From NCBI GenBank assembly GCA_021373135.1, contig JAJFTH010000006.1, positions 248,001 through 312,000 of the forward strand: a DNA stretch of 64,000 bases, given 5' to 3'. Positions 1 through 64,000 of this stretch are shown in pieces. A program made the translations under genes and the position numbers. This DNA is from Bacteroidales bacterium. GTDB taxonomy: Bacteria > Bacteroidota > Bacteroidia > Bacteroidales > UBA1402. The notes under the pieces are model-generated. The model saw only the letters and a list, made by a program, of their open reading frames with translations, had not been told where the DNA came from and did no database searches. How positions within the stretch are numbered: the first letter of the stretch is position 1; every line of letters starts with the position of its first letter.

Positions 1-442
1 TTAATATACCTGCAGGTACAGAGATGTCGACAATTTCTCCGATCTTTCTGCCGAGCAAACCCTTGGCAATGGGTGTACTCACTGAAATCTTTTTCTCTTT
101 CAGGTTGGCTTCAGAATCAGATACAATGGAATATGTCAACTCCTTTTGGGTTTTCATGTTGAGTAATGTAACCACTGTCAAAATCTGTACTGTATCTGTG
201 TTGATCTTACTTTCATCTAATATACGGGCATTTCTGAAAAGTTCCTTTAGCTGGGAAATTTTCATTTCCATCATGCCTTGAGCTTCTTTTGCAGCATCAT
301 ATTCTGCATTTTCAGAAAGATCTCCCTTATCGCGGGCTTCTGCGATTTGTTGTGAGATTTTGGGACGTTCCACTGCTTCCAGATGTTCGATCTCTTTTTC
401 TAACTTTTTGTAACCGTCTTCGGTCATGTAACTTACTGCCAT
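1..442 (-). CDS. greA: Transcription elongation factor GreA (3' end cut by window edge)
   Basis: GreA binds the secondary channel of RNA polymerase and stimulates cleavage of backtracked RNA so that stalled complexes resume. The reading frame starts MAVSYMTEDGYKKLEKEIEHL and runs through the antiparallel coiled coil (RDKGDLSENAEYDAAKE, with the acidic tip residues D and E typical of GreA) into the C-terminal FKBP-like domain (TPIAKGLLGRKIGEIVD). About 147 codons are present and the frame is still open at base 1; the family is about 157 residues, so only around ten are missing. The ATG at 440-442 follows a clear Shine-Dalgarno (AAGGAGG on the minus strand, 451-457), which is uncommon in this phylum. 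Identification is firm. Confidence 0.95.
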   Translation of the reverse strand, partial: MAVSYMTEDGYKKLEKEIEHLEAVERPKISQQIAEARDKGDLSENAEYDAAKEAQGMMEMKISQLKELFRNARILDESKINTDTVQILTVVTLLNMKTQKELTYSIVSDSEANLKEKKISVSTPIAKGLLGRKIGEIVDISVPAGIL

Positions 443-524
443 ATCAGGTTCCTCCTTTTTACAATTGGACATAAAAACAAAAAGAATTCCGGCCGGAACC
501 GGAACTCTCAATCAAATATCAAAG

Positions 525-555
525 CAAAGATATAAAACAAATCTGAATTTGCCAA
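525..555 (-). promoter_or_regulatory. Bacteroidetes-type promoter of greA
   Basis: On the minus strand a TTG (553-555) lies 20 bp upstream of TATCTTTG (525-532), matching TTG-N19..21-TAnnTTTG. It sits about 85 bp upstream of the greA start. The leader between contains the palindrome TTCCGGCCGGAA (486-497). Confidence 0.65.
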
Positions 556-583
556 GTTCTAAGCTGCTGTTTTAAAACATGTT

Positions 584-1732
584 TTATAAAAGTTTCTGTA
601 TTTCTTTATTAAGATCGGAAATCATAGCGTCACGTGCCACGATGTTTCCTGCTTTGTCCATCAGGAAGAAAGTCGGCAGATTTTGGACGTTATAGGTGGA
701 GAGATATCCGGATCTCAGGCTGTTTCTGTCGCGAACGCAGACCCATGGTAAATGGGATGCTCCGGTCTTCCAAAGATTTTCATCCGTGTCCAGTGATATC
801 TGATAGATTTCAAATCCCCGGTCTTTATATTTGTTGTATAACTCTCTAAAATACAAATTGCGCGTGGCTGATTTTTCAGCTTGATAAGCCGTGAAATCCA
901 GCAATATAACCTTGCCAATCAGGGAGGATAAAGGAATAGTCTTTCCATAAATATTCGGAAGTTCAATTTCGAAAAATGAAATATTATTCTTTTTATCTAT
1001 GACAATATTCTTGGTATCCCTATCTTGTCTAATCGCCTTTATCCCCTGGAGGGTCAGGTTAACCAGATTCTTGCTGCGGTCGGATTCCGGATAAATTGCA
1101 TTCCAAGAGGTTGCAACGGCTGCGTAATATTTATTATCGTTTTTATTGAACGGATCAAAAATAAGATAATTCTTTATGCGCTGAAACAGGGCGTAGTAAG
1201 CGGTACAAGACCGGGGGGTCCCGTAAATGATTTTGACTGCCATACTTCGGTGCAGATTAAGTGCCTCCTCAAATTTTCTTTGATAAACGGTATCTGAAAT
1301 TTGTTTGTTTTTGTATAGATTGCTGAGTGAGTCAATACATGCAAGTGTTCTGGATTGTGAACCAGACAGAATCTTGATCAGTTCGCAACATTTCGAACCG
1401 CTGACTGAATAATTTTTCCCAAATTTTTTGCCGTCGGCTTCAATTGTTACCGATGAAGCTGAATCTGCTCCCAGTTGAATGAATCTTTCACCAATGCGCA
1501 ATCTGTAGAATTCAGGAGCACCAGGCAGTGTTGCCTTGAAATGAAAAGAACCATTTTTTGTAAGTTTGGCAGAGTCCAATATTTCCGTTTTATTTATACC
1601 GGAAAGCTCGAAATAAAGCATTTTTCCTTTGGCATTGCTGATTTTTCCTTCAACTTCAAATTTTGGAGTTTTGGAGCAGGCGGAGAAGAGCATCAAAAGG
1701 ATGATTCCTAAAGAAATGGTTTGGTGTTTCAT
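584..1732 (-). CDS. DUF4369-type lipoprotein with a thioredoxin fold lacking CxxC
   Basis: A 382-residue envelope lipoprotein. The N-terminus is a type II signal peptide with lipobox FSAC and the lipidated Cys at residue 19. Residues about 25-110 form a DUF4369-like beta domain (EVEGKISNAKGKMLYF). Residues about 255-382 read as an AhpC/TlpA thioredoxin fold: LIGKVILLDFTAYQAEKSA, then GFEIYQISLDTDENLWK, then the cis-Pro loop NLPTFFLMDKAG. Where active relatives have WCxxC this protein has YQAEK, so it should not exchange disulfides. Similar Cys-less members are, from memory, common in Bacteroidales. It is monocistronic with its own promoter, divergent from pnp. A binding or scaffolding role is inference; the substrate is unknown. 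Confidence 0.85.
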   Translation of the reverse strand: MKHQTISLGIILLMLFSACSKTPKFEVEGKISNAKGKMLYFELSGINKTEILDSAKLTKNGSFHFKATLPGAPEFYRLRIGERFIQLGADSASSVTIEADGKKFGKNYSVSGSKCCELIKILSGSQSRTLACIDSLSNLYKNKQISDTVYQRKFEEALNLHRSMAVKIIYGTPRSCTAYYALFQRIKNYLIFDPFNKNDNKYYAAVATSWNAIYPESDRSKNLVNLTLQGIKAIRQDRDTKNIVIDKKNNISFFEIELPNIYGKTIPLSSLIGKVILLDFTAYQAEKSATRNLYFRELYNKYKDRGFEIYQISLDTDENLWKTGASHLPWVCVRDRNSLRSGYLSTYNVQNLPTFFLMDKAGNIVARDAMISDLNKEIQKLL

Positions 1733-1840
1733 CTGATATTCATTTTTTCGTCTAAGGTCCTATGGAACTCGCATGTCCATTTTATCATAAGCTTGGACGT
1801 TTTTACAAACATGCTCGTTTCATAGGATGAAATTTGAACA

Positions 1841-1871
1841 CAAACCTACATAATATTGTCGGTTTTGCCAA
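1841..1871 (-). promoter_or_regulatory. Promoter of the DUF4369 lipoprotein gene
   Basis: Minus-strand TTG (1869-1871), 20-bp spacer, TAGGTTTG (1841-1848): a full match to the Bacteroidetes consensus, about 110 bp upstream of the lipoprotein start. Confidence 0.6.
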
Positions 1872-2031
1872 AAGGATGCACCTGTTTTAATGCTATCTTC
1901 AAATACAAGAGGCTGATTTTATCCAAATTTTTCATTTTTTGTGTCAATTTGTTTGCTGGCAATCATTCAGTTAAAAAACCTACAAATTCATTCTGTCAAG
2001 TAAAAAGTGCAAATTAATGCATTTATTTTTC

Positions 2032-2039
2032 TAACTTTG
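2032..2039 (+). promoter_or_regulatory. Probable -7 element of pnp
   Basis: TAACTTTG matches TAnnTTTG, about 50 bp before the pnp ATG. I found no TTG at the expected distance, so only the -7 half is supported. Confidence 0.4.
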
Positions 2040-2089
2040 CGCGATTTTATAAGAAGAAAAAAAAGACAATTTAAAAAAAGACGTTTTTT

Positions 2090-4300
2090 ATGATTAACCC
2101 GATTGTCAAAACAATTGAACTTGGTGATGGAAGAATCGTTACCATTGAAACCGGGAAATTAGCAAAACAGACTGACGGATCCGTGATGGTCCGTATGGGC
2201 GACACGATGTTGCTCGCTACTGTTTGTGCTGATGTAGATGCCACTCCCGGTACTGATTTTATGCCTTTGCAGGTAGAGTACAAAGAAAAATTCGCCGCAG
2301 CCGGCCGTTTCCCTGGTGGTTTCACCAAACGCGAAGGTCGTGCAGGAGACTCCGAAATTTTGGTATCCCGCATGGTGGATCGCGTATTGCGTCCGCTTTT
2401 TCCGGAGAACTATCATGCGAATGTAATCGTTAATGTAATCCTTTTCTCTGCCGATGGCAAAGATATGCCGGATGCACTTGCAGGTTTGGCTGCTTCTGCC
2501 GCTATCGCTGTTTCAGATATACCTTTCAACGGACCCATCTCTGAAGTTCGCGTTGCCCGCATCGACGGACAGTACAAGATCAACCCTACTTTTCAGGAAC
2601 TCGAAAAAGCGGATCTGGACTTGATGGTCGGTGCCACTTATGAGAATATCATGATGGTAGAAGGTGAAATGAAGGAATTGCAGGAATCGGATGTGCTTGA
2701 AGCTTTAAAATTAGCTCATGAAGCCATCAAGGTTCAATGCAAGGCTCAAATGGAACTGACCGAAATGGTTGGCAAGACTGAAAAACGTACTTATTGCCAT
2801 GAAGTCAATGACGAAGATCTGAGAAAAGATGTTTGGGCTAAGACTTACGATAAAGCATACGTTGAAGCAACGTCCTGCAATCCCGACAAACATGCACGTT
2901 CGGAAAATTTCGAAGCCATTATCAAAGAATATGTTGCCAATATGACTCCCGAAGTTGCTGCTGAAAAAGCAGACATGGCTGTCCGCTACTATCACGATGT
3001 TGAAAAAGAAGCCATGCGTCGTTCCATCCTTGATGAAGGGAAACGTCTTGATGGTCGTAAGACAACCGAAATCCGGCCTATCTGGTGTGAAGTTGATTAC
3101 TTGCCCGGTTGCCACGGCTCTGCCATCTTTACACGTGGTGAAACACAGTCACTGACTTCTGTCACATTGGGTACCAAGATGGATGAAAAAATGGTGGATG
3201 ATGTACAAGATCAAAGCAAGCAAAGATTTTTGCTTCATTATAATTTCCCTCCTTTCTGTACCGGTGAAGCCCGCGCAAGCCGTGGTATCGGTCGCCGTGA
3301 AATCGGTCACGGTAATTTGGCCCATCGTGCATTGAAAAATATGTTGCCGCTGGATTACCCTTATGTGGTACGTGTCGTTTCCGATATTCTTGAATCAAAC
3401 GGTTCTTCTTCCATGGCAACGGTTTGCGCCGGAACTTTGGCTTTGATGGATGCCGGTGTGCCCATCAAGAAACCGGTTTCAGGTATTGCAATGGGATTGA
3501 TAGCCGACCCCAAGGGCGGAAAATATGCTGTCCTTTCAGATATTCTGGGTGATGAAGATCATCTGGGCGATATGGATTTCAAGGTAACAGGTACCAAAGA
3601 CGGTATCACTGCAACCCAGATGGATATCAAGTGTGACGGACTTAGCTACGAGATTTTGGAACAAGCGTTGATGCAGGCTCACGAAGGACGTATGCATATT
3701 CTGGGCAAGATAACCGAAACGATTGCTGTCCCGCGTCCTGATTTGAAACCGAATGCTCCGCGTATTGAAATGCTTTGGATTCCCAAAGAATTTATCGGTG
3801 CTGTCATTGGTCCGGGTGGAAAAATCATTCAGGGTATTCAGGAAGAAACGGGTGCTATCGTTACCATTGAAGAACTCGACGGAAAAGGTCGAGTAGAAGT
3901 CTCTGCAAACAATAAGGCTGTTATCGATGCTGCCATGTTCAAGATCAAAGGCATTGTTGCCATTCCTGAACCAGGAGAGACCTATCATGGAAAGATCCGT
4001 TCCATCATGCCTTATGGTGCATTCGTAGAGTTCATGCCCGGCAAAGATGGTTTGCTGCACATTTCCGAATTTGACTGGAAACGACTGGAAACAGTAGAAG
4101 AAGCCGGGTTCAAGGAAGGTGATGAAATTGACGTAAAATTGCTTGATATCGATCCTAAGACCGGTAAATACAAACTTTCACGCAAAGTGCTGTTGCCCAA
4201 GCCTGAAGGTTATGTTGAACATCCTGCCCGTGAACGCAGCGAACGTCCGAACCGTGATCACGGTGATCGTCCTGCACGCCCAAGTCGCAAGGAAGAATAA
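2090..4300 (+). CDS. pnp: Polyribonucleotide nucleotidyltransferase (PNPase)
   Basis: PNPase degrades RNA phosphorolytically 3' to 5', releasing nucleoside diphosphates, and is central to cytoplasmic mRNA turnover. The 736-residue product has the full layout: first RNase PH domain ([22 protein letters not shown]), alpha-helical linker, second RNase PH domain ([23 protein letters not shown], interrupted here only by quotation; catalytic DxxD region [13 protein letters not shown]), KH domain from about residue 560 ([10 protein letters not shown], intact GxxG loop) and S1 domain from about 630 ([19 protein letters not shown]). A charged Arg-rich tail ends the protein. Length is normal for the family. 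It stands alone, followed directly by a nested hairpin region. Identification is certain. Confidence 0.97.
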
Positions 4301-4306
4301 TGCTGA

Positions 4307-4435
4307 CCCTAAAAGTTAGACGGATTTATAAATGAATGATTGAAGGACTGAGCTCTAAACGATATAGGACTCAGTCCTTTTAAATTGTCTTTAATACATC
4401 AAATACATTCCGAAAGTTGTGCCTGACTTTTAGGG
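4307..4435. repeat. Inverted-repeat pair with IS150-like tips enclosing a terminator
   Basis: CCCTAAAAGTTAG (4307-4319) and CTGACTTTTAGGG (4423-4435) are inverted repeats matching at 12 of 13 positions and about 100 bp apart. The tip TGACCCTAAAAGTTAGAC resembles terminal repeats of IS150-group IS3 elements. No transposase lies between; the interior holds the pnp terminator hairpin. Either a small non-autonomous element relic or an unusually large nested terminator, since T7 follows the outer arm at 4439. Confidence 0.5.
4343..4382 (+). terminator. Rho-independent terminator of pnp
   Basis: AAGGACTGAG (4343-4352) pairs with CTCAGTCCTT (4370-4379), followed by a short T-run. It lies about 40 bp past the pnp stop. 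Confidence 0.75.
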
Positions 4436-4511
4436 CCGTTTTTTTACATTGACCTGATCAACTTCTTCAGATTGTTGAGAGGCATATAGGGGCGATGTCA
4501 TTAAAAATCAC

Positions 4512-4519
4512 TAACTTTG
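4512..4519 (+). promoter_or_regulatory. Probable -7 element of the ABC-F gene
   Basis: TAACTTTG matches TAnnTTTG, about 80 bp upstream of the ABC-F start. No TTG at the proper spacing was found. Confidence 0.35.
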
Positions 4520-4589
4520 CCCGCTCTTTGAGAAAAGGGAGTTTCGGTTTTTCGACTTTGTGAAAGGTCGGTTTATTTCTAATAATTAA

Positions 4590-6212
<1,623 letters not shown>

Positions 6213-6230
6213 GAGATGGTTTTGGGAAGA

Positions 6231-6512
6231 TTAAAGTTCCCGGGTTTCCTCCAGACTTTCATCTTCCCAAGAGTCATCATCTTCGGTTACAGAATTGATG
6301 AGTTCCATCAGCTCTTCGGCCTTTTCTTTGTCTTTTTCAAATATGTGTAAACGAACCCCATATTCTGAAAGGTTGTTACCTACAAATGGATTGTTTTCAT
6401 TACTCAGAAAGCAAGGAATGTTGTTGGATTCAAGCGCACCTTTTACAATGGAAGCTTCTCCTTGTGTCGGAAAATCCATGAATACAATGGTCTTGTCTTT
6501 ATTTTCATTCAT
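6231..6512 (-). CDS. DUF2007-like putative signal-transducing protein
   Basis: A small acidic cytosolic protein of 93 residues beginning MNENKDKTIVFMDFPTQGEA. The segment FMDFPTQGEASIVKGALES followed by NIPCFLSNENNPFVGNN is the DUF2007 pattern, a ferredoxin-like fold of unknown role, annotated in databases as putative signal transducing protein. The C-terminus is strongly acidic (TEDDDSWEDESLEETREL). The reading frame is open further upstream, but the ATG at 6510-6512 is chosen because the family begins there and a good promoter lies just ahead of it. The gene lies between the ABC-F gene (convergent) and the helicase gene (same strand, separate promoter). Confidence 0.75.
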   Translation of the reverse strand: MNENKDKTIVFMDFPTQGEASIVKGALESNNIPCFLSNENNPFVGNNLSEYGVRLHIFEKDKEKAEELMELINSVTEDDDSWEDESLEETREL

Positions 6513-6530
6513 AGCTGTTGAATTTTTTCT

Positions 6531-6562
6531 CAAATATAACTGAAAAATCATTCTGATAACAA
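6531..6562 (-). promoter_or_regulatory. Promoter of the DUF2007 gene
   Basis: Minus strand TTG (6560-6562), 21-bp spacer, TATATTTG (6531-6538), about 20 bp upstream of the start codon. It supports the internal ATG at 6512. Confidence 0.6.
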
Positions 6563-6603
6563 CAATGATGTCAATTTTGTTTTTGGGTAGTCGTTGGTGT
6601 GGA

Positions 6604-7818
6604 TTATTTCCTTTTGCTGAAATTTCTGCTTCCTCCTTTGTGAGTCGCTCTTGAATGATGTTTCGAGGGATCATAATCAGGACCATCTCCCACTTCTTTG
6701 GGAAGAGGAATCCTGTAAATGGTTTTTCCCAAGAACTTTTCAATACGTTCAAATAAATCCTGTTCGTCTTCAGAGACAAAAGTGATGGCCAAACCGTCTG
6801 CACTTGCACGGGCTGTCCTTCCGATACGGTGGACATAATCTTCTGCATCGTGTGGAACATCATAGTTAATGATGACACTGATATCTTCAATGTCGATTCC
6901 CCTTGAAACGATGTCGGTGGCAATCAGAATGTTGACCTTCCCATTCTTGAAATCATACATGGTGCTGTCACGTTGTGACTGATCAAGATCAGAGTGCATT
7001 TCCGCAACGGACAGTTTCATGGAGCGCAAAGTGCGGGTCACTTCTTTAACCTTGATTTTGGAAGAGGCAAAGATGAGGACTTTGTCAGGTATGGATTCTT
7101 CAAAAAGTTGTTTGACGATATATGCTTTCTGTCTTTCATAACAGATATAGGCCGATTGTATGATCTTGTCGTTGGGTTTGGATACGGCCAGACGGATTTC
7201 TTCCGGTTTATTTAGGATACTTTTTGCCAATTCGCGGATTTTTGCCGGCATTGTGGCAGAAAACATCATGGTCTGACGACGCTTGGGAAGTTCGTTCACC
7301 ACCTGCATGATGTCGTCAAAAAAGCCCATGTCAAGCATGCGGTCGGCTTCGTCAAGAATAAAATATTGTACTTGTGAAAGATCGATCAGCCCCAGTTTCA
7401 GGTAGGAAAGCAGCCGTCCCGGGGTGGCTATCACAACATCTACACCAGCCTGAAGACCTTTTTTCTGTTGTTCCCAGACGATTCCGTCACTACCTCCGTA
7501 AACGGCAACAGATGAAATGGGCAAGTAATATGCAAAACCTTCAACCTGTTGGTCTATCTGTTGGGCCAATTCTCTGGTCGGAACCATGATGACCGCATTG
7601 ATGGCCTCTTCCGGATGATTTTCTTTTACCAGATTATTAAGGATGGGGAGTAAATAGGCCGCGGTTTTCCCTGTGCCGGTTTGTGCACAGGCTATAATGT
7701 CTTTACCTTCAAGTAAAAGCGGGATTGCTTGTTCCTGCACGGGAGTACAATCCCTGAAATTCATAGCCCAAAGGCCGTCTAATACCTCTTCTTCTAAATC
7801 TAATTGGTCAAATGTCAT
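6604..7818 (-). CDS. DEAD-box ATP-dependent RNA helicase, RhlE-like
   Basis: A 404-residue two-domain RecA-like helicase that unwinds short RNA duplexes, used in ribosome assembly and mRNA turnover. Motifs in order: Q-motif (CTPVQEQAIP), motif I AQTGTGKT, Ia PTRELAQQ, II LDEADRM, III SATMP, then IV-VI in domain 2 with ATDIVSRGID and HRIGRTAR. A basic tail ends the protein (ATHKGGSRNFSKRK). An upstream in-frame codon would add 16 residues, but MTFDQLDLEEEVLD matches the usual family start, so 7818 is preferred. No Shine-Dalgarno and no clear promoter were seen in the 330 bp upstream. Confidence 0.93.
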   Translation of the reverse strand: MTFDQLDLEEEVLDGLWAMNFRDCTPVQEQAIPLLLEGKDIIACAQTGTGKTAAYLLPILNNLVKENHPEEAINAVIMVPTRELAQQIDQQVEGFAYYLPISSVAVYGGSDGIVWEQQKKGLQAGVDVVIATPGRLLSYLKLGLIDLSQVQYFILDEADRMLDMGFFDDIMQVVNELPKRRQTMMFSATMPAKIRELAKSILNKPEEIRLAVSKPNDKIIQSAYICYERQKAYIVKQLFEESIPDKVLIFASSKIKVKEVTRTLRSMKLSVAEMHSDLDQSQRDSTMYDFKNGKVNILIATDIVSRGIDIEDISVIINYDVPHDAEDYVHRIGRTARASADGLAITFVSEDEQDLFERIEKFLGKTIYRIPLPKEVGDGPDYDPSKHHSRATHKGGSRNFSKRK

Positions 7819-8152
7819 AAGTGTTGCATCAGCATGATCAACCGAACTGGTTGATAATAAATGCAAAGAAACGAAAAAAAGACGGGATTAAGGTCATATA
7901 CGCCCCTGCTTTTTATACATTGGACATTTATATGAGTATACGTCTACCAATGTAGTTGCTTTTTAAACAACGAAAGAGCAATTTGAATAATAAACATTTT
8001 ATTCTTCTTGTTGTTATACTTTTTAATATTAGAAACAGGAAATATTCTTAATTTAATTGTTTTTGCAAGGATATCTTACACACGCATTGCTTTATACTGA
8101 AAACACAGGCAGTCCTGAAGGGATACCTAAATGTTAAAATAGAAATAATGAG
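7819..8152. other. AT-rich intergenic region, divergent
   Basis: About 330 bp between the helicase and the SGNH esterase gene. It is very AT-rich like the esterase gene that follows. I found no RNA gene, no convincing ORF and no full TTG-N20-TAnnTTTG promoter on either strand. Confidence 0.45.
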
Positions 8153-9832
8153 ATGAAAATCAAGTTGATTGTTTTACTGGCATTTTGTAGCTTTTGTGTA
8201 TTTGGGCAAAATGAACTTAAAAGTATTTTATATCAAAAACCAGGTTCAACAGATTATTGTCAAATAATTATGTACGGACAATCTTTGTCTATTGGATATG
8301 AGACAATCTTTGCAATAACTTCTGATCCTTTACCAGATTGTTATATGCTTGGTAGTTCTGTCCATCCGATAAGCACATTATCAAATGAAAACACTCTAAA
8401 TTTTTTGATAAATTCGGGATCAGAAGATCCAACTGTATCCTTAACCAACGCATTTTCCTATTTGTTTAAACAGAAGAATCCAAATGTGAAATTTATCGGA
8501 ACCTCATGTGGTAAAGCAGGATATACGGTTGCTGAATTATCAAGGAGTGACAGATATCCTGATGTCTCAGGCTCTCACCCTTTTGAATATGGATTTAAAT
8601 CATCAATGCAACGGATTAAAGAATTATGTGATATGGAAGGTAAAACTGTTTCCTGTTCTGCTATCATTTGGATGCAAGGAGAAGCGGATTATTATGGGGA
8701 TTCTTTATCTGCTAAAAGACCCTGTAGTGGTGATAAATATTTATATAAAAAAAGACTGTTACAACTTAAGAATGATATGCAGGATTGTTGTAAAGAAATA
8801 TATGGTCAGGAAAATGTTCCTTTATTTTTTATGTCAAACATTGGTGGCTCGTATATCTCTAATAGATATTTAACAATCAATATGGCTCAAAAAGAATTGG
8901 CGGAAGAGAATTTGGATATGATTCTAATGAATCCTCATTATGCAGTTCCTCATTACGCTGGGGCACATTTATCGGAAAATGGTTACCGAATGTATGGCGA
9001 AATGATGGCCAAACATTTATGGAAAGTATTTGGTGAAGAAGAGTATTACAAGCCAGTTTATCCAGAAAGATTTTCGGTTGAAAAAAATATAATGACCATA
9101 GACTTTTATTCTCCATCAAAATCTTTAACTTTTGATACTTTGACATTATCTAAAATCAACAATTATGGTTTTCAAGTTTGGATGAATGACAATATCCAAG
9201 AAATATTAAATGTCCAGATAAAAGATACATCAGTGATTCTAACAACAAAAAATGACCTTTTGGGTACTATAGATATATCTTATGCAGGATATAATGCTAC
9301 TTATAAAGAAAAAGGGTTTGGAAATTTAAGGGATGAAGATCATTGGGAATCCTATTATACTTATTGGGATGATACATATGATGCTGGTGGTATAATGGGA
9401 TCTTATTGGAAAGAAGATGTTAATCCTGAGGATACTACTTCCTATCAACAATATAGATCAGATTCTACCTACAAAGAAGGATCAAAAGTTTGGACCTATA
9501 AACCTTACTTCGGAAAGAAACATTATTGTACTTGCATGATAGACGCTCCTTCTTCATCGCCTTTTAAACCTATATATTGGAGACCTAAAGATGAATATGG
9601 TCATATTATTATTGGGAAAAAGTACCCACTATTTAACTGGTGCATTAATTTTTATCAGAAACTGGAAATTATACCAAATACAATTTATAGTACAGAAAAA
9701 GACAAAAGCGTTATAGGAGAAGCTTTTTATAACATAAGCGGAATAAAGGTAATCAAACCAACAAAAGGTTTCTTTATCAAAGTAATCCATTACTCAGATT
9801 GTTCTTTCGAAACTCAGAAAGTTGTGTTTTGA
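8153..9832 (+). CDS. Secreted SGNH/SASA-type carbohydrate esterase-like protein
   Basis: A 559-residue protein with a type I signal peptide (MKIKLIVLLAFCSFCVFGQ). Residues about 35-295 match the sialate O-acetylesterase-like SGNH fold: block I MYGQSLS (nucleophile Ser in GQS), an oxyanion block around GTSCGKAGYTV, block III IIWMQGEADY (WxQGExD) and a final His in AHLSENGYRMYGEMM. The C-terminal 260 residues look like a beta-rich accessory region rich in Tyr and Asp that I do not recognise. Likely role: removing acyl groups from glycans outside the cytoplasm (inference). The gene is markedly richer in A and T than its neighbours and stands alone beside tRNA-Arg, which suggests recent acquisition. 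Confidence 0.75.
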   Translation: MKIKLIVLLAFCSFCVFGQNELKSILYQKPGSTDYCQIIMYGQSLSIGYETIFAITSDPLPDCYMLGSSVHPISTLSNENTLNFLINSGSEDPTVSLTNAFSYLFKQKNPNVKFIGTSCGKAGYTVAELSRSDRYPDVSGSHPFEYGFKSSMQRIKELCDMEGKTVSCSAIIWMQGEADYYGDSLSAKRPCSGDKYLYKKRLLQLKNDMQDCCKEIYGQENVPLFFMSNIGGSYISNRYLTINMAQKELAEENLDMILMNPHYAVPHYAGAHLSENGYRMYGEMMAKHLWKVFGEEEYYKPVYPERFSVEKNIMTIDFYSPSKSLTFDTLTLSKINNYGFQVWMNDNIQEILNVQIKDTSVILTTKNDLLGTIDISYAGYNATYKEKGFGNLRDEDHWESYYTYWDDTYDAGGIMGSYWKEDVNPEDTTSYQQYRSDSTYKEGSKVWTYKPYFGKKHYCTCMIDAPSSSPFKPIYWRPKDEYGHIIIGKKYPLFNWCINFYQKLEIIPNTIYSTEKDKSVIGEAFYNISGIKVIKPTKGFFIKVIHYSDCSFETQKVVF

Positions 9833-9945
9833 GTCTTTGCTGAGTTCCATATGACCTTAGACAAAAAAATTATTATCGTATAAAATTAAACGTGAAAGAA
9901 TTTAGAAGCTATTAGATTTATTGGAGATATGCTGGTTATATATAG

Positions 9946-10017
9946 TAGCCTCGCCGGGAATCGAACCCGAATCTAAAGTTTAGGAAACTTCCGTTCTATC
10001 CATTGAACTACAAGGCC
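9946..10017 (-). tRNA. tRNA-Arg (anticodon CCT)
   Basis: A 72-nt cloverleaf on the minus strand: acceptor GGCCTTG/CGAGGCT with two G-U pairs, D stem GTTC/GAAC, anticodon stem GAAGT/ACTTT around loop TTCCTAA (anticodon CCT), T arm TCGGG-TTCGATT-CCCGG. The CCA end is not encoded. Confidence 0.93.
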
Positions 10018-10063
10018 ATCAGCGCAAGGACAAGCATAGCTGCCGGTCTCTTTTAAAGCGATG

Positions 10064-10094
10064 CAAAAATAGTTTTTTTATTTTAGACGAGCAA
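10064..10094 (-). promoter_or_regulatory. Promoter of tRNA-Arg
   Basis: Minus strand TTG (10092-10094), 20-bp spacer, TATTTTTG (10064-10071), about 47 bp upstream of the tRNA 5' end. Confidence 0.6.
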
Positions 10095-10162
10095 GTATCT
10101 TTTACTGGTAGGGTGATGCTCGAATTTAATATAGTCTGTCCTGATAATACGGATTAATTCGC

Positions 10163-10170
10163 TAAATTTG
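10163..10170 (+). promoter_or_regulatory. Probable -7 element of tldD
   Basis: TAAATTTG, 20 bp upstream of the tldD ATG; no well-placed TTG upstream, so only half the promoter is supported. Confidence 0.35.
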
Positions 10171-10190
10171 CTGTCTTAATTTGACGTAAA

Positions 10191-11615
10191 ATGGATTGTA
10201 AGAGAGCTTATTTGGCACATTTCGGAGTGAGTGAAGAAGACTTAAGGAAAGTTTTGGCAGCTGCGCTCGAAAAGGGGGGTGATTATGCAGATCTCTTTTT
10301 TGAGCATACTTTCAACAACGCGGTCGGACTGCGTGATGGTGAGGTCAATTCAACTTTTTCCGGCATTGATTACGGGGTAGGGGTCAGGGTCTTGTCCGGT
10401 GACCAGACTGGGTATGCCTATGTGGAAAACACCACCTTGGAGGATATGTTGAAGGCAGCAGGAACAGCAGCGAGGATAGCCAATGGGGCTTCGACAGGCA
10501 TCTCTCCGGAATTTGCGGTAAAGGTTTCTCCGAAGAATTACTATACCATCCGGCAATCTTGGGAAGATATGACGTTGAAACAGCGTATTCCGTACGTGCA
10601 GATGCTCAATGATCGGATTTTTGCTTTAGACAAGAGGGTGAACAAGGTGATGGTCAATCTTTCGGACAGTTCTTCCCATATTTTTTTCGTGAATTCAGAA
10701 GGTGTGATGTTTTATGACTATCGTCCAATGGTTTCCCTGACTGCCAATTGTGTGATGCTGGCGAATGGTGTATATGAAAATGGTAGAGCGGCGCGTTCGT
10801 TCCGAGTGGGATTTGAATTTTTGACCGATGAGATGGTTGGGATTATTGCAAAGGAAGCGGTTGATGAAACGGCGATCATGTATCAGGCCATCAAACCGAA
10901 AGGCGGCGAAATGCCTGTCGTTTTGGGGGCCGGCGGATCGGGCATATTCCTGCATGAGGCTATTGGTCATGCCTTTGAAGCGGACTTTAATCGAAAAGGC
11001 ACTTCCATTTTTTCTGATAGGTTGCATCAAAAAATCTGCGGAGACTTCATCAACGTGGTGGATGACGGAACGATACCGTTCAATCGCGGATCGGTCAATA
11101 TAGATGACGAAGGTGTGGATGGTCAGAAGACCTATGTTGTCAGGGAAGGAGTTTTGTCATCTTATCTGTATGACCGGATGAGTGCCAAACATTTCAACGT
11201 TTCTTCAACTGGAAACGGAAGAAGGGAATCTTTCCGTCAGACTCCCATTCCGAGAATGCGTGCGACTTATATGGAAAACGGCAATGCTTCCGAGGCAGAA
11301 ATGATTGCTTCGGTTAAAAAAGGTGTTTTTGTGAACTCCTTTACAAACGGTCAGGTTCAAATTGGGGCTGGAGATTTTACCTTCTTCGTGAAGTCGGGCT
11401 ATCTTATTGAAAACGGAAAACTGACACAACCCATCAAGGATATCAACATCATCGGCAACGGTCCGAAGGCTTTGGCCGATATGACCATGGTTTCAGACAA
11501 TTATCTGATGGATAACGGAACTTGGACTTGCGGCAAAGACGGACAAAGTTGTCCCGTCACCTGCGGCATGCCGTCGGCGTTGATCAAAAAATTGACTGTT
11601 GGAGGTTTAAGCTAA
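10191..11615 (+). CDS. tldD: TldD metalloprotease subunit
   Basis: TldD carries the zinc site of the heterodimeric TldD/TldE protease, which threads unfolded peptides through a closed chamber (known from E. coli microcin B17 maturation and CcdA turnover). The 474-residue product has the metal motif HEAIGH in FLHEAIGHAFEADF, near residue 255, and the C-terminal family signatures NGRRESFRQTPIPRM and QIGAGDFTFFV. No signal peptide is seen, so it is cytoplasmic. The partner pmbA starts 13 bp downstream, the usual pairing. Its natural substrate here is unknown; the PqqD/ABC peptide cluster at 56-60 kb is a possible client only by speculation. Confidence 0.93.
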   Translation: MDCKRAYLAHFGVSEEDLRKVLAAALEKGGDYADLFFEHTFNNAVGLRDGEVNSTFSGIDYGVGVRVLSGDQTGYAYVENTTLEDMLKAAGTAARIANGASTGISPEFAVKVSPKNYYTIRQSWEDMTLKQRIPYVQMLNDRIFALDKRVNKVMVNLSDSSSHIFFVNSEGVMFYDYRPMVSLTANCVMLANGVYENGRAARSFRVGFEFLTDEMVGIIAKEAVDETAIMYQAIKPKGGEMPVVLGAGGSGIFLHEAIGHAFEADFNRKGTSIFSDRLHQKICGDFINVVDDGTIPFNRGSVNIDDEGVDGQKTYVVREGVLSSYLYDRMSAKHFNVSSTGNGRRESFRQTPIPRMRATYMENGNASEAEMIASVKKGVFVNSFTNGQVQIGAGDFTFFVKSGYLIENGKLTQPIKDINIIGNGPKALADMTMVSDNYLMDNGTWTCGKDGQSCPVTCGMPSALIKKLTVGGLS

Positions 11616-11628
11616 TAAAAGAAAGCAC

Positions 11629-12948
11629 ATGATATCAAAAGAATATAAAGATTTGGCCAAATGGGCTATGAATTTTAGCCTCCATCAGGGATGTCAGGCT
11701 GTCAGGGTTTCTGTTTATTCCGGATCTGATACGGATTTTGAGATTCGCGACAAACAATTGGACAAACTGCAACAATCTTCCGAAAATCAAATGGTTTTAA
11801 GCCTATATGTAGATGGGCGTTACGGATCCTTTTCCACCAACCGTATGGAAAAAAAGGAATTGAGCAAATTTATCACCAATGCGGTGGAATCTGTCCGATA
11901 CCTGACTCCTGACACAAACCGGCAATTACCAAATCCTGAACTTTACTACAAAGGCGGCCGGCCTGACCTGGCACTTCATGATCCGTATATGGACAGACTC
12001 CAGCCTGATGAAAAGCTGCAACTGGCATCTGATGCAGCCAATGAAATCCTGGGTACCGACGAACGCATTCTTTCCGTCCAGTCTTCCTACAGTGACGGGG
12101 AATCCTTTTCCTATATGGTAGCCAGCAATGGTTTTGAGGGAGAAAGTTCCGTCAGTTATTTTTCCCTGACAGTCAGTGTCTCTGTCAAAGGAGAAGGAGA
12201 TGCAAGGCCTGAATCATTCTGGTATGACCAGGCACTTTCTTATGATGACCTGATTAAGAAGAATATCGGTAAAATAGCACTTGAACGCACCTTGCGTAAG
12301 CTGGGACAGAAAAAGATTGAATCAGGGAATTACTGTATGGTGGTGGATAACCTGAACAGTTGCCGTTTGCTTTCTCCGATTCTTTCCGCATTGAGTGGGG
12401 CCGCTTTGCAGCAAAATAATTCTTTTTTGCTTGATAAAAAGGGACAACAGGTGCTTTCGGAAAAAGTGACATTGATGGATGATCCACATATTCCGCATAC
12501 TTTTGGAGCCCGTTATTTTGACAATGAAGGGGTTGCTACCCGGAAGCGGTATATCTTTAACAAGGGGGTTCTGGAGACTTATTTTATCGATACCTACCAT
12601 GCTTTGAAAATGGGCGTCGAGCCTACGATAAGTAATCCTTCCCATTTGATGATGGAAAAGGGAGAACGATCCATGGAAGAAATGATTGCCTCGGTCGAAA
12701 AAGGTATTTTGGTAATCGGTTTCAATGGAGGAAACAGCAACAGTTCTTCGGGTGATTTCTCTTTTGGAATGGAAGGCTTCTTGATTGAAAATGGTAAGCT
12801 GACTCAACCGGTTTCCGAAATGAATGTGACAGGAAACTTGCTGATTTTGTGGAATCAGCTGTCGGAGGTTGGAAATGATCCGCGTCTGGACAGTGCATAT
12901 CTGATTCCTTCGCTGAGGTTTGAGAATGTCGCTTTCAGCGGGTTGTAA
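11629..12948 (+). CDS. pmbA: TldE/PmbA, partner subunit of the TldD protease
   Basis: The 439-residue product is the non-metal half of TldD/E. It has the PmbA/TldD fold (VRVSVYSGSDTDFEIRDKQL at the N-terminus; NGGNSNSSSGDFSFGMEGF at the C-terminus) but no HExxxH, as expected for this subunit. It follows tldD by 13 bp and both end within one transcription unit. No terminator was seen in the 88 bp before the convergent recO end. Confidence 0.92.
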   Translation: MISKEYKDLAKWAMNFSLHQGCQAVRVSVYSGSDTDFEIRDKQLDKLQQSSENQMVLSLYVDGRYGSFSTNRMEKKELSKFITNAVESVRYLTPDTNRQLPNPELYYKGGRPDLALHDPYMDRLQPDEKLQLASDAANEILGTDERILSVQSSYSDGESFSYMVASNGFEGESSVSYFSLTVSVSVKGEGDARPESFWYDQALSYDDLIKKNIGKIALERTLRKLGQKKIESGNYCMVVDNLNSCRLLSPILSALSGAALQQNNSFLLDKKGQQVLSEKVTLMDDPHIPHTFGARYFDNEGVATRKRYIFNKGVLETYFIDTYHALKMGVEPTISNPSHLMMEKGERSMEEMIASVEKGILVIGFNGGNSNSSSGDFSFGMEGFLIENGKLTQPVSEMNVTGNLLILWNQLSEVGNDPRLDSAYLIPSLRFENVAFSGL

Positions 12949-13036
12949 AGGGCTGCATTAGATTATTTTTGTTCAGTTCAGTCAAAGTGTGGGATTATGA
13001 AAACCATTTGGAAAATTTCCTTTGCCGGAAGAGTCT

Positions 13037-13762
13037 TTAATCGTAAAGTTCCTGCAACACACTTAAGGACTTGATACTCGGAAAGTCTGTCAGGTGCATC
13101 CGATAATAATTCAGCATTTGCCTGAGAATTTCAACCCGTTGATGCCTTTCAAACTGGAAGGCATACATGTTGTCAAAGTTCATGCGCATCAGACGGGCAA
13201 AGTCTGAGGCTTGTTCCGGGGTAAGCCAGGCGTTGTGCAAAGGGCGTGTCGGTGTAAAAGTTCCGCCCTGAAGGTCAAAGTACCAATGAGGTTGTTGTTC
13301 TTCAACATTGGGGTAGAATCCCAAATATCGGGTGAGCTTGATGAGAAAGACCAGATGGAAATTAGCCAGGCCTTTTTCGCAAAGGTCAAGGTACTGAATG
13401 GATTGCGAAAGGAAGTCGAACAAGATGGCATTTTTTTCCGTTTCGCGTAACGAACGATACAGTACTTCAGCCAGAAAAAGGGAGATGGCATTTTTACCCG
13501 GATCGTAGGGGATACCGGAAAAATTGTAGATGCTGCGGATTTCCCTGATACGTTGTATTTGTCGGCTACCTTGATGGTCAGCCTCGATTTCGACCAGGGA
13601 CAAAGGTTGGAAAAAGGCATTCTTCAGGTTTGATTTTTTGCTGCGGGGCTTGGACGCCAGATAGCTCATTCTCCCAAAATCTTCCGTGTACAGATGAACA
13701 ATGTTGGTGGTATCGTTGTATGCCAGACAGTGAAGAACAATGGCTTTTATTTTTATAAGCAT
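13037..13762 (-). CDS. recO: DNA repair protein RecO
   Basis: RecO works with RecR and RecF to load RecA on SSB-coated single-stranded DNA during gap repair. The 241-residue product opens with the OB-fold (KIKAIVLHCLAYNDTTNIVHLYT, GRMSYLASKPRS) followed by the helical domain (ISLFLAEVLYRSLRETEKN). The zinc-finger cysteines present in Deinococcus RecO are absent (region WYFDLQGGTFTP). It is the last gene of a leftward unit Nudix-TPR-barrel-recO, 29 bp after the barrel gene. Confidence 0.9.
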   Translation of the reverse strand: MLIKIKAIVLHCLAYNDTTNIVHLYTEDFGRMSYLASKPRSKKSNLKNAFFQPLSLVEIEADHQGSRQIQRIREIRSIYNFSGIPYDPGKNAISLFLAEVLYRSLRETEKNAILFDFLSQSIQYLDLCEKGLANFHLVFLIKLTRYLGFYPNVEEQQPHWYFDLQGGTFTPTRPLHNAWLTPEQASDFARLMRMNFDNMYAFQFERHQRVEILRQMLNYYRMHLTDFPSIKSLSVLQELYD

Positions 13763-13791
13763 ATCAATCCGGTAAAAGCAGGATTAGGTAT

Positions 13792-15615
13792 CTAAAACAT
13801 GACTGAGCCTCCTACGACTGCGGTAAAACCATGTACGGCATAGGCGTTCCAGACTTCGTAACGTTGATCGAGCATATTATTCAAATGGAGAAATACCCCG
13901 ACGTCTTTTGTCAGTTTGTAATTGGCACCGATGTTCAGATCGTTGATATCTCCCAGCTTCTTGCAGAAATCATTCTTGTCTGCTGCATATCGTTGCGCTT
14001 CCAACTGATAGTCCAGGAAAAGGTTCAACTTTTCGACGGGTGAGATATCTGCCCGAAGACGCATTTCAAATCCGGGTTTGTACCATGCTTTGCGTCCGCA
14101 ATCTTTCAATAGGTCATTGATATCATCTGCCGAACTGAAATTGAGGTAACGGTTGAAATTCAATTCGCCCAGTATTGTCAGCAAACTTTTGAATGAATAT
14201 AGACCATGTACGCCCAACTTGAGACGATTTGAGGTCATATACTTCACGGAGAATAAGTTTCCATAAGCATTGTTGACTCCTTCGGTAGAGGATGGAAATC
14301 CGTTGTAGAAGAAAGGAGCATCTTTGGTGACGTCATATCCGACCAACGGAGTGATGCGAAGGCCAGGAAGCGGTTTGTATTCAATGTCCGCACTCAGGTC
14401 AAGGACTTTCCATGCCGTTTTCAACCGGATGGCAGGATCCAGATAGGGATTCATCTCGATGCCTTCACGGTAGGATTGGGGTTGAACGCCTCCATCCAAT
14501 CTTGCATGGAAGACAGCCTTATTTCCAAGAGCTGTTGAGGCTGATGCAGTGATGTTTGCCTTGACCCTTTCGCTCTCAAGGCTTGGAATGGCAAATTTAA
14601 AGCCTCCTGCCAGCACCCATTTCTTGTAAGTCATCTTTGCATAAGGGTTGAATTCAAACCAACGTCTGTCTGCAAAATCATGGTTGATGTCATTGGCGTT
14701 GTAGGCCACAATCTCATTTGCCGGCCAGCTGACCGCTGCCCTGTAGGTGAAGTTTCGCATTTTTGCATCAAGTCCAAGGTGGAAAAGCTTATTCAGGTCA
14801 TAGTTGAGGGCGGCCTTGATGCTGAATTCCTTTTCGCGTCCACCTTTTTCATCAGTTGGTGTTGTCCCGGATGTGACCCCTCTGCCTAATCTGAAAAGGT
14901 GGCTTTCTGCATGGATGACATAAGAAAAAGGTTGTCCGATATATTTGGATTTGATGTCGAATCCGATCTTGGCGTCCGAAGACCATTGGCCACCTGGTAT
15001 GGACAGGGCATTTTCAGGAAGAGAAACGGTTCTCCAGGTACCATAATAGTTCCAGGCATTGTATTTTTCGGAAACATCTGCGCCGAGTTCTGTGTTGGTC
15101 AGATGTAGCTTGTAGGAAGCGAGAAGCTTGTTGTTATTGAAATAGGATCTTTTTGTTTCTCCGGCTGTGTTTGTCAAATCTCCGAATACCGACCTGTTTT
15201 GAAAATTCACGTCCAGTGACTGCTTGTTTTGTCGCAACAAGTTGACTTGTGCATCAGCCACAAAGGTGCGGTGGCTTCCAATTCCCAAGCGGACGTATCC
15301 GAACTCTTCGCTGGCCGGGAAAGTTGTTTTGACACCGGCAGCCGGCAGCGGATTGTAATCACCCACAATGGTGGTTGGACTTTCGGTGATGGAAAAGTCC
15401 AACGGTTGTTTAACAATGTTGAATATTTCGATATCGGGAGATGAAAGTATTTTTTCAGCGGATTCGACAGTGGGTTGGTATTCTTTTTCCAAAACCAGGT
15501 CTCGCTGAATCAAAGTGTCTTTTTTTGCAGTTTGAGTTCTATTCCTCGTCTGTGCGTTTAGGGAGGAGGCCATGACGCAGCCTGCGAGAATAAGTATGGT
15601 ATAATAAGTTTTCAT
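13792..15615 (-). CDS. Outer-membrane beta-barrel protein (TonB-receptor-like, no plug seen)
   Basis: A 607-residue protein with a signal peptide ending SLNAQ. After it comes a conserved segment (KKDTLIQRDLVLEKEYQPTV) and then many amphipathic beta strands with aromatic girdles (FGYVRLGIGSHRTFVADAQ, ASYKLHLTNTELGADVSEKY) ending VVGGSVMF, with a C-terminal Phe typical of barrels. Databases often label such proteins TonB-dependent receptor, but I see neither a TonB box nor a plug domain. It follows the large TPR gene by 5 bp, so the two are very likely co-translated and may form one envelope complex. Function unknown. Confidence 0.8.
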   Translation of the reverse strand: MKTYYTILILAGCVMASSLNAQTRNRTQTAKKDTLIQRDLVLEKEYQPTVESAEKILSSPDIEIFNIVKQPLDFSITESPTTIVGDYNPLPAAGVKTTFPASEEFGYVRLGIGSHRTFVADAQVNLLRQNKQSLDVNFQNRSVFGDLTNTAGETKRSYFNNNKLLASYKLHLTNTELGADVSEKYNAWNYYGTWRTVSLPENALSIPGGQWSSDAKIGFDIKSKYIGQPFSYVIHAESHLFRLGRGVTSGTTPTDEKGGREKEFSIKAALNYDLNKLFHLGLDAKMRNFTYRAAVSWPANEIVAYNANDINHDFADRRWFEFNPYAKMTYKKWVLAGGFKFAIPSLESERVKANITASASTALGNKAVFHARLDGGVQPQSYREGIEMNPYLDPAIRLKTAWKVLDLSADIEYKPLPGLRITPLVGYDVTKDAPFFYNGFPSSTEGVNNAYGNLFSVKYMTSNRLKLGVHGLYSFKSLLTILGELNFNRYLNFSSADDINDLLKDCGRKAWYKPGFEMRLRADISPVEKLNLFLDYQLEAQRYAADKNDFCKKLGDINDLNIGANYKLTKDVGVFLHLNNMLDQRYEVWNAYAVHGFTAVVGGSVMF

Positions 15616-15620
15616 AATAA

Positions 15621-18600
15621 TTATTTGATTCGTTTGGAGATGGCACTCAGACGAGTTGAAATCATTTCCTGAACGTCATTTTTCACCTTATAATTTTCTT
15701 TTAAACTCAATAAATACTGCTTGGCCTGGAAGTCATCCTTGCGATCAATATTGATGTCAGCCAGCAAGATAAAGCATCTGGCCAGCCAATAGGATTGGGT
15801 GGTACCTTCTTTGATGAAATCCTGTATGATCTTTTCGGATTCTTTGTCAGACCCCTGATTGTAATAAAACGCTGCCAGAAGGAAGCGGGCTTCTGCTCCG
15901 AATGCCGTCTGTACTTCGGCGGACAGGACTTCAAGGTCGGCTTTTGCTTTGCTTTCCTGTCCCAGTTTCAAACAGGACTTGGCACGATAATAGCAGGCTT
16001 CACGCTCAAGGTCTGTATTTAAATCACCCTCACCGGTCAAAACGTTTGCAGTCGCAACAGCATCCTTGTATTTTTCCTCGAAATATAGACAACGGAGTTT
16101 CCCAAGCCTTGAAGCCATTCGGGTGTTTTTATCTGATGAAAGTTTTTCCATCAGTTCATATCCGGACAATGCTTTCTCATAGTCTTTATCGGCATAGTAA
16201 GCATCGGCAGTCAACTCGGCGGCTTCCATCTGATATTTATGACCGTCTTGTTGGGCTACAATATTGAAATGTTCCATGGCTTCTGTCTTTTTGCCGTCAA
16301 TCAACAGCAATTGGCCAAGGTTGTAATGACTTTCTGTTCTGAATGCACCTGTCGGGAAATTATTCAGATAAGCCTGAAAGCTTTGGACGGCTGCAGCCTT
16401 TTTCCCATCCATAAGCAATTGTTCAGCAGCCATATAGGAAAGGGAATCTTGCTCGTCAATCTCAATACCGGTTATGTTTCCGAGCCCTTTGGCGTAGTTT
16501 ACAAAGTCCGAGACAGCATTGTTGTTCACGTAAATCATTTTCAGGTCGCTTAAGGCAACCTTGGCTTCCTCACTGCCGGGATATTCTTCGATCACTTTTT
16601 TGTAAGCGGTGATGGCATCGTCTTTCTTTCCTTGGTTAAAATATTGAAGAGCTATCTGAATGCCAGCTTTGCGTGAAAGCGGGCTTTCCTTGAAAGTGCT
16701 CATCAGCTGGTTGAAAGTGGTAATGGCCTGATCTGGCTTTTGTAGGAGGATATAGGTGCGCCCTGTTTCGAAAAGGGCATCGTCTGCATCATCAGATTGG
16801 GGGAAGCGTTTCCCGAAATTGCTTAACAAATCGATCTTGCTTTTGTATTGTTTGCGAAGCCCAAGGCAGAATGCCTTTTGATAAATGGCGTAATCATTGC
16901 CTGAGGCAGAACTCAAATCTGCATTTTGGTAGAATTTTTCTGCCTTTACATAATCTTTGGCTTGGAAATAACAATCTCCGATGCGGTTGAGTGCATCCGG
17001 ATAGTTCTTTTCTTTTTTGACTTGAATCTGAGCCGTATATTTTTCAAACCAAATTCTGGCTTCAGAATATTTTTTCAGGTTGAAGAAACAGTATCCAAGA
17101 TTATAGGACGCGATGGGATAGGCTTTCATTTTTGTGGATCCCTCGCTGTCGAAAAAACGTTTGTAGTCAAGGCTTGCTTCGCTTAACTGGTTGAGTTGGT
17201 ATCTGGCTTCACCTCTCCAGAAATAAGCTTCTGCGGCAGAAATGGATAAGTGCTCAGCTCCTTTGATCGATTGGGAGAAGAGGTCTGCGGCATTCTGGAA
17301 CTGTCCATTCTTGTAGCGTTCAACACCGAGCATGAATTGTATCTGGCTTTTGGTCTGAAGCAGCTCCTTGTCTGGGTTGGGAATGCTTTGGATCACGGAC
17401 AGGGAGTTTTCGTATTCTTTGGAAGAAAGGAGTACTTCTGCGAGATATCCATTCACCTTATCTGCAAACTGGGAATTGGGAAATTCGGTCAGGATACGCT
17501 GGAAGGATTTGACCTGTTCGTTGAAAGGAGAAAAGGAGGTTTCGTAACAAAGCAAGGCAAAATTGTACAGTGCTTTTTCCTTGGTTCCTTTGTCAAAATC
17601 GGCGATGGAGGCTTGCTCAAAATTCATGCGGGCCATGTCTTTCTTGTCCTGTTTCAAGTAACACAAACCAAGGTGGTAAGTGGCACTCTGTGTCAAGGCA
17701 TCACCGGGATCAGTCACTTTGGACAAATATTCGATGGCTTTATTGTAATTCTTTTGAGTGTAATAATTTACACCAATGCGATATAAATCAGTCCTTTGGA
17801 TGGTCGGATTGAGCGTCAGGTATTCGAGGTAATATTTCTGGGATTGACTGTAATCTTTCTTATCAAACCAAGCGGCACCCATCAAACGGATCAGTTCCGT
17901 TTTTTGTACTTTTGTCGGTTTTTGGTTGATGAGTTTTCCGGCCTGATCCAGCATCTCATCAAGTTTGCCTTCTATATACAGCAATTGCAGGTTGAAATAG
18001 GGAACGGCATCTTTGTACTGGGCATGATTGGCAATCTTGTTGAAACCATCCATGGCTTCTTTCATATTGCCCTCGGAATAGTCCATATAGGCATAAAAAT
18101 AGGTGGCTGAACCGACATAGCGGCTGTCACCGTTCATCAAATTCCTGAATATCTTTCTGGCTGTTTCGAAGTCTTTCATCTGCAGGGAAAGATAGGCAAA
18201 GCGGAACTGGTAGTCGATCTTTTCTTTTGGAGTAAGCTCTTCCTCAGGACAAAGGTTGAAGAATTCGAGGGCATCCTCAAATTGTCCCGCGTTCAAAGCA
18301 GAGCATCCCAAAAGGTAATACGCTTTGGCGGCATGTGGTGATGAGGGATATTTTTCGAGGAATTGAATCAACAAGATGCTGGTTTCCCTTTTATTTAATT
18401 CGTAAGCTGAAGCTGCACGCAAAAAAGAAGCTTCTTCCAGTAGAACCGGATTCTCTGAAGTTCCAAACCAGGATTCGATGGTCCGGAAACAGCTCGGAAA
18501 CTCTTTTTCCCTGAATTGTTCGCTGGCAAGATAAAAAAGACGGTCCGGATCTTCACTTGCTCCGATTCTTTGAGCATATACGGAAGTGGACGCAAGGCTA

Positions 18601-18632
18601 AAAAGTAATCCTGCTAAAATGATACGTTTCAT
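15621..18632 (-). CDS. Large periplasmic tetratricopeptide-repeat protein
   Basis: A 1003-residue protein with a signal peptide (MKRIILAGLLFSLASTSVYAQ), so it acts in the periplasm. Nearly all the rest is tandem TPR helices: repeated patterns such as AKAYYLLGCSALNAGQFEDAL, ALNRIGDCYFQAKDYVKAEKF and ALFETGRTYILLQKPDQAI recur about every 34-37 residues. TPR solenoids bind partner proteins. Its start overlaps the Nudix stop by 4 bp (ATGA) and its stop lies 5 bp before the barrel gene, so a physical link with the barrel protein is plausible. Precise function unknown. Confidence 0.88.
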   Translation of the reverse strand: MKRIILAGLLFSLASTSVYAQRIGASEDPDRLFYLASEQFREKEFPSCFRTIESWFGTSENPVLLEEASFLRAASAYELNKRETSILLIQFLEKYPSSPHAAKAYYLLGCSALNAGQFEDALEFFNLCPEEELTPKEKIDYQFRFAYLSLQMKDFETARKIFRNLMNGDSRYVGSATYFYAYMDYSEGNMKEAMDGFNKIANHAQYKDAVPYFNLQLLYIEGKLDEMLDQAGKLINQKPTKVQKTELIRLMGAAWFDKKDYSQSQKYYLEYLTLNPTIQRTDLYRIGVNYYTQKNYNKAIEYLSKVTDPGDALTQSATYHLGLCYLKQDKKDMARMNFEQASIADFDKGTKEKALYNFALLCYETSFSPFNEQVKSFQRILTEFPNSQFADKVNGYLAEVLLSSKEYENSLSVIQSIPNPDKELLQTKSQIQFMLGVERYKNGQFQNAADLFSQSIKGAEHLSISAAEAYFWRGEARYQLNQLSEASLDYKRFFDSEGSTKMKAYPIASYNLGYCFFNLKKYSEARIWFEKYTAQIQVKKEKNYPDALNRIGDCYFQAKDYVKAEKFYQNADLSSASGNDYAIYQKAFCLGLRKQYKSKIDLLSNFGKRFPQSDDADDALFETGRTYILLQKPDQAITTFNQLMSTFKESPLSRKAGIQIALQYFNQGKKDDAITAYKKVIEEYPGSEEAKVALSDLKMIYVNNNAVSDFVNYAKGLGNITGIEIDEQDSLSYMAAEQLLMDGKKAAAVQSFQAYLNNFPTGAFRTESHYNLGQLLLIDGKKTEAMEHFNIVAQQDGHKYQMEAAELTADAYYADKDYEKALSGYELMEKLSSDKNTRMASRLGKLRCLYFEEKYKDAVATANVLTGEGDLNTDLEREACYYRAKSCLKLGQESKAKADLEVLSAEVQTAFGAEARFLLAAFYYNQGSDKESEKIIQDFIKEGTTQSYWLARCFILLADINIDRKDDFQAKQYLLSLKENYKVKNDVQEMISTRLSAISKRIK

Positions 18633-19156
18633 TTGATTTCTTTTAAAAATGCAATGATACCTTTTTTTATTGAATTCAGGCCAAAATCATCCGGTGAAAT
18701 TGTGTTAATCGGCTTAAAAAAAGCCTCGGAGACATCATCCATTGCATTCAGATTTTGGAAATCTTTCACCTTGCACAGAAATAGGAAATCCAGCGTATGG
18801 ATGACCATTCCCGAATAAAGGTATTCATTGGGTATAGACTGAAAATAGGTGATATCCGTTACAGACAAGTTGAGTTCTTCCATGATTTCCCGACGCAGAG
18901 CATTTTCAATGGTTTCATGCATATCCACAAAGCCGCCCGGCAAATCCAGTGTTCCTTTTGCCGGATCTTTGGCGCGGCGGCAAACCAACAGGTCTCCGTT
19001 TTCATTCCGAAGGATTGCAGCCACTGCTGCAGAGGCGTTTGCGTAGTATATGAACCCGCAAGCCGTACATTTTTTGGATTTCTCATTGTTTATATTCCAG
19101 AGGGAAGAACCACAAACCGGACAGAACTTAAATTTTTCGAGTGGATGTTGTACCAT
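18629..19156 (-). CDS. Nudix hydrolase with N-terminal zinc ribbon
   Basis: A 175-residue cytosolic pyrophosphohydrolase. Residues about 12-37 form a zinc ribbon with CPVCG and CTACG, as in NADH pyrophosphatase NudC and related ADP-ribose pyrophosphatases. The Nudix box (GX5EX7REUXEEXGU) begins at GGFVDMHETIENALRREI and ends MEELNL, with all catalytic Glu residues present. The substrate is probably a nucleoside diphosphate derivative; it is too short to be full NudC. It is first in the unit Nudix-TPR-barrel-recO and overlaps the TPR start by 4 bp. Confidence 0.88.
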   Translation of the reverse strand: MVQHPLEKFKFCPVCGSSLWNINNEKSKKCTACGFIYYANASAAVAAILRNENGDLLVCRRAKDPAKGTLDLPGGFVDMHETIENALRREIMEELNLSVTDITYFQSIPNEYLYSGMVIHTLDFLFLCKVKDFQNLNAMDDVSEAFFKPINTISPDDFGLNSIKKGIIAFLKEIK

Positions 19157-19206
19157 GGTTGCTTGGTTTTTATGAAGTGGTCGGCTTGAAAGGAATGGCC
19201 ATTTTC

Positions 19207-19234
19207 ACAAAAAGCCAGCAGAGATGCCGGCTTT
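19207..19234 (-). terminator. Terminator of the tRNA-Asn pair
   Basis: AAAGCCAGCA (19211-19220), GAGA loop, TGCCGGCTTT (19225-19234), one mismatch; a T-rich run follows on the minus strand. It separates the tRNA unit from the Nudix operon. Confidence 0.6.
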
Positions 19235-19238
19235 CCTG

Positions 19239-19312
19239 CTCTTCAGGTAGGACTTGAACCTACGACCCCCTGATTAACAGTCAGGTGCTCTAACCAACTG
19301 AGCTACTGAAGA
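19239..19312 (-). tRNA. tRNA-Asn (anticodon GTT), copy 1
   Basis: A 74-nt cloverleaf: acceptor TCTTCAG/CTGAAGA, D stem GCTC/GAGC, anticodon stem CCTGA/TCAGG around CTGTTAA (anticodon GTT), T stem GTAGG/CCTAC. CCA is not encoded. Identical to the next copy. Confidence 0.95.
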
Positions 19313-19330
19313 ATATGATGTCAAAAAAAG

Positions 19331-19404
19331 CTCTTCAGGTAGGACTTGAACCTACGACCCCCTGATTAACAGTCAGGTGCTCTAACCAACTGAGCTACTG
19401 AAGA
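19331..19404 (-). tRNA. tRNA-Asn (anticodon GTT), copy 2
   Basis: A perfect duplicate of the tRNA at 19239-19312, with an 18-nt spacer between them. This is the promoter-proximal copy. Confidence 0.95.
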
Positions 19405-19433
19405 GTGTTGCATTCTTTTAAGAAAATGCGGTG

Positions 19434-19464
19434 CAAAAGTACAGGTATTTCTCGAATAATGCAA
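19434..19464 (-). promoter_or_regulatory. Promoter of the tRNA-Asn pair
   Basis: Minus strand TTG (19462-19464), 20-bp spacer, TACTTTTG (19434-19441), 30 bp upstream of tRNA-Asn copy 2. Its TTG abuts the opposing -7 box of the PfkB gene. Confidence 0.65.
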
Positions 19465-19472
19465 TATCTTTG
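19465..19472 (+). promoter_or_regulatory. Probable -7 element of the PfkB kinase gene
   Basis: TATCTTTG, 17 bp upstream of the kinase ATG. It is back to back with the tRNA-Asn promoter, so the two divergent units may compete for polymerase. Confidence 0.4.
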
Positions 19473-19489
19473 CAGAAAAAAAAGGGACT

Positions 19490-20455
19490 ATGATTCGACT
19501 TTTAGGGATGGGGAATGCTTTGACAGATGTTTTGATGCCCATCGAATCCGATCAATTGTTAAATGCCTTAGGCTTACCGAAAGGGAGCATGCAACTGATT
19601 GATCAGGAACAATTTTATCGGATCCGGACACAAGTTTCGGATATACCCAGACAGTTGGTTTGTGGAGGCTCGGCAGCCAATACCGTCACCGGAGCTTCCA
19701 AACTTGGTGTTAATTCCGCATTTATCGGGAAGGTTAATGACGATGAGATTGGAATAAACTATCAACATGATTTGCAATACTACGGTGTGGATCCCCGCTT
19801 ACTTAAAAGTGATCAGGCTTCCGGCCGGTCATTGGTTTTTATCAGTCCGGACGGCGAAAGAACTTTTGCCACATATCTTGGTGCCGCAGCAAATCTTTTA
19901 CCTGAGGATCTTTATCCTGAACTTTTCAGGAATTCCAATTTTTTCTATTTAGAAGGTTATCTGGTGCAAAACCATGATCTTTTTCTAAAAGCCGTGAAAA
20001 TGGCTAAAAATGAAGGAATGAAAGTTGCATTGGATCTCGCAAGCTATAATGTGGTAGAGGAGAATCTCGATTTTTTGAACCAAATCATAGCCTCTTCTGT
20101 TGATATTGTTTTTGCAAACGAAGAAGAGGCGAAGGCTTTGACCGGATTTCAACCCGAAGAGGCTCTTGAGTGTATTGCCAAACAAGTTGATATAGCCGTT
20201 GTTAAAATCGGATCCCGTGGGGCCATGGCCATTCGGGGAGAGGAGCGGGTGCTTGTTCCTGCTGTAGCTTCCAATTGTGTGGATACCACAGGTGCAGGGG
20301 ATCTTTTTGCAGCCGGTTTCATTTATGGAATGTCTAAGGGACGGAGTTTGAAAGATTGTACCCGTTATGGAACAATTATTGCAGGCAAAGTGATTGAAGT
20401 AGTCGGTCCGAAAATGAACAATTCTGTTTGGGAGCAACTCCATTCGAATTTTTAA
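19490..20455 (+). CDS. PfkB-family sugar/nucleoside kinase, adenosine-kinase-like
   Basis: A 321-residue ribokinase-superfamily enzyme that phosphorylates a sugar or nucleoside with ATP. Motif 1 lies in VCGGSAANTVTGASKLG (di-Gly hinge); motif 2 is DTTGAGDLFAAGF (about residues 265-277), holding the anion hole and catalytic Asp. The N-terminal GMGNALTDVLM and AFIGKVNDDEIG resemble the adenosine kinase branch. The substrate is not determined. It is followed 36 bp later by an S41 protease gene on the same strand, probably one unit. Confidence 0.87.
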   Translation: MIRLLGMGNALTDVLMPIESDQLLNALGLPKGSMQLIDQEQFYRIRTQVSDIPRQLVCGGSAANTVTGASKLGVNSAFIGKVNDDEIGINYQHDLQYYGVDPRLLKSDQASGRSLVFISPDGERTFATYLGAAANLLPEDLYPELFRNSNFFYLEGYLVQNHDLFLKAVKMAKNEGMKVALDLASYNVVEENLDFLNQIIASSVDIVFANEEEAKALTGFQPEEALECIAKQVDIAVVKIGSRGAMAIRGEERVLVPAVASNCVDTTGAGDLFAAGFIYGMSKGRSLKDCTRYGTIIAGKVIEVVGPKMNNSVWEQLHSNF

Positions 20456-20491
20456 ATATTGATAATCAGTTATTAAAATATACGCAGTCAA

Positions 20492-22168
20492 ATGCTTAAA
20501 TTAAGATCGAGTTTTATTATATCAATCCTACTTTTCGGATTGAGTGTTCATGGATTTTGCAATTCTTTAACGGAAAAGAAAGATTTTGAAATCTCTAAAA
20601 ATTTTGAAATTCTTCATGCTCTGTACAGAGATTTAGATCAGTTTTATGTAGATAGCGTTCGGCCGGAAAAAGTTTTACAAAACAGCATCAATGGATTGAT
20701 GTCGTCGTTTGATCCGTATACCAATTACATGCCCGAATCTGAAACGGAAGATTTTAAATTTATTACTACCGGGGAATATGGTGGTATCGGTGCCATCATC
20801 GGGCCGCAAAACGGAAAAGTAGTGGTATTGGATCCATATTTAAATATGCCTGCACAAAAAGCCGGATTGTTAGCCGGGGATATTCTGTTGGAAATCAATG
20901 GCGTGAAAATGGATCATGAAACAATCAACCGTGCAAGTGAATTGCTGAAAGGGCAGCCTGGAACAGAAGTAAAATTGCGGATTCAAAGAGAGGGTTTTTC
21001 CAAACCCTTCGAAAAGAAAATCTTGCGGGAACTCATTTTGGTCAATCAGGTGACGTATCATGGTTTGGTCGATAACGATAAAAAGATAGGCTATATCAAT
21101 CTGAGTGGCTTTACCAGCAAGGCCAGTCAGGAGGTCCGACAGGCTTTGCTTGATCTGAAAAAGCAGGGAGCGCAAAAGCTCGTACTTGATTTACGGGGCA
21201 ATGGCGGAGGTCTGCTTGATGAAGCAGTATCCATCTGTAATCTTTTTGTCAATAAAGGACAGGAAATTGTCAATACCCGCGGAAAAGTGCATCAATGGGA
21301 CCAGACTTACAAAACGACCCGTGAACCGATTGATACGGTGATGCCTATTGTCATTTTGGCGAACAGAGGGTCAGCCTCCTCTTCTGAAATTGTTTGCGGA
21401 GCCATGCAGGATTTGGATAGAGCTGTGATATTGGGTACCCGAACTTTTGGAAAGGGACTGGTGCAGACGACCCGCAATATCCCATTCAATGGCGTGTTAA
21501 AGGTTACTACGGCCAAGTATTATATCCCGAGTGGAAGATGCATTCAGGCAATCGATTATTCCAACCGCAATGAGGATGGAAGCGTCGGGCGTATTCCGGA
21601 CAGTTTGACCACAGAATTTAGAACGCGTGCCGGTCGAAAAGTTAAGGATGGAGGTGGCATCCAGCCGGATATTGAATGTAAAGACGAGCGTGTTTCTTCC
21701 ATCAGCTATTATTTGCTCGATGGCATGTATTTCTTTGATTATGCGAATCAATATTACAGAAAGCATGATAAGATTGCACCCGTATCTGAGTTTAAGATTA
21801 GTGATGCCGATTATCAGAATTTTCTGGAATATGTGAAAGGTCGGAAGTTCACCTATGACAGTCAAAGTAAAAAAGCTTTTGATAAATTGAAGGAAGCTCT
21901 TGATGCAGAGAGTTATACCGGAGATGTTAAAAATGAACTGACCGCTTTGGAATCGAAGTTGAATCGAAATCTGGATGATGATTTTGTAACCTTCCGTAAG
22001 GAAATTGAAATGCTTTTAAGTGCGGAAATCGTGAGCAGATATTACTATCAATCCGGCGAAATGCAGCAATCCCTCAAGTTTGATTCCTGTTTGAAAAAGG
22101 CTATCGAGGTCTTGAATAATCCGGAAATGTATGCCAATACGCTTAAACCATCCATCGTAAAGAATTGA
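20492..22168 (+). CDS. S41-family carboxyl-terminal processing protease (CtpA-like)
   Basis: A 558-residue exported protease with a hydrophobic N-terminal signal or anchor (IISILLFGLSVHGF). Order: helical N-domain (YRDLDQFYVDSV; SSFDPYTNYM), PDZ domain about 95-175 (PAQKAGLLAGDILLEING), S41 catalytic domain with GYINLSGFTSKAS, DLRGNGGGLLDEAV, the Ser in RGSASSSEIVCGA (about 293-299) and Lys in RTFGKGLVQ. A C-terminal helical extension follows. Such enzymes trim or degrade envelope proteins from the C-terminus. Both catalytic residues are present. Confidence 0.92.
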   Translation: MLKLRSSFIISILLFGLSVHGFCNSLTEKKDFEISKNFEILHALYRDLDQFYVDSVRPEKVLQNSINGLMSSFDPYTNYMPESETEDFKFITTGEYGGIGAIIGPQNGKVVVLDPYLNMPAQKAGLLAGDILLEINGVKMDHETINRASELLKGQPGTEVKLRIQREGFSKPFEKKILRELILVNQVTYHGLVDNDKKIGYINLSGFTSKASQEVRQALLDLKKQGAQKLVLDLRGNGGGLLDEAVSICNLFVNKGQEIVNTRGKVHQWDQTYKTTREPIDTVMPIVILANRGSASSSEIVCGAMQDLDRAVILGTRTFGKGLVQTTRNIPFNGVLKVTTAKYYIPSGRCIQAIDYSNRNEDGSVGRIPDSLTTEFRTRAGRKVKDGGGIQPDIECKDERVSSISYYLLDGMYFFDYANQYYRKHDKIAPVSEFKISDADYQNFLEYVKGRKFTYDSQSKKAFDKLKEALDAESYTGDVKNELTALESKLNRNLDDDFVTFRKEIEMLLSAEIVSRYYYQSGEMQQSLKFDSCLKKAIEVLNNPEMYANTLKPSIVKN

Positions 22169-22236
22169 TTGATAGGGAATAGAAATCAAAATTGGTGGAA
22201 AATGCGGCTTTTGACCAATTTTTTTCCAAAAAAGGT

Positions 22237-22266
22237 TTGTCAAAAGGAAAAAGCGTTCTATCTTTG
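22237..22266 (+). promoter_or_regulatory. Promoter of tRNA-Glu and rpsT
   Basis: TTG (22237-22239), 19-bp spacer, TATCTTTG (22259-22266), about 58 bp upstream of the tRNA 5' end. Confidence 0.65.
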
Positions 22267-22324
22267 CACCCGCTTTGACGGCCAAATATCAACGGATATC
22301 TTTTAAGGACGAAAGCGACAGGCC

Positions 22325-22396
22325 GGCCCATTCGTCTATCGGTTAGGACGTAAGATTTTCATTCTTGAAAGAGCAGTTCGATTCTGCTATGGGCTA
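22325..22396 (+). tRNA. tRNA-Glu (anticodon TTC)
   Basis: A 72-nt cloverleaf: acceptor GGCCCAT/ATGGGCT, D stem GTC/GAC, anticodon stem TAAGA/TCTTG around TTTTCAT (anticodon TTC), T arm AGCAG-TTCGATT-CTGCT. It lies 35 bp before rpsT and probably shares its transcript. Confidence 0.94.
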
Positions 22397-22431
22397 CTAA
22401 AAGTAAACAATAATTTAAAAGATTAGTCGAG

Positions 22432-22683
22432 ATGGCAAATCACAAATCATCATTGAAAAGAATTCGTCAAACGCAGGCAAAGCGTTTGCACAATCGTTAT
22501 TATGCAAAGACCGCCCGTAACGCTGTACGTGAACTGCGTTTAGTTACTGAAAAAGAAGCTGCCGCCGCAATGCTTCCCAAAGTGACTTCTATTTTGGACA
22601 AATTGGCAAAGAAGAATGTAATTCACAAAAACAAAGCAGCCAATTTGAAATCCAAGCTTGCCAAAGGCGTTAACAAGCTTTAA
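22432..22683 (+). CDS. rpsT: 30S ribosomal protein S20
   Basis: An 83-residue highly basic protein that binds the 5' domain of 16S rRNA early in 30S assembly. The sequence has the S20 pattern: [20 protein letters not shown], then helix-rich [14 protein letters not shown] and the C-terminal [16 protein letters not shown]. Length is normal for the family in this phylum. It follows tRNA-Glu by 35 bp and is closed by a hairpin about 40 bp downstream. Confidence 0.96.
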
Positions 22684-22723
22684 TCAGACCCTATATACAA
22701 AGCAGGGCTGTATCGAAAGATGC

Positions 22724-22758
22724 GGCCTTTTTTTGTTGGTTTCAACTAAAAAAAGGCC
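22724..22758 (+). terminator. Hairpin after rpsT
   Basis: GGCCTTTTTTTGTTG pairs with CAACTAAAAAAAGGCC around GTTT, one bulged base. The T-run is inside the stem, so it could act on either strand. Confidence 0.5.
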
Positions 22759-22791
22759 GGCAGGCATGGTGCTTTTGTCGGGAAGATTCCC

Positions 22792-22799
22792 TATATTTG
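22792..22799 (+). promoter_or_regulatory. Possible -7 element of gyrB
   Basis: TATATTTG fits TAnnTTTG about 80 bp before the gyrB ATG. The nearest TTG (22775-22777) is only 14 bp upstream, too close for a normal promoter. Confidence 0.3.
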
Positions 22800-22848
22800 T
22801 TGAGAATTCAGGGAAAGATATATCTCTGACAAGCATCGTGAAAGATGA

Positions 22849-24840
<1,992 letters not shown>

Positions 24841-24860
24841 GAGTCTATAAGAGAATACAA

Positions 24861-24907
24861 AAAGATGAAGAGGTTGTCTTTTTTAGGACAACCTCTTCAT
24901 CTTTTTA
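24861..24907. terminator. Bidirectional terminator between gyrB and the TlpA-type gene
   Basis: AAAGATGAAGAGGTTGTC (24861-24878) pairs with GACAACCTCTTCATCTTT (24887-24904) and is flanked by T-runs in both directions. It lies between convergent genes, 20 bp after gyrB. Confidence 0.9.
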
Positions 24908-24929
24908 TAGGGCCATTATTTTGTTATTC

Positions 24930-27296
24930 TTATTTATCAAGTTCTTTGTTTAACAGGTCTGTTATTTTATCTACTCCTTCAAAACCAACGTTGAAATAGA
25001 CCTGTTCCCCTTTTTTGTCGATGATCATGTAAGAGGGAATGCCTTTTACGCCAAACTTCTTACTTAGGTAATTGTATTGATCATTCGTGATGCGGAAGTG
25101 TTCACCGGGAATACCTGGAATCATATTTTTCCAGGTGTCGATGGGAGAATTTTCGCATGCAAGATAGAGAAAGGCAACGTCCTTGCCTTTGAAGTTTTCT
25201 TTTGCCGGTTCTAATTCTTTCATAGCTCTGCGACAAGGGCTGCACCAGGTTGCCCAAAAGTCAACAAGAATGACTTTACCGGCAAAAGGTTTCAAGATTT
25301 CAGCAAACAGACTGTCGTTGGATGTTGATGGCGTTTCGTGTACAGTGTAACCTTTCTTATTTTTGTTTGCTTCGATTTTAGCAATAAGTTCTTGGTTTTT
25401 ACCGGTGAAATATTTACCATAGAAGGGATAGCCCATAGAGGAAATCTTTTGGAGTGTCTCGTCGGATAAAGGTGAAAAATTGTTTAACTGGGAAGTATAA
25501 TCCATGGTTTGTATCAGGTCAAAAAGGATGCCTTGATCAGTTCCGAGAATACGGGCAAGGTATTCTAAATCATTTTTACGGGTGTTTTCAAGTTGAATAT
25601 CCTGAATTTTGGTTTTATATTTTTGGCGAAAAGCCTGCACTCTTTTCTGAATGGCGGTATCTTGTGATATACCCACTTCCTTTTGTAAAGGGATAAGCAA
25701 ATCTTTCGGAAAATCCGGATTATTTTTCGTGATATATTGTAAAAGTTTAAGTCTGGAATTGATGATGTCAATTACCTTGGTATCTTTTACTTTGGTCTGA
25801 TTCATGAACTTTTCGACCTGCGTTTTCTCCTCTTGAGTCAGTTTGCCTGTCTTGATTAATTGTTTGCAATTATCAAGAGTCATTTGTTTATATTGGGCAA
25901 TTCTTTTATAGTCCCAGTTATTGAAGTCTTCTTTGATCAAATATTGAGCGCATTCTTTATCTTCGGCAGTCAGATCCTCGCTTTTCATGAGCTTCTGTAT
26001 CATGGGGGCAGTTAAATAATCCAACCTGATATTATTTGTTTGCCTGTTTAAATATTTACAAGAACTAATAATGCTGTTATAGTCTTCGCAATACAAGGAA
26101 ATGGGATTGTTAACCGGAAAAATCTTAAGGAATGAATAATAATCGCTATCAAAAACAGGAATGACAAAACCTTTCATCGGGTCTTTGTAACTAAGATTGT
26201 TGGCTTTTCGGAAGGCGTCCTGAAGGTAGGAATTGGCATACATGAGTTTGTACAGCGTGAAGTATTGCTGGGATAATTTTGCAATGAGGAATGCATCCGG
26301 AGACAAGTTCTTTTGATTCAATTTGGTGATGGCTTGATTGTTCCTTTCGAGTATATAGGTTTTATATTGCTCGGGGCTCATACCAAGTATGTCTTTGAGC
26401 ATCTGCTCTCTGTCTTCCTGAGGGTTGATTTCGGTGGTACTAAGCTGATTGTTGACGCTGGCATTGGCCCCACCGAAAAAAACATCATTTGTGGCTTCGC
26501 ATTTGTCAACCCTGAGGTTTGCTTCTTGCTGGCATTTCTTCTGCAAGTCAAAGTAAACGGACGTTTCCTTGCCTGGAGTCAGCAAGATGTCTTTGTTGTA
26601 AGAGTTAGACCGGAATATTACTTGTGTGGTACAAATCAATGGTATTTTTTTCTCAAAACATCCGTTTTCATTCACTGCCGTTTCGTAATCTTCTTCTTCC
26701 CCTGTTATGGGATTGTTTACGTAAACCTGAATCTTAAACTTCATCTCCGGTATATATCCGTAAAATTTTCCTTTCAACACCGCGGAGTCTGCCTTAAATT
26801 CGGGGATTCCCAGCATTTCTTTTGCTTCTCTTTTTTTGGCCTCATTCTGTATTTCTTGCGGCACTTCCATTCTGTTGGTCAGTGTTTTGGATTTGAGCTC
26901 AATTCCCCAAATCTTGAAACAACTCTCGCAATCGCTTTCAATAAAGTCGATTTGTTTGGTGTCCGGATTAATCGGAGGGAAGGTGAGTATGAATGAAGTC
27001 TTGCCGGAGTCGTCCATAAAGACATGTTTGTCAAGTTCAATGCCTTGCGCTCTTTTCATTTCCAGTTTTTGTCCATTCGCAAGGATGTATGATTTTGAAT
27101 TGATGCTGATCCAGTATTTGGGAGTGAAGAACACTTTCATATACATCACCGTGGCTGTATCGGTCAGAATGATTTTATCAACTTCCAGGGTACTGGTGTT
27201 TGAAACGCTGAACGGAGGGCGTTCGATGATGGTTTCTGCTGCGAAAACAGTGGTGAAACCAATCAGGAAAAGGAGTGCTGTCAGAATTCTTTTCAT
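24930..27296 (-). CDS. Large exported TlpA-type thiol-disulfide oxidoreductase
   Basis: A 788-residue exported protein with signal peptide MKRILTALLFLIGFTTVFA. The C-terminal about 140 residues are a thioredoxin/TlpA domain with WATWCSPCRRAM (Cys near residues 682 and 685) and the cis-Pro loop VKGIPSYMIIDKKG, so it should be redox active. The first 240 residues are beta-rich with conserved Cys pairs (DCESCFK). The middle is a long helical region. Active in the periplasm or on the outer face of a membrane; partners unknown. Compared with the Cys-less relative at 584-1732, this one keeps the active site. A -7 element CAAATATA (TATATTTG on the coding strand, 27334-27341) lies upstream. Confidence 0.85.
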   Translation of the reverse strand: MKRILTALLFLIGFTTVFAAETIIERPPFSVSNTSTLEVDKIILTDTATVMYMKVFFTPKYWISINSKSYILANGQKLEMKRAQGIELDKHVFMDDSGKTSFILTFPPINPDTKQIDFIESDCESCFKIWGIELKSKTLTNRMEVPQEIQNEAKKREAKEMLGIPEFKADSAVLKGKFYGYIPEMKFKIQVYVNNPITGEEEDYETAVNENGCFEKKIPLICTTQVIFRSNSYNKDILLTPGKETSVYFDLQKKCQQEANLRVDKCEATNDVFFGGANASVNNQLSTTEINPQEDREQMLKDILGMSPEQYKTYILERNNQAITKLNQKNLSPDAFLIAKLSQQYFTLYKLMYANSYLQDAFRKANNLSYKDPMKGFVIPVFDSDYYSFLKIFPVNNPISLYCEDYNSIISSCKYLNRQTNNIRLDYLTAPMIQKLMKSEDLTAEDKECAQYLIKEDFNNWDYKRIAQYKQMTLDNCKQLIKTGKLTQEEKTQVEKFMNQTKVKDTKVIDIINSRLKLLQYITKNNPDFPKDLLIPLQKEVGISQDTAIQKRVQAFRQKYKTKIQDIQLENTRKNDLEYLARILGTDQGILFDLIQTMDYTSQLNNFSPLSDETLQKISSMGYPFYGKYFTGKNQELIAKIEANKNKKGYTVHETPSTSNDSLFAEILKPFAGKVILVDFWATWCSPCRRAMKELEPAKENFKGKDVAFLYLACENSPIDTWKNMIPGIPGEHFRITNDQYNYLSKKFGVKGIPSYMIIDKKGEQVYFNVGFEGVDKITDLLNKELDK

Positions 27297-27425
27297 GTTT
27301 CTATGGATGTGTTATGAATGAGAATAATAAACGCAAATATAGTACAAAAAAAACATGATTATTTGTGTCCATTAAAAATCAAAAGACATTCTATTAAATC
27401 ATGGACTATTTTACCGCTTTATTGC

Positions 27426-27833
27426 CTACCACATCAGTACGACCCTAAAGTTCATGGCAGGAGGTGTTTCCATATAAAAATCGGAATTTGTGACATATAT
27501 AATCAGATTGCCGGTTGCAAAATCAGCGTCAATGGTTTGAGTCCATAGAGCTCCTTCAGCATTTTGATAATGACGGACATAAGGTAGTACCTGTTGAGCA
27601 CCTCCCTTGACGTTGTATACCTGAACACTTCCTTTTCTATACACATAAGACGTTATTTCAGGCATGGCGAACTCGCAGTAATAGTAACTGTTCAATCCGT
27701 TTGCGTCTGAGCCTATGCTCCAATCCGCTTGTTTTACTTCCAAGTTAATGACATCCAACATCGTTCCGGATTCTTCTTTCTGGCATGAAACAAACATGGA
27801 GGCAATGACTAAAACTAAACAAATTTTCTTCAT
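27426..27833 (-). CDS. Small lipoprotein of unknown function
   Basis: A 135-residue lipoprotein: MKKICLVLVIASMFVSCQKE has a clear lipobox FVSC with Cys at residue 17. The mature part is beta-rich (DWSIGSDANGLNSYYYCEFAMPE; VQVYNVKGGAQQVLPYVRHYQ), ending in a possible strand NFRVVLMW. I recognise the general look of small Bacteroidetes lipoproteins with a beta-sandwich but no named family. It stands alone, 129 bp upstream of the TlpA-type gene on the same strand. No full promoter was found. Confidence 0.75.
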   Translation of the reverse strand: MKKICLVLVIASMFVSCQKEESGTMLDVINLEVKQADWSIGSDANGLNSYYYCEFAMPEITSYVYRKGSVQVYNVKGGAQQVLPYVRHYQNAEGALWTQTIDADFATGNLIIYVTNSDFYMETPPAMNFRVVLMW

Positions 27834-28077
27834 AAATCAGGATATTAGAGTGCTTTGATATTGAAATTTCATTCTGTTTGCTAAAGTACGTAATTTTTAT
27901 CAAAAAATTCTTTTTTAAGTTTGCCTAATATTGGAATGTTGTTTTTAATATTTGGCTCCTTGCCAATTTTTCGAGTGCGCATCAAAACCGGAGCAGATGT
28001 TTTGACCTTTAGAATTTAAGTCGTTAATTTGTGAGGAGATATGTTCTTGGGGTTATTCTTAATTATGAAACCGATAT
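27834..28077. other. Divergent intergenic region
   Basis: 244 bp of AT-rich DNA between the small lipoprotein and the dehydratase. A lone TAAGTTTG (27916-27923, plus strand) is the only promoter-like element; nothing else recognisable. Confidence 0.4.
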
Positions 28078-29082
28078 ATGTTTACAGATAAGATTTTACT
28101 GATTACCGGAGGCACCGGTTCTTTCGGGAATGCTGTCCTGAATCGTTTCCTGAATTCAGAGGTGAAGGAAATCCGCATTTTTAGCCGTGATAAGAAGAAG
28201 CAGGAGGAGATGTGCAACCGGTTGCAAAGTCCGAAAGTGAAATTCTATATTGGGGATGTAACTGATAAAAAGAGTGTTGACCGGGCCATGGAGGATGTTG
28301 ATTATGTCTTTCATGCAGCGGCATTGAAACAGGTCCCTCAATGTGAATCAATGCCGGTAGAGGCTGTTCTTATCAACGTCCTTGGTACGGAAAATGTTCT
28401 GAATTCTGCCATTGAACAGGGTGTGAAAAAAGTGGTGGTTCTAAGTACCGACAAAGCCTGTTATCCCGTCAGTGCTATGGGTATAAGCAAGGCGATGATG
28501 GAAAAAGTGGTCATGGCCAAGGCCCGTTCTCTGGAAAAATGCAGCTCAACCGTCTTTTGTTGTACGCGTTATGGAAACGTGTTGGGCAGCAACGGCTCTG
28601 TGGTTCCGCTGTGGGTTGGACAAATGAAGGCGAAAAGAGACATAACCATTACGGATCCAAGTATGTCTCGTTTCATGATGACACTGGATGATGCTGTCGA
28701 CCTGGTTCTGTTTGCCTTCCAACACGGTAAAAACGGAGATCTCTTTGTACAAAAAGCACCTGCTGCGACACTGGAAGTTTTGGCACAATCATTGATTGAA
28801 TTATACCATTCATCTTCAAAAATCTGTGTTACAGGTGCTCGCCCCGGTGAAAAGAATTATGAGACTTTGGTTACTCGGGAAGAAATGCTCAGAGCTCAGG
28901 ATATGGGCGGCTTTTTTTGCATTCCCTGTGATGCAAAAAAATCAGGAAACGTGACGGATGCAAAAGAAAAGAAGCTCGATGATGATTATCATTCACTCAA
29001 CTCCGGACTTCTTGATAAGGAAGGAATGATGCAGATGCTTCTAAAACTTCAAATGATCAGAGATGATATAGGTCAGGAATAG
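28078..29082 (+). CDS. CapE/WbjB-like UDP-GlcNAc 4,6-dehydratase (SDR family)
   Basis: An NAD(P)-dependent nucleotide-sugar 4,6-dehydratase of 334 residues, the first step to amino-deoxy sugars such as FucNAc in surface polysaccharides. The Rossmann motif is GGTGSFG (residues 11-17), then GDVTDKKS and HAAALKQVPQCE. The catalytic region reads STDKACYPVSAMGISKAMME: Met replaces the usual SDR Tyr, with Lys three residues on after GIS, which is the hallmark of the CapE/WbjB branch. The gene is alone; no epimerase, reductase or glycosyltransferase partner is nearby, which is odd because these enzymes normally sit in capsule or O-antigen loci. Confidence 0.87.
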   Translation: MFTDKILLITGGTGSFGNAVLNRFLNSEVKEIRIFSRDKKKQEEMCNRLQSPKVKFYIGDVTDKKSVDRAMEDVDYVFHAAALKQVPQCESMPVEAVLINVLGTENVLNSAIEQGVKKVVVLSTDKACYPVSAMGISKAMMEKVVMAKARSLEKCSSTVFCCTRYGNVLGSNGSVVPLWVGQMKAKRDITITDPSMSRFMMTLDDAVDLVLFAFQHGKNGDLFVQKAPAATLEVLAQSLIELYHSSSKICVTGARPGEKNYETLVTREEMLRAQDMGGFFCIPCDAKKSGNVTDAKEKKLDDDYHSLNSGLLDKEGMMQMLLKLQMIRDDIGQE

Positions 29083-29498
29083 TCTGTAAATTGTAAATTT
29101 CCCGGGGCTTTTTATCCACATTCAGGATTTGTTCTTTTCGTTTTCGAGCTTGGTGATTTATAATGGAGTTGATCGCTATAAATGATTTCCTGTGCTCTTT
29201 TTGGTACCGTTGATGTTAATGAAACAGAAATGTCATACCCTTCAAGATTTAATTTCTTCAAGTTTTTCTACATTTGGTAAATTTTTGAAAAGATTCAAAA
29301 GGTCATTAAACCAACTGATTTTTTTTTGTTCTAAAGTATTCGTAAGTGTATTAGGTTTAAAGTATTTTTTGAACTGTACTTTTTATTTTCCGAACAGGGT
29401 TTTTTGTATGTGGAACGAGCATGAATACGAGTATTCACCTAAGACAATGAAAATTTGACATGCGAGTTTTGTACGACCTTAAAAACGATTATTTACGT
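29083..29498. other. Long AT-rich intergenic region ahead of the efflux operon
   Basis: About 416 bp. A GTG-initiated frame of 88 codons (29192-29458) exists but its product is low-complexity and I do not consider it a gene. A lone TACATTTG (29269-29276) could be a -7 element for the efflux operon about 220 bp downstream. No regulator gene, such as a TetR, is seen. Confidence 0.4.
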
Positions 29499-30560
29499 AT
29501 GAAAAAGAAAACTATCTGGATTTTAGTATTCTTTATTTTATTGTTGGCATGTTTGATAAAAGTTGGCATCAGCCATCCGAAAGAGAAAGAGAAATCATCC
29601 AAAAAAGAATCGATTAAAAAAGTAAATGGGTTTGTTGCCAAACCATCTTTGCTTATCAATGAAATTACGGTTTCAGGATCGTTGTTGGCTTTTGAAGAGG
29701 TTGAATTAAGAAATGAAGTGGCCGGAAGGGTTGTGAAGGTCAATTTACCGGAAGGCAAGTTTGTAAGGAAAGGCACTTTGTTGGTCAAACTGTTTGACGA
29801 TGATTTACAGGCTGGTTTGAGAAAGTATAAATCGCAACTTGATATTCAGAAACAAATTCTAAAAAGACAGTCGGAGCTTTTGAAAGTAAATGGCATCAGC
29901 CAGAATGATTACGAAGCAACCGGATTACAGGTTAATTCTCTGATAGCTGATATTGAGGAGCAAAAGGCTCAGATTCGTAAAACCGAGGTCCTGGCACCTT
30001 TTGATGGCGTCATCGGATTGCGCAATATCAGCGTGGGAGCCATCGTCAGTTCTTCAACACCGGTGGCCACGATTCGAAGTGAAAGTCATTTGAAACTGGA
30101 CTTTTTCATACCGGAAAAGTATGGTTCGGCCATCAAAAAAGGAATGAAAGTGAAGTTTTCCTTGTCCGGCAATGACAAACAGTATGATGCAACAGTTTTG
30201 GCCACGGAGCGGGGTATCAGTGAAGATACCCGAAACCTGAAAGCCAGAGCGGTGGTCAATAGTAAATCGGAAGATCTTATTCCCGGTGCTTTTGCAAATG
30301 TCACTTTGCGGCTTGGTGAAAACAAGACTGCATTAGTTATTCCTACACAGGCCATCATTCCTCAGGAGAATGAAAAACAGGTGATTGTGGCGAAAAAGGG
30401 TAAAGCACATTTTATATTTGTCAAGACTGGCATCAGGAAAGCGGCCGGTATTGAGATAACCGAAGGCATTCAACCCGGTGATACCATCATTACAAATGGG
30501 GTTCTCTTTTTGAAAGAGGGATCAAAGTTGTTGTATTCTAAAGTAAATGACAGATTATGA
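29499..30560 (+). CDS. RND efflux periplasmic adaptor (membrane fusion protein)
   Basis: The adaptor linking an inner-membrane RND pump to its outer-membrane channel. The 353-residue product begins MKKKTIWILVFFILLLACL, a membrane anchor or lipoprotein signal, then the barrel-sandwich halves (EVELRNEVAGRVVKVNLPEG; APFDGVIGLRNISVGAIVSS) around a short coiled-coil hairpin, and beta-barrel and membrane-proximal domains (KALVIPTQAIIP-like segment TALVIPTQAIIPQ). An in-frame upstream codon would add 13 residues, but this ATG begins right at the signal sequence. Its stop overlaps the RND start (ATGA), so the pair is translationally coupled. Confidence 0.92.
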   Translation: MKKKTIWILVFFILLLACLIKVGISHPKEKEKSSKKESIKKVNGFVAKPSLLINEITVSGSLLAFEEVELRNEVAGRVVKVNLPEGKFVRKGTLLVKLFDDDLQAGLRKYKSQLDIQKQILKRQSELLKVNGISQNDYEATGLQVNSLIADIEEQKAQIRKTEVLAPFDGVIGLRNISVGAIVSSSTPVATIRSESHLKLDFFIPEKYGSAIKKGMKVKFSLSGNDKQYDATVLATERGISEDTRNLKARAVVNSKSEDLIPGAFANVTLRLGENKTALVIPTQAIIPQENEKQVIVAKKGKAHFIFVKTGIRKAAGIEITEGIQPGDTIITNGVLFLKEGSKLLYSKVNDRL

Positions 30561-33500
30561 CGCTTTCTGATATTGCTTTGAAACGTCCGGTCGCTGCGAC
30601 CGTATTGAGCCTCGTCATCATTCTTTTGGGTGCTGTGGGTTTTAATTTTCTGGGAGTCCGTCTCTATCCGGCCATTGATCCTCCGGTCATTACCGTACAA
30701 ACCTCTTATACTGGTGCCAATTCTGAAATCATTGAATCGCAGGTAACAGAACCTCTCGAAAAAGCCATCAACGGCATTGAGGGTGTGAAGTCCATTACTT
30801 CACAATCGGCCATCGGATCCAGTCAAATCACTGTTGAATTTGAACTTGGTTCCGATTTGGAAAAAGCAGCCAATGATGTGCGTGATAAGGTGTCACAGGC
30901 CATGAGGAACCTGCCGCAGGATATTGATGCCCAACCAACCGTCACCAAAGCGGATGCCGACAGTGACCCCATCATCACATTGATTGCACAGAGCAACAAC
31001 ATGAGTGGCATTGAACTGAGTGATTATGCCGAGAATGTTTTGCAGGAAAAACTCCAGACTATTCCCGGTGTCAGTTCTGTCTCCATTTACGGACAACTGA
31101 AACCGGCCATGCGTTTATGGCTCGATCCGCAAAAGATGGTTGCCTATAAGCTGACGGCATCTGATGTTAAAACGGCGTTGGCCAATGAAAATGTAGAAAT
31201 GCCCGGAGGTAAAATCCGGGGAAATGCCACAGAGTTGATTGTAAGGACTCATGGCCGTTTAGTGACAGAAGACGATTTCAATAATCTGATCATCAAGCAA
31301 ACAGAAAATCAGGTTGTCAAGTTGAAAGATATCGGGGAAGCCATACTTGGGCCTCAGGATGAAGAATCAGGGGCTAAAATAAACGGTGTCAACGGTGTGT
31401 CGATAGCCTTGATACCGCTTCCCGGTGCAAACGATATCCAGATTGCCGATGAATTCTATAAACGTTTGGATCAAATCAATCAAACGAGTCCCGCAGGAAT
31501 GGAGTTGGTTGTGGGACGTGACAAGTCTCTTTTTGTAAGACAGTCTGTGAGCGATGTGGTAGAAACACTTCTCATTTCCATATTTTTGGTGGTGCTGATC
31601 ATTTTCTTATTTTTCAGAAACTGGATCATAGCCTTACGGCCGTTGATTGATATTCCGGTATCCCTGATCGGGACCTTTTTCGTCATGTATATTTTCGGCT
31701 TTTCCATCAATGTCTTAACTCTATTGGGAATAGTTTTGGCGACAGGACTTGTGGTTGATGATGGTATTGTAGTCACCGAAAATATCTTCAAACGGATTGA
31801 GCGGGGGATGAACAAATGGCAGGCGGCTTTTGAAGGTACGCGTGAGATTTTCTTTGCGGTTATTTCGACCTCCCTGACTTTGGCGATAGTCTTTATCCCT
31901 GTCATTTTTCTGCAAGGTTTTACGGGTAGATTATTCCGTGAATTCGGAATCGTAGTGGCCAGTGCCGTGCTGATTTCCGCATTGGTATCACTGACACTGA
32001 CGCCTGTGCTGAACGTGGTCCTTGGTGGATCGAAGGCCGGCCATTCCAATTTCTATGTAGCTACAGAACCTTTCTTTGTGGGAATGGAAAAAAAGTACAG
32101 ACGATTGCTGACCTTTTTTATTTGCAACAGATGGATTTCTTTTTCCGTTCTCGGATTATGTATTGTCATGATTTTCGTTTTCTCAAAATCGCTCAAATCG
32201 GAATTGGCACCTCTGGAAGATCACAGTTACCTTAGAACGTCGGTGAAGGCACCTGAAGGCACGGAATATTCCACTACTCAGGCAATTATAGACAAGATAG
32301 CCCAAATAAACAGGGATTCTTTTCCTGAATCAAAATATGTCCTTGCCCGGTATGGAAGTGGTGGAGGAAACTCCGGTGCCAATACCGGATCTATCAATAC
32401 CTATCTTTCGGATCCATCAGAACGAAAAGCTTCCCAGCAGAATATTTACGACAGACTCTCAAAAATTTATGAAACCATTCCTGATGCCAAGGTCATAGCC
32501 AGCCAGGAACCGACCATTGCCACAGCTACATCCAGGGGATTGCCTGTTCAATTTGTTTTGCAGAATCTGGATTTTGCCAAGATACAGAAAGTTTTACCCG
32601 CATTTTTGGATGAAGCGCAAAACAGTCCTGTGTTTAAAAATGTGGATGTTGATTTGAAATTCAATAAGCCTGAAATAAATCTGACGGTAGACCGGCTGAA
32701 AGCGAACGCGCTTGGTGTAAACGAGAAGGACATTTCCGATGTGCTCGATTTGGCTTTTAGTGGCGGCCGATACGGTTATTTCTTGCGTAACAACAAGCAA
32801 TATTATGTGATTGGGCAGGTTGCACGTGAAGACAGGAGCACACCGGCAGACATTTCTTCCATGTATGTGAAGTCCGAAACAGGAAACATGATACAACTGG
32901 ACAATCTGGTTAAAGTGGAAGAAAACAGCAATCCTCCGATTTTGTACCATTTCAATCGTTACAAATCTGCAACGATTTCTGCCAATCTGGCCAAAGGAAT
33001 GGCTTTGGGGGATGGCATTGATGAAATGCAGAGAATAGCCGGCAAATTGTTGGATAAATCATTCAACACATCGTTGGCCGGTCCGTCCAGGGATTTTCAG
33101 GAAAGTCGGTCGAATATTTCGTTTGCCCTGGTTTTGGCACTATTGCTGATTTATTTGATTCTTGCCGCCCAATTTGAAAGCTTCCGGGATCCGTTCATTA
33201 TCATGTTGACTGTTCCGATGGCGATTGCCGGGGCAATGCTTTCGCTTTGGATTTTCGGTCAAACCATCAATATTTTTTCCGAAATCGGAATGATTCTTTT
33301 AATCGGAATTGTGACGAAGAATGGTATTTTGATTGTTGAATTTGCCAATCAGAAACGGAAACTGGGTATGAATAAACGGGTTGCCGCCTTTGAAGCTGCT
33401 TCAGCGCGTTTTAGGCCCATTCTGATGACGTCGTTGGCAACCATTTTCGGCGCATTTCCCATTGCGCTGGCATTGGGATCCGGTGCTACCAGCCGGGTAC

Positions 33501-33616
33501 CGTTGGGTATTGTGGTTGTCGGCGGATTATTCTTTTCCTTGCTGCTCACCCTGTTCGTTATTCCGACGACCTACATTGCACTTTCAGGAAAGAAAGACTA
33601 TTCAAGCAAATATTAA
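30557..33616 (+). CDS. RND efflux pump, HAE-1 family inner-membrane transporter
   Basis: A 1019-residue proton-driven exporter related to AcrB/MexF. The N-terminal half starts SDIALKRPVAATVLSLVII (TM1), has the porter domain with QSAIGSSQITVEFELGSD, and TM4 with VLATGLVVDDGIVVTENIFK carrying the two proton-relay Asp residues. The second half repeats the fold, ending with ILLIGIVTKNGILIVEFANQ and GAFPIALALGSGATSR. Substrate is likely hydrophobic drugs, bile salts or detergents by family knowledge. It overlaps the adaptor by 4 bp and is followed 5 bp later by a TolC-like gene, completing a tripartite operon. Confidence 0.95.
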   Translation: MTLSDIALKRPVAATVLSLVIILLGAVGFNFLGVRLYPAIDPPVITVQTSYTGANSEIIESQVTEPLEKAINGIEGVKSITSQSAIGSSQITVEFELGSDLEKAANDVRDKVSQAMRNLPQDIDAQPTVTKADADSDPIITLIAQSNNMSGIELSDYAENVLQEKLQTIPGVSSVSIYGQLKPAMRLWLDPQKMVAYKLTASDVKTALANENVEMPGGKIRGNATELIVRTHGRLVTEDDFNNLIIKQTENQVVKLKDIGEAILGPQDEESGAKINGVNGVSIALIPLPGANDIQIADEFYKRLDQINQTSPAGMELVVGRDKSLFVRQSVSDVVETLLISIFLVVLIIFLFFRNWIIALRPLIDIPVSLIGTFFVMYIFGFSINVLTLLGIVLATGLVVDDGIVVTENIFKRIERGMNKWQAAFEGTREIFFAVISTSLTLAIVFIPVIFLQGFTGRLFREFGIVVASAVLISALVSLTLTPVLNVVLGGSKAGHSNFYVATEPFFVGMEKKYRRLLTFFICNRWISFSVLGLCIVMIFVFSKSLKSELAPLEDHSYLRTSVKAPEGTEYSTTQAIIDKIAQINRDSFPESKYVLARYGSGGGNSGANTGSINTYLSDPSERKASQQNIYDRLSKIYETIPDAKVIASQEPTIATATSRGLPVQFVLQNLDFAKIQKVLPAFLDEAQNSPVFKNVDVDLKFNKPEINLTVDRLKANALGVNEKDISDVLDLAFSGGRYGYFLRNNKQYYVIGQVAREDRSTPADISSMYVKSETGNMIQLDNLVKVEENSNPPILYHFNRYKSATISANLAKGMALGDGIDEMQRIAGKLLDKSFNTSLAGPSRDFQESRSNISFALVLALLLIYLILAAQFESFRDPFIIMLTVPMAIAGAMLSLWIFGQTINIFSEIGMILLIGIVTKNGILIVEFANQKRKLGMNKRVAAFEAASARFRPILMTSLATIFGAFPIALALGSGATSRVPLGIVVVGGLFFSLLLTLFVIPTTYIALSGKKDYSSKY

Positions 33617-33621
33617 GTTTT

Positions 33622-34914
33622 ATGAGAATAATACAAACCCTGATTTTATTTATGCTGGTTTCCACAGCCTATGGTCAGAATGTTCTGACCATAGAAGAAG
33701 CTGTCAATACCGCTCTGAAAAATAATTTCGACATTCGGGTGGCCCGCAATAATGCAGAAATAGCAAAGATCAACAATACACCGGGAAATGCCGGCATGTT
33801 GCCAACGATTGGTGTGACCGGTGCCGGAAGTTATGAAAACGATAATGTGCACCAAAAATATTCGGTCGGAGAGGATAAAAAATATCCTGCGCTTTCCACG
33901 ACTTCGTTTAGCGCAGGTACCGAACTTGCATGGACTTTGTTCGATGGTGGAAAAATGTTTGTGACCAGGAACAAATTGCGCCAGATTGAAGCTCTTGGTG
34001 AAATCCAGTTTAAAGAACAAGTCTTGCAGACCCAATATGATGTAATAGCTGCTTATTATGATGTCGTAAGGCAGAAACAACAATTGAAATCTTACAACGA
34101 GGCCATCAATTTCAACCGTGAACGGGTAAAAATTGCCCAAACAGGTTTTGATGCCGGTTCGCTTTTGAAAACCGATTTGCTTCAGGCAAAAATTGATTTG
34201 AACGTTGCTACGGAAAATGCCATAAACCAGCAATATGTGATTGAAGCCGGCAAGAAAAACCTGAATCGGTTGTTGGGCAGAAATCCGGAAACTACATTTG
34301 AAATTGCCGATGTCATTCCATTGGACTATTCTCCGGACAAGGCTGATTTGCTCAGGAAGCTCAATTCTTCCAATACCGCCATTTTGTCTTTGCAGAAGCA
34401 GGTCGAAATAGCAGAATGGACGTTGAGGGAGAATAAAAAGTCCAATTTACCGGTTCTGAACCTGAATGCCGGTTACTATTTGTCTCAAACCGACAATTCG
34501 GATGGGACGATTTTAAGCAACCGTTCAATCGGTCCTCAGGTCGGTGGAAAAGTCTCTATTCCATTGTACACGGCAGGTGAAAATAAACGTAAGATTTCTG
34601 AGGCAAAACTTCAGCTTCAATCGGCCGAATATAATCTGGAGAATATTAAATTGCAGGTAAGTACCGATTTGGAGAATACCTTGACAGAATTTGAAAATCA
34701 ACAACGCTTGGTTCAGATAGAAAGTGAAAACAGCAGCCTGACAAAAGAAAACTTTGAGATCAGCATTCAGCGTCTCAGACTTGGTCAGACCAATTCTTTA
34801 GAAGTCCATCAGGCACAGGAGGATTACATCCAGTCGTGTTCCAGATTCATCAATTTCAAATACAACCTCAAGATGGCTGAGACGAAACTGCAACAATTGA
34901 TTTCCACTTTATAG
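33622..34914 (+). CDS. TolC-family outer-membrane efflux channel
   Basis: The outer-membrane duct of the tripartite pump. The 430-residue product has a signal peptide (MRIIQTLILFMLVSTAYGQ), then TolC repeats: LTIEEAVNTALKNNFDIRVA at the start of repeat 1, a long coiled coil with QLKSYNEAINFNRERVKIAQ, and repeat 2 from about residue 220, ending in a helix with KYNLKMAETKLQQLISTL. No lipobox is seen. It closes the efflux operon and converges on hipA with 17 bp between stops. Confidence 0.92.
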   Translation: MRIIQTLILFMLVSTAYGQNVLTIEEAVNTALKNNFDIRVARNNAEIAKINNTPGNAGMLPTIGVTGAGSYENDNVHQKYSVGEDKKYPALSTTSFSAGTELAWTLFDGGKMFVTRNKLRQIEALGEIQFKEQVLQTQYDVIAAYYDVVRQKQQLKSYNEAINFNRERVKIAQTGFDAGSLLKTDLLQAKIDLNVATENAINQQYVIEAGKKNLNRLLGRNPETTFEIADVIPLDYSPDKADLLRKLNSSNTAILSLQKQVEIAEWTLRENKKSNLPVLNLNAGYYLSQTDNSDGTILSNRSIGPQVGGKVSIPLYTAGENKRKISEAKLQLQSAEYNLENIKLQVSTDLENTLTEFENQQRLVQIESENSSLTKENFEISIQRLRLGQTNSLEVHQAQEDYIQSCSRFINFKYNLKMAETKLQQLISTL

Positions 34915-34931
34915 AATATTTGTCATTTTAC

Positions 34932-36236
34932 CTATTTTAGGTTTATCAGTGTTTTTGCAATTTCATCACGAAGCTCTGGTGAAACATCCACTTCATCGGC
35001 AAAATCCTTCCATCGGCCTACCGTGTTATTTATTTCCTCTATCGCCGCTTCTGCCTTTTTGTTCTTGATGGATGCACCTACGGTTAATAGATCTTCTTTG
35101 GTGATGCCGCTTCGTTTGCCGTTGATGCTTAAAGCGTGTTGGCTTATCCATTGGTGATTTGGCTGGTAAGCATGACAAATATCGTATGCCGGAGCAAGTT
35201 CCCAGTTTCCACCTTTTTTAAGCATGAAGGAAAAATTCTTGGTATGATCGTCACAGTTTTGTGCCAGTACATTGAATACCATTCTTCTGAACATTTGCTC
35301 TGAGGCTGGATATGATAGTCTTAGCTCCTGCATGGTTTGAAAAAGCTGTTCATAACTGAAGCTTGTTATTGCGTTATAATCGAAGTGTTTGAGCGCACAA
35401 AATGTTTGTATATGATGTTTGGTCGCACCGTCTTCACGGTCAAAACGTCTGGTCATAAAATGAGCCCTTCCGTTTTCTTCCAATAGTCTGGAAGGCATCA
35501 TTTCAATTTCACAGGCCTTTGCCATATTGTAGTATGCCATCTCTACTCTTCCATAACCTTGAGTTTTTCCCAATTGCACATTACTGACGTCATCCAATTT
35601 TAACAGCCAATGCTCAAATCCTTTTGGAGCGATCGTTTGACCGGATTTCACTTCTCCAGTCTTTTCGTTGTAGGTGATGATGGCTTTGGGTCTGGCTCCA
35701 CCGGCTGAAGTTCCAATTTTCAAAATATCCAACATCGCTTTTTCTTCATCCTGTTGCAAATTGGTGGAGAATGCTTCTTTTTTAGAAAGCATCTTTTGAG
35801 CAATATCAACCAAACTTTCTATTTCTACAGAGAATGCCCTTTTCCTTTCCTGAAAGGTGACTGGTTCAAATTCCAAGGCTCCCATGCCTCTGGTTCCGAT
35901 AAAACAAAGCATCTCTACAGGATTCATGCTGTTCAGCGGACGGCCTTGTTGTGCCAGCCATAAATTGATGAGCTCATTGCCATATCTGTCCGGAAGCATA
36001 TCTGCCAATAATCCCGGAAGCCCTTTAAAGGCATCCGTTGATGCATCAGGCTTTTTCCTCAAGGATGGAAATTCAAAAATTGTTTTTTCTGAGTGTACAG
36101 GCATCTGCAAGGGTGCCAAATCCCAATTCAGTTGTCTGAATTTAGGATTGTATTCAAAGGTGGCTATACCTGTAGCTTCGTTCCACGCCACAGCCCCTGC
36201 CAGTTCGCCCCATATTTTTACGTATGCTGTATCCAT
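34932..36236 (-). CDS. hipA: HipA-like Ser/Thr kinase toxin
   Basis: HipA toxins phosphorylate a translation factor (GltX in E. coli) and induce dormancy. The 434-residue product has the N-subdomain (YVKIWGELAGAVAW), the Ser-containing loop GTSAGGARPKAII (the segment that is autophosphorylated in HipA), the catalytic loop NCDDHTKNFSFM with the base Asp, and the metal-binding PAYDICHAY. All kinase motifs are intact. The codon abutting the hipB stop is TTG; ATG at 36236 (MDTAYVKIWG) is preferred, 9 bp after hipB. Length matches the family. It is probably the toxin of a functional toxin-antitoxin module, though HipA targets vary. Confidence 0.9.
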   Translation of the reverse strand: MDTAYVKIWGELAGAVAWNEATGIATFEYNPKFRQLNWDLAPLQMPVHSEKTIFEFPSLRKKPDASTDAFKGLPGLLADMLPDRYGNELINLWLAQQGRPLNSMNPVEMLCFIGTRGMGALEFEPVTFQERKRAFSVEIESLVDIAQKMLSKKEAFSTNLQQDEEKAMLDILKIGTSAGGARPKAIITYNEKTGEVKSGQTIAPKGFEHWLLKLDDVSNVQLGKTQGYGRVEMAYYNMAKACEIEMMPSRLLEENGRAHFMTRRFDREDGATKHHIQTFCALKHFDYNAITSFSYEQLFQTMQELRLSYPASEQMFRRMVFNVLAQNCDDHTKNFSFMLKKGGNWELAPAYDICHAYQPNHQWISQHALSINGKRSGITKEDLLTVGASIKNKKAEAAIEEINNTVGRWKDFADEVDVSPELRDEIAKTLINLK

Positions 36237-36245
36237 CTTTACCAA

Positions 36246-36590
36246 TCATTTTTTTTCACCGACATCATTTTTCTTACCCCTTGCCCTTTTTCTTTTCCCT
36301 TGTTCTGCTTTCGCCAGCACTAAGGGGCTGATGGTTTTTTGTACAACAAAAACATCCATCGTGTGCAATTGGTCTAACACCCTCAATACCTGTATCAGGG
36401 TGGTCAAAGTGACCGTCTCTCCTCTTTCAAGCAAACTCAGTGTAGAGCGACTGATACTTGCAGCATGGGCCAACTCCTCCTGGGTTTTGTTTTGTTCCAG
36501 TCTATGGTACTTCACAAAAATTCCGATTTGATTTGCCAGAGCTTTGTCGCTCATGGCCCTCCAATTATTGGATGATAAATCAGCCATCAT
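36246..36590 (-). CDS. hipB: HipB-like XRE-family antitoxin
   Basis: A 114-residue DNA-binding protein that should repress its own operon and neutralise HipA. The helix-turn-helix spans about residues 22-75 (IGIFVKYHRLEQNKTQEELA, ISRSTLSLLERGETVTLTTL). The C-terminal tail is very basic (KAEQGKRKRARGKKNDVGEKK, 21 residues with a break), unlike E. coli HipB, and may add DNA affinity. It precedes hipA by 9 bp. The upstream region carries a promoter and two palindromes suited to autoregulation. Confidence 0.88.
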   Translation of the reverse strand: MMADLSSNNWRAMSDKALANQIGIFVKYHRLEQNKTQEELAHAASISRSTLSLLERGETVTLTTLIQVLRVLDQLHTMDVFVVQKTISPLVLAKAEQGKRKRARGKKNDVGEKK

Positions 36591-36625
36591 GATTTGTTTT
36601 GATGTTTAATGTTTGTGATGTAGTG

Positions 36626-36657
36626 CAAATATAAATATTTATTCAAAATAATCACAA
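36626..36657 (-). promoter_or_regulatory. Promoter of hipBA
   Basis: Minus strand TTG (36655-36657), 21-bp spacer, TATATTTG (36626-36633), about 35 bp upstream of hipB. Confidence 0.55.
36627..36640. promoter_or_regulatory. Palindrome over the hipBA -7 box (putative operator)
   Basis: AAATAT-AA-ATATTT, perfect 6-bp arms overlapping the -7 element; AT-rich, so less specific than the neighbouring site. Confidence 0.35.
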
Positions 36658-36665
36658 TTTTGAAT
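36641..36665. promoter_or_regulatory. Palindrome over the hipBA -33 box (putative HipB operator)
   Basis: ATTCAAAAT (36641-36649) and ATTTTGAAT (36657-36665) are perfect 9-bp arms with a 7-bp centre, lying across the TTG element. The position would let bound HipB dimer block polymerase. Confidence 0.5.
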
Positions 36666-36784
36666 GAAAATATACGCATTAAATGATATAAATCAATATA
36701 ACGAATGAAATACCATGCAGGATATTTTGTTTTTCAAGATTTACGGTATAAACGAAGTGTTTTATAGTGTGACCAAACGTCGGG

Positions 36785-37744
36785 TTATTTGTTGAAATCA
36801 ATGATGTCATGAATGGTTATCAGACCCACAATCGCTGAACTATCTTTAGGCTCGCAGACGGCAAGTGAGGTAATTTTGCTGGCGGTCATCATTTCGAGGG
36901 CGTCGTTGATTTGGGCGTTTTTGGCAATTTTCTTGAAACCATGGGTCATGAAGTCAATGGCTCGTTTACTGATTACATCGTCAAAATTCTGAATGGCGCG
37001 GCGAATATCTCCGTCAGTGATGATTCCGGTCATTTTATTATCGTTGTTCATAACCATGGTCATGCCTTTCCTGCGGTCGCTGATGACGTAGATGACATCC
37101 TTGAAGGAGTCGCTTTCACGAACGACAGGGATTTCACCGGTCATGAGATCTTCGACTCTGGTGAGCAGGCGACGTCCTAAGGCACCTCCCGGATGAAACA
37201 TGGCGTAGTTTTCCGCCTTGAAATTTCTTTTCTCCATCAAGCAGATGGTGAGGGCATCGCCCATCACCAAGGTGGCGGTGGTTGATGTGGTCGGAGCCAG
37301 GTCAAGGGGGCAGGCCTCTTTGGTTACACCGATATTGAGGATGTAGTCTGCTTCCTTGGCTAAGGATGATTCGAGGTCACCGGTCATGGCAACGATGGTT
37401 GCACCAATCTTACGCAGAGGAGACAGGATATTCAGGATTTCATGAGAACTTCCGCTGTTGGAAATGGCGATGACGATATCTTCTTTTCTGACCATTCCAA
37501 GGTCACCATGTAAGGCATCTGTGGAGTTCATGAAGACAGCAAGTGTACCTGTCGAAGCCATGGATGCGGCTATCTTTTTCCCGATCAGGCCGGTTTTTCC
37601 GATACCTGTGACGACTACTTTTCCTTTACAGTTGTAAATCAGTTCAACAACTTCGTTTATTTCGTTTCCGATATTGGCACTGACCTTTTGCAATTCGCAA
37701 ATTTCCTGGTCAAATACCTCCCGGCTTCTTTGTATAAAATCCAT
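36785..37744 (-). CDS. kdsD: Arabinose-5-phosphate isomerase (KdsD/KpsF)
   Basis: Converts ribulose 5-phosphate to arabinose 5-phosphate, the first step to KDO of LPS. The 319-residue product has a SIS domain (VVVTGIGKTGLIGKKIAASM; AISNSGSSHEILNIL; GVTKEACPLDLAPTTSTTAT) and two C-terminal CBS domains from about residue 205 (GEIPVVRESDSFKDVIYVIS; KITSLAVCEPKDSSAIVGL). Its start overlaps the kdsA stop by one base (TAATG), so the two are co-translated. Confidence 0.93.
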   Translation of the reverse strand: MDFIQRSREVFDQEICELQKVSANIGNEINEVVELIYNCKGKVVVTGIGKTGLIGKKIAASMASTGTLAVFMNSTDALHGDLGMVRKEDIVIAISNSGSSHEILNILSPLRKIGATIVAMTGDLESSLAKEADYILNIGVTKEACPLDLAPTTSTTATLVMGDALTICLMEKRNFKAENYAMFHPGGALGRRLLTRVEDLMTGEIPVVRESDSFKDVIYVISDRRKGMTMVMNNDNKMTGIITDGDIRRAIQNFDDVISKRAIDFMTHGFKKIAKNAQINDALEMMTASKITSLAVCEPKDSSAIVGLITIHDIIDFNK

Positions 37745-38577
37745 TATTGTCTTTTTATAATTGTGTCAATTTCAATAGCTTTCTGTAAAATGTCGCGAAC
37801 GTCATCCATCCGGAGTTGGTTAGGCCCGTCAGAGAAGGCATGGTCCGGGTCTGGGTGGACTTCTATAAAAATGGAATCCACGCCTACGGCTAAAGCGGCT
37901 CGCATGAGTGGTGGAACCATTTCCCGGTTTCCACCGGTGGAGGGACCCTTACCTCCCGGTTTCTGGACGGAATGAGTGGCGTCAAAAACGACGGGATATC
38001 CATAAGAGCGCATGACAACCAATCCGGTCATATCCACTATCAGATTGTTGTAGCCGAAAGAACTGCCTCGTTCGCAAAGCAAAATCTTTTCATTACCGGC
38101 CTCTTCCAGTTTGTTGATGACATTTTTCATATCCCAAGGTGCCATGAATTGTCCTTTTTTCACATTGATGACCTTTCCGGTTTTGGCGGCTGCCACGAGC
38201 AAATCAGTTTGTCTGGATAAAAAGGCCGGTATCTGGATCATGTCAACGACGTCTCCTACTGGAGCACATTGCCAGGTTTCATGAACGTCTGTCACGATAG
38301 GAATATTTAGTTCCTCTTTTACTTTCTGCAAGATGGCCAGACCTTTTTCGATTCCAACCCCTCGTGGTGAATGTATGGAAGAACGGTTTGCTTTATCGTA
38401 AGAGGATTTAAAGACAAGATGGAGACCCAGTTCTTCGCAAGTTTTTTTGAGATATTCGGCTACCATCATTGTCATCGATTCACTCTCAATGGCGCATGGC
38501 CCTGCAATCAGAGCGAACCTTTCGTTGCCGCCGATGTTGAATCGTTCTGCAACGCGCACGCTTTTAGTACTTTGCAT
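37744..38577 (-). CDS. kdsA: 3-deoxy-D-manno-octulosonate-8-phosphate synthase
   Basis: KdsA condenses phosphoenolpyruvate with arabinose 5-phosphate to KDO-8-phosphate in the cytosol. The 277-residue TIM barrel shows LIAGPCAIESES with Cys28, FKSSYDKANRSSIHSPRG, VTDVHETWQ, FDATHSVQKPGG and EVHPDPDHAFSDGPNQL. Cys at position 28 together with the later His, Glu and Asp is the metal ligand set of the metal-dependent class (Aquifex type), not the Asn of E. coli KdsA. It sits upstream of kdsD with 1-bp overlap, so both KDO precursor steps form one operon. Confidence 0.95.
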   Translation of the reverse strand: MQSTKSVRVAERFNIGGNERFALIAGPCAIESESMTMMVAEYLKKTCEELGLHLVFKSSYDKANRSSIHSPRGVGIEKGLAILQKVKEELNIPIVTDVHETWQCAPVGDVVDMIQIPAFLSRQTDLLVAAAKTGKVINVKKGQFMAPWDMKNVINKLEEAGNEKILLCERGSSFGYNNLIVDMTGLVVMRSYGYPVVFDATHSVQKPGGKGPSTGGNREMVPPLMRAALAVGVDSIFIEVHPDPDHAFSDGPNQLRMDDVRDILQKAIEIDTIIKRQ

Positions 38578-38636
38578 GGTTTATTCTTTTATTCTGTCCT
38601 GTGCAAATGGTTATCTTTGGCGGACTGTTTCTTGTG

Positions 38637-38644
38637 CAAAGATA
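38637..38644 (-). promoter_or_regulatory. Possible -7 element of kdsA-kdsD
   Basis: TATCTTTG on the minus strand, 60 bp upstream of kdsA; no TTG at the correct distance. Confidence 0.3.
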
Positions 38645-38666
38645 TTCTTTCTTAACGGAAAAAGTC

Positions 38667-38674
38667 TACCTTTG
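38667..38674 (+). promoter_or_regulatory. Probable -7 element of metH
   Basis: TACCTTTG, 28 bp upstream of the metH ATG. The short leader leaves no room for a cobalamin or SAM riboswitch. Confidence 0.4.
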
Positions 38675-38702
38675 TACCTAATAATTCCATAGATTCATTT
38701 TT

Positions 38703-41700
38703 ATGCGTTCAAATTTACAGAAAATTCTGCAAGAGCGTATCTTGATTTTGGATGGTGCAACGGGTACGATGATTCAGACTTATGGTCTGACGGAAAAAGA
38801 TTATCGGGGTGAACGTTTTGCTGATTCCAAAATCAATTTGCGGGGACACAATGATTTATTGTGCCTGACCAAACCGGAGTTGATCACTGAAATTCACCAG
38901 GCATATCTGAATGCCGGTGCGGATATCATTGAGACCGATTCTTTCAATGCCAATGCTGTTTCGCTGGCGGATTACAACATGACAGACCTGGTCTATGAAA
39001 TAAACCTGACTGCAGCCAAACTGGCGCGTGCTGCTGCGGATTCAAAAACTTTGCAGACTCCTGAAAAACCCAGATTTGTTGCCGGTTCCATGGGACCGAC
39101 CAACAAAACGGCATCGATGTCTGCTGAAGTGTCCAATCCCGCAGCCAGGGCTGTCACCTTTGATGATTTGGCCTCCGCATACCGCGAGCAGGTGAGGGGT
39201 TTACGTGACGGAGGGGTTGATATCCTTTTGGTGGAAACTGTTTTTGATACGCTGAATGCCAAAGCTGCACTTTTTGCCATTGAGGAGGAAGAAGCTGCAT
39301 CCGGAATACGGATTCCGGTGATGGTCTCTGTAACAGTGGCCGATACCAGTGGCCGTACGCTTTCCGGACAGACATTGATGGCTTTTCTGGCATCTGTTTC
39401 ACATGTCAAACTGTTGAGTTGTGGCTTAAACTGCGGTTTTGGTGCCAGACAGATGAAACCTTATGTGGAAGAGCTGGCCTCCAATGCGCCGTTTTTTGTC
39501 AGTGCGCATCCGAATGCCGGATTGCCCAATCAGTTCGGGGAATATGAAGAGATGCCTGAAACCATGGCGAAGACCGTTGAGGAATATTTGCAGAATGGTT
39601 GGATCAATATCATCGGCGGTTGTTGCGGAACGACACCTGCCCATATTGCCGCCATCGCATCTGTGACCAAAAACTATCGGCCGAGGGTAGTGCCTGTCGA
39701 TAAGCACGAAACGGTTTTGAGCGGACTGGAGCTTTTGACGGTGGATCCTAAAAGTAATTTTATCAATATAGGGGAGCGCACGAATGTGGCCGGCTCTAAA
39801 AAATTTGCCCGTTTGATGCGGGAGGAAAAATATGATGAGGCCTTGTCCATAGCCCGTCATCAGGTGGAAAACGGTGCGCAGATTATTGATATCTGCATGG
39901 ATGATGCCATGCTCGATGCCAAGGCTGCCATGGTGCAATTCCTGAATCTGATTGCTTCCGAGCCGGAGATTTCAAAAGTGCCGCTGATGATTGACTCTTC
40001 CAGTTGGGATGTGCTTGAGGCCGGTTTGAAATGTACGCAGGGAAAATCGGTGGTCAATTCGGTGAGCTTGAAAGAAGGGACAGCGGAATTTATCCGTAAA
40101 TCACGTTTGGTTCATCGGTATGGTGCCGTCATGGTCGTGATGCTTTTCGACGAAAACGGGCAGGCTGATACTTTTGAACGGAAGATTGCGGTGGCCAAAC
40201 GTTCCTATGACTTGCTGGTTAACGATGGTTTCCCGGCTGAGGATATTATTTTTGATCCGAATGTGTTGGCTATCGCTACCGGCATCAGCGAACATGACAA
40301 TTACGCCGTTCACTTTATCAAGGCTTGTGCCTGGATCAAGGAGCACCTGCCCTATGCCAAAATCAGCGGCGGCATCAGTAACCTTTCTTTTTCCTTCAGA
40401 GGAAATGAAACGGTACGCGGATCCATTCACTCGGTCTTTCTGTACCATGCCATCAAGGCTGGACTGGACATGGGCATTGTAAATGCAGGACAATTGATAC
40501 CTTATTCCGAAATCGACCCGACATTGCTGAAGCTTACGGAAGACGTGGTGCTTAATCGTCGCAGTGATGCTACGGAAGAAATGTTGGCTTATGCGGAAAC
40601 ATTAAACACGGACAAAAAAGAAGTTCATGAATCGGGCAAAGATACCTGGAGACGGTTACCTGCTGAAGAACGTCTTCAATATTCTCTGATAAAGGGTGTT
40701 TCTGAATATTTGGAACAGGATATAGCCGAATGTCTTCAATTGTATCCCGCCGCCATCGACATCATTGAGAAGCCTTTGATGAACGGCATGAATACGGTGG
40801 GAGACCTGTTCGGTGACGGAAAGATGTTCTTGCCTCAGGTTGTGAAAAGTGCCAGGGTGATGAAAGCCGCTGTTGCCATTTTGGAGCCGACGATTGCCGC
40901 CCAGAAAAATCAAAGTGAGATAAAACCGGTGAAAATTCTGCTGGCGACGGTGAAAGGGGATGTGCATGACATCGGTAAGAATATTGTCAGTGTGGTGCTT
41001 TCCTGTAATGGTTTCGAAATCATAGACCTTGGCGTCATGGTGCCTTGTGAAAAAATCGTCAGTGAAGCAAAAGCGCGACAGGTCGATGCCATCGGACTCA
41101 GTGGTTTGATTACGCCATCCCTGGAAGAGATGAAGAAAGTCTGTCAGTCTCTTGCCCTGGAAGGGCTTGACCTTCCTGTGATGCTTGGTGGTGCCACAAC
41201 CAGCGAATTGCATACGGCCATCAAGCTGAATCCGGTTTATCCCGGTCGTGTTTATCATGTACGGGATGCATCCCGTGCGGCTTCTGTTTTGAAAAACATC
41301 ACAGATCCGTCATTCCGTGATCATTTCAGGAAAGAAACCGAAGAACATTATGAAGTGTTACGGGTTATCCATGAAGAAGCAAGCAATAAGACGACGTATC
41401 TTTCTCTTGGAGAAGCCCGCCAAAATGCATTTCGGATAGACTGGAAAGCAGAAAAGATTTCAGTCCCAGTCTTGAAAGGCATCATGGACTGGAAAGATTT
41501 CCCTATTGAAAAGGTTTTGCCCTATATCGACTGGACGTACTTTTTTTATGCATGGGATATTCGTGGACATTTTCCTGAAATTCTGAGACATCCTCAAAAA
41601 GGTGCCGAAGCTACGAAATTGTATGAAGATGCACAGAATATATTGAAAGACTTGGTTTTATACAAAAAAATCAGAGCGAAAGCGGTGATTGGCTTATTCC

Positions 41701-42344
41701 CTGCCTGTTCCTCCGGAGATGACATTCTGGTCGAAAAAGGCGACCACGAAATTTGTTTGCCTCAGTTGCGAGACCAGAAAATGCAGCATGGGCAACCCAA
41801 CTTTTGTTTATCTGATTTTATCGCTCCGAAAGAATCCGGGGTTCAGGATTATCTTGGTGCCTTTACAGTTTCCATTTCACAGTTTCCGTCCACGCTATCC
41901 GGTGATTATCGTTCTAACGGAGATGATTATACGGCCCTAATCGTTGAGACTCTGACAGACCGCTTGGCTGAAGCACTTACCGAATTACTTTTCCTGGAAA
42001 CCAGAGAAAAATATTGGGGATATGCACCCGACGAGAATATCAGTTTTGAAAATCTGTTGGCGGAAAAGTACCGGGGCATTCGTCCGGCCATCGGTTATCC
42101 GACGTCTCCGGATCATAGCGAAAAGGAAACGATCTTCCGTCTGTTGGAAACTGAAAACCGTATAGGAACGCGGCTCACAGATAGTTATATGATGATGCCG
42201 GCATCCTCCACTTGTGGTTTGTTTTTGGCTAATGAACATGCCCGCTATTTTGACATCGGCAAGATTACCACCGAACAGGCTGAAGATTATTTTTCTAGAA
42301 AGGGAAGGGTTGTGGAACAACTTAAACCACTTATTATTTCATAA
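38703..42344 (+). CDS. metH: Cobalamin-dependent methionine synthase
   Basis: MetH transfers a methyl group from methyltetrahydrofolate to homocysteine through methylcobalamin. All modules are present in 1213 residues: homocysteine domain ([13 protein letters not shown]; zinc Cys in SCGLNCG and GGCCGTTP), pterin domain ([30 protein letters not shown]), cap and B12-binding domain with DVHDIGKNI (about residues 753-761, axial His), and the AdoMet reactivation domain ([28 protein letters not shown]). Full length and intact. It implies a B12 supply, but no riboswitch is seen in the 125-bp upstream gap. Confidence 0.97.
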
Positions 42345-42414
42345 AAAGGATTCGAAATCGAAGCGGATATTCAAAGTGTCGGATAAACGACAAATTCAAT
42401 GATCTTTGTTTTAG

Positions 42415-45084
42415 TTATCTTCCGGATGCCTGAACAAGGTTTTTGACTTTTTCATTGAATTTATTTTCTTTCAGCAACTGCTCTAAAGTAATATGCATCC
42501 TATACTTCCAGATGTTTTTGGAATTTTCAGGGACATTGATTCGCTCTGCTTTCGGGTCTGGACACCTGAGTTCTCCGTCAAATGACATCCAGTCCTGCCA
42601 TGGAAGAATGACCCAAATGGCAGGAGAATCCAGATGCAGGCGGATGATTTGCTCAGCAATTTCCGGTGTGCAATCTTTAGGTGCATCGCCTTTTTTCCAC
42701 AAAACCTGCTGATAGTACTGTTGAGTGATTTTCGGATTTTCGAGCCACCATGCACGGATGGGATTCATATCATGTGTAGATGTTGTGCAGACGGATTGAT
42801 ACGGGATGGCGTTCAGGTTTTCAAACATAGCTCCCGACTTCTTGGGCATGCGCTGGATCTCCAGGCTCAGGATTCCCAATTGGTGCATCACTTCCGGAAC
42901 ACAGGAAGGAATCATACCCAAATCTTCTCCGCAGACAAGCATTTTGGTTGAGGCAATCAATTCCGGCAAGATTTCATTGGCTTTTTCTTTCCAGAAATTC
43001 ACGTTACGGACATAAAAGAAATCGATATAAAGCTTATCAAATGCTGCTTTTTGATCCGGTTCCAAAGATTTGTAACAGACCGTGTCTGCTCCCAAAATTC
43101 GTGGGTGAAAGAGATTCTTATCTTTTGGATCAGCCACGAATAATACTTCGTTGCATAACGAAACTAATCCTTCGCAGATATTTTTATCTTCATCCGTCTT
43201 TTTGAAGTAATCAACAATCTCTCGCTGGGTTTTAAAGCCTGTTTTTAATTGGTATCTTCCTATATCGTTCTTTATCAAATATTTGTTTGCTAAATCTTGA
43301 GCGGATTTTCCAAAAATATGCTTAATCAGCTTCTGTGTAATATAGGGCTCGGTCATCGTTTTTTTATCGAATTTGAAGCCATTATTCACCATTTCATCGG
43401 GATTAATTGCCAATGCAGGGCTAAAATGCCCAAGTAGGCCTTCTGTGGCATGCATGGGGATTTCCCAGATGCGAAAGAATCCGAGGATATGATCAATCCG
43501 ATAAGCGTCAAAATAATCTGCCATTTTTTGGAAACGACGTTTCCACCAACGCAGATTTTCCGCTTTCATGCGCTCCCAGTTGTAGCTTGGAAAGCCCCAG
43601 TTTTGTCCCTTGACGGCAAAGTCGTCGGGGGGGGCTCCAATCTGGGTATCCATATTGAAAAGACGTGGTTCAGTCCAGGTTTCTACGCTGCTTCGGCAGA
43701 CCCCGATGGGAATATCACCTTTAAAGATGATGGAATGGGCATGGGCGTATTCACGGGCGGCACTGAGTTGCAAATGCAACTGGTACTGGATGTAGTAATG
43801 GATGGCTATGTCCTGATACCAAGGTTGGCATGGATCGGTGAGATGATCAATTTTCTCCTGAGAATAGGTAGCATAAGTTACCCAATCCTGGAAATCATAA
43901 AATCCTTGTTCTCTTGTGAGATAGCAAAAAGCGGCATAAGGTACAAGCCAGTCTTTGTTTTCCTGAAAAAAGGTTTGATAACCGTCTGTATTCAAGACGG
44001 TAAATCCTTCTTGTGCAAATATTTCTTTAAAATAGTCCCATTTGAGTCTGATGACTTTTTCATAGTCCATTTCTGGCAGGGCATTCAGTGCTTGTCGCTC
44101 AGCTTCATAGCGTTTCATCGACTTTTTGCTCTTCAGCTGTGTAAGATCCTTCATGGATGCGTAAATGGGATGCAGGGCAAAGATGGAAACGGCATTGTAG
44201 GGATAGGAGTCAAGCCACGTTCCTGTAAGGGTGGTGTCATTGATGGGCAAAAGTTGGATCATTTGAAGACCGGTTGTTTCCGCCCAGTCTGTCATTTTTT
44301 TCAGGTCGCCGAAATCTCCGCAACCCCAGCTGCTTTCTGAACGGAGCGAGAAGACGGGAATGGTAACGCCGGCCCATTTCCAGGGTGCTTCCTGAAAACG
44401 ATAAACCATACCGGAATGCATGAGCATTTGTCTATCCATGCAGCGTGGCGTGAAAAGACTTCTGGGTTCTCCCCATTCCCAACCGATAATTTGTTTGGTT
44501 TGATTGTCGATGACCACAAATTTATAGACGCAACTTTCAGGTAGTTTTTTGGCATCGAGGGTAATGCTCCATTCCGGAAAACGTTCAGACTGCATGTTCA
44601 GTGCTTGTCCGTTTTTCCATTGACCAAACAATTCGATGTTGCCGGAAATGCCGATGCTTTGGCCTTTCCGCACGAAAGGAGCTTGCACTTTCAGGATGAT
44701 GCGGTCTGGTTCATATACCGTTTTAAAACGGTGGTCAATGGCTAAAATAATGTCGGTGTAGGCTGATGTATACAAGAAACTGATGTCTGATTCCGGCTGC
44801 CAAAAATCATACAAGGTGCAGTAATCAACACCTTCAGGCAAACCGACGATATGATTATCACCCCATTCCCTGCGCTTTGTTTGACCGTCTTTACGGGCAA
44901 AGTATCGATATTCCAGCATTCTTGAACTGTTGATATCTACAGTCAGTTGCCAGTAGCCGTCACCAAGATAATGCATTTCAAGTGCTTTTTCTTCTTGCAG
45001 ATAACCGGTTTCCGGTGTTGAACCGTTCAGCATCAACACTTCTCCCTGGTTTGGATAATAATGGATATGAAAATCGACGAGCAT
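42415..45084 (-). CDS. malQ: 4-alpha-glucanotransferase with two N-terminal CBM20 domains (DPE2-like)
   Basis: A GH77 enzyme that transfers maltosyl or glucosyl units between alpha-1,4-glucans, used in glycogen and maltodextrin turnover. In 889 residues the first about 260 hold two starch-binding modules (GYWQLTVDINSSRMLEYRYF; SIGISGNIELFGQWKNGQAL). The catalytic barrel follows: VFSLRSESSWGCGDFGDLKK, nucleophile Asp in AYRIDHILGFFRIWEIP (about residue 530), acid/base Glu in CGEDLGMIP (about 720), and HDMNPIRAWW. The layout resembles plant DPE2 more than E. coli MalQ. No signal peptide, so cytosolic. It converges on metH with 70 bp between. Confidence 0.94.
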   Translation of the reverse strand: MLVDFHIHYYPNQGEVLMLNGSTPETGYLQEEKALEMHYLGDGYWQLTVDINSSRMLEYRYFARKDGQTKRREWGDNHIVGLPEGVDYCTLYDFWQPESDISFLYTSAYTDIILAIDHRFKTVYEPDRIILKVQAPFVRKGQSIGISGNIELFGQWKNGQALNMQSERFPEWSITLDAKKLPESCVYKFVVIDNQTKQIIGWEWGEPRSLFTPRCMDRQMLMHSGMVYRFQEAPWKWAGVTIPVFSLRSESSWGCGDFGDLKKMTDWAETTGLQMIQLLPINDTTLTGTWLDSYPYNAVSIFALHPIYASMKDLTQLKSKKSMKRYEAERQALNALPEMDYEKVIRLKWDYFKEIFAQEGFTVLNTDGYQTFFQENKDWLVPYAAFCYLTREQGFYDFQDWVTYATYSQEKIDHLTDPCQPWYQDIAIHYYIQYQLHLQLSAAREYAHAHSIIFKGDIPIGVCRSSVETWTEPRLFNMDTQIGAPPDDFAVKGQNWGFPSYNWERMKAENLRWWKRRFQKMADYFDAYRIDHILGFFRIWEIPMHATEGLLGHFSPALAINPDEMVNNGFKFDKKTMTEPYITQKLIKHIFGKSAQDLANKYLIKNDIGRYQLKTGFKTQREIVDYFKKTDEDKNICEGLVSLCNEVLFVADPKDKNLFHPRILGADTVCYKSLEPDQKAAFDKLYIDFFYVRNVNFWKEKANEILPELIASTKMLVCGEDLGMIPSCVPEVMHQLGILSLEIQRMPKKSGAMFENLNAIPYQSVCTTSTHDMNPIRAWWLENPKITQQYYQQVLWKKGDAPKDCTPEIAEQIIRLHLDSPAIWVILPWQDWMSFDGELRCPDPKAERINVPENSKNIWKYRMHITLEQLLKENKFNEKVKNLVQASGR

Positions 45085-45140
45085 GAATCGATGGAATAAT
45101 GAAAATGATAGTTACAAATGTAGGAAGTTTCCCTGAAACT

Positions 45141-46982
45141 TTATAAAGATACTTTAAATCCTCCCATGATGGTTGTTCCGGGCATGGGATAATTGTAATT
45201 CATTTGATAGGAACTGTTCAGCAGATTGTCCGCCTTGCAGAAAACGTTTAGGTTTTCGAGAAGCTTATAACTGAGTTTGGCATCTAAAAGTGCAAAGTTT
45301 TCTTTTACGGGAGTCGTGCCTACTTTTAAATAGTAATTCCTGATGTTTTGCAGGTTGACCATCAAATTCATTTTTCCAAGAGAATAGTCTGCTCCTGTAT
45401 TGATTTGATGTTCCGGTGTGGCCAAGATGGGCTTTTCACATTGGATATAGCTGTAATTGGAATAAATGTTCAGCTGAATCGGGAAGTGGTATTGCACAGC
45501 CATTTCGATGCCTTTATTCTTGAAAGAACCTGTGTTGAAAAATTGAGGAACCCCTGAGTTGACAATCGTTTGTATCATGTTCTTTCCTTTGGAGAGGTAA
45601 ACGGCCATTTCTCCCCTGAATCTTTTATTTGACGAAAATTGCGTGTATGAAATCTCGTAATTCATCATGCTTTCAGGATCAAGGTTTTCGTTGGCTGCAT
45701 AGACGTACAGTTCTCTCATGGTCGGGTTTCTGAACCCTTTTGCAGTGGATAGTTTCAGTATGGAAGTCTCTTTCGGCCTGTAAGACAAACCGATTTTGGG
45801 CACCCATTCATTTCCAAAGAGGCTATTCATCTCGATTCTGATTCCGGCATCAAGTGTCAGCTTGTTTTGTAATAAGTTTTGACGTCCCAACAGATACAAG
45901 GCTGTTTCATGGATGACTTTATCTAAGTTGAAGTTCGGGTTGTTGGTTCTGATGGCTTTTCCTCCATACATCTTATAATCAAGTCCGAGTGTGAATATTG
46001 ATCCTTTGAAAGGGGTGATGGTCTGATCGGCCAAAATTCCTGCATTGATGTCGTCTGATTGCCAGCCATCATAGATTTCGTGATGTCCGAAGTCATAATA
46101 CAAGTTGACTTTTCCACTTGTGTTCTGAAAATGGTTGTCTAAGTTAATGGCAGCCATTCCGCGGGTAATATCGGCCGTCAATGAATCGCTGATGGCCGGA
46201 TTGGTGATGGGGCCCGGGTCTGTTGACCGGTATTTGGAAAAGTTGAAATCTGCGGTGGTTTTGAAATGGTCGGAAATGGAATATCCAAGTTTACCGAATC
46301 CATTGAAAAGATAAAAGTCCGAATGGTCCCTGTATCCGTCCGTCTTGTCATAATTGGCGGAGAAAAAGCCGGAAAGCCTGTCTCTTTTCGAACGGAGGCT
46401 CAACATATATTTTTGGGTATTGTAGGAACCGAATATCATCGATCCGTTTGCACGAAAGCCATCTGTCTTTTCTTCCCTGGTAATGATATTGATGACTCCC
46501 CCCATGGCATTAGAGCCGTAAACGGTTGAGGCAGGGCCACGGACAACTTCGATGTTTTCTGCATTGTATGCGACGTAAGCATCCGGCAAATCGTGTCCGT
46601 TTATTCCCATTATTTGCGGATGCCCGTCAATGGCTATCAGCACTTGTGTGGTGGGGCTACCTCCGATACCACGTAAAGAGATGCCACCTGCCGAGCCGGT
46701 ATATACACCGAATCCGGTGGTGCCTCGTTCTGTAATGAATAGTCCTGGAACGAGCCCCCTCAGAGCCGACAAAACGGATGATTCTTCGGTTTTCTCAAGT
46801 TCTTTTCTTGAAACGACGGTGACGGATGCCGGAATGTTGTTGACATTGGTTGAAATTTGAGTTCCAGTTACGATAACCTGATTCAGTGTGATGGAATCGT
46901 TTGTCTGCTTGTCATTACCGGCAATAGCTGAATGGATGGCGCATAAAAAGAGGATAGAGGCTATGACTTTTTGAATTTCCAT
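45141..46982 (-). CDS. TonB-dependent outer-membrane receptor
   Basis: A 613-residue receptor of the compact BtuB-like size. Signal peptide (MEIQKVIASILFLCAIHSAIA), TonB box candidate ITLNQVIVTGT, plug domain about 40-160 (NIPASVTVVSRKELEKTEES; GGISLRGIGGSPTTQVLIAI; VVRGPASTVYGSNAMGGVIN), then a 22-strand barrel ending MPGTTIMGGFKVSL. It imports something scarce across the outer membrane using TonB energy. It is the last gene of the leftward cluster with the iron-sulfur protein (32-bp gap), DUF362, phosphoribosyltransferase and ECF-S-like genes, so its ligand is probably what that cluster handles. Ligand not identifiable from sequence. Confidence 0.9.
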   Translation of the reverse strand: MEIQKVIASILFLCAIHSAIAGNDKQTNDSITLNQVIVTGTQISTNVNNIPASVTVVSRKELEKTEESSVLSALRGLVPGLFITERGTTGFGVYTGSAGGISLRGIGGSPTTQVLIAIDGHPQIMGINGHDLPDAYVAYNAENIEVVRGPASTVYGSNAMGGVINIITREEKTDGFRANGSMIFGSYNTQKYMLSLRSKRDRLSGFFSANYDKTDGYRDHSDFYLFNGFGKLGYSISDHFKTTADFNFSKYRSTDPGPITNPAISDSLTADITRGMAAINLDNHFQNTSGKVNLYYDFGHHEIYDGWQSDDINAGILADQTITPFKGSIFTLGLDYKMYGGKAIRTNNPNFNLDKVIHETALYLLGRQNLLQNKLTLDAGIRIEMNSLFGNEWVPKIGLSYRPKETSILKLSTAKGFRNPTMRELYVYAANENLDPESMMNYEISYTQFSSNKRFRGEMAVYLSKGKNMIQTIVNSGVPQFFNTGSFKNKGIEMAVQYHFPIQLNIYSNYSYIQCEKPILATPEHQINTGADYSLGKMNLMVNLQNIRNYYLKVGTTPVKENFALLDAKLSYKLLENLNVFCKADNLLNSSYQMNYNYPMPGTTIMGGFKVSL

Positions 46983-47014
46983 GTCTTTGAATAGATAATA
47001 TGCAGAGAAAATAG

Positions 47015-48541
47015 TTAGAATCCGAAATTGTCTAACTGAATATCTTCTTTTTCTGCTTCTTTGAATTTCTGAGCTTTGAGGTGTACAGGATTGCCTTCGA
47101 CATAGATAGCACGATAGGGCCTTACCGGACAGACATACTCACAACCGCCGCACCCGACGCAAATGTCTGGATTGACAGAAGGAATGGTCAATTCGTTCTT
47201 ATAAGGTACCATTTTGATCGCTTGTGTAGGGCAATGTTCTGAACATGCTCCACAGCTGGTTTCATCGGTGTAGACGATACAATTGGTCTTGATATATTGT
47301 ACTTTGCCTACTTGAATCCTATGTTTTTCTTCCTTGGTTAAAATCTTGATGGCGTCATTGGGGCATATTTGAGAACATAGGGTACAATCATAATTGCAGT
47401 ATCCGTCCTTGAAGTCCATCCTGGGCTGCATGATTCCGCCAAGACCATATTCCGTGAAGGCTGGCTTTAGTATATGGGAGGGACATTTGGCTACGCAGAG
47501 ATGACAAGCGGTGCAATGGTGCAAAAAATGTTCGGTAGATTCAGAACCTGGAGGGGTCAACGGGTGTTTCTTTTCGTAGGCTGTGTTTTTATTGATTTTA
47601 GCCATACCTTGTGCATACAGTTTTGTAGGTGCAATCATGGCTGTTGCAGCAATGACGGAAAGGAATGTCCGCTTGGAATTGTCAGGAGTGGCAGGTGCTG
47701 ATGCTGTGACCTCCTTTTTGCGGTGGAAGCGGTAGGATATGGCTTTTTTCTTGCAGACGTCCACGCAATTGAAACAGTCTATGCAGCGGCTGTAGTCTAC
47801 TTTCTTGTTTTTACTGTCAATGCAGGAGGCTTTACATTTCATGGTACACAAACCGCAGTTGTTGCATGTTTCCTCATTGATTCTGACTTTCAGTAAAGAA
47901 AAACGGGAAACAAAACCAAGGATACTGCCTACCGGACAGATGGTGTTGCAATAGGTGCGTCCGTATTTATAGGCAAGAAGTCCGATTATTATAAAAGTGA
48001 GCAATCCGATGATGAATGAAAATAAGCTGAGGATGGTGATGTCAACGGTATAAAAGGTAAAGTTGTTGAAATGGTTGAAGATTCCGGCCAACAGATTGTT
48101 GCCGGCCATATACACCGGGCGGAACACATTGGTGATCATTCGGCCAAATGCGCTGTAAGGGTCCAACAGACTCAACAGGATAGTCCCTCCGGCAAAAAAG
48201 GCAATCAAGACTGCAGCCAAAACACTGTAACGCAGTATCTTTTTTTCATTGCTGAAGCTGTATTTTTTTTTGTGGTTGAAACGTTTTGAAATCCATGATA
48301 TCAGATCCTGAAAAATACCTAAAGGACAAATGATGGAACAGTATACGCGCCCTAAAAGCAGGGTCAATAACAGAAGTACCAAGACGACAAGGAGGGAACC
48401 TGAAAGTAAGTCCGGAATAAACTGGATTTCTGCCAGAAAACCAAAACCTGATGGTAAAAGACTGGCAAAATCCAGAAAATAAAAGGTAATCAGTGCGGAT
48501 AGGATTACTGCTATCGAAACACGTGTTTTTTTTAATGTCAT
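47015..48541 (-). CDS. Membrane iron-sulfur protein, NapH/NosR-like fused to NapG-like ferredoxin
   Basis: A 508-residue electron-transfer protein. The first 220 residues have about five membrane segments with two NosR/NapH-type motifs CSIICPLG and CNTICPVG. Then come two 4Fe-4S sites (CNNCGLCTMKC; CIDCFNCVDVC), a Tat-like hydrophobic linker (KRTFLSVIAATAMIA), and four more Cys clusters (CTACHLCVAKCP; CTLCSQICP; CGACSEHCP; CVGCGGCEYVCP). The arrangement equals NapH joined to NapG. It probably passes electrons from quinol to a partner on the outer face of the membrane, perhaps the Tat-exported DUF362 protein encoded 3 bp upstream. No nap, nos or nir genes are nearby, so the acceptor is unknown. 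Confidence 0.87.
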   Translation of the reverse strand: MTLKKTRVSIAVILSALITFYFLDFASLLPSGFGFLAEIQFIPDLLSGSLLVVLVLLLLTLLLGRVYCSIICPLGIFQDLISWISKRFNHKKKYSFSNEKKILRYSVLAAVLIAFFAGGTILLSLLDPYSAFGRMITNVFRPVYMAGNNLLAGIFNHFNNFTFYTVDITILSLFSFIIGLLTFIIIGLLAYKYGRTYCNTICPVGSILGFVSRFSLLKVRINEETCNNCGLCTMKCKASCIDSKNKKVDYSRCIDCFNCVDVCKKKAISYRFHRKKEVTASAPATPDNSKRTFLSVIAATAMIAPTKLYAQGMAKINKNTAYEKKHPLTPPGSESTEHFLHHCTACHLCVAKCPSHILKPAFTEYGLGGIMQPRMDFKDGYCNYDCTLCSQICPNDAIKILTKEEKHRIQVGKVQYIKTNCIVYTDETSCGACSEHCPTQAIKMVPYKNELTIPSVNPDICVGCGGCEYVCPVRPYRAIYVEGNPVHLKAQKFKEAEKEDIQLDNFGF

Positions 48542-48544
48542 TGG

Positions 48545-49477
48545 TTAGATGTTTATTTTCTTAACTCTCAGAGAATCAATATTCATGGTGCCAAGATGGA
48601 GATCTGCACCTTTCTTGATATGTGTCACACTCTCCAGAGGCATCGTGGTTATTTGGTTGAAAAATTTGGTGGCAGCGGTATCCACTGCAACAATGTCTGT
48701 CGAAACAAAAAGAGCTTTAGGGGTGGCGACATCGGCTGCCGATCTTCCTTGCGGGCCATTGGACTTGACCACGCGATAGGCATCTACCACATTCAGAACG
48801 GCAGGCTTACTGATGGTGCATATATCAGCAATGCATTGCTGTAAGTCGTTTCTATGAAAGAAACCTCTATCCCAAACAATGCCCATGTGGTTTTTCATGG
48901 AGATGGTCATTTTTGCGCCTCCGTGATTTTTCAGGACGGGAACGTTGATCCAAACATCGCTGTCTAAAATGGCGGTGTGAACTTTTGCCTTCTTCAAAAT
49001 TTTGGCTCTATTCAAGGATATTTCCCGGTAATAGGATTCTTCGTTGGCCGGCATCACCTTTGCGCCGGCAGCTTTGGCAGACGCTTCAATACCGCTGTTT
49101 TTATAGCATTTGATCCAGTCGTCGCAGGTGTGGTCAAAAACGGTGACCTCTTTGGCCCCGGCTCGCAGACATTGCCTAATGATTTCGCTGATTAGTTCGG
49201 GGTTGGTGTTCCCGGCCAGTTCCGGTGTCCTATCCCATCCGATGTTTGGTTTGATGGTTACTTTATAACCTTTTTTGACAAATTTGCCCATTCCGCCGAA
49301 TTCAGCAATGGCTTTTATGAACATGACAGCCGGCTCTCCGCCCATGACGGCGACCAAATCGCATCCAGTTGCTTTTTTTGAGACATTTTGTGCCATCAAG
49401 TCTATACCATCACTCAATTTGATGGTCGAAGCAATTCCCGTAATGGCAGCAGCTTTTAAAAAATCCCTGCGTTTCAT
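48545..49477 (-). CDS. Tat-exported DUF362-family protein
   Basis: A 310-residue protein beginning MKRRDFLKAAAITGIAST, a textbook twin-arginine signal (RRDFLK), so it is exported folded, usually with a cofactor bound. The body matches DUF362: VTIKPNIGWDRTPELAGNTN, AKEVTVFDHTCDDWIKCY, WINVPVLKNHGGAKMTISMK, KNHMGIVWDRG. Members often occur next to ferredoxin proteins, and here the NapH/G-like protein follows after 3 bp. Biochemical role of the family is not established to my knowledge; a redox function is inferred from Tat export and neighbours. Confidence 0.87.
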   Translation of the reverse strand: MKRRDFLKAAAITGIASTIKLSDGIDLMAQNVSKKATGCDLVAVMGGEPAVMFIKAIAEFGGMGKFVKKGYKVTIKPNIGWDRTPELAGNTNPELISEIIRQCLRAGAKEVTVFDHTCDDWIKCYKNSGIEASAKAAGAKVMPANEESYYREISLNRAKILKKAKVHTAILDSDVWINVPVLKNHGGAKMTISMKNHMGIVWDRGFFHRNDLQQCIADICTISKPAVLNVVDAYRVVKSNGPQGRSAADVATPKALFVSTDIVAVDTAATKFFNQITTMPLESVTHIKKGADLHLGTMNIDSLRVKKINI

Positions 49478-49505
49478 ATTGAATTTGGTTTAGAATCCGA
49501 TATTA

Positions 49506-49913
49506 TCATTTCATGATCCAGGGGAACATGAAGCAAGCCTCGTTGTACAGGCAGTAATCGGCATTTCCGTTTACCGCAAATGTTTTTACGCTTTTTGCTC
49601 CTGCCTGCATCAACAACTGTTTTGCGTAGGTCAGAGTGGCTCCTGTCTTTACGCGGTCTTCTACAAGCAATATGCTTTTATCCTTTACTTCAAACCGGAT
49701 CTCCTCAAGTAATTTGGGCTTTTCAAAGATTTGTTTTTGAGAAGCATCCCTAAGATGTAGCTTTAAAAGTTGAATTTCCAGATTGAGGTGTTGGTTTAAC
49801 ATGGCGGCAGGAATGATTCCACCATTTGCCACCGCCACAATCATATCGAATTTTTCTTGAAAAGTGACGGACTCAAATTTTTTTCTGACTTCTTCGAAGC
49901 TTTTGGTGTTCAT
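49506..49913 (-). CDS. Small type I phosphoribosyltransferase
   Basis: A 135-residue cytosolic enzyme with the PRPP-binding loop ILLVEDRVKTGATLTYAKQL (residues 81-100; acidic pair, then TGAT) and an N-terminal dinucleotide-like loop IVAVANGGIIPAAML. It would add a ribose phosphate to a nucleobase-like substrate. It is shorter than typical hypoxanthine or adenine enzymes (about 170-180) and lacks most of the hood region, so substrate cannot be read from sequence. It lies 6 bp after the ECF-S-like transporter gene, which suggests trapping of the imported compound by phosphoribosylation (inference). Confidence 0.83.
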   Translation of the reverse strand: MNTKSFEEVRKKFESVTFQEKFDMIVAVANGGIIPAAMLNQHLNLEIQLLKLHLRDASQKQIFEKPKLLEEIRFEVKDKSILLVEDRVKTGATLTYAKQLLMQAGAKSVKTFAVNGNADYCLYNEACFMFPWIMK

Positions 49914-49919
49914 ATCATA

Positions 49920-50435
49920 TTATTCTTTTGCCATCCATTTTAAGATTCCGAAACCGGCTATCCATTGAATCATGATTCCCGGAAGACCGAGGCGGAAATC
50001 CTGGGCAGCAGCCGTGAAATCAGAGGTGATCATCCATTCGGCCAGTCCTCCCAAGACCTGATAGATGAGAATGGTCAAGACTATCAGCAATAAAGAAACG
50101 GATTGGCTCTTATGGGCGATCCATGCTGCGGCAACAGCCAGAAGACAAGATTTTATCAGTATGACAGGAAGCATGCTCAGCATGGGCATCCCGAAAAAAA
50201 GGCAATTCATCAGTGGAGAGAAGATGGCTGTCAGCAATCCGACCTTCAATCCGAATTTGTATGAAGCGATCAAGGTGAAAAAATAAATGGGCAGCAATAT
50301 TTTTCCACCGTCAGGTACGAGGTGGCAAATTTGAGGTAAAACCAGATTGCCGATTACAAAAAGGGCACTAAAGAGATATGTCCTGACATTTGTAAGCGAA
50401 AGATTGTTTTGCCTGAAGGATGTTGTTATAATCAT
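49920..50435 (-). CDS. ECF-type S-component-like membrane protein
   Basis: A 171-residue protein with about six membrane helices (FSALFVIGNLVLPQICHLVP; GKILLPIYFFTLIASYKFGL; GLLTAIFSPLMNCLFFGMP; and two to three more). The pattern LPIYFFTLIASYKFGLKVGL followed by TAIFSPLMN is typical of substrate-binding S components of energy-coupling-factor vitamin transporters. No EcfA or EcfT gene is in the window; such S components share a remote module. First of the probable leftward unit after patatin. A lone -7 box TACCTTTG (minus strand, 50468-50475) could give it its own promoter. Substrate unknown. Confidence 0.72.
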   Translation of the reverse strand: MIITTSFRQNNLSLTNVRTYLFSALFVIGNLVLPQICHLVPDGGKILLPIYFFTLIASYKFGLKVGLLTAIFSPLMNCLFFGMPMLSMLPVILIKSCLLAVAAAWIAHKSQSVSLLLIVLTILIYQVLGGLAEWMITSDFTAAAQDFRLGLPGIMIQWIAGFGILKWMAKE

Positions 50436-50480
50436 AAATTCTGTTTTTTTTGATTAGAATGGAATTTCAAAGGTAAGGAA

Positions 50481-51305
50481 CTATTCTTTTAGGTTTAAAA
50501 TTTCAGGATTGTTTTTTATGTAATTTAAAGTATCCTGATAACCTTGTTCATAAATTCTTTGATAAGCGTCAAATCTGAATTCATGAAAATGATTCAATAC
50601 CTGTGGCTCTATGATGTACTTGCAAAGCGACCGGCCCTCCGTTGAATTCATGCTCTGGACTCCACGGATGGATTGAATGATCGTGTCCAATGGTTTTTTC
50701 AGGTCTAAAGGAACAGAATAGGGCAGAACATCTACGCCGATGATGGTGTCGCAAATATCGTGAAGGGGTTGTGCCGGCATATTGTTGAGCAAACCTCCGT
50801 CTACATAGAAAATATTGTTTGATTCATAAGCCTCGAAAACGCCGGGAATGCTTGCAGAGGCAGATACCCAGGCACTCAATCTTTTTCCTGTACTTTTGAT
50901 TTCCCATTGGGCTGTGTTCAGGTTTGTCACACAAATGAACATCTTTTTTTGCAATTTCTCAAAGCTGTTATGTGGGACGACCTCCTTGACTAAGGAAAGT
51001 ACTGTACTATGGTTGGACCAGCCTGATTTCCAGAATCCGGGTTTGAGAGTCAGTAGTCTTGAAACGCGGTAAAGCCTGCCTTCTTCGATGATCTTTAACA
51101 TCTCGCCAGGACTGATTCCAGCTGCGTAAAGTGTGCCGACGATAGCACCCATACTGGCACCTGAAATCATATCGGGTTTTATGCCATTTTCCAAAAGTGC
51201 CTGTAAAACCCCGATATGGGCAAACCCCAACGCTCCGCCTCCGCTAAGGCAGAGACCAAGTGATTTTTCACTTTGATTTTTTGTCTCAACATTGCTGTTC
51301 TCCAT
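50481..51305 (-). CDS. Patatin-like phospholipase (RssA/NTE type)
   Basis: A 274-residue serine lipase-type protein. Oxyanion loop LSGGGALGFAHIG (about residues 20-32), nucleophile elbow GASMG with Ser51, and catalytic Asp in YVDGGLLNNMP. These make the Ser-Asp dyad of the patatin fold. No signal peptide is visible, so it should work in the cytosol or at the inner membrane face. It hydrolyses acyl lipids; physiological substrate unknown. It lies 45 bp upstream of the ECF-S-like gene on the same strand and may belong to that transcript or simply precede it. Confidence 0.9.
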   Translation of the reverse strand: MENSNVETKNQSEKSLGLCLSGGGALGFAHIGVLQALLENGIKPDMISGASMGAIVGTLYAAGISPGEMLKIIEEGRLYRVSRLLTLKPGFWKSGWSNHSTVLSLVKEVVPHNSFEKLQKKMFICVTNLNTAQWEIKSTGKRLSAWVSASASIPGVFEAYESNNIFYVDGGLLNNMPAQPLHDICDTIIGVDVLPYSVPLDLKKPLDTIIQSIRGVQSMNSTEGRSLCKYIIEPQVLNHFHEFRFDAYQRIYEQGYQDTLNYIKNNPEILNLKE

Positions 51306-51450
51306 AAATAAGGATTTTATGTGTGATTACATTCAAAATTTCTGCGTAAATATAAGCTATAATCTTCATCAAAACATTCTGATTTCTGATGATTGTAATC
51401 ATTTTCAGGTGACAATCTGATTGAAAAAGCATTAAAGTGGCCTCTTAAAT

Positions 51451-51501
51451 TTAAAAATACGTGCAAAACCCAATCGGGGACAGATTGAGTTTTGCACGTA
51501 T
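51451..51501 (-). terminator. Terminator downstream of the NagB-like/LmbE gene
   Basis: ATACGTGCAAAAC (51457-51469) pairs perfectly with GTTTTGCACGTAT (51489-51501); the stem extends inward with one mismatch to an 18-of-19-bp helix, loop GGGGACA. On the minus strand it is followed by T5 and an AT-rich tail. Confidence 0.85.
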
Positions 51502-51531
51502 AAGTAATGGATGATCAGATTATTTGAATGG

Positions 51532-53520
51532 TCAATAATCCAGTTTGTATTCCACAAATGCCTCTATTGCTTCATAGGAAGCCAAACCAAGGTTGTTATA
51601 GAGTGTTGCGGTCGTTTGGTTGCGGTCTTCAGCTCTCTGCCAGAAGAGTCGTTCATCGTTTCCAAGGAATGGTGCACTTTCCATCTGTGATTGGTGCTTG
51701 AGAATGGTGTTGCGTTTACTGCGCAACTGCTCAGGACTCATGGGCACAGCCATCTCAATACGGTCAATTTCCCATTCTGCCCAAGCTCCGCGATACATCC
51801 AAATACGGCATTTTTTCATCCATGGCTCATTCTTCAGTTCGTGAATACCAGCCAGGGCTGCATCCAGACAAACCTTATGCGTACCATGAGGGTCTGCAAG
51901 GTCGCCGGCAACAAAGATTTGGTCTGGTTTGACAGATTTTAATAAATCAATGACAATCTTGACGTCGGCTTCTGTCAGTTTTCCTTTTTTTATAGTTCCG
52001 GTTTCGTAAAACGGAAGCCCCAGAAAATGAACATTTTCAGGTTTTACACCCATGAAACGGTCGGCAGACCTGGCTTCCTCTTGCCTTAGTCTTGCCTTGA
52101 AGAAAAGAACATCAGCAGTATCAACATCCCCAGGTTGTTTAACTTCCTTTAGGAAGTGAAGCATTTCGGCGTATTTCTGTTTTAAAAACTTATTGTTTCC
52201 ATCGTATTTGTTCAAAATATGTTGCATCAGAGAGATAGAACGAATCACCTCTTCATCTCCGACGGCAATATTGCCGGAAGTTTCATAGGCTACATGAACA
52301 TCATGATGTTGATCGACCAGACGCTGGAAGGTGCCTCCCATGGAAATTACGTCATCATCCGGATGCGGGCTGAATATCAACACACGTTTTGGATATGGCT
52401 TTGCCCGTTCAGGACGATCCGTATCGTCTGTATCCGGCTTTCCACCAGGCCAGCCGGTGATGGTGTGTTGCAGGTCATTGAATATCTTGATGTTTACATT
52501 GTATGCTGATCCATAGAGTGCCAGCAGTTCATCCAGACTATGTTGGTTGTAATCTTTGTTGGTGAGCTTCAGGATGGGCTTTCCGGTTTCTGCGCACAAC
52601 CAGACGATGGCTCTGCGTATCAACATGTCTGTCCACTCACAATGACCAACCATCCAGGGATGGCTGAGACGGGTGAGTTGTTGGGCTGCATCCAGGTCAA
52701 TGAATGCAACGGCATTTTTGTGAAGTTGGAGGAAGGATGCTGGTGCTTTGTCATTCATCTGACCTTCAATTACCTCTTTCAGGATGGCTGATTTTTGTTC
52801 GCCCCAAGCTACCAGAACGACCTGTTTGGCATTCAGGATGGTGCCGATTCCTATAGTGATGGCACTGTTCGGTACTTCCGATGATGAGCTGTAATATTTA
52901 TTCAAATCATTTTGGGATACCTCGTCGAGCAACATCAATCTGGTAAAGGTACTGGTTTGAGAACCTGGTTCGTTGTAGGCGATGTTTCCAACCAGACCCA
53001 CACTGGCTAAAACCAGATCCAAGCCACCGTGTTGCTCAATCAACTCTTCATAATGGTGACAGAAATCGGGCAAATTGGAACGATTTACCGTTGAGTCAGG
53101 GGTAAAGAAATTTTCAGGCTTGATGTTTACTTTGTCCAGCAAATGATGATGCAGTAATTTCGTGTTTGAGTGTCTTTCATCATCAATGATCGGGAAAAAT
53201 TCCGAAACATTGAATACGACGACATTTTCAAAACTCAATCCTTCTTCAAGATGCATCTTCGCCAGATTTTCATAGACACCCAAAGTTGAAAATCCACCTG
53301 ACAATCCTAAGACACATTGTTCTCCTTTTTCTGCTTTTCCCCGGATGAGGGTTGCAATGTTTTTGGCGATGTAATGTGCTCCAACTTCCGAATCTTTGAA
53401 AATATTCGTCCGAAGTCTCTCGAAACGAGTCTGACGCAGATTCTCTATCATGTCTGTCGGTTTGTAATAACGCTCTGGTATGCGTTCTAATGTAATTTTG
53501 GAACTTAAGTCTAATTCCAT
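51532..53520 (-). CDS. NagB-like domain fused to LmbE/PIG-L deacetylase domain
   Basis: A 662-residue cytosolic fusion. Residues about 35-300 are a NagB/6-phosphogluconolactonase fold, but the deaminase residues are changed: the DEY motif is SEF (Ser107), and DGH in the second motif is VGN (Val177, Asn179); only Glu184 in NEPG remains. Residues about 380-662 are an LmbE/PIG-L N-deacetylase with SPHPDDDVISMGGT and DPHGTH, the zinc ligands intact. So the second half is probably an active sugar deacetylase and the first a sugar-phosphate-binding or regulatory domain. Such fusions are widespread in Bacteroidales. ATG at 53520 (MELDLSSKITLERIPERYY) is preferred over an upstream frame extension. 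It follows nagB by 134 bp. Confidence 0.88.
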   Translation of the reverse strand: MELDLSSKITLERIPERYYKPTDMIENLRQTRFERLRTNIFKDSEVGAHYIAKNIATLIRGKAEKGEQCVLGLSGGFSTLGVYENLAKMHLEEGLSFENVVVFNVSEFFPIIDDERHSNTKLLHHHLLDKVNIKPENFFTPDSTVNRSNLPDFCHHYEELIEQHGGLDLVLASVGLVGNIAYNEPGSQTSTFTRLMLLDEVSQNDLNKYYSSSSEVPNSAITIGIGTILNAKQVVLVAWGEQKSAILKEVIEGQMNDKAPASFLQLHKNAVAFIDLDAAQQLTRLSHPWMVGHCEWTDMLIRRAIVWLCAETGKPILKLTNKDYNQHSLDELLALYGSAYNVNIKIFNDLQHTITGWPGGKPDTDDTDRPERAKPYPKRVLIFSPHPDDDVISMGGTFQRLVDQHHDVHVAYETSGNIAVGDEEVIRSISLMQHILNKYDGNNKFLKQKYAEMLHFLKEVKQPGDVDTADVLFFKARLRQEEARSADRFMGVKPENVHFLGLPFYETGTIKKGKLTEADVKIVIDLLKSVKPDQIFVAGDLADPHGTHKVCLDAALAGIHELKNEPWMKKCRIWMYRGAWAEWEIDRIEMAVPMSPEQLRSKRNTILKHQSQMESAPFLGNDERLFWQRAEDRNQTTATLYNNLGLASYEAIEAFVEYKLDY

Positions 53521-53654
53521 TTTCTTATATATTTTAAATGAATATTTAAAAGTTTGGAAGCGTCGTTTCCTCCGCTCCTGCAAATTGGCTGATTCTACAA
53601 AAACCATTGAAAGGAGTGCTTCATCCAATCATGATTTCTTGTTCTATTCAATAG

Positions 53655-54440
53655 TTACAACTTCTCGATATCTTTAAAATATCGATAAGTACCTACTTTT
53701 AGTTCATCCGTAGCTGCTTCGTCGCAAACAATAATACCTTTTGGATGCATCTGTAAGGCGCTGATGGTCCACATGTGATTGACGGATCCTTCAATGGCAT
53801 GATACAAGGCACGTGCCTTGGAGTGGCCGTTCACCATAATGAGCACTTCTTTTGAATCCATCACTGTGCCTACACCGACGGTGAGCGCATGTTTTGGTAC
53901 CAGGTTGACGTCGTTGTTGAAAAAGCGTGAATTGGCAATAATGGTATCTTCTGTCAACGTTTTGATACGTGTGCGTGATTGAAGGGAAGAGCCTGGTTCG
54001 TTGAAGGCAATATGACCGTCAGGGCCGATACCGCCCAAAAATAGTTGAATGCCGCCCAATGATTTGATTTTGTCCTCATAAGCTTGACATTCTGCTTTCA
54101 GATCCGGAGCATTGCCGTTCAGGATATTTACATTCTCAGGCAAGATGTCAATGTGGCTGAATAAATTGTCCCACATAAAAGTGTAGTAGCTTTGAGGATG
54201 TTTTTGGGGTATTCCTACATATTCATCCATATTGAAAGTGATGACATGCTTGAAGGAAACCAATCCTTGATTGTACAACTCAATGAGCTTCTTATAGGCT
54301 CCAAGTGGACTTGATCCTGTAGGCAAGCCAAGCAAGAATGGGTGTTCGGCATTTGGAGCAAAGTTCCTGATTTTTGTAGCAACATAATTGGCCACCCATG
54401 TAGAAATTCCTGTAGTGTCAGGTTGAATGATTAAGCGCAT
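53655..54440 (-). CDS. nagB: Glucosamine-6-phosphate deaminase
   Basis: Converts glucosamine 6-phosphate to fructose 6-phosphate plus ammonia, feeding amino sugars into glycolysis. The 261-residue product keeps every catalytic residue at E. coli numbering: Asp72 in NMDEYVG, Asp141 and His143 in [10 protein letters not shown], Glu148 in NEPG. N-terminal [15 protein letters not shown] is the phosphate loop. It precedes the degenerate NagB-like/LmbE gene and has a strong promoter of its own, so the two may be one unit for amino-sugar use. Confidence 0.96.
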
Positions 54441-54509
54441 AAGTTTGATTATTAAATGACTTGACTATCTGTTTGTTTTGAAAACCCTCAAAGGACTTTT
54501 ATGAATATG

Positions 54510-54540
54510 CAAAGTTACTTTTTGCTGCTTTTATTTCCAA
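54510..54540 (-). promoter_or_regulatory. Promoter of nagB
   Basis: Minus strand TTG (54538-54540), 20-bp spacer, TAACTTTG (54510-54517), about 70 bp upstream of the nagB ATG. Confidence 0.65.
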
Positions 54541-54652
54541 ATTATAAAAAACAAATAAGCGGCCCCAACAGCATTCATTTCTATCAAAATAGCTTGTCAG
54601 TCTATAAAAAGGACAGATTTGTATGTCTTTTTCAATTTCTTGCCCTGCTTTA

Positions 54653-55753
54653 TCAATAAAACACCAGACAAACGGGTGCGCCTACTTCAATCCGGTTTCC
54701 GGTATCTGACAATAATCCGGTTTTTGCATCCCGTTTAAAGATGACGATATTGTTAGAGTATTGATGAGCAACCAACAAATATTTTCCATCGGGTGTTATG
54801 GCAAAATTGCGTGGCCCATCGCCTGTGGTCGAAATCTGTTGCTTGATTTTCAGTTTGCCATCTTTAGTCACCGAAAAGCAATTGATTTCGTTTGCCGGGC
54901 CTCTGTTGGTGGCATATAGATATTTACCGTCGGGTGAAAGGTGAATGTCTGCGGGAAATCCTTTATGGCCGTCTTTTACCACTGAAGTTTCCTGAATCAA
55001 ACTCAATTTTCCTTTTTTCATCGATAAGACAGAAAGTGTGCCGTCAATCTCATGTAAGACATAAAGCCTTTTCCCATTTTTGCTGAAGGTCGCATGACGT
55101 GGGCCGCTGCCGGGTTTTGAGGAAAGGGAATCCCAGGGAGTCAGGATTTCCGTTGTCGAGCCGGGATTGTATTTATAGACGGTCACTTTGTCCGTTCCCA
55201 AATCATTAACGCTGACAAATTTCTGATCCGGTGCCATGATAACCTGATGCACATGTGAAACGATCTTATGCTGGGGGTTGGTGCTGTTTCCTGAATGTTG
55301 GATCTTTTGCAATAATTTTGTCAAAGAACCATCGGCATTTCGCCCGAAAACGGAAAGACTCCCACCTTTATAATTTGCCGTAAAAACATGTTTGTCGCTG
55401 ACTGATATGAAGCAAGGACCCGGACTGTTCGTAGCCGATTGGTTGATGAATGTGAGTTTTGCGGTGTTCTTATCGAAAGAGTAGGCGTTGGCGGCACTGT
55501 TTTCTGACGTCTCGTTTACGGAATAGACAAACCTCTTGTCGGGTGTCAGAACCAGGTAACTTGGATTGGAGATTCCTGTCGTCACGGATTTCTGCGTAAA
55601 TACAGCTCTTCCCATATCAACATCATAGGCGTAGATACCCTGACTTTTGCCGGTATTGGTGTAGGTGCCGATCAATAAATGATAGACCTCTTTTTGCGCA
55701 TAGGTGAATTGAGCTAAAAGGATGATTGTCAAAAGAAATACAATACGTTTCAT
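54653..55753 (-). CDS. Secreted YbhE/lactonase-family beta-propeller
   Basis: A 366-residue seven-bladed propeller with signal peptide MKRIVFLLTIILLAQFTYAQ. Repeats carry the blade signatures LTPDKRFVYSVNE, VSDKHVFTANYKGGSLSVF, FSKNGKRLYVLHEIDGTLSV, LSPDGKYLYATNRGPANEI and ITPDGKYLLVAHQYSNNIVIF. The family contains cytosolic 6-phosphogluconolactonase (Pgl), but this copy is exported, so a lactone or another sugar derivative outside the cytosol is more likely. It stands alone between nagB and the PqqD cluster. Confidence 0.88.
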   Translation of the reverse strand: MKRIVFLLTIILLAQFTYAQKEVYHLLIGTYTNTGKSQGIYAYDVDMGRAVFTQKSVTTGISNPSYLVLTPDKRFVYSVNETSENSAANAYSFDKNTAKLTFINQSATNSPGPCFISVSDKHVFTANYKGGSLSVFGRNADGSLTKLLQKIQHSGNSTNPQHKIVSHVHQVIMAPDQKFVSVNDLGTDKVTVYKYNPGSTTEILTPWDSLSSKPGSGPRHATFSKNGKRLYVLHEIDGTLSVLSMKKGKLSLIQETSVVKDGHKGFPADIHLSPDGKYLYATNRGPANEINCFSVTKDGKLKIKQQISTTGDGPRNFAITPDGKYLLVAHQYSNNIVIFKRDAKTGLLSDTGNRIEVGAPVCLVFY

Positions 55754-56060
55754 CTCATTATTTTTTTATTTTAATATATAAGTATTCGATGTAACTTGCC
55801 AAATAATTGTTCGTTTATTCTAAACAGTCGTTTTGCGTGACTCAGCATAACCAAAAACAAATTTTGTTTCTGCTTTCGCTACTTAAAACGTTCACTTGTG
55901 TGAGCGATAGATCAGGGGTTCGTTTCATAGGCTTTTTTTGCGAAAAAATCGTTTCCAAAGTAAGTGAATATTTTTTGTGGTGGCAAATCATTGGATAAAA
56001 CGTTTTTGCTCAAATTGAAATCAGATTGTATCTTTGTGAAGAACCGAATGATTTAATAAG
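55754..56060. other. Divergent intergenic region before the PqqD cluster
   Basis: 307 bp between the lactonase start and pqqD-like start. The right end carries the strong pqqD promoter. A TTG-initiated 63-codon frame (55807-55998) is present but its product (Phe/Cys-rich, no leader character) is unconvincing as a precursor peptide. Confidence 0.45.
56006..56036 (+). promoter_or_regulatory. Promoter of the PqqD-HprK-ABC operon
   Basis: TTG (56006-56008), 20-bp spacer, TATCTTTG (56029-56036), 24 bp upstream of the pqqD-like ATG. Full consensus match. Confidence 0.65.
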
Positions 56061-56336
56061 ATGGAAATACGAGACTTGAATAAACTCAAATCCCAATTTG
56101 TAACCAGACAAGTTGGAAACGAACTGGTATTGGTGCCTCTGTCAAATAATGTTTCAAACATGAAAGAACTCTTTACCATGAATGAAACAGGCCGCTTCAT
56201 CTGGGAAAACCTGACTGAGAAAATGACCGTGGATAAACTTGCTGAAAAATTGATGCAGGAATTTGAAGTTGATGAAGAAACGGCCATAAAAGACATCAAA
56301 CTTTTTCTGGAAAAGGTTTCACAAATGAAAAATTAG
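56061..56336 (+). CDS. PqqD-family peptide-binding protein (RRE domain)
   Basis: A 91-residue protein of the PqqD fold, the small winged-helix module that binds leader peptides in RiPP pathways. Family features: FTMNETGRFIWENLTEKMTV (the MNxTGxxIW pattern after an N-terminal beta hairpin VTRQVGNELVLVPL) and the helical end LMQEFEVDEETAIKDIKLFL. Its stop overlaps the next gene's possible GTG start by one base and precedes its ATG by 5 bp. First gene of a three-gene operon with an HprK-related kinase and a peptidase-ABC exporter. In this context it should present a peptide to the other proteins. Confidence 0.85.
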   Translation: MEIRDLNKLKSQFVTRQVGNELVLVPLSNNVSNMKELFTMNETGRFIWENLTEKMTVDKLAEKLMQEFEVDEETAIKDIKLFLEKVSQMKN

Positions 56337-56341
56337 TGTTC

Positions 56342-57193
56342 ATGAACTTGAAAATTGCAGACTTCACAATCAAACTTTTTTCTGAAAAGCCGTTTCAACT
56401 GGAAGAAGGTTATCTGCCCTTTGTGGATGGGGATGAAGCCTGTGCGCCGGATGTTTCGGTCGAATGTGTTTCAGGTATTCCGGACAGTCTGTTGGATGGC
56501 TGCAAATCTTTGTTTGAAGCCAGGAGCGAAGACCAATGGTTCTATTCCGTCTATGAATACCATGCCGGACTGGCATTCCGGATTTTCAATCAACAAACCA
56601 AAAACAGTGTTCAACAAATTGCCGTTTTAAACAAGGCTTTGAATGAATGGAAAATATTTACTGTACCTGGACCGGAAAATGATTTGTTACCTCTTAAATA
56701 TCCGATGGGGCCTATCCTCCTGTATTATCTGACTGTCAATCATGAAGCCATCATGATTCATGCTTCCGGTGTTTTTGACGGTGAAAAGGGAAGATTGTTC
56801 ACCGGCTTTTCCGGCTTTGGAAAAACGACCATCTCGAACCTTTGGAAGGAAAGCGGCAGCAAACTTATCAATGACGACAGATTGATCATACGGAAGCGTG
56901 GCAATAGATTCTTCATGTTCAATACCCCCATGTATTATCCTGCTTTACCGGAAGAAGCACCCTTGGACACGATACATCTGATCAGACATGCTCCGGAAAA
57001 TACAACCAAAAAAATATCGGGAGCCCTGGCAGTTTCAAAAGTTTTAGCTTTTTGTATTCAAAATAATTTCGACAAACGGTTCATTGAAAATCATCTGGAT
57101 TTTGTCAATAAATTGTGTTCCGTCACCAGCGTTTACGAAACAGGATTTTTACCCGATGCAGGCATTGTTCAATATATGAAGGATCATGAGTGA
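56342..57193 (+). CDS. HprK-related kinase of RiPP-type cluster
   Basis: A 283-residue protein resembling the catalytic domain of HPr kinase. Key elements: His in MIHASGVFDG, P-loop TGFSGFGKTTISNL (about residues 155-168), and LINDDRLIIRK with the acidic pair. Related kinases in lasso-peptide clusters phosphorylate a Ser of the precursor or take part in its maturation; whether this one phosphorylates a peptide is inference. The N-terminal 130 residues look like the variable domain of this group. GTG at 56336 is an alternative start two residues upstream. The stop overlaps the ABC gene start by 8 bp, so coupling is tight. Confidence 0.8.
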   Translation: MNLKIADFTIKLFSEKPFQLEEGYLPFVDGDEACAPDVSVECVSGIPDSLLDGCKSLFEARSEDQWFYSVYEYHAGLAFRIFNQQTKNSVQQIAVLNKALNEWKIFTVPGPENDLLPLKYPMGPILLYYLTVNHEAIMIHASGVFDGEKGRLFTGFSGFGKTTISNLWKESGSKLINDDRLIIRKRGNRFFMFNTPMYYPALPEEAPLDTIHLIRHAPENTTKKISGALAVSKVLAFCIQNNFDKRFIENHLDFVNKLCSVTSVYETGFLPDAGIVQYMKDHE

Positions 57194-59423
57194 TAAAACG
57201 GAAAATCAGTTTAATGACGAAGGTGAACTTTATCATGATAAACAAGCCGTCATGTTGCGGATGCACGGAAATAGCATGTATCCGACCCTTCAGGAAGGAG
57301 ATATCGGCATTGTCGGTAAGTGCAGACCTGAAGACCTTGAAGTCGGCGACATCGTGGTGTTCAAGTCAAGGGGAAAAATCGTAGCTCACCGGCTGGTGAA
57401 GATTCAGGATCAGCCGTCGATGGTGGGATACATGACGCAAGGTGACAAAAACCTGCACCCGGATATTCCTTTTACTGCTGAGGTTATTGAAGGTAAAATC
57501 ACAACTTTCCAAAGGAAGAATGCCATTAAGACTGTCAATGACTGGAGTGTACGTCGGCTGGCCTTTATTGCGACCCATTTCAGACGATTGATTATTCCTT
57601 TTTATGATTTTGCCTTACGTGTCCGGTACTACAATAAAAAGCTAAAAGACAGCTTTTTGTCATTGAATAAAAATATGAAGATTGTTGGAAAGGGCACGCA
57701 AAGACAGTTTCTTAAAAATGCTTTCGTTGCCGTGATACAAGGTGTATTGCCTTTCCTGCTGATCATTTTCATGAAACTGCTCATTGATGCACTGACCAAT
57801 CCAACGATTCCAAATGTTTCTATATGGAACGATCAAATGTTTTTGTTGGCAATGACGGCACTTATGTTTTTACTCAATGCCCTAATCACGGTTATCAAGA
57901 GTTATTACATGGAGCGGTTGTCCTATTCTGTCAAGTGCCGTTCTTATGAGTTGCTTCAACAAAAGCATTCCGAATTGGATCTTTCCATGTACGAAGACGC
58001 CGGACAGCAGGATCAGATGCATCGGGCTGACCAGGAAGCGGGTTTCCGCCCCGTCAAAATCATGAGTGAGTTGCTGATGTTGATCAAATCACTGACCTCC
58101 CTTTTGGTGATGTTGGCATTGTTTGCTTCCATCCAATGGTATCTGGTACTTCTTTTGGTCATCGCCATCGTGCCTTGCGTTGTGGTTCAATGGCAGTATT
58201 CGGGGAAACGCTACCTGCTCAGTAAAAATCAAAGTCCTGTGGAACGTGAAATGGGCTATTACAACCGCATCCTTACAGGATTTCCTTTTGCCAAAGAACT
58301 CAGGCTTTTCGGATATTCAGGCATCTTTCATAATCGTTTTCTATCCATAGAAGAAAAACTTGAAAAAGATAAAAAGTCCCTGCAGCAATCGGAACTAAAG
58401 GCGAACGTGTTCGCCCAGTTATTTGCGGTCTTTCTGATTTTCGCTTCACTGGCCTATTTGGTTTATCTGAAGATGACAGGGGCGATTACCATCGGTAGTG
58501 TCGTCCTGTTTTTCTTTGTTTTTCAACGTGGTTTTTCTGTCTTCATGGATTTGTTCCAGTCCCTTGCAAAATTGGTGGAGGACAATACTTTTCTGAACGA
58601 TTTCATTGATTTTCTGAATAATCCGGTAAAGACCGGCGGTATCGGTGAAAAAAATCTTCCAAGTCCACTTAAAAAAGGCATTAAGGTGGAGAATCTCCGT
58701 TTCCGTTATGAGATGAGCAAACGCGATGCACTCACATCCGTCAGTCTGGACATTCCGGCAGGAAAAACCGTCGCCTTTGTCGGGGCCAACGGATCAGGAA
58801 AGACCACGATGATCAAATTGCTCTGTGGGTTCTACCTCCCTCTGGAAGGCAGCATCCGATACGATGATGTAGAGTTGAAGGACTTGAACAAAGAGGCACT
58901 AAGGGAACAGATAACTGCCGTTTTTCAGGATTTTGCCTTATATAATGTTTCTGCGAATGAAAACATTTGTTTGGGTGACGTGAAGAAACCTTTCAATCCT
59001 GATCAAGCGAAAAAGGCAGCCGAATTTGCCGGAATTGCAGAAGTTCTTGAAAGACTGCCTGACGGATATCAGACACTTCTTGGAAACTTGTTTAAGAATG
59101 GTGAGGAACTCAGTATCGGACAATGGCAAAAAGTGGCTATAGCCAGGGCTTTTTACCGCGATTCTCCAATCGTATTCATGGATGAACCGTCCAGTGCGCT
59201 TGATATCGATTCGGAAAAGCAATTGCTTGGAAGTTTGAAAAAACTTGGCGAGAACAAGACCGTTGTGATTGTAAGCCATCGGATGTCCACGGTACAATGG
59301 GCAGATATCATTTATTTTTTTGAAAATGGACGAATCCTTGAATCTGGTTCACATCAGGAACTGATGGACAAAGAAGGTGCTTATTTTTGCATGGTCCAGA
59401 GTACACGCGAAAAAGTTTTATAA
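57186..59423 (+). CDS. S26 (SipW-like) peptidase domain fused to ABC exporter
   Basis: A 745-residue fusion. Residues about 20-110 read as an S26 signal-peptidase-like domain: HGNSMYPTL with Ser30, EVGDIVVFKSRGKIVAHRLV with His68 where ER-type/SipW enzymes have the general base, and TQGDKNLHPD. Residues about 175-470 are a six-helix ABC exporter membrane domain; the ATPase has Walker A GANGSGKTT (about 532-540), signature LSIGQWQK, Walker B VFMDEPSSALD and H-loop VSHRMST. The plan parallels bacteriocin exporters with a C39 peptidase, but with an S26-type domain instead. It overlaps the kinase gene by 8 bp and meets the nucleotidyltransferase tail to tail. Role inferred: trimming and export of a modified peptide. 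Confidence 0.87.
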   Translation: MSDKTENQFNDEGELYHDKQAVMLRMHGNSMYPTLQEGDIGIVGKCRPEDLEVGDIVVFKSRGKIVAHRLVKIQDQPSMVGYMTQGDKNLHPDIPFTAEVIEGKITTFQRKNAIKTVNDWSVRRLAFIATHFRRLIIPFYDFALRVRYYNKKLKDSFLSLNKNMKIVGKGTQRQFLKNAFVAVIQGVLPFLLIIFMKLLIDALTNPTIPNVSIWNDQMFLLAMTALMFLLNALITVIKSYYMERLSYSVKCRSYELLQQKHSELDLSMYEDAGQQDQMHRADQEAGFRPVKIMSELLMLIKSLTSLLVMLALFASIQWYLVLLLVIAIVPCVVVQWQYSGKRYLLSKNQSPVEREMGYYNRILTGFPFAKELRLFGYSGIFHNRFLSIEEKLEKDKKSLQQSELKANVFAQLFAVFLIFASLAYLVYLKMTGAITIGSVVLFFFVFQRGFSVFMDLFQSLAKLVEDNTFLNDFIDFLNNPVKTGGIGEKNLPSPLKKGIKVENLRFRYEMSKRDALTSVSLDIPAGKTVAFVGANGSGKTTMIKLLCGFYLPLEGSIRYDDVELKDLNKEALREQITAVFQDFALYNVSANENICLGDVKKPFNPDQAKKAAEFAGIAEVLERLPDGYQTLLGNLFKNGEELSIGQWQKVAIARAFYRDSPIVFMDEPSSALDIDSEKQLLGSLKKLGENKTVVIVSHRMSTVQWADIIYFFENGRILESGSHQELMDKEGAYFCMVQSTREKVL

Positions 59424-60608
59424 TTTCCGAAAGAGGCCGAGAAAAGCTCTAACACCCCAACCAATGCCAACAAATATCCTGTAGGGATAGTATATCAGCA
59501 ATTGTGGCTTACTTTTCAAATGATATCGTTGCATCATGAATAATTTTGGAGGAAAAATCATTTGTTGCATATAAATGATTTTATCCTTCCAATCTTTTAT
59601 CCTTCCAATCTTTTTCACAATGGATAATGAATAAACATTTTGAGAGCCACCGGAAACCAGATATTTCAAAAGTAAATCCTCGTCAATTTTTTGAAGGGTT
59701 GGACCATATAAGCTAATCAGTTCATCGGATAACTTGGCACCAAAGTATTTGTTGCACAAAATTAAATATTTATAGGTATGGTCTATTGCCTTGAATCTTT
59801 TGCAAATATCGGAAAAAGCATCCCAGTCAAAATCTTCTGAATACTGGTTCAACAGGTTTGTGATATCGTATAGACAAGTGAATTGAATTTTACCTGCTTT
59901 GAAATGTTTGTCAAGATGCAGACACAAATGGAGCAGTAAATAGGTGTCGCTTAAAGTCATTGCCTGAACTCCGTGAATCATTACAGGAACAGCGTTTTTC
60001 CACAGTTCATTGATATCTGTTTCGTAATCCTCAAACTCATTGTGAATTCTCGTATGAATTTCAATGGATACTCCATTTTGTAACATTGGCGGAAAATGTG
60101 CAGCAGCAACAAAAACCTTCATGGATTCAGGTATTATGATTCCAGATTCGGATGGTTTATAACCCAGTTCTCTGAGTGTGTCCAACGCCTTTTCCCCATC
60201 TTCTTTCTTTACCAGCAAATCAATGTCGCTGAACTGTCTTAAACCGATTTCTTGATATAACCACTCTGAAAGATAAATGCCCTTCAATGCGATGACCTGG
60301 ATATTTTCAGTTTGAAATGCCAGTACAATTTTCTTGAAATGGTCTATCAATACCATACTTCGGCTTAAGGTTTTCAACCATGCTTGTTTTAGTTGAACTT
60401 TCACATTTTCAGGGATGTCCTTACTATTGGAAAGCATTGGCAGCTTTTTATATAGTATTGCACCCATTTGTCGTTTAATGGCAAGATTCGTGAAATAGTC
60501 CCAGTCCTTTATCTGCAAGATAAGCTGGTTCATCCGTTCCAGTTCCTCTGCTTGAGGTTTAATATTTGCGGCGGAAAGTATAAAGAGTTCTTCTGGTTTT
60601 AGTTGCAT
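59418..60608 (-). CDS. PF14907-type nucleotidyltransferase of RiPP-type cluster
   Basis: A 396-residue protein of the uncharacterised nucleotidyltransferase family often found next to lasso-peptide and HprK-related clusters. The nucleotidyltransferase core is IQVIALKGIYLSEWLYQEIG followed by LRQFSDIDLLVKKEDGEKAL (DxD metal site) and SIEIHTRIHNEFEDYE. The second half is helical. ATG at 60608 (MQLKPEELFILSAANIKP) is preferred to an in-frame codon 13 residues upstream. The gene converges on the ABC exporter gene with stop codons overlapping by 6 bp. Acceptor molecule unknown. Confidence 0.82.
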   Translation of the reverse strand: MQLKPEELFILSAANIKPQAEELERMNQLILQIKDWDYFTNLAIKRQMGAILYKKLPMLSNSKDIPENVKVQLKQAWLKTLSRSMVLIDHFKKIVLAFQTENIQVIALKGIYLSEWLYQEIGLRQFSDIDLLVKKEDGEKALDTLRELGYKPSESGIIIPESMKVFVAAAHFPPMLQNGVSIEIHTRIHNEFEDYETDINELWKNAVPVMIHGVQAMTLSDTYLLLHLCLHLDKHFKAGKIQFTCLYDITNLLNQYSEDFDWDAFSDICKRFKAIDHTYKYLILCNKYFGAKLSDELISLYGPTLQKIDEDLLLKYLVSGGSQNVYSLSIVKKIGRIKDWKDKIIYMQQMIFPPKLFMMQRYHLKSKPQLLIYYPYRIFVGIGWGVRAFLGLFRKL

Positions 60609-60692
60609 ATAGGTGTCTCTAATTGGAAATTTGCTATGGATAAACAATCTTTTCTTTTAGATGATTAAATCAATTGCAAAAATAATCCAAAA

Positions 60693-60776
60693 ATGATACA
60701 GGCATTGATTTTATTGCTGGTTTTTTGCATGTTCCCGTTTAACCAAAACAAAGCGCAGAATGTTGATTACCTATAA
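60693..60776 (+). CDS. Possible 27-codon peptide or remnant of a secreted-protein gene
   Basis: ATG to TAA encodes a hydrophobic stretch resembling a signal peptide (ALILLLVFCMFPF) ending NKAQNVDYL. Such ends (KAQ) are common at Bacteroidetes signal cleavage sites. No ribosome-binding site is clear. It could be the 5' end of a lost gene or chance. Confidence 0.2.
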   Translation: MIQALILLLVFCMFPFNQNKAQNVDYL

Positions 60777-60905
60777 AGGAGGCCGGAGGTTTTAACCCTG
60801 GCCGAAATTTTATACTGACGGTGAGAATTCCTTTTAATCTGTAAATAAGATGGCTATAAGAATGGCTAAAACATGTTAAAGAGCATGCTTTTTATGTCGA
60901 AAAAT

Positions 60906-60936
60906 TTGCTTGATAACCCCAAGCCCCTTACATTTG
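60906..60936 (+). promoter_or_regulatory. Promoter-like pair with no annotated gene downstream
   Basis: TTG (60906-60908), 20-bp spacer, TACATTTG (60929-60936). Transcription would start near 60943 and meet the hairpin at 60978-60997, giving an RNA of roughly 60-70 nt. Confidence 0.3.
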
Positions 60937-60968
60937 CATCATGTTTTTCATGGTATTAATTTAAGGTT

Positions 60969-60997
60969 AAAAAAGATAGGTTGTCGTGAGATAACCT
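60969..60997 (-). terminator. Terminator of the gldM-gldL unit
   Basis: Stem around AGGTT (60978-60982) and AACCT (60993-60997) with a GTGA loop region and one mismatch; on the minus strand it is followed by TTTTTT (60969-60974), about 20 bp past the gldL stop. Confidence 0.55.
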
Positions 60998-61017
60998 TCT
61001 TTTGTTTTATGCATACA

Positions 61018-61833
61018 TTAAATCTTCATTGCTGAACGCATATTTCCATAAAATTTATTCAATGCCGAAAGATTGTCGTTGAGTTCAGTCATCTGTTTGT
61101 GGTATTGTTGGGATTCAGTTACGGATTCTGTCAAATTTTTCAGATAATCGTCTGCTTCTTTTTTCTGAAGTTTATATACCGTATTCAGGGCAGAGATGTT
61201 TTTATTAAGTGATTCCATTTGTTGATGATAAGATCTGGACTCTTCCTCAATAATTGCTAGTGAGTTAGCGATACTTTTATACTTGAATGCAGTTTTGCAT
61301 GTTACTTTTGATATCGTGGTTTCATATATTTTAGAAAGTTTCTCAAGCGATTCATCTGCTGTCTTTATTGTTTTCATATATTTTGTTGAGGCAGCAGAAA
61401 CATCACCCATCGAATTTATATTTGCGGTAGTTTCGCCAAGTTTCTTCATTCCGACACCAAGTTGCAGGAACAAATCAGGCGTGATTTCAGCGTTTTCAAG
61501 CATTTCATCAAATTTTGCAAGGGCTAAAGAACCTTCACCATCACCAATGACATCATGACTCTTTCTGTTATATAATGAACGTCCTTCAGCTTCATCTTCA
61601 GAATCCTCTACAATTACAGGATAGACCGGAATCGGGTCATCATCAGTTTCGAATGCATAAAAGAAGAAGATGATTGCTTCGGTAATAAGACCTGTAGAAA
61701 GCATAAAACCCGCTCCTGGCCAGTGCTGTATTTTAAAAAGTGCACCCAGAACAACAATGGAAGCACCATAAGAATATATTTTAGCCAATATACTTTTAAA
61801 GCCTTTGCTTTGGATTATTTCATTTAAGTTCAT
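61018..61833 (-). CDS. gldL: GldL, inner-membrane motor subunit of type IX secretion/gliding
   Basis: GldL and GldM form the proton-driven motor that powers gliding and type IX secretion. The 271-residue product has the two-helix N-terminus: SYGASIVVLGALFKIQHWPG with Lys34, then GFMLSTGLITEAIIFFFYAF with Glu52, equivalent to the conserved intramembrane Lys and Glu of Flavobacterium GldL. The rest is a cytoplasmic coiled-coil region (SYHQQMESLNKNISALNTVY and SQQYHKQMTELNDNLSALN form an internal repeat). It follows gldM, the reverse of the usual gldK-L-M-N order; gldK and gldN are not in the window. Confidence 0.9.
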   Translation of the reverse strand: MNLNEIIQSKGFKSILAKIYSYGASIVVLGALFKIQHWPGAGFMLSTGLITEAIIFFFYAFETDDDPIPVYPVIVEDSEDEAEGRSLYNRKSHDVIGDGEGSLALAKFDEMLENAEITPDLFLQLGVGMKKLGETTANINSMGDVSAASTKYMKTIKTADESLEKLSKIYETTISKVTCKTAFKYKSIANSLAIIEEESRSYHQQMESLNKNISALNTVYKLQKKEADDYLKNLTESVTESQQYHKQMTELNDNLSALNKFYGNMRSAMKI

Positions 61834-61907
61834 ATACTTGATTTTTTTAGGATTTTTTTAAGGGATTATCATAAATTCAGCCTAAGGGTTGAGTAAAAGT
61901 TTTTCAA

Positions 61908-63512
61908 TCAGTTAATGGTAATGAATAGTGGTGAAAGGATTCGTTTTGAGCCATCGGGATCACGAGCAACAATTTCTTCAAAAATAATACCCTGACCTCG
62001 GTTCGTATTTCTTATCTGTGTAATCATTTCATCTGTCAGCTTGTTGCTTTGGGATTCATAATGATAAACATTAAAGCCCCTTTGCATGGTCATCTTGAAT
62101 GAAATAATCTGAAAGGAGTAGTCAAATTCAAAATCATCCGGCATCTTGGCTATTATTTTCCCAGCTTCAATCAAGGTGTTCCTACTGACAAAACCTTCTT
62201 TTTTACTGGCAATATATGAATCCGGATCGGGGAGTTTTTTCACTCTGAAGTTTTCCGTTCCCATCTGTTTCATTCCCTTGTTTATTTTGACTGAAACCGA
62301 TATTGTTGTTTGTTTGCAACCCGCCGGGACTGTAACCAACCATCCGTTACCTTTATTTTTCCTCAACGTGCCGGTCGAAATAGTTGGGTAAATGTTTTCA
62401 CTGGGAATCCCAGAAACAGAGATGGACAACGGATTGCTCACTCCAATATAAAGCACATTCATGTTGGTAGCTGAAACAGTGAGTGATGGTTGAGCTACAA
62501 AGTATTCGTTTTTGAAATGGTATGTATTTTCTTTACCGGAATTGTCATATACACTCACAAATCCAGCATATTTCTGTAGCCCTGGTGTAGTAACTGGAAA
62601 TTTGAAATTTATCCGACCATTCTGGCTGGAGATAAGCGTTGCCTGATCCTTACGTGAAACCGACAGTGAATCTACCCCTCGCATCATGTAAACGTTGGGA
62701 CTCCGGCTGGTATCGTAAGCTGCAACAATCACCTCTGCTTCATATTGGTCGCCGGTAAACAAGTAATTGGTTTTTGGTAAAACCTTGGCTTCTATCCGGT
62801 CATACTTGAAATCGTCAGCACTGACTTCATGAAGCAGGCCATTGACCACTTCAAGTTCGGCATTATTTACCTCAGTGATAAATTTGTTCAGGATTGGAAT
62901 GTCAGCGGCCAATGGAATGTCATAAAAATAATGAAGTTCCCAACTTTGCTTTTTTCCCCAGGCATCGTAATATTTATCATCTGTTTCCAAACCGAGTGCT
63001 ATTTGATCCCGATATTTCGGATCTATCAGATTAAGCATTTTTTTACGGTATTCTATGATTTTTTTCTTTAACGCCCTGGCTTTTCCGTTTGATCCGTCCT
63101 CTGAACTTCCTATCAGGATTCGGGTTGGTTCCGTGTAATTATCCTTTTTTCTTAGCATCTTAAGAGGTATTCTTCGGGCAGAATCCAGAGGAATCTTTTC
63201 GGTTTTTGAGATTAATTCATCACGCAGGCTTTCAATATAGTTAACCATTTCAGCTGATATTTTCATAGCCTTTTTTGACTTCTCCAAAAAAGGCCCGACT
63301 TCATTCTTGTTCAGAGCGTATTCTTTCTCAAAGTTTGCATAGGCTCCCTTGCGTTTTTGCGCAAAATCGTCATTGGTCATCTGTACGTTGTCATTTACTA
63401 CGGTAAACCCGTCAAGTACTTCTTTTGAAACGTTCAAAGCCAACATCGCAGTCAGTACCAGGTACATCATGCCAATCATCTTTTGCCTTGGAGTTTCCTT
63501 ATGTGACGCCAT
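61908..63512 (-). CDS. gldM: GldM, periplasmic stalk of the type IX secretion motor
   Basis: GldM crosses the inner membrane once and reaches through the periplasm to the GldK/GldN ring. In 534 residues: short cytosolic end with PRQKMIGMMYLVLTAMLALN as the membrane helix (about 8-27), helical D1 domain (VGPFLEKSKKAMKISAEMVN), then beta domains (NYLFTGDQYEAEVIVAAYDT; YIGVSNPLSISVSGIPSENI). The family's conserved ALNVSKEVLDGF is present. It starts 12 bp after the upstream secreted-protein gene and is followed 74 bp later by gldL, an inverted order. Confidence 0.92.
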   Translation of the reverse strand: MASHKETPRQKMIGMMYLVLTAMLALNVSKEVLDGFTVVNDNVQMTNDDFAQKRKGAYANFEKEYALNKNEVGPFLEKSKKAMKISAEMVNYIESLRDELISKTEKIPLDSARRIPLKMLRKKDNYTEPTRILIGSSEDGSNGKARALKKKIIEYRKKMLNLIDPKYRDQIALGLETDDKYYDAWGKKQSWELHYFYDIPLAADIPILNKFITEVNNAELEVVNGLLHEVSADDFKYDRIEAKVLPKTNYLFTGDQYEAEVIVAAYDTSRSPNVYMMRGVDSLSVSRKDQATLISSQNGRINFKFPVTTPGLQKYAGFVSVYDNSGKENTYHFKNEYFVAQPSLTVSATNMNVLYIGVSNPLSISVSGIPSENIYPTISTGTLRKNKGNGWLVTVPAGCKQTTISVSVKINKGMKQMGTENFRVKKLPDPDSYIASKKEGFVSRNTLIEAGKIIAKMPDDFEFDYSFQIISFKMTMQRGFNVYHYESQSNKLTDEMITQIRNTNRGQGIIFEEIVARDPDGSKRILSPLFITIN

Positions 63513-63524
63513 TTTATAAAATCT

Positions 63525-64000
63525 TTAAAATTGTGCTGTAAGTGTATATTGAATAGTCAAGGGGTAGTTGCCGGGGTGCAGCAGGGCAAAATCGGCAATT
63601 CCAATTGACAAGATAACATTATGGCCACATGCTTGCCCAATTCCAGTCACTCCTTCCCCCATATTATTGACCAAAACTGTGGGTACACTACTAATCAGCT
63701 TTGACCCCGTTGACTGACCGCCCTGACCTGTTCCATAAAACGGGCCTAATTCCACATGAATCTCTATTCCCGGAGGAATGGTGCAGGAAGAGGTCGAAGC
63801 CTGGATGGTGTATAATGTTCCGGAATTATCCCGAATGGTATAGTTGAGCCATTGTGTATTGTTAACAATCGTAGCCGTATGCCCCCCCGCTACTGTTATC
63901 GCTGACAGATCAAATGATGTTGAACTACGGGTAGTCAGAGATATCGTATTTATTTTCTGTGCCCAACATGCCAGTGGCAGAAACGCGAAAACAATGAATA
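63525..64000 (-). CDS. Exported protein, N-terminus cut by window edge
   Basis: At least 157 residues of a secreted protein whose first codons lie beyond base 64000. The visible start FIVFAFLPLACWAQ is the end of a signal peptide, cleaved after AQ-type residues. The mature part is beta-rich with repeated Thr/Ser/Gly (TTRSSTSFDLSAITVAGGHT; TSSCTIPPGIEIHVELGPFY) and ends YPLTIQYTLTAQF, strand-like. I do not recognise the family. It is 12 bp upstream of gldM, so it is probably transcribed with the motor genes and may be its client or a surface component. Confidence 0.75.
   Translation of the reverse strand, partial: FIVFAFLPLACWAQKINTISLTTRSSTSFDLSAITVAGGHTATIVNNTQWLNYTIRDNSGTLYTIQASTSSCTIPPGIEIHVELGPFYGTGQGGQSTGSKLISSVPTVLVNNMGEGVTGIGQACGHNVILSIGIADFALLHPGNYPLTIQYTLTAQF

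Follow-up and report, generated by a model that had tools for sequence, protein, structure and literature searches.

A probable Bacteroidota form of the linear polyphosphorylated peptide pathway, with dispersed precursor genes encoded beside T9SS cargo

We know of no role for the linear polyphosphorylated peptides (LPPs) or for phosphorylated lasso peptides. The LPP pathway was described in 2026 from Bacillota and was stated to be restricted to them (PMC13381572). Residues N33 and D70 of the RRE protein LppB hold the YxxP leader of the precursor, the SipW-like peptidase LppS cuts that leader only with the help of the RRE, and LppK phosphorylates one Ser of the core; the final product could not be identified in that study (PMC13381572). 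Here, we analyze an operon from a Bacteroidales genome which has much in common with the Paenibacillus lpp cluster (PMC13381572): a discrete RRE with a candidate Asn/Asp pair for YxxP binding, an HprK-like kinase, a SipW-like Ser/His/Asp peptidase, an MsbA-like exporter, an NTP transferase, and a linear precursor with a YxxPx[V/I] leader. The kind of cluster is therefore already known, and the description "undescribed-looking" given to it in the first-pass annotation does not stand. The differences are nonetheless considerable. The host belongs to the Bacteroidota, the peptidase is fused to the exporter, and the nucleotidyltransferase is often absent; precursors are dispersed and number up to 29, whereas one to three lie within the LPP cluster; and the genomic link is to cargo of the Type 9 secretion system (T9SS) rather than to capsule loci. 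With the phosphorylated lasso peptides paeninodin and pseudomycoidin (PMC9266682), the operon shares an RRE, an HprK-like kinase, an NTP_transf_5-type enzyme and an exporter, but it has no cyclase, B2 cysteine protease or lasso core.

The operon occupies 56061-59423 (+) of the window, by which we mean the whole 64-kb stretch of DNA that was analyzed, and consists of three tightly packed genes encoding a PqqD/RRE protein, an HprK-like kinase and a peptidase-ABC fusion (Table 1). It had been annotated as a promoter-led, overlapping three-gene operon facing a PF14907-type gene, and Pfam searches and pattern matching confirm both coordinates and domains; the promoter pattern has five matches in the window, both strands counted. 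Related genomes repeat the gene set, which is therefore not a product of chance. Linkage across homologous loci, proposed for four genes, holds for the three constant ones but not for the nucleotidyltransferase gene, whose 3′ end overlaps the ABC gene by 6 bp in the window. That gene adjoins about 6 of 18 related loci (L069, L070, L072, L076 and L077 by BLAST, L323 by eye) and is absent beside L062-L068, which makes the enzyme accessory here. With the gene at about one third of related loci, addition of a nucleotidyl or sugar group to the peptide is possible, but not general.

Table 1. Positions of the operon features (window coordinates) and of the two precursor copies in the same genome (contig coordinates)
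Feature	Position	Strand	Evidence
Bacteroidota-type promoter TTTG-N20-TATCTTTG	56005..56036	+	sequence pattern match
PqqD-family discrete RRE, LppB-like	56061..56336	+	PF05402, E 2e-15
HprK-like kinase, LppK-like	56342..57193	+	conserved active site; AF2 model and Foldseek
N-terminal signal-peptidase domain (S24/S26, SEC11/SipW type) of the fusion	57186..57575	+	PF00717
Peptidase-ABC exporter fusion (LppS and LppD in one protein)	57186..59423	+	PF00717, PF00664, PF00005
NTP_transf_5 nucleotidyltransferase, LppN-like, convergent with the operon	59418..60608	-	PF14907, E 9e-59
Peptide copy 1	contig C6 near 340537, ~28.5 kb past the right end of the window		
Peptide copy 2	contig C9 near 385539		

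Profile searches with the PqqD protein match TbiB1, TfuB1 and LppB (9x8z). Its AF2 model (pLDDT 82) has the RRE fold that structure prediction was expected to reveal, the best Foldseek/PDB matches being complexes of the lasso RRE TbiB1 with leader. Residues N41 and D78 are nearly invariant across 18 homologues and lie 37 residues apart, the same spacing as N33 and D70 of LppB, of which they are the equivalents. In one related genome (G041, locus L232 around 3233), a further PqqD-like gene stands alone, apart from the main locus, and is directly followed by a precursor gene.

By sequence, the kinase gives only weak matches to PEPCK and HprK_rel_B, but its AlphaFold (AF2) model (pLDDT 94.5) has HprK and PEPCK as top Foldseek matches. 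Counting from an alternative GTG start at 56336, His142, the P-loop GxSGxGK.T and Asp180/181 are invariant across 23 homologues. By alignment and model, the protein is thus an HprK-like kinase with an intact active site, as in the LPP pathway. Assignment to the HPr-rel-A system was considered separately and rejected (TIGR04352, HprK_rel_A, 14.7 bits against a cut-off of 200; HprK_rel_B, 32 against 200).

The third protein opens with a peptidase domain whose profile matches SEC11A/C (E 1e-11) and whose Ser30, His68 and Asp87 are invariant in 16 homologues. TM-like windows span residues 182-457, followed by Walker A at 533 and LSIGQ at 642; as no TM segment precedes residue 182, the peptidase domain is predicted to be cytoplasmic. 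The best NCBIfam match of the ABC half is MsbA (TIGR02203, E 2e-80), under the equivalog cut-off. The C39 PCATs, too, are ABC exporters with a cytoplasmic leader peptidase fused N-terminally; there, the peptidase is a C39 cysteine enzyme, whereas here it is a SEC11/SipW-like serine peptidase and a separate RRE would recognize the leader.

The first-pass annotation had found no obvious precursor, and suggested that a conserved short ORF be sought in the neighborhoods of related loci. Such an ORF, of 45-65 residues, is indeed found beside PqqD or HprK, and a profile built from the short ORFs of related loci (A1, then A2) was used to search genomes. Within the window the earlier statement is correct, since six-frame translation of the operon flanks yields no precursor, but genome-wide it is not: the profile picks up two copies elsewhere in the same genome, beyond the limits of the window (Table 1). 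The substrates were missed because the precursor genes are dispersed. Relatives carry 29 (L064), 21 (L063), 7 (L066), 4 (L062) and 2 (L068) copies. No precursor was found at the loci of the close relatives L064 and L068 themselves, a divergent one is present at the L066 locus, and a search of the G520 and G719 loci for divergent precursors returned none.

The peptides share the consensus YxxPx[IVL]..[IV].[LI]D..ISL.[LM].[ST].PP.[GD]P, or in short YxxP...[LI]D..IS...[ST].PP.GP, and the YxxPx[IVL] part is present in nearly all copies. The full LPP motif is YxxPxVLxHQxIxFETxxS (PMC13381572); its HQxIxFET part is replaced here by [LI]D..IS.[LM].[ST]. Neither Pfam nor NCBIfam has a model that matches the family. 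Differences between copies fall at the three codon positions as 11110, 7932 and 21011, about half of them at third positions, and where a residue is fixed its synonymous codons still vary freely, which together indicate that the ORF is a real coding sequence.

Two positions of the peptide invite comment. Position 16 is S, sometimes A or C. At position 21, every correctly registered sequence has S or T, and past this point no Ser of the core is fixed. We propose that the leader may be cleaved after position 16, which would place the Tyr at -16 as in LPP. The A and C variants fit the -1 site of a signal peptidase and so favor this position. We further propose the S/T at position 21 as a putative phosphorylation site, in that an invariant hydroxyl residue is what would be expected of a phosphate acceptor. 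LppK did not accept Thr (PMC13381572), which argues somewhat against this assignment. It is also possible that cleavage occurs after position 21, where LxS resembles the FET of LPP, though both the substitution pattern and the Tyr(-16) register make this alternative the less favored one.

Machine and peptide occur together. Among 393 Bacteroidales genomes, 28 have the kinase, 33 the peptide and 25 both (Fisher p 2e-29, with the kinship of the genomes ignored). Three genomes have the kinase and no detectable peptide, and eight have the peptide and no kinase; these mismatches are perhaps due to incomplete MAGs, genome completeness limiting what absences of either gene mean. In a phylum-wide sample, strong kinase matches outside the Bacteroidales occur only in G120 and G210, and a later peptide search of 193 genomes found peptides only in these two and in the window's own genome. 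Both G120 and G210 are held-out cases, having contributed neither to the peptide profile nor to the profile of the cargo domain described below.

The dispersed precursor genes have a characteristic neighbor. Of 68 proteins encoded upstream of peptide genes, 64 carry the TIGR04183 sorting domain (scored on the last 80 residues, E up to 0.01), compared with 20 of 124 other large neighborhood genes (p 6e-28, which ignores kinship, in counts dominated by two MAGs with 29 and 21 peptides). The gap between cargo and peptide genes is at most 160 bp in 57 of 60 cases. All 56 linked cargos tested share a domain of ~350 residues before the sorting domain, homologous to the pre-CTD part of Flavobacterium johnsoniae RemA/RemZ (8gl6 and 8gl8; E 7e-43 and 2e-38). 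In the window's genome there are exactly two proteins with this RemA-like domain, and a peptide gene lies behind each. In G120 and G210, six of seven peptides lie behind a T9SS-type cargo that matches the domain weakly.

Outside the linked set, none of 18 sorting-domain proteins has the RemA-like domain; a few of these (in L247, L256 and L261) stand before a maturation locus, so that the rule is not absolute. Fourteen proteins outside the linked set do have the domain, most of them from later-fetched loci and standing before a peptide; no peptide was found directly behind four domain proteins (one in L133, two in L075, one in L074). The domain occurs in 225 of the 393 Bacteroidales genomes; it therefore does not require the peptide, and the idea that it is unique to peptide-linked cargos is ruled out. 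The RemA-like domain (alignment A8; e.g., L119 8182-9246 and L120 8092-9156) has no Pfam or NCBIfam model. For the F. johnsoniae RemA/RemZ substrates, the parts of the published account consulted describe no peptide gene or maturation operon (PMC10994853), and among open-access papers we found none linking T9SS with such peptides.

We think it probable that this operon represents the LPP pathway in a Bacteroidota form and that it matures dispersed peptides, each encoded with a RemA/RemZ-like T9SS cargo, peptide and cargo acting jointly at the cell surface. PqqD would bind the YxxP motif of the small precursor, the HprK-like kinase would phosphorylate it, the SEC11/SipW-like domain would remove the leader in the cytoplasm, at or near the site proposed above, and the fused ABC half is predicted to export the product. 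One central machine would serve many substrates, the dispersed peptides of 45-65 residues. The LPP-type gene set thus suggests a RiPP-like pathway with a probably phosphorylated product, in agreement with the earlier suggestion that the peptide may be phosphorylated. Once exported, the peptide would most likely work at the surface with the cargo encoded directly upstream, to which it may be tied as partner, ligand or anchor, or only by co-regulation. More tentatively, each matured phosphopeptide could be tailored, as partner, ligand or anchor, to the T9SS surface protein of its own operon and act on the RemA-like or sorting domain of that protein, with a single machine serving all of them; this narrower version is plausible, though we would not yet favor it.

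It is also possible that machine and peptides belong together, but that the latter are secreted as natural products or signals of an ordinary kind, for which a position behind cargo provides co-regulation only. Strong linkage to one cargo type in two distant lineages speaks against this, as does the conservation of the core (PP.GP..., NDPFK), unlike the variable cores of bacteriocins. On the other hand, a peptide that has a cleavable leader and its own ABC exporter is usually a free product. In addition, many RemA-like cargos of other genomes lack a peptide, and some peptides are encoded at the maturation locus rather than behind a cargo. On balance, we regard this explanation as unlikely, though worth keeping in mind. 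A much less probable one is that the peptides have nothing to do with the PqqD operon and are accessory proteins of the T9SS, the co-occurrence reflecting shared lineage. Although T9SS cargo is their constant neighbor and eight genomes have them with no kinase detected, a peptide gene adjoins PqqD or HprK in many loci, the peptides carry YxxP and PqqD retains its two YxxP-binding residues, and outside the Bacteroidales, phylum-wide, kinase and peptide coincide only in G120 and G210. Least credible of all is a degenerate or split lasso-peptide locus with cyclase and B2 protease elsewhere, which the RRE fold and YxxP leader might suggest but which we reject, because neither an asparagine-synthetase-like cyclase nor a B2 protease was seen by eye near the locus or its relatives (in line with the non-cyclized, RiPP-like system first annotated), removal of the leader would fall to an intact SEC11-like peptidase, and the cores are proline-rich without a fixed acceptor ring residue.

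If the narrower version above is true, a whole RiPP pathway would be there to serve a protein secretion system. The main reading would extend the LPP kind to the Bacteroidota and tie a recently described phosphopeptide pathway to the display of proteins on the cell surface. RemA-like T9SS surface proteins emerge as a concrete candidate partner of the peptides, whose role thereby becomes directly testable. Cluster-based genome mining would miss a RiPP layout of this type, in which one machine is central and its many precursors are scattered, and the analysis adds one peptide family and one cargo domain that existing models do not cover.

Finally, we note several observations on related and neighboring genes. 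A distant second type of Bacteroidales cassette (loci L081 and L083-L088) has HprK, PqqD, separate S24, NTP_transf_5-like and ABC genes. Two of these cassettes, L087 and L088, adjoin polysaccharide-export genes, and short YxxP ORFs near some of them, such as MKKEYIAPLTEKTEVELEQGFMAAS, may be their precursors. At 51532-54440 (-) of the window, translations inspected by eye include two neighboring NagB-like genes, one of which encodes a 698-aa fusion with an LmbE-like deacetylase domain. A second GldL/GldM pair adjoins the operon, in a region covered by 61018-63512 (-) of the window and 1525-8256 of locus L241; its GldM is 31% identical to the GldM on contig C9. Behind this pair come genes for an 897-aa OM protein, for a chaperone-like protein and, repeatedly, for small secreted proteins (~185 aa), which suggests a surface-structure cluster with a T9SS-type motor.
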